Positions 1 to 27,066 of a DNA stretch of 27,066 nt are shown here, piece after piece. The notes under the pieces were generated by a model, which worked only from the letters and a program-made list of their open reading frames with translations, searched no databases and was not told the DNA's origin. Origin of the DNA: a virus. The position numbers and the translations under genes were made by a program. How positions within the stretch are numbered: the stretch's first letter is position 1; each line of letters opens with the position of its first letter. Location: positions 1 to 27,066 of the IMG/VR virus record IMGVR_UViG_3300022562_001373, one strand, 5' to 3'.

Positions 1-1062
1 CTTGTCGCCTGGCATGGTTGCATCGGCTTGCGCCTTAGCAGCCACATAGGCGGCATCGTGTTCCTTGATAACCTTTTGAATACCCGCCTTGATGGTTTGT
101 AGATTTTTTACAATCTCTTCTGGTAGAAGAGGAATCGCATCGTCTTCCTTTTCTAGAAGAATCAACTCCACCATATTACGTGGAGAAGTTGCCAAAGCAT
201 CACGAACCTTGTTGTAAGCAACGTAGGCTGCATTCTTGACCTTAATTCGGTTGAATTGCGAATCTCGAACAACAACACCTTCGTGTTCCATCGGGTTCAA
301 CGTGGATACCCAATCTATAAGTTCTTGCACAGACGTGTACGTGTGTGCCTGTACGAGTGGCAGACAAGTTGGAAGCAAATCAACCACAGGGTGCTTGAAG
401 TCAAGTTCCTGTAGAGTGATTAGTCCACGAACTGCCAGTAAGGTGACACCACTGTTCTTATATTCAACTACAATACGGTTGTATGGAGTTGTCAATTCAA
501 AGCAGTAGGTGTATGCCTTATCCAAGTATCGAGTGAAGACATCAAACTCATAGCCAGTGGTTTCAGTCAATGCCTTTTCGAACAGAGTTCTAAAGGTATA
601 GATACCATTGTCCATCAGCAAATCTGCTTCAGGAACTGAACGTGTTGCCACGCACCACTGGTTAGAAACTGGATCCCAATAGACGATACATAGGGTTCCG
701 TCAAGCTTTTCAAGTATGGCCAGTTTAGGATCCGACCAATTGATATCAGCCGCAGCCCCTTGACCATAGTTAAAGAATCTTTTCATTGGAAAAGCAAGAA
801 TTTGGGTAGCTCCTGCCTTGATATCATCACGACTTAGCTTGCCTTCTGGTGTTGGATTCCAAGGATATGGTTTACCATCCGCAGAAGACAAAATAAGTCC
901 GCGGCATTCTTGAGCCAATGGATCAGACTCTTTCGCTTCAATCTGATCATAGTTTAGTGAGAACTTATAACCAGACTTAGAGAATGAGGCATAGACTCCA
1001 TGTTCACGTGCCAAATCTCCAAACGTATGAGTTTCCAGATATTCCTGGACTAACAACTTCAT
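1..1062 (-). CDS. T4 Rnl1-type RNA ligase (3' end beyond window)
   Basis: ATP-dependent RNA ligase that seals 5'-phosphate to 3'-OH RNA ends through a lysyl-AMP intermediate. The T4 homologue repairs tRNA cut by the host anticodon nuclease PrrC. The 354 visible codons hold the nucleotidyltransferase motifs in order: motif I EKLDGT with the expected AMP-accepting Lys119, an upstream ECRGLIL segment, motif IIIa-like CFELTTPYNRIVVEY near 187-201, motif IV EGVVVRD near 261-267 and motif V RIKVKN near 272-277. These spacings and the CFELTTPYNRIVV segment fit the T4 Rnl1 (PF09511) class rather than Rnl2. T4 Rnl1 is 374 residues, so only the C-terminus should be missing. The ATG lies 1 nt after the stop of the preceding small gene, so it is probably the last visible member of the unit starting with the other RNA ligase at 2287. 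Confidence 0.93.
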   Translation of the reverse strand, partial: MKLLVQEYLETHTFGDLAREHGVYASFSKSGYKFSLNYDQIEAKESDPLAQECRGLILSSADGKPYPWNPTPEGKLSRDDIKAGATQILAFPMKRFFNYGQGAAADINWSDPKLAILEKLDGTLCIVYWDPVSNQWCVATRSVPEADLLMDNGIYTFRTLFEKALTETTGYEFDVFTRYLDKAYTYCFELTTPYNRIVVEYKNSGVTLLAVRGLITLQELDFKHPVVDLLPTCLPLVQAHTYTSVQELIDWVSTLNPMEHEGVVVRDSQFNRIKVKNAAYVAYNKVRDALATSPRNMVELILLEKEDDAIPLLPEEIVKNLQTIKAGIQKVIKEHDAAYVAAKAQADATMPGDK

Positions 1063-1063
1063 C

Positions 1064-1279
1064 TTATTCCTCTTGCTTGTTACGAACGTAAATTGCTCCA
1101 GACATAGTATCACCAACCAGTTTAGCTAGATTGGCTTGCAAAGTTCGCAGTTCTTGCACAGACATATTACGCACCTCGGGTGAGGACATAACTTCCATTA
1201 GACCATCATGCAATGGCTGTAGAACTTTTTTACCCTCTTCAGACAGCCACCCATTCTCCTTAAACATCTTAGTCATCAT
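1064..1279 (-). CDS. Small hypothetical protein (71 aa)
   Basis: Not recognised. A charged, apparently soluble helical protein starting MMTKMFKENG, with a central stretch (VRNMSVQELRTLQANLAKL) that looks amphipathic. Two ATG codons are in tandem; AAGGTG just upstream supports either. It overlaps the end of the membrane-protein gene upstream by 11 nt and stops 1 nt before the Rnl1-type ligase, so translation of the three is probably coupled. Its place between two RNA ligase genes is the only hint of a role. Confidence 0.7.
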   Translation of the reverse strand: MMTKMFKENGWLSEEGKKVLQPLHDGLMEVMSSPEVRNMSVQELRTLQANLAKLVGDTMSGAIYVRNKQEE

Positions 1280-1526
1280 ACACCTTTGTACATAGTAAAG
1301 CTAGAAAACAAATTACAGACGGAACCAATGCCGCCCAACTCATGGTCGTATTTTCCCCGAATGTAATTGCAACTTTATCTGCGCCCTCTACATAGACTCG
1401 GCAAAAAACATAAAGCCCAAACCATCCGGCAAAAAACAATATGCCCTTGAAAAGCCAGCCATCAACGAATAGCTTCCAAAGAACATAGACTGCTAGGAGC
1501 ATCATTACTCCAAACATGATAGCCAT
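1269..1526 (-). CDS. Small membrane protein with about three TM segments (85 aa)
   Basis: Not recognised. The protein is almost wholly hydrophobic: an N-terminal helix (MAIMFGVMMLLAVYVLWKLF), a second helix (KGILFFAGWFGLYVFCRVYV) and a C-terminal helix (MSWAALVPSVICFLALLC) ending in KVYDD, so three transmembrane segments are likely. An in-frame TTG at 1538 lies only 1 nt from AGGAGG, too close for normal initiation. The ATG at 1526 follows AGGAGG by 13 nt and comes 2 nt after the preceding stop, so it is preferred. A membrane protein inside an RNA-ligase unit is unusual; its role cannot be inferred. Confidence 0.7.
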   Translation of the reverse strand: MAIMFGVMMLLAVYVLWKLFVDGWLFKGILFFAGWFGLYVFCRVYVEGADKVAITFGENTTMSWAALVPSVICFLALLCTKVYDD

Positions 1527-1528
1527 AA

Positions 1529-2287
1529 TTATAACCAAGCCTCCTGAACAGTAAGGTTTCGCATTGGAACTCGATCAATTAGATGACTTCCTGAGTTAAT
1601 AATATTCTCAACAAAATCTCGTCGTACATACTTGTAACGACCAACAACTCGCCTATCGTCTTCGTGCTTAATGTAGAGCCCTTCCGATAGACAAGACCTA
1701 TCACATTCCATTAGAGCCTTCTCTAAATCAAGCTGACCTTTCTCAGCCTTCTTCCACAAAAATTCTTGCCAGTGTTCTGATTGGAACAAAGGCTTCTTAA
1801 TTAGATCGGTAAGTTGACTGAGCCTAGTAGGCTTAAGGCTTGCCAAAACAGGTACAGACCGAATATAGTCATGTCCAGATAGCAAGACGCTTCGAGCAAG
1901 CGTAGAAAGCCAAATATTACCCTTGCGATCATACATATCAGATTCAAAGAAATAACACGGTAGCTGGTCATAGAAAATGGTGTGTTTATAGAACATCCAT
2001 TCTCCAAACAGAACGTATCTGTTCTCTAGAAGATCAAATAGTTTATCTTGGTGAGATAAGGCCCAAGAGTGAAGTCGAGCGAACTCTTTACCAGTTGCCG
2101 GGCTTCCTCTGTGCCAAATATGCATCTCCAGTTGGTCATCAAAAAAGATGGAGACGCCAGTGCCGTCCAGCTTTTCTTCGACCACTAGAAATTCACCAGC
2201 CAATTTATTGAATTGCATTACCTCCGGGTCCTTGGGAGAGGACAGGCCGGAGCCTTCAATGTGTAGGGTTCGAGGTAGCTTGATCAT
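1529..2287 (-). CDS. RNA ligase, PF09414 (Rnl2-like superfamily) type
   Basis: Predicted ATP-dependent RNA ligase, 252 aa. Visible nucleotidyltransferase motifs: motif I EEKLDGTG with Lys39 as the expected adenylation site, motif III-like VLFGEWMFYKHTIFYDQLP (92-110) followed by CYFFESDMYD (IIIa), motif IV SEGLYIK (Glu202) and motif V RYKYVRRDF with Lys219. The GEW-KHTIFYD-Y-F-D pattern belongs to the broad RNA_ligase family PF09414 and differs clearly from the Rnl1-type ligase two genes downstream. No separate C-terminal domain is evident beyond about 30 residues after motif V, so it is close to a minimal ligase core. It is the first gene after a promoter and terminator pair, so it leads the transcript that also carries the Rnl1-type enzyme. 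Substrate is unknown; RNA rather than nicked DNA is inferred from family and context. Confidence 0.85.
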   Translation of the reverse strand: MIKLPRTLHIEGSGLSSPKDPEVMQFNKLAGEFLVVEEKLDGTGVSIFFDDQLEMHIWHRGSPATGKEFARLHSWALSHQDKLFDLLENRYVLFGEWMFYKHTIFYDQLPCYFFESDMYDRKGNIWLSTLARSVLLSGHDYIRSVPVLASLKPTRLSQLTDLIKKPLFQSEHWQEFLWKKAEKGQLDLEKALMECDRSCLSEGLYIKHEDDRRVVGRYKYVRRDFVENIINSGSHLIDRVPMRNLTVQEAWL

Positions 2288-2293
2288 GTTACT

Positions 2294-2321
2294 ATCGTAA
2301 TTCTAATAAATAGGGCGTCAA
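2294..2321 (-). promoter_or_regulatory. Sigma-70-like promoter with CCTATTT spacer motif
   Basis: On the minus strand: TTGACG, a 16-nt spacer CCCTATTTATTAGAAT, then TACGAT. The predicted start lies close to the ATG at 2287, giving a very short leader. The spacer resembles those of the promoters at 8712-8739 and 18769-18796 (shared CCTATTT-n-TAGrA), which makes chance occurrence unlikely. It directly follows the terminator at 2332-2356. Confidence 0.65.
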
Positions 2322-2331
2322 GCAACCTATC

Positions 2332-2356
2332 AAAACTCCTCACTTTTTCAGTGAGG
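2332..2356 (-). terminator. Intrinsic terminator at end of the 2340-2876 gene
   Basis: On the minus strand CCTCACT-GAAAA-AGTGAGG forms a perfect 7-bp stem with a 5-nt loop, followed by AGTTTT. The stop codon of the upstream gene is inside the 3' arm. The T-tract is short, so termination may be partial. A promoter follows within about 15 nt, marking a transcription-unit boundary. Confidence 0.6.
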
Positions 2357-2876
2357 CTAATTTAGCTTCAAGGGCTTGAATCTCTTGTTGCTTTACCCAT
2401 TCGTCATACTTTGCCTTTTCAACGAGATAGGCTTGCCAATTCTTCTCATATTGTTCTTGGGCGGCCTTGAATCCCTCGGGATCTGCCTCAAAAGTCTTCC
2501 TGTAAGAGAAGCTTATCTCTTGTCCATAGATACCCATATCTCCAGTGTCAAGGCTCATAGATATCCTAACATCGGATGGTTTAACTCCTTCGGGCAACAT
2601 ATCTAGAATAGTTTGAAGAGTTACTTGTGATAGCTTCGGAAAAGATCCCCTATCTTCTTGCTCATCTTTGGCATCTACACAATCACAATCTAAATACTCG
2701 CCATCTTTGTAGCCCAGCTCTTCATCGCAATATTCACAATATTGTCTATCATCATCGTTACGAAACTTCTCGTAATAACCATAAATGGTCACATCTTCGG
2801 TGCGGGCTTCATAGTCAGAAGCCCAAGGCCGATTGTAATTGTCAGGAAACATATGGTTGATAAATGGTTCTTTCAT
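2340..2876 (-). CDS. Hypothetical protein with Cys cluster and C-terminal coiled coil (178 aa)
   Basis: Not recognised as a named family. The N-terminal part is acidic and carries a compact cysteine cluster (YCEYCDEEL then DCDC), suggesting a small zinc site. The middle reads as beta strands (DVRISMSLDTGDMGIYGQ), and the last 50 residues form a long charged helix with regularly spaced Tyr/Trp/Lys. The strand-then-helix layout resembles the protein at 5886-6221, so the two may be distant paralogues. It overlaps the gene upstream by 4 nt (ATGA) and ends in an intrinsic terminator, so it is the last gene of the PseT-containing unit. Confidence 0.75.
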   Translation of the reverse strand: MKEPFINHMFPDNYNRPWASDYEARTEDVTIYGYYEKFRNDDDRQYCEYCDEELGYKDGEYLDCDCVDAKDEQEDRGSFPKLSQVTLQTILDMLPEGVKPSDVRISMSLDTGDMGIYGQEISFSYRKTFEADPEGFKAAQEQYEKNWQAYLVEKAKYDEWVKQQEIQALEAKLASLKK

Positions 2877-3154
2877 AGTTTTTCCATTGTGAATGTTTCA
2901 AGATGGGTTCGGACTATCTTGCCATCATCATTGGCAATTTCATATATCTTGACAACAAGCTCTCGATGCTCAGGAACATATTCACACTTTCCAACATGAG
3001 TATATTCTCCTGGTAATATTTCAGAGAACCTAGAACCTTTCTTAGGTTTTTTACGAGTAACAAAGAAGGTTGGCATATACGATACTTCGGCATTGTTCAC
3101 CTTCTTTGTTACTACAAAGAAGTTCTTGGGTACTTGTTTCTTTTTGCCGCGCAT
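2873..3154 (-). CDS. Small basic hypothetical protein (93 aa)
   Basis: Not recognised. It begins MRGKKKQVPKNFFVVTKK; the first half is strongly basic and the second looks like alternating strands (ELVVKIYEIANDDGKIVRTHLETF). An ATG at 3184 would overlap the PseT gene by 31 nt. The ATG at 3154 forms a TGATG junction with the PseT stop and has GGAG 7 nt upstream, so it is preferred. Translation is likely coupled to PseT. A nucleic-acid-binding role is possible from the basic N-terminus, but nothing specific supports it. Confidence 0.7.
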   Translation of the reverse strand: MRGKKKQVPKNFFVVTKKVNNAEVSYMPTFFVTRKKPKKGSRFSEILPGEYTHVGKCEYVPEHRELVVKIYEIANDDGKIVRTHLETFTMEKL

Positions 3155-4110
3155 CAGAAATCTCCGGGCGCCACTTGAAAACAAGTAAGTCCCTTATTGC
3201 GCCAGAATTCAACCACTTGATTGCGGTCGTCCAATACACAGAGAACATTATACTTCCCTTCAATGTGTTCTTGATAGATTTCTTCCTTGATGATAGCATC
3301 TTTGCGGAAGTCATCGGTCTTTCTCATATGAAGTTCATATTCCATTTGTGTACAAGCGAACCCATCCTGTTGCACACAGTACTTCTCAATAAACCTAATG
3401 GTCTCTGGTCGGTACTTATCTTCACGCCCTGAACAGAAAATGATCTTACGACCAGCCCTATAATGAGCAAGAACTGTTTCAATGACAGGCCAATTTGGCA
3501 GGTCTTTGATATCACAGTCTTTAGCATCGTATGGGCTTCGGTTATGAATCAAAGCCAGGGTTCCATCCAAATCACACAAGACGGCCGTAGGAAGAGAATC
3601 ATCCCAGGCAGGCGCATCCACAGTAGACTGTAGATTGCCCCTACGCTCCTGATAGATTTCTACACGTGGCTTATAGAATTTGAACTGAGTTTTACCAGAC
3701 TCTTTCCACCACTTCTTGATAACTTCTTCGCCAACCTTGGCCTTACCTTCTCGTTTAGCATCTCGGGCGATAGCCTCTTCCAAATCAATGTAGAAGGCTT
3801 TTTCGAAGACCTGAATGTCTGCATTCACTGACTTAGCAATCTTACAGACATCATCGAAATGACGACGGTTCAAGTTAAGATTGTCAATGATGACATTCTT
3901 CCCGCGCTTCAATGCATCTCGGATAAGATAGTTGCGGGCGTCCGTAACCATCTTTTCATAGTCAGGGCTCCACACGCTACCATTCATCATGGCACGCAAA
4001 TCGTCATTGTTTACTCGAACCCAGTTATTTGGATCCTTGGCAACCACTTGCTTGGCGTAAGTAGACTTACCCGAACCAGGAATACCAACTAACATTTCTA
4101 CTTTAATCAT
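3154..4110 (-). CDS. pseT: Polynucleotide 5'-kinase / 3'-phosphatase, T4 PseT type
   Basis: Bifunctional RNA/DNA end-healing enzyme: phosphorylates 5'-OH ends and removes 3' or 2',3'-cyclic phosphates, preparing ends for Rnl1-type ligation. At 318 aa it is close to T4 Pnkp (301 aa) and in the same domain order. Kinase domain: P-loop GIPGSGKST (9-17), NNDDLR (34-39) matching the T4 catalytic Asp35/Arg38 region, and NVIIDNLNLNRR (72-83). Phosphatase domain: DxDGT at 180-184 (Asp180, Asp182), FCSGRED (225-231) and VLDDR (292-296). All the expected catalytic residues are present. It overlaps the nuclease-like gene upstream by 4 nt and the small basic gene downstream by 1 nt. The likely partner is the Rnl1-type ligase at the left edge, although a transcription boundary lies between them. 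Confidence 0.95.
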   Translation of the reverse strand: MIKVEMLVGIPGSGKSTYAKQVVAKDPNNWVRVNNDDLRAMMNGSVWSPDYEKMVTDARNYLIRDALKRGKNVIIDNLNLNRRHFDDVCKIAKSVNADIQVFEKAFYIDLEEAIARDAKREGKAKVGEEVIKKWWKESGKTQFKFYKPRVEIYQERRGNLQSTVDAPAWDDSLPTAVLCDLDGTLALIHNRSPYDAKDCDIKDLPNWPVIETVLAHYRAGRKIIFCSGREDKYRPETIRFIEKYCVQQDGFACTQMEYELHMRKTDDFRKDAIIKEEIYQEHIEGKYNVLCVLDDRNQVVEFWRNKGLTCFQVAPGDF

Positions 4111-4616
4111 AATTTCTTCTCAATTAACTTCAATAAGTCATCCATAGGATGAAGCTTATTAGTCGGGATGTAATAAACTGGCTTACCATATAAGCCCTCT
4201 TCCCAGTTTATATCTTGTTTAATTTCTTTACCATAAGCCCAGCCAGCGAGAGTAACTTCTGGTAGCCTGTCGGCTTTAACTAGAATATAGGGAGCATTCA
4301 ATTTAACCTTTTCATATTCTCTGACCCATAAGCGACCTTTAGGGTGTTTAGTGCATTTGACTTCCAGCCCTGAGACATCCCCACCAGATTTCCTCCACTC
4401 TAACCAATCTTCAAAAGAAAAATGTTTCCCGTCCCATTCTAATTTCATTATAGAAGAAACGGCTTCCTCACCTATTGCTCCTACCTCATCAGCCGTAAGA
4501 CTATCTATAACTGCACCATCTGGATTAGAAGCTCCTCTGTTAGTAGCATTTCTGGCCAGAGAAACAGATTTAATTCTAGCTAATTGTTCATCAGTAAGAA
4601 TAATAGTCCAATTCAT
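4107..4616 (-). CDS. Putative PD-(D/E)XK-superfamily nuclease
   Basis: A 169-aa protein with a likely restriction-endonuclease-like core: helix with GEEAVSS (Glu50/Glu51), then GGDVSGLEVK giving Asp80 and Glu85-x-Lys87, the D-x(n)-E-x-K signature, followed by strands WVRE and YILVKAD and a conserved-looking LAGWAYGKEI. This is the arrangement of small phage and mobile-element nucleases of the PD-(D/E)XK fold. Target is unknown. It lies between the two kinase-phosphatase genes with 4-nt overlaps on both sides, so it is part of the same operon and could act on the same nucleic acids. It could instead be an inactive or binding-only member of the fold. The call rests on a short motif, so it is moderate. 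Confidence 0.55.
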   Translation of the reverse strand: MNWTIILTDEQLARIKSVSLARNATNRGASNPDGAVIDSLTADEVGAIGEEAVSSIMKLEWDGKHFSFEDWLEWRKSGGDVSGLEVKCTKHPKGRLWVREYEKVKLNAPYILVKADRLPEVTLAGWAYGKEIKQDINWEEGLYGKPVYYIPTNKLHPMDDLLKLIEKKL

Positions 4617-5548
4617 TTGAAAAACTCCGCTTGATCAACGTATTGAATACCGGAGCGTTTTGCAAACGTCTCATCAGTAGTCATATCGCCTACCATAATG
4701 CACTGCTTAGGATCGAGTTTGTACTTGAGCATAAACTCGACAAACACCCCGCTCATAGGTTTACGACAATAACAGGAAATTGGCGCAGACTGATGAGGAC
4801 AGAATCGATATTCAATATCAATTCCAAGCTGTTGATTGGTGTAATCAAATAGCTCACGAGCCGTCTCGTCACTCAATTCGCCCTTGTGAATGCCGCTTTG
4901 ATTAGAGATTCCGAGCAAGATATAACCCTTGTCTTTGTAGGTTTGTAGGACTTTAGTGCGGTTAGGTTTAATTTCGATTTGATCTTTAGAAACAGGAAAC
5001 TTCTCATTCCCACCAATACATTCACGAAGAGTTCCGTCATAATCTACAATCAGTGCTTTGTTAGTAAACTCCGGATTATGTAAACGAGTGAACTTATGCA
5101 CTTCCACCTTGGAGAAACCTTCCTCCACGGTTGGCTTTTGAAACTCTTTCTTATACTTAAACAAGACAGTTGGAGGAAAGATGTTAGTATGCTTAGCGTC
5201 CTTGATAGCCTCTGGTGTTGGGAACTTGCCAATTAGCCCAATGGCTCGCTGAACCACATTAAACTGCGCATCTTCAATAGAAGTGCTCATTAGGGTGCAG
5301 GTAACGACTGCTCCATGCTTCTTAGCTAACTCAATGAAAGGCTTACGAACTTCAATGGTTGGGAATGTGTTATCAAGAACAATGTTCTTACCCTCTTTCA
5401 ACAAAGCTTCCATTTTAGGAAGAAGACCAGCAATGGTACCACCTTCAGTATCTCTATTAAGAGAAATAGCGCCCTTCTTGATCAATTCTTTGGTAACCGT
5501 ACTCTTACCAGAGGCGGGATATCCCACCACCATTTTCACTTCTGACAT
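4613..5548 (-). CDS. P-loop kinase fused to HAD phosphatase, second PNKP-like protein
   Basis: 311 aa. Domain 1 (about 1-155): P-loop kinase with GYPASGKST (9-17), SLNRDT (29-34) and NIVLDNTFPT (55-64), as in polynucleotide kinases. Domain 2 (about 160-311): HAD phosphatase with DYDGTLRE (169-176; Asp169, Asp171), SNQSGI (215-220), a zinc-type CxH...CxC cluster (Cys250, His252, Cys259, Cys261) leading into RKP, and VGDMTTD (286-292). The Cys/His cluster is typical of HisB-N/GmhB-like HADs and is absent from PseT, so this is not a recent duplicate of the neighbouring enzyme. End-healing of RNA or DNA is inferred. The ATG at 5548 has AGGTGA correctly spaced; a GTG at 5557 without a good site is less likely. 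It overlaps the nuclease-like gene downstream by 4 nt. Confidence 0.85.
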   Translation of the reverse strand: MSEVKMVVGYPASGKSTVTKELIKKGAISLNRDTEGGTIAGLLPKMEALLKEGKNIVLDNTFPTIEVRKPFIELAKKHGAVVTCTLMSTSIEDAQFNVVQRAIGLIGKFPTPEAIKDAKHTNIFPPTVLFKYKKEFQKPTVEEGFSKVEVHKFTRLHNPEFTNKALIVDYDGTLRECIGGNEKFPVSKDQIEIKPNRTKVLQTYKDKGYILLGISNQSGIHKGELSDETARELFDYTNQQLGIDIEYRFCPHQSAPISCYCRKPMSGVFVEFMLKYKLDPKQCIMVGDMTTDETFAKRSGIQYVDQAEFFK

Positions 5549-5553
5549 TCTAA

Positions 5554-5889
5554 TCACCTATTAACACACTTAGAGCAAGAACATTCAATTCCATAATATT
5601 TACGCTTACACAATTCTGATTCAACAACCTCAACCGCGGGCTTCGCCTCTGCGGAAAGGTGCATCCCTTCACCATTTTCAAATCTTCTTAGAGTTGAATT
5701 GTAGCTACCATCATAATCGATGTAACCAAGTAAACGGATGTCTATCGGAAATGTATCGTGGGGAGCTACACAATAGAAAATTTCATTCTTCTTTTCTATT
5801 TGCCATGATCCATTAATTACCCACATACCCTCATCAACAAGCAACAGAGATTTGAAATCTGGCCCATAACCGTAGACCGAGTGGCTCAT
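5554..5889 (-). CDS. Hypothetical protein with C-terminal CxCxxC (111 aa)
   Basis: Not recognised. It starts MSHSVYGYGPDF; the body alternates short strands with aromatic and acidic residues (VINGSWQIEKKNEIFYC, LLGYIDYDG), and it ends in a small cysteine cluster, ECSCSKCVNR, that could bind a metal. The ATG at 5889 overlaps the upstream stop as ATGA and has a purine-rich GGAAAAAAGA upstream; a GTG at 5904 is possible but lacks a binding site. It sits 5 nt before the kinase-HAD gene. Confidence 0.7.
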   Translation of the reverse strand: MSHSVYGYGPDFKSLLLVDEGMWVINGSWQIEKKNEIFYCVAPHDTFPIDIRLLGYIDYDGSYNSTLRRFENGEGMHLSAEAKPAVEVVESELCKRKYYGIECSCSKCVNR

Positions 5890-6221
5890 TGTTCTTTTTT
5901 CCACTTTATCAGTTTCTTTTCGTATCTCTTCATCTGTTTTTCATAGATGGGATTATCAATCTTTTCTTCCCAAGTCAATTCCAGTTTTGGAAACGAAGAA
6001 ATCATATTGCCATCCATATCGTAATCATCATCAGAGTATAGTCCCAATCTAACGTTTTTAGCATTAGCTGGGATAGATTTTTTAATCCAAACCAAGAACT
6101 CTTCAACAGTGGCCGAGCCATTTCTAGTGCCCGCCGAATAGTTGTAGCTAAAGGGATAAGAGGCACTATTAGTTATCCATACCTTCTTTAGAGGCTTTCT
6201 TGGTTTAGATAAAGTTTTCAT
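5886..6221 (-). CDS. Hypothetical protein, beta domain plus C-terminal basic helix (111 aa)
   Basis: Not recognised. The N-terminus is basic (KTLSKPRKPLKKVW), followed by NVRLGLYSDDDYDMDGN, which resembles the DVRISMSLDTGDMGIYGQ region of the 178-aa protein at 2340-2876, and a final long Lys/Tyr-rich helix (YEKQMKRYEKKLIKWKKEQ). The similarity in both order and composition suggests the two are distant relatives. It overlaps its neighbours by 4 nt on both sides. Confidence 0.72.
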   Translation of the reverse strand: MKTLSKPRKPLKKVWITNSASYPFSYNYSAGTRNGSATVEEFLVWIKKSIPANAKNVRLGLYSDDDYDMDGNMISSFPKLELTWEEKIDNPIYEKQMKRYEKKLIKWKKEQ

Positions 6222-6598
6222 AACATTGCCATTTCTTTTTCTAGTTCAACTTCGGCCTTTTCCAACTCAGCATTGGAGGCTTCAAGCTGGGCACGTGTGG
6301 CAGCTAAATCAGCAATGCGAGTTTTGTTTTTGACAATTTGTCTGGCCGCTTCTTTTTCAATACGAGAAAAAGTTACTTCATTGGTCTTAGTAAATGGCCA
6401 AATGAAAATCCAGTAGAACGGCCAACAATACGTTGCCCATAATCTTTTGCTTTCATTTACATCCACATTTACATAACAATATCCTATATATTGTCTTTCT
6501 ATGGTTGGTGGCCATTTGTATTTACCATAACCATGGGTTGCGCCGGCCAAAACTATATATAGAATGATCCCAAGTAGAATACTAAGACCAACGAACAT
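6218..6598 (-). CDS. Membrane protein with C-terminal coiled coil (126 aa)
   Basis: Not recognised as a family. The N-terminal hydrophobic helix (VGLSILLGIILYIVLAG) is followed by an aromatic hydrophobic segment (WATYCWPFYWIFIWPF), giving two likely membrane passes or one plus a re-entrant segment. The last 50 residues form a charged coiled coil (QLEASNAELEKAEVELEKEM). It lies immediately downstream of the SPFH gene, and the small TM/coiled-coil protein at 7829-8089 lies immediately upstream of it. These three membrane coiled-coil proteins plausibly form one complex. Confidence 0.72.
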   Translation of the reverse strand: MFVGLSILLGIILYIVLAGATHGYGKYKWPPTIERQYIGYCYVNVDVNESKRLWATYCWPFYWIFIWPFTKTNEVTFSRIEKEAARQIVKNKTRIADLAATRAQLEASNAELEKAEVELEKEMAML

Positions 6599-6605
6599 TA
6601 TTTAC

Positions 6606-7832
6606 TCACTTGTTCAAATCACGGAGAGCCTTGACTGCAATAGCGTCCATTGCCGAAGGCACCGGAGAATGTGAAGTTCCACCTAGGCTGATATCAGGCA
6701 CCTGGCGTTGCTTGCCATAAGCTTCTGCCCAAGCCTTATGAATCTCGACTTCAGCTTCAATCTTCTTGCCTTGATAGTTGTCGGCCTGCATCGCCAATCT
6801 CTTGGCATCCGCTTCTGCCTTAGCCTCTGTCACAGTAGACTGCGCATTCAGCTTAGAAGTTTCTAGCGCCAGAGAAGCAACTTCCTTGTTCTTTTCTGCC
6901 TGAGTAACAGCAACAGCCTTTTCCTGCTCTGCCGCAGTCACAGCCGTTGCCTTCTGAACTTCCTGATCCCACTTTGCCTTAGCGGCAGCCGCCTTACCCT
7001 GTTGTTCCGTAGTAATTGCGTCCTGCTCTGCCTTCTTAGCATTCACGATAGCCTGCTGCACTGCCATGATAGCTTCTTGCTGTTGCTTGATCTGGGCCTC
7101 TACAGTTGGGTCATATTCGATATTGTTAATTGTAATGTTGTTAGCCGTAATACCATACGTTTGGATTGGCGACTCTTCCTCACGGGCTACACCATTCGGA
7201 GCGCCTTCCTTGATCTTTGGAGTCACAATATCAACGATCTTCTCTTGTCCAGTAATTGGATCGATTGTCTTACCTTGCTGGTGCTCAGTTCGGTAAACAC
7301 CATAGAGAATCTGATCGGTCATAAAGTTAATGAGGTCAGCTCGCTTTTCAGCATAAGACTCTCGGCTACTCATCAATGGACCGCTCATATAAACCCCTTT
7401 GTTGACCACCTGCTGAATCAACTCATGAGTGATAGAGTCCATAGAGTGGAAAGTCTTGTGAATCTCTAGCATCTTCTTCGGATCAGTGGGAAGACTGTAT
7501 CGAAGTGAGCCTGAGATATTTCCGTGTCCACCATCATTGAATCTCACCTTGATAGATTCATCTACCTTCTTACCTTCATCTACACGATTGGAGAACCAGA
7601 ATTGTGCGCTTCGCTTATAGCGAGTAAGTGTACCGAAATTCTCCCAGTGAACACCCGGCGTATCCCAAACATGTAGTTCTCCGCCAATCACATCCTGCTT
7701 GACTACGATTTCGTCAGCATCAACGGTGCAAACCATATTAGAAATAAGAACTAATCCTACAACCAATACTGCTACACCAAGACCAAGCTTAACCAATAAG
7801 CTAGCTATAGATCCTGCATCCTTAGTTTTCAT
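6606..7832 (-). CDS. SPFH/band-7 (prohibitin-like) membrane protein
   Basis: A 408-aa membrane-anchored scaffold protein. One N-terminal transmembrane helix (about 12-32, LLVKLGLGVAVLVVGLVLI) is followed by an SPFH domain with the usual opening (VDADEIVVKQDVIGGELHVWDTPGVHW, 37-63) and RYKRSAQFWFSN. From about 235 to 350 there is a long Ala/Glu/Gln/Lys-rich helix (KAEQDAITTEQQGKAAAAKAK and continuing) like the coiled-coil extension of prohibitins and stomatins, then a short loop-rich tail. SPFH proteins oligomerise at membranes and gather or protect other membrane proteins; prohibitins and HflK/C modulate FtsH-type proteases. In a phage the target is unknown. It is flanked on both sides by small membrane coiled-coil genes (4-nt overlap with the upstream one). 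Confidence 0.9.
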   Translation of the reverse strand: MKTKDAGSIASLLVKLGLGVAVLVVGLVLISNMVCTVDADEIVVKQDVIGGELHVWDTPGVHWENFGTLTRYKRSAQFWFSNRVDEGKKVDESIKVRFNDGGHGNISGSLRYSLPTDPKKMLEIHKTFHSMDSITHELIQQVVNKGVYMSGPLMSSRESYAEKRADLINFMTDQILYGVYRTEHQQGKTIDPITGQEKIVDIVTPKIKEGAPNGVAREEESPIQTYGITANNITINNIEYDPTVEAQIKQQQEAIMAVQQAIVNAKKAEQDAITTEQQGKAAAAKAKWDQEVQKATAVTAAEQEKAVAVTQAEKNKEVASLALETSKLNAQSTVTEAKAEADAKRLAMQADNYQGKKIEAEVEIHKAWAEAYGKQRQVPDISLGGTSHSPVPSAMDAIAVKALRDLNK

Positions 7833-8089
7833 CTACGTTTCTCCTGTTTATTATCATCTTCCTGATCTTGTAAGGCTTCATTATACATTTGACTGTAAAG
7901 TTTTTCGCGTTCCTTTTCCAGGCGAGCCGCTTCAACTTCTAATCGTGTTTGTTCAAGTCTTTCACGCGCTTCATCCAACGGATTCTTTTTCTCCGGGATT
8001 AAACGCCTGACCAACTTGTATAATGGAATACCAATAAGAAATATACTGCTAGCTAACAGTAGCAGCAGCAAAATCTGTTCGAGCCACAT
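7829..8089 (-). CDS. Single-pass membrane protein with coiled coil (86 aa)
   Basis: The N-terminal hydrophobic helix (QILLLLLLASSIFLIGIPLY) is followed by a basic patch (KLVRRLIPEKK) and a strongly charged heptad-like helix (DEARERLEQTRLEVEAARLEK). The positive patch after the helix predicts the coiled coil on the cytoplasmic side. Its ATGA overlap with the SPFH gene suggests co-translation; by analogy it could assemble with the SPFH coiled coil. No named family recognised. Confidence 0.8.
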   Translation of the reverse strand: MWLEQILLLLLLASSIFLIGIPLYKLVRRLIPEKKNPLDEARERLEQTRLEVEAARLEKEREKLYSQMYNEALQDQEDDNKQEKRR

Positions 8090-8098
8090 ATGTTTTCC

Positions 8099-8299
8099 TC
8101 AATTCGAATAAGTGAGCGGGAAGTCTTTTACAATTCCTTCTGTAATTATTTCCCAGTCGTCGGCCATTAAATCCTCTAGTCTAAATGGAATTCCATGAAG
8201 ACCGGCAGCGTCTATCCAATCATTGGCAAGGCCCGACATATCTGGGCGCCTAATTCTATAACCTTGAGCCATATACTTAGCAGCAGTATGAATATCCAT
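8099..8299 (-). CDS. Small DUF2829/Tad2-like protein (66 aa)
   Basis: The protein has the two ends of the DUF2829 pattern: an N-terminal helix followed by GYRIRRPDM (cf. the usual ALxxGxxVxRxxW) and a C-terminal EDLMADDWEII (cf. the usual LxxxDxxAxDWEV). DUF2829 includes Tad2, which sequesters the cyclic nucleotide signal of Thoeris defence. This copy is shorter than typical Tad2 proteins (about 80-110 aa) because the middle strands are reduced, so ligand binding cannot be assumed. GGTGA lies just before the ATG. It follows the trxA terminator and is 9 nt from the next membrane gene. Many phages carry unassigned proteins with the ADDWE ending, so the family call is moderate and the function is inference. 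Confidence 0.5.
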   Translation of the reverse strand: MDIHTAAKYMAQGYRIRRPDMSGLANDWIDAAGLHGIPFRLEDLMADDWEIITEGIVKDFPLTYSN

Positions 8300-8308
8300 A
8301 ATTCACCA

Positions 8309-8332
8309 AATAAAAAGCCAGCAAGCGCCGGC
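8309..8332 (-). terminator. Intrinsic terminator downstream of trxA
   Basis: On the minus strand GCCGGC-GCTT-GCTGGC forms a 6-bp stem (one G-T wobble) with a 4-nt loop, followed directly by TTTTTATTT. It lies between the trxA stop and the Tad2-like gene. Confidence 0.75.
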
Positions 8333-8338
8333 CCTCAT

Positions 8339-8366
8339 TTCATATTAAATTGTAACTTATAATCAA
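8339..8366 (-). promoter_or_regulatory. Weak candidate promoter between trxA and its terminator
   Basis: TTGATT, a 16-nt spacer, then TATGAA on the minus strand. It has the same spacing as the stronger promoters in the window but lacks the CCTATTT spacer motif. If used, its transcript would begin at or just before the hairpin at 8317-8332. Listed because genes downstream of the terminator otherwise have no visible promoter. Confidence 0.25.
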
Positions 8367-8367
8367 G

Positions 8368-8694
8368 TTATCCAGTTTTGGTCATAACAAAATTGTTAAT
8401 CTCTGCTAAAGAGGTTAAACCAACTTTAGAACCAACAGACTTACCACCATCGAAAAGCATCAAAGTTGGGACTCCACGAATGCCAAGCTTTGAGGCAACA
8501 ACTGGAGCATCATCGATGTCCACCGAAACAACCTTAACCTTATCTTGGTTTTCGGTTGCGAACTTTTCGACGATAGGCATCTGTCTCTGACAAGGTCCAC
8601 ACCATGCAGCACCAAAGTCAACTAAAACTGGCACTTCAGATTGTAGAACTTCAGATTCAAAATTATTATCATCTACATTAACAACATTACTCAT
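8368..8694 (-). CDS. trxA: Thioredoxin
   Basis: A full-length thioredoxin (108 aa), the same size as bacterial TrxA. It has the redox motif WCGPC (31-35), the preceding VLVDFGAAW strand, the cis-proline loop GVPT (Pro76) and the DGG turn. It would reduce protein disulfides in the cytoplasm using host thioredoxin reductase; phage thioredoxins commonly feed ribonucleotide reductase, although none is present here. It stands alone between its own promoter and a terminator, so it is the only clearly monocistronic unit in the window. The ATG has GAGG 7 nt upstream. Confidence 0.97.
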   Translation of the reverse strand: MSNVVNVDDNNFESEVLQSEVPVLVDFGAAWCGPCQRQMPIVEKFATENQDKVKVVSVDIDDAPVVASKLGIRGVPTLMLFDGGKSVGSKVGLTSLAEINNFVMTKTG

Positions 8695-8711
8695 TATAGC
8701 CTCGCAATAAG

Positions 8712-8739
8712 AACATAAATCCTATAAAATAGGTGTCAA
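8712..8739 (-). promoter_or_regulatory. Promoter of trxA with palindromic spacer
   Basis: On the minus strand: TTGACA, 16-nt spacer CCTATTTTATAGGATT, then TATGTT. The spacer contains the dyad CCTAT-ttt-ATAGG. It starts 10 nt beyond the stop of the MoxR gene at 8749-9855. Similar spacers occur at 2294-2321 and 18769-18796. Confidence 0.8.
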
Positions 8740-8748
8740 GGGGCGCCT

Positions 8749-9855
8749 TCACTTCTTGAACGTAACGTTTTCGCTTAGCTTGGTAAAGAGATCGAAAAAG
8801 GGCTTGCAAGTATACAACTTGTGGGCTCTAATCATATCAAAATCAAAAGAGTTATGTAATCCCATAACTTGGACTTCTGACTCCACTTTACATAGACGGA
8901 AAAAGTTACATAGGTTCTCTAGATATGCGAATTTATGCTTTGATTTGTCTTTTATAACCTTCTGTTTTGCATAATAACATGCAGAGACTACAAAGACTAC
9001 TTTCTCCGTTGGAACTAGGTCTTCGTAATTGAGAGACATCTCGCCACGGTCAATTAGTGAATGAACGTGAGGCTCAAATCTTCGATAATGCTCGTACCAA
9101 ATTTTGAACCTCAAACCCGCCTCACTCCCGACATAACCGGAGATGATTTGGGTGACCGAATCTATATCAGTCATCTTAAGGTCCTTAGCTTTTATTAAAG
9201 CGTTAGAGGCCCATGTCCAACTTCTAGGCGAAGGTGAGGCAAAAACTGAATCTTCTATTTTACCACATGCAAACGAAGGATCACTTCTCAAAAAACCTAA
9301 GATTAAATCGTGTATCTGATGCGCCTTGGCCCAATCTACCCATCTTTCAAAATTAAACTGCAAAATGAACTTGGCGCCTCTGTCTAAAAGGGCAGAACTG
9401 ATTTCTTCAGAATGGGCTCTTTCATTTGCTAAATTGCCGGTCAATATACAAGAAGCGGCGTTAATAGGAATGCCGTTGATTTTTTTGAATAACAGAATTT
9501 CCAATAAAGGGGCCTGAACCTCAGGCTGAGCCTTATCTACCTCGTCAAAAAGAAGAATACTATCCGGCTTAGTATTGGGCTTAAGTTTAGGCAAAAAATA
9601 AGGAGACTTGAAATTAATCACGTCTCCCGGCGTATTCATATCAGGATATCCCGCTAAGTCTGGCCTTTCGATTACACTAAGATTAACATAGTTGATCTTA
9701 TAACCACATTCTTTAGCCGCCTGTATTGCAATATCTGTTTTGCCAACACCTCGTCTCCCGAATAAGAAAAGATTGTGCCCAGACTGGATAAAAAATTTTG
9801 TTAGATTAAGTGCTTGTTCTTGATCTATTTCTTGTAGATTGAGAGAATTCGACAT
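8749..9855 (-). CDS. MoxR-type AAA+ ATPase (second copy)
   Basis: A 368-aa MoxR-family AAA+ ATPase: Walker A GRRGVGKT (33-40), RPDLAGYPD (64-72), Walker B ILLFDEVDK (100-108), sensor-1 LTGN (138-141), arginine-finger LLDR (156-159) and sensor-2 region SPSPRSW (207-213). MoxR ATPases usually act as chaperones with a VWA-domain partner to activate or remodel a target. Its paralogue at 22829-23950 lies directly upstream of a VWA protein; this copy has none nearby and instead follows a large helical protein (9896-10828). The C-terminal 100 residues differ strongly from the paralogue, suggesting a different client. It is the last gene of the long unit from the rIIA promoter. Confidence 0.9.
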   Translation of the reverse strand: MSNSLNLQEIDQEQALNLTKFFIQSGHNLFLFGRRGVGKTDIAIQAAKECGYKINYVNLSVIERPDLAGYPDMNTPGDVINFKSPYFLPKLKPNTKPDSILLFDEVDKAQPEVQAPLLEILLFKKINGIPINAASCILTGNLANERAHSEEISSALLDRGAKFILQFNFERWVDWAKAHQIHDLILGFLRSDPSFACGKIEDSVFASPSPRSWTWASNALIKAKDLKMTDIDSVTQIISGYVGSEAGLRFKIWYEHYRRFEPHVHSLIDRGEMSLNYEDLVPTEKVVFVVSACYYAKQKVIKDKSKHKFAYLENLCNFFRLCKVESEVQVMGLHNSFDFDMIRAHKLYTCKPFFDLFTKLSENVTFKK

Positions 9856-9863
9856 GTTTCCCT

Positions 9864-9898
9864 TGAGATATCACATAATCATATAACATGTGATCTCA
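9864..9898 (-). other. Intergenic hairpin spanning stop and upstream of RBS
   Basis: On the minus strand TGAGATCACAT and ATGTGATATCTCA pair over 11 bp with a 2-nt AT bulge and a loop of about 11 nt. The upstream gene's stop codon is in the 5' arm and the AAGGG ribosome site of the MoxR gene follows the 3' arm. There is no T-tract, so it is not an intrinsic terminator; an mRNA processing or translation-control element is possible. Confidence 0.4.
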
Positions 9899-10828
9899 CA
9901 TAAAGGGAACAAGATGTTTCACTTCTGGATGATTTTTATACAAAGCAAAAAACTTATCAATCAATAATTGATCTTTAGATTTAACAATACTTCGTAATAC
10001 TTCTTTCTTATTCTTATTTGATCCTAATGTTAGGAGGTATTCCCATTGTTCTTCTTGTTCAGCCCTTTTGAAGAGCTTGTCAATAATGTTAGGAATAGAT
10101 CCGCTTCGAATTTTGAGAATACTATTAAGTATGGAGGCACTGGCTATTTCAGATATAGGAATATTTGTATTGCCTAGTGCAATAGCAAACTGATCTTGTT
10201 CGCCATCTTTATAGAGGCTGTCCTCTAAGGAAAGCTGAAAGTTACCGCTTGTCCAATCAAAAGCACTAGCAAAGACCGGACTATCACTTTGCAAAGCTCG
10301 AACCAGTACCAAGTACTGATCTGATGCCTCTAAGTCGGCCATAATTATGGTAGAATTCCGCTTAGGCTCAAAACTCTCTTCCATTATCTGAAGAATTAAA
10401 GAATGTTTATTAATTCCAGTAAATGGACCAATCTTATCTGCTACTTGAAGTATATCTTTCGTTTTTGCGTATCTTAATTCTTCAAGAACTCCTTTTAGGA
10501 CGTGCCTTTCAACACGAGTATCATGTTTGTACATGAATTGGAATTGGTCAAAATTTTCATCATCCCTAATCATTTTAGAGGCTAGCCGCTTATTGATATT
10601 CTTACTAAAACGATGAGTATCTATAGAGCGCTCAAAATAATAAGCCAAATTCAATAATCGTTCTGGATGAATATTATTTTCTAATCTTTTGACTAGATAG
10701 CTCTCTAGCAAGGGAGCATACACATTATCATTTTCTAACAATTTATATAGAGGCTTGAGATTACGATCTGGACAATATTCTACCTCAAGCTCTTTAAGAA
10801 GAGCCTCAAATTTTGAAATCTTAAACAT
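9896..10828 (-). CDS. Large alpha-helical protein with HPEV-LVPF tail (310 aa)
   Basis: Not recognised. Starts MFKISKFEALLKELEVEY and is predicted by composition to be almost entirely helical, with short repeated helix pairs that suggest a solenoid. The last 23 residues (LIDKFFALYKNHPEVKHLVPFM) closely resemble the end of the 342-aa protein at 13445-14473 and more weakly the end of the 157-aa protein at 20605-21078. A TTG at 10861 would place the first 11 residues inside the Fe-S carrier gene; the ATG at 10828, 2 nt after that gene's stop, is preferred. It is directly upstream of the second MoxR gene, so it may be the client or adaptor of that ATPase (inference from order only). Confidence 0.75.
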   Translation of the reverse strand: MFKISKFEALLKELEVEYCPDRNLKPLYKLLENDNVYAPLLESYLVKRLENNIHPERLLNLAYYFERSIDTHRFSKNINKRLASKMIRDDENFDQFQFMYKHDTRVERHVLKGVLEELRYAKTKDILQVADKIGPFTGINKHSLILQIMEESFEPKRNSTIIMADLEASDQYLVLVRALQSDSPVFASAFDWTSGNFQLSLEDSLYKDGEQDQFAIALGNTNIPISEIASASILNSILKIRSGSIPNIIDKLFKRAEQEEQWEYLLTLGSNKNKKEVLRSIVKSKDQLLIDKFFALYKNHPEVKHLVPFM

Positions 10829-10830
10829 GA

Positions 10831-11166
10831 TTATACTGTAAATGAATGTCCGCAGCCACAAGTAGATTTTTCGTTAGGATTAACGAACTTGAAACCCTGT
10901 CGCATTAGGGTTTGCTCCCAATCTAATATAGCTCCATTAAGATATACTAAACTTCTTTTGTCTACGATAATTTTTACGTTATGGTGATGAAAAACCTCAT
11001 CTTTATCTCTTGGCGGATTATCTTCAAATTGAATAACGTAACTGAATCCGGAACAACCGCCGCCTTTGACACCTAAACGTAAAGCGGCATTGGGAGTACC
11101 ACGGTCTTGTAATTGCTGCTTAATTTTTTCAGCAGCTATTTCGGAAACAAATACCGTGTACTCCAT
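10831..11166 (-). CDS. A-type iron-sulfur carrier (IscA/ErpA/SufA-like), copy 1
   Basis: A 111-aa protein of the HesB/IscA family that accepts and delivers Fe-S clusters. The three ligand cysteines are present: GGGCSGFSY with Cys38 and STCGCGHSF with Cys103 and Cys105. The length and the GFKFVNPN segment before the last cysteines fit ErpA/IscA exactly. No scaffold (IscU), desulfurase or other assembly gene is in the window, so it would work with host machinery. A second member lies at 12890-13225. It differs in the N-terminal half (IAAEKIKQQLQDRGTPNAAL), so the two are divergent rather than a fresh duplicate. Confidence 0.93.
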   Translation of the reverse strand: MEYTVFVSEIAAEKIKQQLQDRGTPNAALRLGVKGGGCSGFSYVIQFEDNPPRDKDEVFHHHNVKIIVDKRSLVYLNGAILDWEQTLMRQGFKFVNPNEKSTCGCGHSFTV

Positions 11167-11180
11167 AATTCAATACCAAA

Positions 11181-11747
11181 TTATACGCCTCTAAACTTTT
11201 TCAGCGTGTGAATGAAAACATTAGCAATATTGCGGGCATCATCTACTCCACGGTGATGTGTGCCCTCTAGTTTCATTCCTAGATAATCTAGGGCGTTGTC
11301 TAGTCCCGGTTCACGCTCTAACCCATGGAGCAGGGTGAAAGAATTTTTAAGGTTCATGTGGCGCGGCCCGAAAGGATATTTCACGCCATAGTCTCGGCTA
11401 TTCCTTTCAAACATCTTACGGTCATAGTCGCCCCAGCTAATAAAAGTACGATTCTCAGAGTCATAATTCTTACGAAGGATAGCCATAGCCGCCTCGAAAG
11501 TTACGCCCTGATTAACATACTCTTGTGTCAGAGTCGTTAGCTTGGTACAAAACTTGCTTACCTTAGACTTTTGCGGTCTAATGATAATACTTTCGTTTTC
11601 TTTGATTTGTAGATCATTGATGTTAACAACTGCAATGCCAATTTCGATAATCTCAGAGATTTCGTTCTTAGGCTGAAACTCAGGTGGTTCCCAGCAGGTG
11701 CTCTCTACATCAATTACTAGTACGTTGGGGTCGAGTGTTCTCGGCAT
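11181..11747 (-). CDS. DEDDh 3'-5' exonuclease, ERI1/KapD-like
   Basis: A 188-aa RNase-T/DnaQ-fold exonuclease. The four acidic residues and general-base His are visible: VIDVEST (Asp13, Glu15), WGDYDRKMF (Asp109), and HHRGVDDARNIA (His165, Asp170). The opening VIDVESTCWEPP and the SWGDYD segment are typical of the ERI1/3'hExo/KapD branch, whose members trim RNA 3' ends, rather than of polymerase proofreading subunits. A strong AAAGGAGG lies upstream of the ATG. Its position next to the RlaP-type nucleotidyltransferase makes a role in trimming damaged RNA ends plausible, but that is inference. Confidence 0.85.
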   Translation of the reverse strand: MPRTLDPNVLVIDVESTCWEPPEFQPKNEISEIIEIGIAVVNINDLQIKENESIIIRPQKSKVSKFCTKLTTLTQEYVNQGVTFEAAMAILRKNYDSENRTFISWGDYDRKMFERNSRDYGVKYPFGPRHMNLKNSFTLLHGLEREPGLDNALDYLGMKLEGTHHRGVDDARNIANVFIHTLKKFRGV

Positions 11748-11762
11748 AATCCCCTCCTTTAA

Positions 11763-12881
11763 TTATTTGTATTGTTCTTTTAAAGACTGCTCCACCAGCT
11801 TAATACAAAGTTGATCCAACTTTTCCTTGTCAGGAACTTTTGGCAACACAGTACTGGTGACGTACAATTCGTTGAGTTCTTTTTCCTCACGATCAGCGAA
11901 TTCAATCAACTGCTCATAAGTCCAGGCCCCGTTACGAATGTCCAGTAACTCTTGGAAGTCTGGTCGCTTTACAATCACCTTGCCAGTAGTAAGAATCTCT
12001 CGACACATACGAATGAGTCTTACTAAGTGGTAAGCGTGTTTGGTATCGTACCCATACTTCTCTTCCAAGGCAGCACGAGCGGGGTTACGAGTTTTCTTCC
12101 AGTTTTGATACTGGTCCCATTCTCGTTTAGCTCCGGCATATTCTCGCTCAAGTTGCATTAGATGAATGAAGTTATCGTCCAATCCAATCTTACGAGCCGC
12201 TGCCATCCAGTGTTGGTCTGAGGTGATTTTCAACTCGGCCAACATTTCAGAGACCGTACTACGAAGACCAACCTTCGCTGATTCTTCCATACCTTCCATG
12301 AAATCAAACTGGAATCGATCCAGCTCTTTCTGAATTTCAGCCTGAGCAGCCATAAGCTGATCACTAGGGATCAAAGTCTGTTCAGGAAGCCCCATGCTCG
12401 CCCTAGTAGGAGGAATAGAAGGAGGATTCATGATCCAACGCTTATGAGTTTTGATTCGCTTAAGCTGTGCAACTGAGTAGCCCATAAAGGTAAACTTGAT
12501 CTTTTTGGACAAGAAGTCATTCTTGTGTTCCAAGATAGTCTTACCAATATCAGATACAATAAAGTGATCTGATGGATCAGTGTGCAAAACCTCAATGATG
12601 TTAGGGTTACAATCAGCGGCTAGATTAAAGAACTTTCTGATGTCATAGATAACAGCATCAGGATCAGGAGCCTTCAATTCAGCTTGCTCAAAGCGATACA
12701 TAGTGCCCAAGAAATACTTCTTAGGAGGAATCGCAATACCTTTAAAGTCCTCATCAGAGGTGGCTGTGTTGGTTCCGTAAGCGTGAGAGCCATGGCGCAC
12801 CAACAGTACGGTGTTGTCCTGAATCCAGCTCATATGCGGGCTTCGTTTGATAATAGTGTCTAATACGTGGTGCTTGCTCAT
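11763..12881 (-). CDS. RlaP-type nucleotidyltransferase (RNA-repair pol-beta family)
   Basis: 372 aa. The N-terminal domain carries the pol-beta nucleotidyltransferase signature GSHAYGTNTATSDEDFKGI, with metal-binding Asp43 and Asp45 and a probable third carboxylate at Asp79 (VIYDIRKF), followed by the family-typical NPNIIEVLH. The rest is helical with HAYHLVRLIRMCREIL, also typical. This matches the COG3541/PF10127 family named RlaP, proposed from genomic linkage to RNA ligases as an RNA-repair nucleotidyltransferase; its substrate has not been established as far as I know. In this window it fits with the ligases and kinase-phosphatases, though it is in a different transcription unit, next to an ERI1-like exonuclease. 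Confidence 0.88.
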   Translation of the reverse strand: MSKHHVLDTIIKRSPHMSWIQDNTVLLVRHGSHAYGTNTATSDEDFKGIAIPPKKYFLGTMYRFEQAELKAPDPDAVIYDIRKFFNLAADCNPNIIEVLHTDPSDHFIVSDIGKTILEHKNDFLSKKIKFTFMGYSVAQLKRIKTHKRWIMNPPSIPPTRASMGLPEQTLIPSDQLMAAQAEIQKELDRFQFDFMEGMEESAKVGLRSTVSEMLAELKITSDQHWMAAARKIGLDDNFIHLMQLEREYAGAKREWDQYQNWKKTRNPARAALEEKYGYDTKHAYHLVRLIRMCREILTTGKVIVKRPDFQELLDIRNGAWTYEQLIEFADREEKELNELYVTSTVLPKVPDKEKLDQLCIKLVEQSLKEQYK

Positions 12882-12889
12882 AACTTACC

Positions 12890-13225
12890 TCAAAAAGAAA
12901 CAGAATTGCCACAACCACATGAACCGGTGACATTAGGATTTAGAAATTTGAATCCAGCTCCAAATGGAGAGTCAACCCAGTCGATTGTAGTATCCTCTAG
13001 ATATTGAAGAGACAGCGGGTCTATAACTAGTTTGATAGTTCCATAATAATCAGTAACCTCTACTGTCTCATCCATATCTGATACTTGATCATCAAAAAAC
13101 ATATCATAAGTGAATCCGGCACAACCGCCACCAATAACTCGGGCGCGGACACTATAATGCCCAATACCTTCGCTTTCAGAAAGCTCCTTGATTTTTAAGG
13201 CTGCCTTTTCAGTAATTTGAATCAT
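12890..13225 (-). CDS. A-type iron-sulfur carrier (IscA/ErpA/SufA-like), copy 2
   Basis: 111 aa, same family and length as the gene at 10831-11166. Ligand cysteines are conserved: GGGCAGFTY with Cys35 and GSCGCGNSVSF with Cys103 and Cys105; the GFKFLNPN segment precedes them. The N-terminal MIQITEKAALKIKEL is the standard HesB/IscA opening, so this copy is the more canonical of the two. It overlaps the small acidic gene upstream by 4 nt (ATGA) and ends 8 nt before the RlaP gene. Which Fe-S protein the pair serves is not visible here. Confidence 0.93.
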   Translation of the reverse strand: MIQITEKAALKIKELSESEGIGHYSVRARVIGGGCAGFTYDMFFDDQVSDMDETVEVTDYYGTIKLVIDPLSLQYLEDTTIDWVDSPFGAGFKFLNPNVTGSCGCGNSVSF

Positions 13226-13440
13226 TTTGAATCCTTTTCACGAAATGGGTCCGCCTCAACAGTAATGGCTACCGGATCCCTGGACCTCTCTATAACAGGC
13301 GAATTGCTCCACATTTCTAATTCGACAAGGGCCGAGGCCATCGCAAATTGTAACTGTTCGTCCTGTTCCGCTAAAAGCATATCACCAAAACGCGATATGA
13401 CTAGCTGCTGCGTTTCGTAATCTAGATCATTCCATTGCAT
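13222..13440 (-). CDS. Small acidic hypothetical protein (72 aa)
   Basis: Not recognised. Starts MQWNDLDYETQQLVISRFGDMLL; the first 45 residues look helical, and the C-terminus is charged. It overlaps the start of the second Fe-S carrier by 4 nt and begins 4 nt after the stop of the 342-aa helical gene. An overlapping plus-strand frame of 67 codons is judged a shadow because all neighbours are minus-strand and coupled. Confidence 0.68.
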   Translation of the reverse strand: MQWNDLDYETQQLVISRFGDMLLAEQDEQLQFAMASALVELEMWSNSPVIERSRDPVAITVEADPFREKDSK

Positions 13441-13444
13441 AATT

Positions 13445-14473
13445 TCACACGAAGGGCACTAATGTTTTGAGTTCAGGGAAGGCCGATATGAGATGTTTGA
13501 TGTCTGCCATCTTGCCCTGTGATGAAAGATATACTAACACCTTCTTAGGAGAAAATTGTGTGTATGTTTTACATAAGCGAATCAATCGTTGTACATTCGC
13601 TTTCTTATTACCATACCCGCGAGCATACAACTTATCCGCATAAACAGAAAACAAATCATCAGCAATAGATGAATCTAATTCTAGAAGACTTTTTACATTA
13701 CGAAAATGATACTCTTCAATTTCTTTGTATTCACACGCTTTAATCATTTCTAGTAAGCGATCTTTATGCTCTGGTTTATATTCTGATTTTAGAAAAGCCA
13801 TGACCGTTGCATCGGCAATCATAGCAAAGAAAGATCGTCTATTGGGTCGATTAAGCGACCTTTTCAGCAAAAGGTTCTTAGCGGTTTTACAAATTGGGGA
13901 TCTGTCAATCGGAACACCTTGAGACTCAAGCTGACGAAGCACCTCAAAGTTCTTGGCAGAATTGCTTACTTTCTTTCCTAAAAGGGAAAGATACTCATCC
14001 ATATTTTGAAACAGGTGAGGTATGAAATTATCAATTATACCAGATATTCGACTAACTTGCATATTATGTACCAATCCCATGAATAAATCACGGATTGGCA
14101 TAACATTATCTTTTCTAGATACCCTAACCTTAGTCCAAGCAATGAATTGAATATATTCATTATCGACATTTGGATTAGCATAGGGGCGAGTTTCAATTAA
14201 TCTTCTAAAACGAGATACAAGATAATTGTTTAAGTATGCCTCTATCTTTGAAGATTGTAAAGAAAGAAGTAAGTCTAAACGATTAACCCAAAAGGTTTCA
14301 TTCCAAAAGATTTCAGAACTACGAGTAAAGCGATCCCATAAATAAGCAAAGTGCGTATCAGAGTTATCATACAGCGATCGAAACGCAACTATATCCAGAT
14401 CAATCCTGTCTGTAAAAAACAGTTGGTCAGTTAATAATCTGAATTTGGGATCCACTTTATCTAATTGTTGCAT
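13445..14473 (-). CDS. Large alpha-helical protein with FPEL-LVPF tail (342 aa)
   Basis: Not recognised. Helical throughout, rich in Leu, Arg, Phe and Tyr, with no obvious catalytic motif or membrane segment. The C-terminal IKHLISAFPELKTLVPFV parallels NHPEVKHLVPFM of the 310-aa protein at 9896-10828, and both proteins show repeated short helices ending in similar positions, suggesting an alpha-solenoid (HEAT- or ankyrin-like) family shared within this genome. It lies between the adenylosuccinate synthetase gene and the small acidic gene in a tight operon. Confidence 0.78.
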   Translation of the reverse strand: MQQLDKVDPKFRLLTDQLFFTDRIDLDIVAFRSLYDNSDTHFAYLWDRFTRSSEIFWNETFWVNRLDLLLSLQSSKIEAYLNNYLVSRFRRLIETRPYANPNVDNEYIQFIAWTKVRVSRKDNVMPIRDLFMGLVHNMQVSRISGIIDNFIPHLFQNMDEYLSLLGKKVSNSAKNFEVLRQLESQGVPIDRSPICKTAKNLLLKRSLNRPNRRSFFAMIADATVMAFLKSEYKPEHKDRLLEMIKACEYKEIEEYHFRNVKSLLELDSSIADDLFSVYADKLYARGYGNKKANVQRLIRLCKTYTQFSPKKVLVYLSSQGKMADIKHLISAFPELKTLVPFV

Positions 14474-14485
14474 GGATAATCTATA

Positions 14486-15670
14486 TCAATGCCATTTAAT
14501 GATATCTTTGCTACCAGTCCCCTTAGAGATGTACTCTACCCGGCACCCTGTAGACTTCTCTACTTGACGAATGAAATCGTATAATTCGGAGGCATAATCC
14601 ACGACCTCAAACATATCATCTGGCTCATCGCCAAGTTTATGTTTATACTTTTCTACAGTAGACCAGCCCTTTAGGTTCAAATACTGTGGGTGAGTATCAA
14701 AGAAATGAGACGGGCTCTTTGGTTCCTTTTCGTAAAGGAAAGCTACAGGAACTTTTTCCATTCCGGCCAAAATATCAAATTTGGTTAGAATAAGATTTGT
14801 AATTCCGGAAACTTGGCAGGCATAATTAAGTGCTGGTAAGTCTAACCATCCCACACGCCTTGGACGACCTGTGGTAGCACCATATTCATTGCCGCGTTTA
14901 CGAAGTGCCTCAGCCTCTTCTCCAAATATCTCGGTGGGGAATGGACCTTCTCCCACTTTAGTGGTATAGCACTTAGCTACTCCATATATTTTGGTTGGTG
15001 GAGCAAAGTGAAATCCACTAGAGTAGATGCCGCCAATGGTGCAGTTACTACAACTGACATATGGATAGATACCGTGATTGATGTCCAATAAAACGCCTTG
15101 AGCACCTTCATAAAGAAGATTGCCTCTACTCATTTCACTACGAACATCAAGAAGATTTACGAAATTGACACCTTTACCCACAAGCTGATACATAAAATCG
15201 GCATAGTAAGGATCAGAGGCTCGTTTGAATAAATCTCCGATACGAATGCCTTTACGGCTAATCTTGGCTCGATAGGCAGGACCAATACCACGATTGGTCG
15301 AGCCTATATGACCATTCTCGGCCTTATCCTCTTCTTTATGAGTGCTAGTAACGATGAATGCGTTTTTGTCAACATAGATTCGTTTACCAACACCTGGAAA
15401 GGCTTCATCAGCAGCGTAAACTTCATCACGAAGTTTTTCAAGGTCAATGACCATTCCTGCCCCTAGGTAAGACTTGATTTGGGGAATTCGAAAGTCTACT
15501 GATGGTAGCAAATTATGCACAAACTTTTTACCATCACGGTAAATGGTATGCCCAGCGTTTGCACCACCATTGAATCGAATTACCCAATCATAATCTTTGG
15601 AGAGATGATGGGTAATATGTCCCTTGCCCTCATCTCCCCACATAGCACCTAGTATGGCAATGTTGCTCAT
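14486..15670 (-). CDS. purA: Adenylosuccinate synthetase (PurA)
   Basis: GTP-dependent enzyme joining IMP and aspartate on the route to AMP. 394 aa against 432 in E. coli. The P-loop WGDEGKGHI holds catalytic Asp13, and NAGHT holds His41, both at the E. coli numbering. Also visible are STNRGIGPAY, EGAQGVLLDI-HG-YPYV, YTTKVGEGPFPTE and ATTGRPRRVGW (the aspartate/GTP-binding region). Phage PurZ enzymes, which make aminoadenine precursors, are reported to replace the equivalent of Asp13; it is kept here, which argues for an ordinary PurA. It overlaps the rIIB-like gene by 4 nt. Having only this purine gene suggests that it relieves a specific step during infection. Confidence 0.93.
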   Translation of the reverse strand: MSNIAILGAMWGDEGKGHITHHLSKDYDWVIRFNGGANAGHTIYRDGKKFVHNLLPSVDFRIPQIKSYLGAGMVIDLEKLRDEVYAADEAFPGVGKRIYVDKNAFIVTSTHKEEDKAENGHIGSTNRGIGPAYRAKISRKGIRIGDLFKRASDPYYADFMYQLVGKGVNFVNLLDVRSEMSRGNLLYEGAQGVLLDINHGIYPYVSCSNCTIGGIYSSGFHFAPPTKIYGVAKCYTTKVGEGPFPTEIFGEEAEALRKRGNEYGATTGRPRRVGWLDLPALNYACQVSGITNLILTKFDILAGMEKVPVAFLYEKEPKSPSHFFDTHPQYLNLKGWSTVEKYKHKLGDEPDDMFEVVDYASELYDFIRQVEKSTGCRVEYISKGTGSKDIIKWH

Positions 15671-16617
15671 TCTTCCTCGTCTAACTCATCTTCGTAGGGA
15701 TAACGATCTTCTTCCTCATCGTCATCATCGTCGTCCTCGTGCTCTTCATCGTAATCGCATTCGGTACAGAGGCGACCACCATCATATACCTCGTCACCAC
15801 AATAATCGCACGTATCATTATCATCCTCTGATAACTCGTCGAAATCATAGTCCGGTTGGTAGGAAGGATCAGTGACTCGCAAAGACTCACCCGGATCAAA
15901 CGGAGTGGTCACAACACCCAAGACCTTGTACTTGCAAACGCGCATCTTAGACTGATTGTAATCAACCGGAATAGACACAACATCAGCCGGATTAACTTCA
16001 ACTTCTAACATGACGTCCGAGCCAGAGTCATGGCTGGCAAACTGCGTATGAGCATACGTCCAGTTAGCAACGTGAAGGCCATGGCTGCACGTACGGTTAG
16101 AATCCTCATCAACTTGATTGCGAGGAATCTCCAACGTATTACCGACAGAGTTATCCATCGTGTTAGAGTGGATATCCCTGAAGGTGCTTCGAACTCGCTT
16201 GTAAGCGATGAAGTTACCACTTTCAGTGATGGGGTGATCGTTCTTTTCCAAGAACTGATACAGTTCGTTGACCGCTCGGTAAGAGGGGTTCTTCTGCAAG
16301 TTTTCGGCAAACTTGAGCAGCGGCTGGAATGGCAGGCCCTCATTCGAGAAACGAATGATCTTGTTGCTAAGCACTTCGGGCGCTGCAACTCCATTGATCA
16401 TAACCCGTCCATCCCTAACCTGGAAGTTGCCCTTCGAGAAAATCTCGATTCGTTTGGCGGCATCCACCAGAGCAGGAATCTCTTGCAGTCGGTTTTCCTT
16501 GACTGCCTTGATCAAACGATCAGCCAGTGCATCTGTGCGAGGCACAATGTGAGTTTGACCGTCATAATTTACCGAAACGTTATTTTCGGAAATCGCCCAA
16601 TTAATTCGTTTAGACAT
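15667..16617 (-). CDS. rIIB: rIIB-like protein with zinc ribbon and acidic tail
   Basis: 316 aa, like T4 rIIB (312 aa). The central and C-terminal parts have the segments usual in phage rIIB-like proteins: GNFIAYKRVRSTFRDIHS, GNTLEIPRNQVDED, CSHGLHVANWTYA, and VNPADVVSIPVDYNQSKMRVCKY. Beyond residue 260 there is an added CDYCGDEVYDGGRLCTEC ribbon (Cys270, 273, 284, 287) and a tail of nearly pure Asp/Glu. In T4, rIIA and rIIB are membrane-associated and needed to overcome RexAB exclusion; the molecular mechanism is unsettled. It lies 14 nt downstream of the rIIA-like gene, with GGAG before the ATG. Confidence 0.88.
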   Translation of the reverse strand: MSKRINWAISENNVSVNYDGQTHIVPRTDALADRLIKAVKENRLQEIPALVDAAKRIEIFSKGNFQVRDGRVMINGVAAPEVLSNKIIRFSNEGLPFQPLLKFAENLQKNPSYRAVNELYQFLEKNDHPITESGNFIAYKRVRSTFRDIHSNTMDNSVGNTLEIPRNQVDEDSNRTCSHGLHVANWTYAHTQFASHDSGSDVMLEVEVNPADVVSIPVDYNQSKMRVCKYKVLGVVTTPFDPGESLRVTDPSYQPDYDFDELSEDDNDTCDYCGDEVYDGGRLCTECDYDEEHEDDDDDDEEEDRYPYEDELDEEE

Positions 16618-16631
16618 TTGTTCTTCTCCTA

Positions 16632-18713
16632 TTAAACCTTATCGACCATGTTTACATAACTGGCTACGTGATCCAAAATCTTATGCATGTCCCATGTGTT
16701 AATTGCATTTAGTAATGGATATGTTTTCTCATACGCCTTATTAATCTCTTTGATGTCCCAATTAGGATTGTCTTTGACAAACTGCCGTAGGGTGGCTTCT
16801 TTAATTTCACCCTTCACCGATTCGTAGATATCCAAAAGGCTACGGTCATTTCCGCTCAGCTTATTAACAACTTTATGAAGTTCAAGCCTGGTGAGGAACG
16901 GACTTTGCTTATTTGTAATCATTGGCTCCAGTTTGTCAAGGTGCTTGAGCCACCGACTGTCTACATCATAAGTATGATTTTGCGCGAACTTAATCTCGAC
17001 ATAATTAATTGATTTGTTATTGAGAACCTTCTTCTCGATGAAATCATCTAACTTAGTGAAATCATTGAACTCTTCCTCTAGCCGCTTAGGGTCGGTATCC
17101 TTATCCACCCCATAGAAAGAAACCGAAGGATTCTTTTCAATAAGGGCTTTTAAAGCCGTCAGGTTTAGCAATTGTTTATTTGCCAAAACCGGATTACGAT
17201 TAGAGTATTGATCACGATTCAAAAGGCACAGAACCTTATCGTTCTGGTCTTCATCCATTGCATCATAGCTTACTTGACGGAAAGCGCTAGCTGCCAGGTC
17301 AAACTTGAAAATCAGAAGCCTGGATGCTGCCGGAGTATATGCTCGGGAAGATGCCTTAGTGATAGCGGATAGCCTCTTAGGCGCCATCTCATCCAGATGA
17401 ATCGTAGTGTTCAAATCAGCTTCGCTCTGCTTGTCATTTGGACAAATGACAATCATGGTCTTCAGATTAGGATCATCATCGAATGCCTTCTTGACATGAC
17501 GAGGAGTCGGCTCCTTGATAGGAAGATCGTTGATGTAAAGTTGCACACCCTCTTCAAAGTAAAGGGTACGGCCCAGAGAACGAGTCAGTTTGTTGGGATC
17601 AGTTCCATACTTACGAGAATACTTTCCTCGTGTAAAGGAATAGAGCGTACATTTGATATCGACATGTCCATTGGTCAGCTCATGCGTCTTCCAGAAAAGC
17701 TTACCCAAGAAGTGCAAGTTACTGAACACAGAGTTCAGTTCCTTTCGATAGTACACATTAGCATCCCACAAGTTCTGGAACTTATCGATCTTATCAGAAA
17801 TCGTCTTCCTAATCTCCTTAGTGATTTGATCGAGGCGGGCTCGAATCTTATCTTGCGTAGGCTTATCCAAGAAGATGTTTTCTCGGGTAGCGGACAAGCT
17901 AAGCTCACCAACTCCAAAATACATAATGAAGTTTCCGCGAGCAGCATCAATCAACTTAGGATCGGCATACTTACGCAACGTATCAAGCTCCAAAGGATAC
18001 TCAATGCCATCAATCACCAACTTGGCATGACGATTGTAGTCATTTGTGGCCGCAATTGCCCAACCGGGACCTTCTGCGATTTTGTTGAGCTTCTCCCAGG
18101 AGATTTGGCCGCCAGTAATTACCGGCTTGACATCCCAGTGACGACAAGCCTGTTCAGTATATTGGCGGAACAAATTGAAGTCAAGAGGCTTCACCGGAAT
18201 GGAAATTTCCGTGTAGTTTTCTTCGCTACTCGGGCGCTGGTCTAAAAGCACCAGCTTACCAACCTTGGTGTCATCAATCAAGCAAGTATAGCTGTAGCGA
18301 GTTCCATCATGAACAGTGGTAACCTCGAAGGTATCACTGTAAGAAAACGGCGTCTTAGCGCCCAAACCGAAGCCGCCAGTTTGGACGTTGTCCTCTCGCT
18401 TGGTCGAAGCCGTATACTTGATAAAGATGTTTACCATACGGTCTGGACTGATGCCAGGTCCGAAATCCTTAATCTTGTACTGTGGCTCCAATCCAAACGG
18501 CAAATGGATGTGGACCGGCCTATCTGGCGTACCAACTTCACGATGGGCATCGCGAGCATTACTTGTAATCTCACGACAAATTGCTAGGATCGGATTCGAA
18601 TACATCTTGCTGCGCAAGATATCGAACAACATACCCTGGTCTTGAATGGAAAAGAAATGCTCCTGCATCTCTCCAGAAGACTCGAAATACGGTTTGACAT
18701 CAGACAGTTTCAT
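16632..18713 (-). CDS. rIIA: rIIA-like protein with GHKL ATPase domain
   Basis: 693 aa, close to T4 rIIA (725 aa) and paired with rIIB as in T4. The N-terminus carries a Bergerat-fold ATP site: N-box REITSNARDAH (47-57), G1 IKDFGPGIS (81-89), and G2 TGGFGLGAK (112-120). The motif set is that of GHKL ATPases (MutL, GyrB, Hsp90, histidine kinases). The remaining 500 residues are mixed and then helical, with no membrane helix evident. A sigma-70-like promoter lies 55 nt upstream and GAGAGG precedes the ATG. As first gene of a long unit it is likely expressed with rIIB, purA and the genes after them. A role against host exclusion or defence is inferred from T4. Confidence 0.9.
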   Translation of the reverse strand: MKLSDVKPYFESSGEMQEHFFSIQDQGMLFDILRSKMYSNPILAICREITSNARDAHREVGTPDRPVHIHLPFGLEPQYKIKDFGPGISPDRMVNIFIKYTASTKREDNVQTGGFGLGAKTPFSYSDTFEVTTVHDGTRYSYTCLIDDTKVGKLVLLDQRPSSEENYTEISIPVKPLDFNLFRQYTEQACRHWDVKPVITGGQISWEKLNKIAEGPGWAIAATNDYNRHAKLVIDGIEYPLELDTLRKYADPKLIDAARGNFIMYFGVGELSLSATRENIFLDKPTQDKIRARLDQITKEIRKTISDKIDKFQNLWDANVYYRKELNSVFSNLHFLGKLFWKTHELTNGHVDIKCTLYSFTRGKYSRKYGTDPNKLTRSLGRTLYFEEGVQLYINDLPIKEPTPRHVKKAFDDDPNLKTMIVICPNDKQSEADLNTTIHLDEMAPKRLSAITKASSRAYTPAASRLLIFKFDLAASAFRQVSYDAMDEDQNDKVLCLLNRDQYSNRNPVLANKQLLNLTALKALIEKNPSVSFYGVDKDTDPKRLEEEFNDFTKLDDFIEKKVLNNKSINYVEIKFAQNHTYDVDSRWLKHLDKLEPMITNKQSPFLTRLELHKVVNKLSGNDRSLLDIYESVKGEIKEATLRQFVKDNPNWDIKEINKAYEKTYPLLNAINTWDMHKILDHVASYVNMVDKV

Positions 18714-18768
18714 TATTTATTACCTCTCTGGTTTGAAACGCACACCCTCTCCGGGCGCCACACACGAT

Positions 18769-18796
18769 AACATATTCCTAGAAATAGGGGCGTCAA
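18769..18796 (-). promoter_or_regulatory. Promoter of the rIIA unit with palindromic spacer
   Basis: On the minus strand: TTGACG, 16-nt spacer CCCCTATTTCTAGGAA, then TATGTT. The spacer contains the dyad CCTA-tttc-TAGG. The stop codon of the upstream gene (18793-18795) is inside the -35 hexamer, and GGGGC (18801-18805) and GCCCC (18787-18791) could form a 5-bp stem around it. The leader to the rIIA ATG is about 50 nt and G-rich. Confidence 0.8.
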
Positions 18797-19191
18797 GGGT
18801 GCCCCGAAATTTTCATCTTGTCTAAAAGGCCCGATTTACTAATACGAGCTGCCAATAACTTAGCTCTTTTACTTGGTTCCTTAGTAAGAAATCCGGTACC
18901 ACGAGCCTTGCTATAATCCAGTGGACTTTTGAACTGATTATATGTCAAATCCAAAATGAAACCCGATTTATGTTTCAAAAACCAATGTGAAGCTCCAAGA
19001 TGGGTCATGTGCATTGCTTTCCATCCACATTCTTTGCCGCCTAATAAATAGTAAGCCACTTCACTTGCGACATAGCAATGTCCAAATGTATTTGGTAGAT
19101 TTGCGTTCTTCTTTAGACGCTTATATTTGGGACTTAATAAATCATCAGTCAAATTGTCAATGATTAGTCCGCGAAAATCTGACCAGTCCAT
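18793..19191 (-). CDS. Papain-like Cys-His hypothetical protein (132 aa)
   Basis: Function unknown. Conserved-looking blocks are GHCYVASEVAYYLLGG, GASHWFLKHKSGFILDLTYNQF, and ARGTGFLTKEPSKRAKLL. The Cys in a helix start (GHCYVAS), the His in SHWFL and the Asp in LDLT are spaced like the triad of papain/NlpC-P60/transglutaminase-like enzymes. The pattern resembles bacterial YunG-like proteins (GQC...HYWN...DLTxxQF). Proteolysis, amide cleavage or transfer are all possible. The ATG at 19191 forms TGATG with the upstream stop; a GTG one codon earlier is an alternative. Last gene before the rIIA promoter. Confidence 0.72.
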   Translation of the reverse strand: MDWSDFRGLIIDNLTDDLLSPKYKRLKKNANLPNTFGHCYVASEVAYYLLGGKECGWKAMHMTHLGASHWFLKHKSGFILDLTYNQFKSPLDYSKARGTGFLTKEPSKRAKLLAARISKSGLLDKMKISGHP

Positions 19192-19685
19192 CACAGCTCA
19201 TCCACAATATGGCGCATAATCATCCAAGCAATGGGAACTAAAAAGCAGATATGAATAATCTGATCAATGGCAATCATTAGAATTTTGCCCATAGGAGTTT
19301 GGATAAAATCCACAAATCCAGCTTTGGGATCAGGCGGAGATACCGTTACATATCCATCAATACCAACCTCTTTACGCGGCTCCGTCATCTCAGGAGGTCG
19401 GCGAACATACTTCGCCCAAAGATAAACCGGAATGTAAGTATCTTCGACAAAGTGAGACCAGAATAAAAGATTAAGCGCAAAAAGCCATTCCAGCGGACTG
19501 AAATGGCAGAAAAGAAATAGTGGTACGAAACCAAATGTATAGATTAAACAATGTTTGGCACGAATCCTTTGATCCTTGTGCTTAACCATTGCCTCAGCAT
19601 GAGATTGAAAAATCCAATCTACAAAGAAATGAATGAAGACTAGGATAGCAAGAAATCCGCCCGTTAATCCGATTTCAAGTAACAT
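19191..19685 (-). CDS. DUF3307-like multi-pass membrane protein (164 aa)
   Basis: Four likely transmembrane helices: FLAILVFIHFFVDWIFQ, HCLIYTFGFVPLFLFCHF, LEWLFALNLLFWSHFVED, and ILMIAIDQIIHICFLVPIAWMI. The pattern of a His/Asp-bearing first helix (HFFVDWIFQ), a Lys/Arg stretch, then H-F-VED and DQIIH matches the DUF3307 family of phage and bacterial membrane proteins, whose function is unknown. The polar residues inside the helices may bind a metal or ion. GGAG lies 8 nt before the ATG. It overlaps the upstream gene by 11 nt. Confidence 0.75.
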   Translation of the reverse strand: MLLEIGLTGGFLAILVFIHFFVDWIFQSHAEAMVKHKDQRIRAKHCLIYTFGFVPLFLFCHFSPLEWLFALNLLFWSHFVEDTYIPVYLWAKYVRRPPEMTEPRKEVGIDGYVTVSPPDPKAGFVDFIQTPMGKILMIAIDQIIHICFLVPIAWMIMRHIVDEL

Positions 19686-19980
19686 CTGGCTTTCTCCAAT
19701 ATTTGGTTTTGTTTAGTTTGTTCTGATAAACTTCAATGACGCCATTGCACATACTTTGTAAATCTTCAAATGCATAATCAGATTCAATCTTGAATGAGAA
19801 GATTATTTTTGATTTAAGAAGAGTTGTTTTAACTACCCTAAATGTAGTTCCGGGATATTCTGCTGCCATAGCAATAGCAGCTTTGATGGCATTGGCCCTT
19901 TTATTGAACACGTCAAAATATTCTCCCTTCACGCCCTCAATTCGATAGCGTGGGGTAGAAGCAGTAGATGCTTTCTTCAT
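19675..19980 (-). CDS. Hypothetical protein (101 aa)
   Basis: Not recognised. Begins MKKASTASTPRYRIEGVKGEYFDV; a helix (NKRANAIKAAIAMAAEYP) is followed by strands (TTFRVVKTT, KIIFSFKIES) and a C-terminal helix, a small alpha/beta layout. Basic overall. GGTGA is just upstream of the ATG. Confidence 0.7.
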   Translation of the reverse strand: MKKASTASTPRYRIEGVKGEYFDVFNKRANAIKAAIAMAAEYPGTTFRVVKTTLLKSKIIFSFKIESDYAFEDLQSMCNGVIEVYQNKLNKTKYWRKPDVT

Positions 19981-19990
19981 GAATCACCGA

Positions 19991-20068
19991 TTAATCTTCT
20001 TTACTCAAATTACAAAAGAGACCAATAGTAAGAATTATATCTAAAATTATATAGCCGGTCATAGTCAT
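19991..20068 (-). CDS. Very small membrane peptide (25 aa)
   Basis: Reads MTMTGYIILDIILTIGLFCN then LSKED: one hydrophobic helix with a charged tail. Its ATG overlaps the stop of the 20065-20535 gene as ATGA, the junction used throughout this window, and it fills the 84-nt gap before the next gene. Small single-pass peptides are common in phage operons. Function unknown; chance cannot be excluded at this length. Confidence 0.5.
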   Translation of the reverse strand: MTMTGYIILDIILTIGLFCNLSKED

Positions 20069-20535
20069 TTGATTTTCGAAATCAGATTCGCCAGTTTATT
20101 GGTTTCCCTTCGTATGAAACGAAAGTCTTTATAGGTCTGATTCGATATCATTTTAGCCATATTAGGATCACTATCCTCTAGCTTAAGAAGCGGCATGAAA
20201 TCTCCACCATGCGAAGTCTCTAATCCAATCCACCAATAATTCTTGGCAAATTCTTTATACTTAGCTGGTAAACGACCTGCCCCGCTTACGCCACCATAGA
20301 CGGCTAAGAAAATGTCCATTCCTTGCGGAAGGTGCAATAACTCGTCAACTTTTTTGTTGTAGAAAGGGTGTTGGTCATCAATACCAACAAATCCTTTCCA
20401 TATGCCCATCGACATATCTCTAATAGCTAGGCACGGCAGCTTATGTTCCCAAGAGCATAAATCTGGTTCTGCCATCCATTTGCCGGGAGGGAAATTTTGT
20501 TTATTGTAAAACTCGATGAAGACTATGTTATTCAC
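20065..20535 (-). CDS. Conserved phage hypothetical (WxxEPD...WWIGLETSHGGD family)
   Basis: Function unknown. It matches a widespread phage and bacterial hypothetical pattern: KWMAEPDLCSWEHKLPCLAIR, then GFVGIDDQHPFYNK, GGVSGAGR, WWIGLETSHGGDFMPLL, and a final YKDFRFIRRETNKLANLI. The conserved His/Asp pairs (DDQHPF, SHGGD) could form an active or metal site. The start is uncertain. An upstream TTG (20565) coincides with the predicted transcription start; the GTG at 20535 keeps a short N-terminus but lies within a hairpin; the first ATG (20475) would cut the conserved GKW. The GTG is used here. Confidence 0.7.
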   Translation of the reverse strand: MNNIVFIEFYNKQNFPPGKWMAEPDLCSWEHKLPCLAIRDMSMGIWKGFVGIDDQHPFYNKKVDELLHLPQGMDIFLAVYGGVSGAGRLPAKYKEFAKNYWWIGLETSHGGDFMPLLKLEDSDPNMAKMISNQTYKDFRFIRRETNKLANLISKIK

Positions 20536-20550
20536 AAAAGTGAATATAAC
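20527..20550 (-). other. 5'-leader hairpin covering a candidate GTG start
   Basis: On the minus strand GTTATATTCAC-TTTT-GTGAATAAC pairs over 9 bp with a 2-nt AT bulge. It begins about 13 nt after the predicted transcription start of the promoter at 20571-20599, and the candidate GTG start codon lies in its 3' arm. A role in mRNA stability or translation control is possible. Confidence 0.4.
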
Positions 20551-20570
20551 ACACCTCTCCCGCAACCGAC

Positions 20571-20599
20571 AATATAAGCCTCGCCGAAACGCCTGTCAA
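20571..20599 (-). promoter_or_regulatory. Sigma-70-like promoter
   Basis: On the minus strand: TTGACA, a 17-nt spacer, then TATATT, a near-consensus promoter placed 5 nt beyond the stop of the upstream gene. The spacer is GC-rich and lacks the CCTATTT motif of three other promoters in the window. It would drive the genes from 20535 down to 18793. Confidence 0.75.
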
Positions 20600-20604
20600 G
20601 ACGC

Positions 20605-21078
20605 TCACGAGAATAAATTGTACAGCTTTAGTTTGGGAACTGACTTAATTAGATCGGGATGATTTTCTGAAGCCCGTATTAGTCTCATCTTAATTTCATA
20701 AGAGGAAGATCCAAGCATTTTTTCAACTAACTTAAGATCGTTTTCTCGAAAGATAAAGTTAATAGCATCTACAGTAAATAATGGAGAAATTCTTTCTAGA
20801 TAATCAAGATACTTGTTAAAAACCAATATGCACCAATCTGGATCCATTTCATAATAGTTTTCGAAAAGTTGTTCATAAAAATAGATATGAATACGCCCAT
20901 AAGGACTTTCAAAAACTACATCTTGAAAAAACTCCAGATCATCACCGTCAAGTGGCGATACATCTGCATCCATTACATATTTGGCCAAATACAAATAGTA
21001 TTGTCGTTCATCGCGATTACTACTGGTAAAGTTTTCATAGTAATCGCGATGCCTGTTATGTCTACAAAAGATTTTCAT
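20605..21078 (-). CDS. Small helical protein following the MoxR-VWA pair (157 aa)
   Basis: Not recognised. Mostly helical with many Tyr, Phe, Asp and Glu. The C-terminal region (LKLVEKMLGSSSYEIKMRLI, then NHPDLIKSVP) resembles the tails NHPEVKHLVPFM and FPELKTLVPFV of the larger helical proteins at 9896-10828 and 13445-14473. Its ATG follows directly on the stop of the VWA gene with no clear ribosome site, so translation is probably coupled to it. Confidence 0.72.
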   Translation of the reverse strand: MKIFCRHNRHRDYYENFTSSNRDERQYYLYLAKYVMDADVSPLDGDDLEFFQDVVFESPYGRIHIYFYEQLFENYYEMDPDWCILVFNKYLDYLERISPLFTVDAINFIFRENDLKLVEKMLGSSSYEIKMRLIRASENHPDLIKSVPKLKLYNLFS

Positions 21079-22788
21079 TTATGCACGTAAGTCGAATGCT
21101 CGTCCGAATGGTGGATTGAAAGCACTACCACTGGTGATCAACCAGATTACATCAACGCCAGGATGTTTCATTTCAGCAATATCAGTATCTAGTAAGAATC
21201 CGTCGGTTACTACAATTAAGAAGTCGCACTTACCAATATTCTTTTCATAATCAGTAAAGAACTCTGCGTACTTGGTTCCACCGCGACCAACTACTTTAAC
21301 CTTCATAATCTCTTCTGGAACAGCCTTCTTGATCTTAGTGGCTTCTTCCCAATAGATAGTAGCGTCCGCTGGCACAATAGTCCCTTCAGATCGTTCATCC
21401 AAAGCGATAAGTTGTGATAAACCAAAGGCCATATCATCTTTACTCATAGAGCCGCTAGTATCAAGTAAGCAGCCGAAATGAGCGTAATAATTTTTTCTCT
21501 TGGGAACCAAGAGTCCACTAAACATTGGGCGAATACGCAAACGAGTCCAATCATTACGACCGTTACCCGCTCGCGCCTTTAGTAAGCGAGTGCGAATAAT
21601 ATCCTGCCAAGTTACCTTGGGAGCAGTTAGTTTGCCAAGCTCATCTTCCAATGCAGCCGGAATGTGTCCTGCCATTTTCTTAGCAGCCTCCATAGCATCT
21701 GAGATTCGTTTAGCCAACTTTTCTTCTGACTCCTCGGAATCCATGTGATCGTCTACTGTACCACCGAGGCCAAAGATATCTACTCCGCCTCCACAATGAT
21801 CGCAGGGACCTTCACCTTGACCTTGTCCCTGCCCTTGACCTTGTCCCTGACCTTGATGATCGGGACAATCACACTGTTGTCCATCACCATGACTATGCTG
21901 GTCATTGGGTTGTCCTTGACCTTGACCGGGCTGTTGACCTTGACCTTGTTGACCTTGTTGTCCTGGCTGCTGACCTTGGCCCTGTTGACCTTGCTGGCCC
22001 TTCTGTCCTTTTTGTCCCTTTGGTGACGGTTTTTGATACATTCCCAAACGTCCGCACTTAGGGCACTTCGGAAGTAAGCTATAGAGAATATCGTAGATTT
22101 TTTCTGGCCTCTTCATGTCCTCATCGAGATCAGGATCGGCATAATAGAATCTAACACCTTTTTCTCTCTTCTCTAATTCTTTACGCTCTTGCATTGTCAA
22201 TTCACGATCTTCATCGGGAGCAGGCAACTCGCAAGATTTGTTATTTCCATTAGGGTCTTCGATAGCCGGATTGATATCTTCAAACCCAGCGATCTTAGCA
22301 AATGGATTCTTGACAAACTCACAGAAAGTTTCAAATGGCATGTAGCGACCAAGATGCTTGGTAAACTCTGCCGATGCATCTTTCTTACGAGCTTTGAAGT
22401 CTTCCATTACAGTACCATTGACGATATAGTCAACGGCAATGTTCCATAGCTTTGGATTTCTAGAGCCTCGACGAGATGGGTGCATATAGATTGCGTGCCA
22501 CGCCTCATGTGCACAAACAATTCTTAATCCTCGTGGTGAGTGCTTAAGAATGAATTTCGGGTTCCAGTAGAACCTCTTACCATCAGTTGCCGCAGTTGGT
22601 ATGTTCAAAGTGCAAACGTGTTCAACCGGATACATCAAGCTAAAGATCAATGGATCTCCGCCCATACCAGTTGCCACGTGTTCGTTGTCATACCTGACAG
22701 CTAGTTCCAAAAATACTTTGGATAATTTTTCTTCGGCTTTTGATACTAGCTGCGGATCAATCTTGCCTATTACTTTTGAAAATTTCAT
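21079..22788 (-). CDS. Metallopeptidase-like/VWA protein (DUF2201 type)
   Basis: 569 aa in three parts. N-terminal (1-240): putative metallopeptidase-like domain with HEAWH (94-98) and WNIAVDYIVN (116-125) supplying a third ligand. Middle (about 241-335): CPKC, then a Gly/Gln/Pro low-complexity stretch (258-325) with CDC and CDHC cysteines. C-terminal (about 390-569): VWA domain with a complete MIDAS, DTSGS (441-445), GGT (501-503) and TDG (527-529). This is the usual DUF2201_N plus DUF2201 arrangement, a standard partner of MoxR ATPases, and a MoxR gene lies immediately upstream. The pair probably acts as a chaperone-type complex on an unknown target. Whether the HExxH is proteolytic is unproven for the family. 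Confidence 0.9.
   Translation of the reverse strand: MKFSKVIGKIDPQLVSKAEEKLSKVFLELAVRYDNEHVATGMGGDPLIFSLMYPVEHVCTLNIPTAATDGKRFYWNPKFILKHSPRGLRIVCAHEAWHAIYMHPSRRGSRNPKLWNIAVDYIVNGTVMEDFKARKKDASAEFTKHLGRYMPFETFCEFVKNPFAKIAGFEDINPAIEDPNGNNKSCELPAPDEDRELTMQERKELEKREKGVRFYYADPDLDEDMKRPEKIYDILYSLLPKCPKCGRLGMYQKPSPKGQKGQKGQQGQQGQGQQPGQQGQQGQGQQPGQGQGQPNDQHSHGDGQQCDCPDHQGQGQGQGQGQGQGEGPCDHCGGGVDIFGLGGTVDDHMDSEESEEKLAKRISDAMEAAKKMAGHIPAALEDELGKLTAPKVTWQDIIRTRLLKARAGNGRNDWTRLRIRPMFSGLLVPKRKNYYAHFGCLLDTSGSMSKDDMAFGLSQLIALDERSEGTIVPADATIYWEEATKIKKAVPEEIMKVKVVGRGGTKYAEFFTDYEKNIGKCDFLIVVTDGFLLDTDIAEMKHPGVDVIWLITSGSAFNPPFGRAFDLRA
21814..22017 (-). repeat. GQ/GQQ low-complexity coding repeat in VWA protein
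   Basis: Codons for residues 258-325 of the VWA protein are imperfect repeats of Gly-Gln and Gly-Gln-Gln with occasional Pro, built from short GGTCAAGG-like DNA units. A central break (PNDQHSHGDGQQCDCPDHQ) carries His and Cys. Likely a flexible linker between the metallopeptidase-like and VWA domains; prone to length change by slippage. Confidence 0.85.
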
Positions 22789-22828
22789 TGAGGCTCCAAT
22801 ATATTATATATCTTGGTGAATATAAGGA

Positions 22829-23950
22829 TTATTGATCAACTTCCTTATTAATTCTACCAAGAACCTGAGCCCAATCAGGATGCTCATCAAGATTGAATCT
22901 TACGAGACGTTCAATCTGAATTTGACTACGAACTGCCACAAGGACGTTCTCATGAGAAACCTTATTGAGGAATTTACCCATGTGCTTGACAGCGGGCGGC
23001 AATTCGTTTTCTGCCTGGTCCAACTGAGTGGCCAAACGAGCGCAGGCAATCATACAAGCAACTACCTTCTTGGTAGGCTCTAGAATTGCATACTTTCCAT
23101 AAACATCCTTACCATGGTAGATATCTTCAACCAATGGTAAGAGTTCCATATAATGTTCGTAATAGAACGAATACTTGATGCCAGCGTCCTTGCCGACACA
23201 CCCGGAGACCTTTTTGTTGAGAAGATGTGAATTCCATCCCTTACCTTCTCCGGCAAATAGAATCTGCGAAGCACGATCCCAACCACGAGGAGACGGGTCA
23301 GCATATCGATCTTCTGGATCAACAGCACCAAACAAATCCTTTGGGTTGTCGTTGATGTAGGCAGTAACAGATGGATGAATACGACCAGATTTACCGGCCC
23401 AATCCAACCAAGAGGTTGCATCAGCCTCTACCAAAAACTTTTCAGTTCTATCCAAAAGAGGCGGGCTTGGCTTCTGACCACCTTCAGAGAGAAGGTTACC
23501 AGTCATGATAATTGCTTGTAGATTTGGAAGCGGCTTACCATTGATAGTTCTAAACTGAGTAAACTCTAGCAGAGGTGCCCAGAGAGCTGGCTCTGCCTTA
23601 TCAACCTCGTCTAACAAAGCAACAACGCCTTGTTTTCCGTCAATCATTTCTTCATAGAACTTTGGCAATAGATAGTTGACATAATCGCTCTTTCTATTAG
23701 GAGCCATAACATCAGGATATCCTCCCAAGTCTGGACGCTCCATAACGGAGAGGTTCATATAGACTTCTCTACAATCAAGTCTCTTAATTTCTGCCTTAGA
23801 AATCTCTGTCTTTCCAGTTCCTCGACGACCGAAGACTGCAATGTTACCACCCATTTGAATAGTGGCAGAGATATGTTCCGATAATTCTTTGGTACCTAGC
23901 TTCTGTAAATTGAAATCTGAAGCGGTCATCTGTGGCTGTTGAGTCGGCAT
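22829..23950 (-). CDS. MoxR-type AAA+ ATPase (first copy)
   Basis: 373 aa. Walker A GRRGTGKT (41-48), ERPDLGGYPD (71-80), Walker B VALLDEVDK (110-118), sensor-1 MTGN (149-152), arginine-finger LLDR (165-168) and sensor-2 region PSPRGWD (219-225). The first 230 residues align well by eye with the second copy at 8749-9855; the remainder diverges. It is the first gene after the promoter at 23986-24015 and directly precedes its expected VWA partner. Its last part (RFNLDEHPDWAQVLGRI) contains an HPDW segment reminiscent of the tails of the helical proteins in this window. Biological target unknown. Confidence 0.92.
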   Translation of the reverse strand: MPTQQPQMTASDFNLQKLGTKELSEHISATIQMGGNIAVFGRRGTGKTEISKAEIKRLDCREVYMNLSVMERPDLGGYPDVMAPNRKSDYVNYLLPKFYEEMIDGKQGVVALLDEVDKAEPALWAPLLEFTQFRTINGKPLPNLQAIIMTGNLLSEGGQKPSPPLLDRTEKFLVEADATSWLDWAGKSGRIHPSVTAYINDNPKDLFGAVDPEDRYADPSPRGWDRASQILFAGEGKGWNSHLLNKKVSGCVGKDAGIKYSFYYEHYMELLPLVEDIYHGKDVYGKYAILEPTKKVVACMIACARLATQLDQAENELPPAVKHMGKFLNKVSHENVLVAVRSQIQIERLVRFNLDEHPDWAQVLGRINKEVDQ

Positions 23951-23985
23951 ACTTTATCCTTCCTTACAATAAAAGGGATCGCATA

Positions 23986-24015
23986 ACAATATGCTTCTGC
24001 TGGTGATATTGTCAA
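23986..24015 (-). promoter_or_regulatory. Promoter of MoxR-VWA unit with embedded inverted repeat
   Basis: On the minus strand: TTGACA, 18-nt spacer, then TATTGT. An inverted repeat ACAATAT-N13-ATATTGT runs from the end of the -35 to the -10, so a dimeric regulator could cover it. CTGGT/ACCAG flanks the -35 as a second short dyad. The leader to the ATG at 23950 is about 30 nt and includes GGAAGGA. Confidence 0.6.
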
Positions 24016-24067
24016 CCAGTGCAAAAGAAAAAAGATATGCGAACCAAATAAGCGATAATTTTTGATT

Positions 24068-24376
24068 TTAATTAATTTCCGTGGGGTCCATTTCATATTC
24101 TAAATCGCCATCAATAAAACGAGCAAGAATATTTTGATGAACTTCCCACGGGTCTTTTCTTCCAAAAGATAGTTGTCCAGCAGTATACATTATTCTACCA
24201 ATCAAATGATCCGGACAGTTCAGCTCAATTAATTTATCAGCTAACCATTGCCCCGCATAACAAACTTCCCGAATAATAGGGCTTTGTGTAATACTAGGTG
24301 TAAGTAATGGATCATTGTCAATCTTTTCTGACCAACGAAGTAAGTCTTCGTTAGTTACGGAATTTGGTCTGGGCAT
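24068..24376 (-). CDS. Conserved phage hypothetical protein (102 aa)
   Basis: Function unknown. The pattern SVTNEDLLRWSEKIDNDPLLTP, then IREVCYAGQWLADKLIELNCP, GRIMYTAGQLSFGRKDPWEVHQNIL and a short acidic tail is one I recognise as a recurring small phage protein family without assigned function. Helical, soluble. GAGGA precedes the ATG. It overlaps the end of tyrS by 22 nt, so the two are co-transcribed. It is followed by about 117 nt holding only the next promoter. Confidence 0.8.
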   Translation of the reverse strand: MPRPNSVTNEDLLRWSEKIDNDPLLTPSITQSPIIREVCYAGQWLADKLIELNCPDHLIGRIMYTAGQLSFGRKDPWEVHQNILARFIDGDLEYEMDPTEIN

Positions 24377-25584
24377 TTGTCCTCAATAAGCAAGCGACAA
24401 AAGTGTTTCTTACCCTTTTTAAGGATTACCTCATTTCCAAATAGATTTTTGGAAATCAAGGTCGTAGGGTTAGTTTGCACTTCATCGTTAATGGTAATAC
24501 CCCGATTAATAATCAGGTTTCTTGCATCGGTACGAGACCTTGCAAATCCACACTGAACTATTGTGTCGAGGATATGAGTCCCCTCCTTTACTGAAATTGC
24601 TTCCAGACCAGAGGAGTCTCTTTTCTCGAACAAGGCTTCTGCCTGTTCGAGCGCTTGTTGAGCTAATACTTCGCCATGAACAAGTTTCGTAATTTCAAAT
24701 GCCAGAAACTTTTTCGCTTCATTGATATTTGAAAAATGAATCGACAAATCTTCAAATGCTGGACAAATTTTGTTAGTAAAGAAATTTATACATTGCTTGA
24801 CCTTTCCATCACTAATATTGCGCCAGAATTGGAAAAACTCAAATGGAGAGGTCTTCTCCGGATCAAGCCACACCGCTCCTCTTTCAGTTTTCCCCATTTT
24901 GGTTCCATCTGAATTGACAAGCAACGGAAGCGTTAAACCAAATACTTCTCTCTTCTTTTTCTTATGGATAAGATCAATGCCGGCCAAAATATTAGACCAC
25001 TGATCATCTCCACCAATTTGTAATTTGCATTGGCCGCCGGTCCACTCATTAAGTTTGAGGAAGTCAAATGCCTGCATAATCATGTAATTGAATTCTAGAA
25101 ATGTTAAGCCGCCATTTTCCATTCTACTCTTAAAACACTCAGCTCGCAACATGTTGCTAACTGAAAAATGAGGACCAATATCTCTAATGAATTCTAGCCA
25201 GCTCATTCCAGTAGAATGAATAAACCAGAGGCTATTATTAAATCTAACTGATTTAGGCACAATCTTTTGAATTTGAGCTTCAATACCCTCTTCATTCAAA
25301 AAGAGTTGATGCCGATCTAGCATCTTACGCATATCATTTTTACCAGTAGGATCGCCAACTTGAGCGGTGGCCCCACCAATTAGCATGATAGCTGTATGCC
25401 CGGCTTCTGATAATCTTTTGGCCGTTACAAGCTGTAATAGATGGCCTACATGAAGACTATCGGCAGTGGGATCAAATCCAATGTAAAACGCAGTTTGTTC
25501 ATCATTCAACAATGCACAGATCTTCTCCGTATTGGTTGTCTGTTTGACCAAACCACGCTGTTCTAACTCATCAAAGATTTTCAT
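24355..25584 (-). CDS. tyrS: Tyrosyl-tRNA synthetase
   Basis: Class I synthetase charging tRNA-Tyr; 409 aa from the chosen start, near the bacterial 419-424. Visible: FYIGFDPTADSLHVGHLLQL with HVGH (45-48), GGATAQVGDPTGK (70-82), LQIGGDDQWSNI (188-199), signature KMGKT (229-233, cf. bacterial KFGKT), and a C-terminal S4-like tRNA-binding domain (about 340-409). All catalytic motifs are intact. The reading frame stays open 46 codons upstream to a TTG, but the family starts at the MKIFDELEQRGL seen here and the upstream part has no family match, so the ATG at 25584 is used. The ribosome site (AGAGAA) is weak. The 255-nt region before it is unusual and described separately. Confidence 0.95.
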   Translation of the reverse strand: MKIFDELEQRGLVKQTTNTEKICALLNDEQTAFYIGFDPTADSLHVGHLLQLVTAKRLSEAGHTAIMLIGGATAQVGDPTGKNDMRKMLDRHQLFLNEEGIEAQIQKIVPKSVRFNNSLWFIHSTGMSWLEFIRDIGPHFSVSNMLRAECFKSRMENGGLTFLEFNYMIMQAFDFLKLNEWTGGQCKLQIGGDDQWSNILAGIDLIHKKKKREVFGLTLPLLVNSDGTKMGKTERGAVWLDPEKTSPFEFFQFWRNISDGKVKQCINFFTNKICPAFEDLSIHFSNINEAKKFLAFEITKLVHGEVLAQQALEQAEALFEKRDSSGLEAISVKEGTHILDTIVQCGFARSRTDARNLIINRGITINDEVQTNPTTLISKNLFGNEVILKKGKKHFCRLLIEDKCPDQIP

Positions 25585-25839
25585 TGGATTCTCTTTTAGG
25601 TTTTGGATAATGCCGACTTGCTCCTCGGCTTTGGTGCACGTTTCCCATGGTGCAAAAGGACTCATATGAGTCGTCTGGTTCAGGGCATGAGTCGATTCGA
25701 GCACGACCAACTCTGGTGTCAATTCACCTCATCAATGGGGGTAGTCTTCCCCCTACCACAGCCCTAATTGACGTATAACTTACTCACCATTCGGCTTGTT
25801 GTAAGCCAACTAAATCAACTAGAGGGATTATCCAAATCT
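25585..25839 (-). other. Structured non-coding gap between trpS and tyrS
   Basis: This is the longest gap in the window. In minus-strand order: hairpin TTGGCTT-ACAAC-AAGCCGA; then GTCAATT (25766-25772) pairing with AATTGAC (25718-25724), enclosing two mutually exclusive hairpins, GGGGG/CCCCC or GGTAG/CTACC (25737-25757), and followed by ACCA; then a candidate promoter TTGACA-N16-TCGAAT (25695-25722); then GACTCAT at 25687-25693 followed by the 14-nt palindrome GACTCATATGAGTC (25659-25672) and CTTTTG; and last a GCCGA/TCGGC hairpin. I see no tRNA and no T-box sequence. An attenuator or structured leader controlling tyrS is possible. Confidence 0.45.
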
Positions 25840-26799
25840 TTACAAGCCTACTGCTTCACGAACTTTTTTCATAGTTCGCTCTGCTTCTTGTCTAGCAAAA
25901 TAGGCGCCATTGCGAAGAACACCCTCAACATAACCGGGGTCTTTCTTCAAACGCTCATATTCTTCGTGCATCTTATTGAAGAAGATATAATGATAGTGAT
26001 TCAAAGTTGTTTTGAGATCACCATACCCTATGTCGCCACCTTGAAGCTTAGCTAGCGCTTCAGAATAAACATCATCTGGTGCCATTAATTTCAACAGCTT
26101 TATAGCTGTATTTTGCTCAGCATCAGGTTTAGGTTCGTTCCATGGACGGCTATCCATTACAATAGACATTATCTTTTTCTGGCGAGGTTTTGCCTCTCCA
26201 AAGATATCTATGGTGTTGCCATGACTTTTAGACATTTTCTGTCCATCAGTGCCGGGGATTGTTGCCACCTGCTCTTGAATGTATGGCTCTGGAAGAGTGA
26301 ATACATCACCATAAGTTGTATTGAACTTGATTGCGATATCTCGTGTCACTTCTAGGTGCTGTAGCTGGTCTTTACCAACTGGTACCAGATTAGACTGATA
26401 CAAGAGAATATCGGCCGCCATCAACACAGGATAAGCAAATAACCCATGATTGGTAGGAATTCCCTTTGCAGTCTTATCTTTGTAGCTATGGCATCTTTCT
26501 AAAAGACCCATAGGAGTTACTGTAGATAGAATCCATGCCAATTCGGTAACAGCGGGAATATCCGACTGTCTGAATAAAACAGTTCTATCATCTATGCCAC
26601 AGGCTAATAAGATTGTGGCTGCTTCAATTGAATTTTCTTTACGTTCTTTTGGATCAAACAATGATGTCATTGAATGATAATCCGCGAGGAAACCATACAC
26701 ATGTCCCTTCTCTTGGAGATCGACCAAAGGCTTGATCATTCCAAAATAGTTGCCGATGTGAATCGTTCCTGACGGTTGAATACCCGACAGGATTCTCAT
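25840..26799 (-). CDS. trpS: Tryptophanyl-tRNA synthetase
   Basis: Class I synthetase charging tRNA-Trp; 319 aa against 328-334 in bacteria. Motifs: SGIQPSGTIHIGNYFG with HIGN (14-17), FLADYHSMT, ADILLYQSNLVPVGKDQLQHLEVTRDIA (129-156, tryptophan/ATP site) and KMSKS (188-192). The protein is complete and all catalytic elements are present. It starts 3 nt after the small gene upstream, so it is part of a unit that begins beyond the window. With tyrS it would keep two specific tRNAs charged during infection. Confidence 0.96.
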   Translation of the reverse strand: MRILSGIQPSGTIHIGNYFGMIKPLVDLQEKGHVYGFLADYHSMTSLFDPKERKENSIEAATILLACGIDDRTVLFRQSDIPAVTELAWILSTVTPMGLLERCHSYKDKTAKGIPTNHGLFAYPVLMAADILLYQSNLVPVGKDQLQHLEVTRDIAIKFNTTYGDVFTLPEPYIQEQVATIPGTDGQKMSKSHGNTIDIFGEAKPRQKKIMSIVMDSRPWNEPKPDAEQNTAIKLLKLMAPDDVYSEALAKLQGGDIGYGDLKTTLNHYHYIFFNKMHEEYERLKKDPGYVEGVLRNGAYFARQEAERTMKKVREAVGL

Positions 26800-26802
26800 A
26801 AT

Positions 26803-27051
26803 TTACTCCCAACTTACAAACAAAAGGTCCTCTGAATCCCAGTCAGTGTTAGAATACTGAGCTGTGATTTCATTGCTGATGGCGCACTTGAAGCCATCGC
26901 GCTCCAATTCCTTGGCTACCAATTCAGCAGTTTCTTTTGTGATACCTAGATCACTTAACCAAATATTAATTGAATAATCTCCTCTGGTGGCGGCTTGGGT
27001 GGCCCGCCAAAGGATTTGGTCTACTAGGCGTTGGGTTTTGATTTTGATCAT
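26803..27051 (-). CDS. Small hypothetical protein (82 aa)
   Basis: Function not recognised. Begins MIKIKTQRLVDQILWRATQAA, with helices in the first two thirds (GITKETAELVAKELERDGFK looks like a helix-turn-helix-sized pair) and ends in a short acidic stretch SNTDWDSEDLLFVSW. Only 3 nt separate it from trpS, so they are co-transcribed. The remaining 15 nt to the window edge show no promoter. Confidence 0.75.
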   Translation of the reverse strand: MIKIKTQRLVDQILWRATQAATRGDYSINIWLSDLGITKETAELVAKELERDGFKCAISNEITAQYSNTDWDSEDLLFVSWE

Positions 27052-27066
27052 TTCTAATTTTGCGTT

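Follow-up and report, generated by a model that had tools for sequence, protein, structure and literature searches.

The 27-kb IMG/VR fragment analysed here (the window) comes from a very large uncultured bacterial virus and encodes a conserved set of enzymes that probably mend broken RNA, tRNA for example. It is likely to belong to a conserved island for healing and sealing RNA ends, carried by a lineage of huge tailed phages. In what we regard as the likely composition, the core of this island comprises RlaP, Pnkp1/PseT, Rnl1 and one or two Rnl2-type ligases; RlaP, Pnkp1 and the ligases very probably heal and seal RNA. The window encodes six RNA-repair-type proteins, all on the minus strand and all with intact catalytic motifs (Table 1). 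The original prediction had proposed just such a gene set, and Pfam matches for all six proteins, together with the motifs, bear it out, as does the co-occurrence of the genes in relatives; its claim that the set is enlarged over that of phage T4 did not stand, however, and its assignment of the second kinase-HAD protein is in doubt.

Table 1. Features of the window bearing on RNA repair.
Feature	Coordinates	Strand	Evidence and remarks
Rnl1-type RNA ligase (T4 gp63/RnlA family)	1..1062	-	PF09511 4e-14, PHROG 562 4e-34; 3' end cut by contig end
Small Rnl2-type RNA ligase	1529..2287	-	PF09414 RNA_ligase 5e-23; nucleotidyltransferase domain only
Pnkp1/PseT-type 5'-kinase/3'-phosphatase	3154..4110	-	HAD_PNKP PF25109 1e-49 and AAA_33 5e-20
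Possible PD-(D/E)XK-like protein	4107..4616	-	PHROG 18407 (unknown) 8e-18; motif GE..GD..EVK by eye only
Second kinase-HAD: mammalian-PNKP-like kinase and HisB/GmhB-like HAD phosphatase	4613..5548	-	AAA_33 5e-12 and HAD/PNK3P 1e-7 level
DEDDh 3'-5' exonuclease, KapD/ERI1-like	11181..11747	-	PF00929 5e-18
RlaP-family Pol-beta nucleotidyltransferase	11763..12881	-	PF10127 2e-17, PHROG 388 4e-67

The Rnl1-type protein scores 53 bits against PF09511 (curated cut-off 28.3), contains motif I (K119LDG), motif IV (EGVV261) and motif V (KVK274), and has T4 Rnl1 as its best PDB match (2c5u, 3e-5). Because its gene runs off the end of the contig, it lacks roughly the last 60 aa of a protein that measures about 400-430 aa in relatives, and the region for the C-terminal helical domain, which is associated with tRNA specificity, is thereby cut off. 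The PF09414 protein had also been read as an RNA ligase, and both profile (82.7 bits, cut-off 27) and fold agree. Although phmmer against the PDB returned nothing useful for this protein, the best PDB matches of its AF2 model (pLDDT 88) were Naegleria Rnl, archaeal Rnl and T4 Rnl2/Rnl1, ahead of DNA ligases, and we rejected its identification as a DNA ligase on that ground. Its K39LDG, GE96W and E202G motifs are invariant across 16 aligned sequences.

The Pnkp1/PseT-type protein consists of a P-loop kinase followed by a HAD_PNKP phosphatase, with DxDGT, SGR and DDR motifs present. The RlaP-family protein scores 64 bits against PF10127 (cut-off 23) and carries the motif GSHAYG..SDED, in which G31, S32, Y35, G36, D43 and D45 are invariant among 14 sequences; a phmmer search with it against the PDB gave nothing useful. 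The adjacent exonuclease, with intact DVES/HRGVDD motifs, is nearest to KapD in NCBIfam (3e-29) and to human ERI1 in the PDB (6e-16). Between the two kinase-HAD genes, overlapping each by a few bases, lies the gene for the possible PD-(D/E)XK-like protein, which we rejected as a conserved island member, as only one identical copy was found among viral contigs.

A megablast search of the window against phages gave no match. In at least 13 huge-phage contigs the order RlaP, second kinase-HAD, Pnkp1, Rnl1 is kept, and this is the co-occurrence in relatives on which the original prediction was to be judged. The exonuclease adjoins RlaP in 10 of 13 syntenic relatives. Twelve of the 13 contigs with the kept order also encode a third ligase downstream, an ATP-dependent RNA ligase ~3 kb past Rnl1, which in the window would fall beyond the contig end. 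This ligase is adjoined by a metallophosphatase that weakly resembles the phosphatase portion of a PHROG of bacterial-Pnkp-like type, and between Rnl1 and the third ligase the relatives encode a conserved helical-repeat-like protein without a family match. RtcB was considered as a further member of the set and rejected, being found in only 2 of 14 records. Synteny among these relatives partly reflects common descent; linkage is seen independently at 11 distant loci, where RlaP is only 43-50% identical to that of the window and Pnkp1 and/or ligase genes also lie within 10 kb. The island has conserved neighbours with no relation to RNA repair (FeS carriers, a MoxR ATPase, thioredoxin and a Band 7 protein), so that the pathway is not definable from location alone. 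An adenylosuccinate synthetase encoded elsewhere in the window (14486-15670) was ruled out as PurZ, since it matches NCBIfam PurA at 2e-113 and PurZ at 2e-40.

The predicted activities suggest a sequence of repair steps. Ribonucleases would cut tRNA or other RNA, leaving 2',3'-cyclic phosphate and 5'-OH ends; Pnkp1 would then take off the 3' phosphate and phosphorylate the 5' end. A missing nucleotide may be restored by RlaP, 3' ends may be trimmed by the KapD/ERI1-type exonuclease, and Rnl1 or Rnl2 would seal the break. The second kinase-HAD protein would be an accessory, perhaps acting on ends of another kind. Neither a tRNA nor an Rfam RNA was found in the window; relatives have 65 tRNA matches in a 267-kb contig and 56 in one of 481 kb, and tRNA is a candidate substrate, while any anti-defence role would be putative. 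Published work on jumbo phages (PMC7824862) predicts that these families act in RNA repair. That redundant ligases and kinase-phosphatases serve separate substrates, as originally proposed, is plausible, and Iyer et al. 2021 (PMC7824862) had already drawn this inference for jumbo-phage ligases.

The second kinase-HAD protein is the one unusual member of the set, and also its least secure. For its start, the ATG at 5548 chosen in the original prediction suits relatives better than the upstream GTG at 5557. By phmmer against the PDB its kinase half is nearest to mammalian PNKP (1yj5/3zvl, 2e-22), whereas T4 Pnkp is matched at only 0.09. Foldseek with an AF2 model (pLDDT 92) likewise placed the mammalian PNKP kinase, at 32% identity over the kinase fold, and HisB/GmhB best. 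In NCBIfam the protein matches the kinase part of TIGR01663 (2e-24) as well as TIGR01662 (1e-19); at 85.7 bits it misses the full-length TIGR01663 cut-off of 502.8. The P-loop and DxDGT motifs are intact, the kinase half keeps NRD and DNTxP..R motifs, and the phosphatase half has a CxH..CxC loop of HisB/GmhB type, the CxC loop being kept in relatives except L019. The family is represented at 62 loci in huge-phage contigs. In an annotated phage collection, tblastn yielded nine matching records, T4 not being among those listed, and the only two that matched over most of the length are both uncultured genomes.

One reading, which we offer tentatively, is that this protein represents a distinct huge-phage end-healing class that confers a second specificity, for instance towards ends beyond the reach of Pnkp1/PseT. 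It is also possible, if doubtful, that the protein, and perhaps the exonuclease too, repairs DNA ends like mammalian PNKP and simply sits beside RNA-repair genes. The affinity of its kinase half for mammalian PNKP in sequence, fold and TIGR01663 match suggests as much, as do its absence from four otherwise syntenic islands (L102, L104, L116 and L148) and the 23 of 32 non-redundant distant phage loci at which neither RlaP nor a ligase lies within 10 kb. A link to RNA is instead indicated by the 13 contigs in which it lies inside the RNA-repair island, and by five more distant phages in which RlaP is no more than 3 kb away; elsewhere a 2H phosphoesterase and a NADAR protein are among its neighbours. 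Among 125 proteins neighbouring distant relatives, neither RNA-repair nor DNA-repair families were enriched, the top tallies being metallophosphatase (4) and PRPP synthetase (3), and the lack of prominence of DNA ligase or DNA end-repair families among them weighs against a function at DNA ends. The earlier assignment to RNA repair is weakened in part by the nearest relatives of the two halves, by these absences and by the mostly unlinked distant loci.

We think it unlikely that the protein works as a kinase/phosphatase on metabolites or small molecules rather than on nucleic acids. Its HAD half is nearest to HisB-N/GmhB, including the loop, but HisB/GmhB and the phosphatase domain of PNKP fall within one HAD subfamily, and the kinase half is specifically PNKP-like, down to its NRD and DNTxP..R motifs. 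Two bacterial genomes, of the same phylum as its nearest cellular relative, encode it fused to an aldo/keto reductase, and PRPP synthetase and NAPRTase genes occur among distant neighbours. Both observations point towards metabolism; its repeated proximity to RlaP does not. Less probable still is that the ligases and healing enzymes process phage RNAs or serve virion assembly rather than countering host-inflicted damage. T4 RnlA does combine both roles, as ligase and in tail-fibre attachment (T4 record note), and PHROG 562 carries the RnlA/tail-fibre attachment name, but no tail genes were recognised within the 27-kb window, and co-location with Pnkp1 and RlaP suits repair better.

With RlaP, two kinase-phosphatases, two or three ligases and an exonuclease, the island offers a compact, conserved candidate set that would allow the proposed nucleotide-restoring role of RlaP and the purpose of the several ligases to be examined together. 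The second kinase-HAD family recurs in huge phages yet hardly appears among annotated phage records, and its substrate is a testable question.

RNA-repair sets in large phages were previously known, and T4 holds most of the parts. Since T4 itself encodes two RNA ligases (rnlA and rnlB, of Rnl1 and Rnl2 type), the kinase-phosphatase pseT and a PF10127 RlaP (nrdC.11), the set is less enlarged than had been claimed. The T4 genes are scattered, unlike the island in the window; T4 Rnl2 has a C-terminal domain (PF18043) that Pfam does not find in the 252-aa Rnl2-type ligase; and no second PNKP-type kinase-HAD is annotated in the T4 stretches examined. Jumbo-phage sets with multiple ligases and RlaP were published in 2021 by Iyer et al. 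(PMC7824862), who describe combinations of Rnl1, Rnl2, RtcB, PNK-HAD and RlaP with multiple paralogous ligases; the text consulted does not report two different kinase-HAD proteins together in a compact syntenic island. Among solved structures, the one closest to the Pnkp1/PseT-type protein is the Pnkp1 of the bacterial Pnkp1-Rnl-Hen1 RNA-repair complex (PMC4411300); the window, by contrast, has no recognised Hen1 methyltransferase, and its ligases are of Rnl1 and Rnl2 type. Mammalian PNKP resembles the kinase half of the second kinase-HAD protein, in which an FHA domain was not recognised and which, unlike the phosphatase-then-kinase arrangement of mammalian-type PNKP (TIGR01663), places the kinase first and the phosphatase second, the T4 order, with a HisB/GmhB-type loop.

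Profile searches bore out each of the six family assignments that the original prediction had made from sequence alone. All six proteins have intact catalytic motifs, which are conserved in relatives wherever these were aligned. The nearest solved relative of the Rnl1-type protein is T4 Rnl1 and that of the exonuclease is human ERI1, with bacterial KapD nearest by NCBIfam; the 3154-4110 protein comes closest to Pnkp1 from a bacterial RNA-repair complex. A PDB sequence search with the Rnl2-type ligase returned no match; the closest folds to its model (16 sequences, pLDDT 88) were Naegleria, archaeal and T4 RNA ligases, with well-characterised DNA ligases ranking far lower among the structure matches. 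No near DNA-level relative of the 27,066-base record was found among named phages when the first 13 kb were searched.

RNA-repair genes of the window, all on the minus strand
Gene	Coordinates	Strand	Family or basis
Rnl1 ligase	1-1062	-	PF09511; gene truncated at contig end
Rnl2-type ligase	1529-2287	-	PF09414
Pnkp1/PseT kinase-phosphatase	3154-4110	-	PF25109 + AAA_33
Second kinase-HAD	4613-5548	-	AAA_33 + HAD
DEDDh exonuclease	11181-11747	-	profile search
RlaP	11763-12881	-	PF10127

A-type iron-sulphur carriers (PF01521; 10831-11166 and 12890-13225) stand on either side of RlaP and the exonuclease, an order retained in several relatives. Two MoxR-like ATPases and a VWA/DUF2201 metallopeptidase-like protein are encoded at 8749-9855, 21079-22788 and 22829-23950, the first ATPase being a constant neighbor of RlaP throughout the clade. 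An adenylosuccinate synthetase (14486-15670) retains GDEGKG and scores as PurA, not PurZ, although the PHROG it falls in, 1211, is annotated as a 2-aminoadenine enzyme. Tandem class-I aminoacyl-tRNA synthetases (Trp/Tyr type, PF00579; 24355-25722 and 25840-26799) comprise a full TyrRS with an S4 domain and a shorter protein without a recognised S4. A possible PD-(D/E)XK nuclease gene (4107-4616) overlaps both kinase-HAD genes; other, unrelated inserts occupy its spot in relatives, one of which (L009:10302-11120) has TnsA-like and NUMOD3 matches.

Scans with the second kinase-HAD identified 18 viral contigs (longest 482 kb) and, when alignment-based, 62 loci, while the RlaP scan identified 79. 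The order RlaP, second kinase-HAD, Pnkp1, Rnl1 is kept over roughly 8-12 kb in 13 contigs (L003-L005, L007-L011, L013, L014, L174-L176). Of these, 10 have the exonuclease after RlaP, seven have the window's Rnl2-type ligase between Pnkp1 and Rnl1, and 12 have a third, Rnl2-type ligase (22-26% identical to the window's) after Rnl1, at a position beyond the end of the window's contig; in many relatives a calcineurin-like phosphatase comes after it. Ten relatives share a conserved protein of ~240 aa encoded between the Rnl1 and third-ligase genes (e.g., L005:15618-16331), apparently a helical repeat without a match in family searches. Whole-record searches of 14 contigs detected RlaP in every one; PF09414 ligases were present in 12, with as many as five copies, and PF25109 in 11. 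PF09511 was above threshold in nine (Rnl1 was seen by tblastn and HMMs in some others), and RtcB occurred in two. Relatives of 267, 481 and 447 kb have 65, 56 and 58 tRNA matches, respectively.

RlaP, Pnkp1 and ligases occur together across relatives, the co-occurrence that the original prediction had proposed as a check. Inheritance partly explains this synteny. Even where RlaP shares only 43-50% identity with the window's, as in 11 loci (L136, L137, L147, L151, L155, L157, L161, L162, L170, L172, L173), Pnkp1, ligases or both are encoded within 10 kb, which independently supports the view that RlaP, Pnkp1 and the ligases form a working unit. The second kinase-HAD differs from this unit in linkage. 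It is missing from four otherwise syntenic islands (L102, L104, L116, L148). Among 32 distant, non-redundant loci encoding it, five have RlaP no more than 3 kb away and come from one subclade of the kinase-HAD tree; three more have a ligase match within 10 kb, one has a weak RlaP match, and 23 have neither RlaP nor ligase match within 10 kb. No RNA- or DNA-repair family was prominent among 125 neighboring proteins tallied, although a 2H phosphoesterase and a NADAR protein, as well as KptA and RlaP, occur as single neighbors.

The assignment to RNA repair is supported for the PF09414 protein by its RNA-ligase-like fold and is weaker for the second kinase-HAD. Its kinase half is nearest to mammalian PNKP both in sequence (2e-22, versus 0.09 for T4 Pnkp) and in structure (AF2, pLDDT 92), and its phosphatase half resembles HisB-N and GmhB in the AF2 model; in NCBIfam the kinase matches TIGR01663 and the HAD matches TIGR01662, in agreement with both. 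A CxH..CxC loop, typical of HisB-N/GmhB, adjoins the RKP motif, is retained with small variations in every aligned relative except L019, and was not found in mouse PNKP upon alignment. The lines of evidence on this protein do not agree, and its substrate may be RNA, DNA or a small molecule. In contigs L016 and L017 (10001-10932), which look like one population, a frame change splits the two halves, possibly naturally or through assembly error. Cellular relatives were rare in the genomes searched: a bacterial scan found a full-length one in a Planctomycetota MAG (47%) and one partial, and only 3 of 392 genomes of that phylum gave strong matches. In two of these an aldo/keto reductase is joined to the kinase-HAD pair in one protein (bacterial loci L220:1495-3558 and L221:59-2062). 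A weak, kinase-only match from the bacterial scan, in Anabaena, adjoins Thg1 and a bacterial Pnkp.

The analysis shows that the parts are present and intact, what fold class they have and how they are linked; the protein families point to a most likely pathway in which a host nuclease would cleave tRNA, Pnkp1 would heal the ends, RlaP might restore a nucleotide and the KapD/ERI1-type enzyme might trim the 3' end, and Rnl1 or Rnl2 would seal.

The RNA-repair island is real and conserved, and of a kind already described. In jumbo phages, Rnl1, Rnl2 and RtcB occur in any combination (XacN1 has three paralogous Rnl2), PNK-HAD proteins are present, RlaP tracks RNA ligases, and the ligases have been argued to be non-redundant (Iyer et al. 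2021, PMC7824862). The second kinase-HAD is the odd member, and worth testing. The original prediction had set the island against a T4 baseline of one ligase and one kinase-phosphatase, which proved too small: T4 has rnlA, rnlB, pseT and nrdC.11, the last matching PF10127 RlaP (5e-12). Beyond what T4 has, the visible additions are therefore the second kinase-HAD and perhaps the exonuclease, plus the third ligase in relatives.
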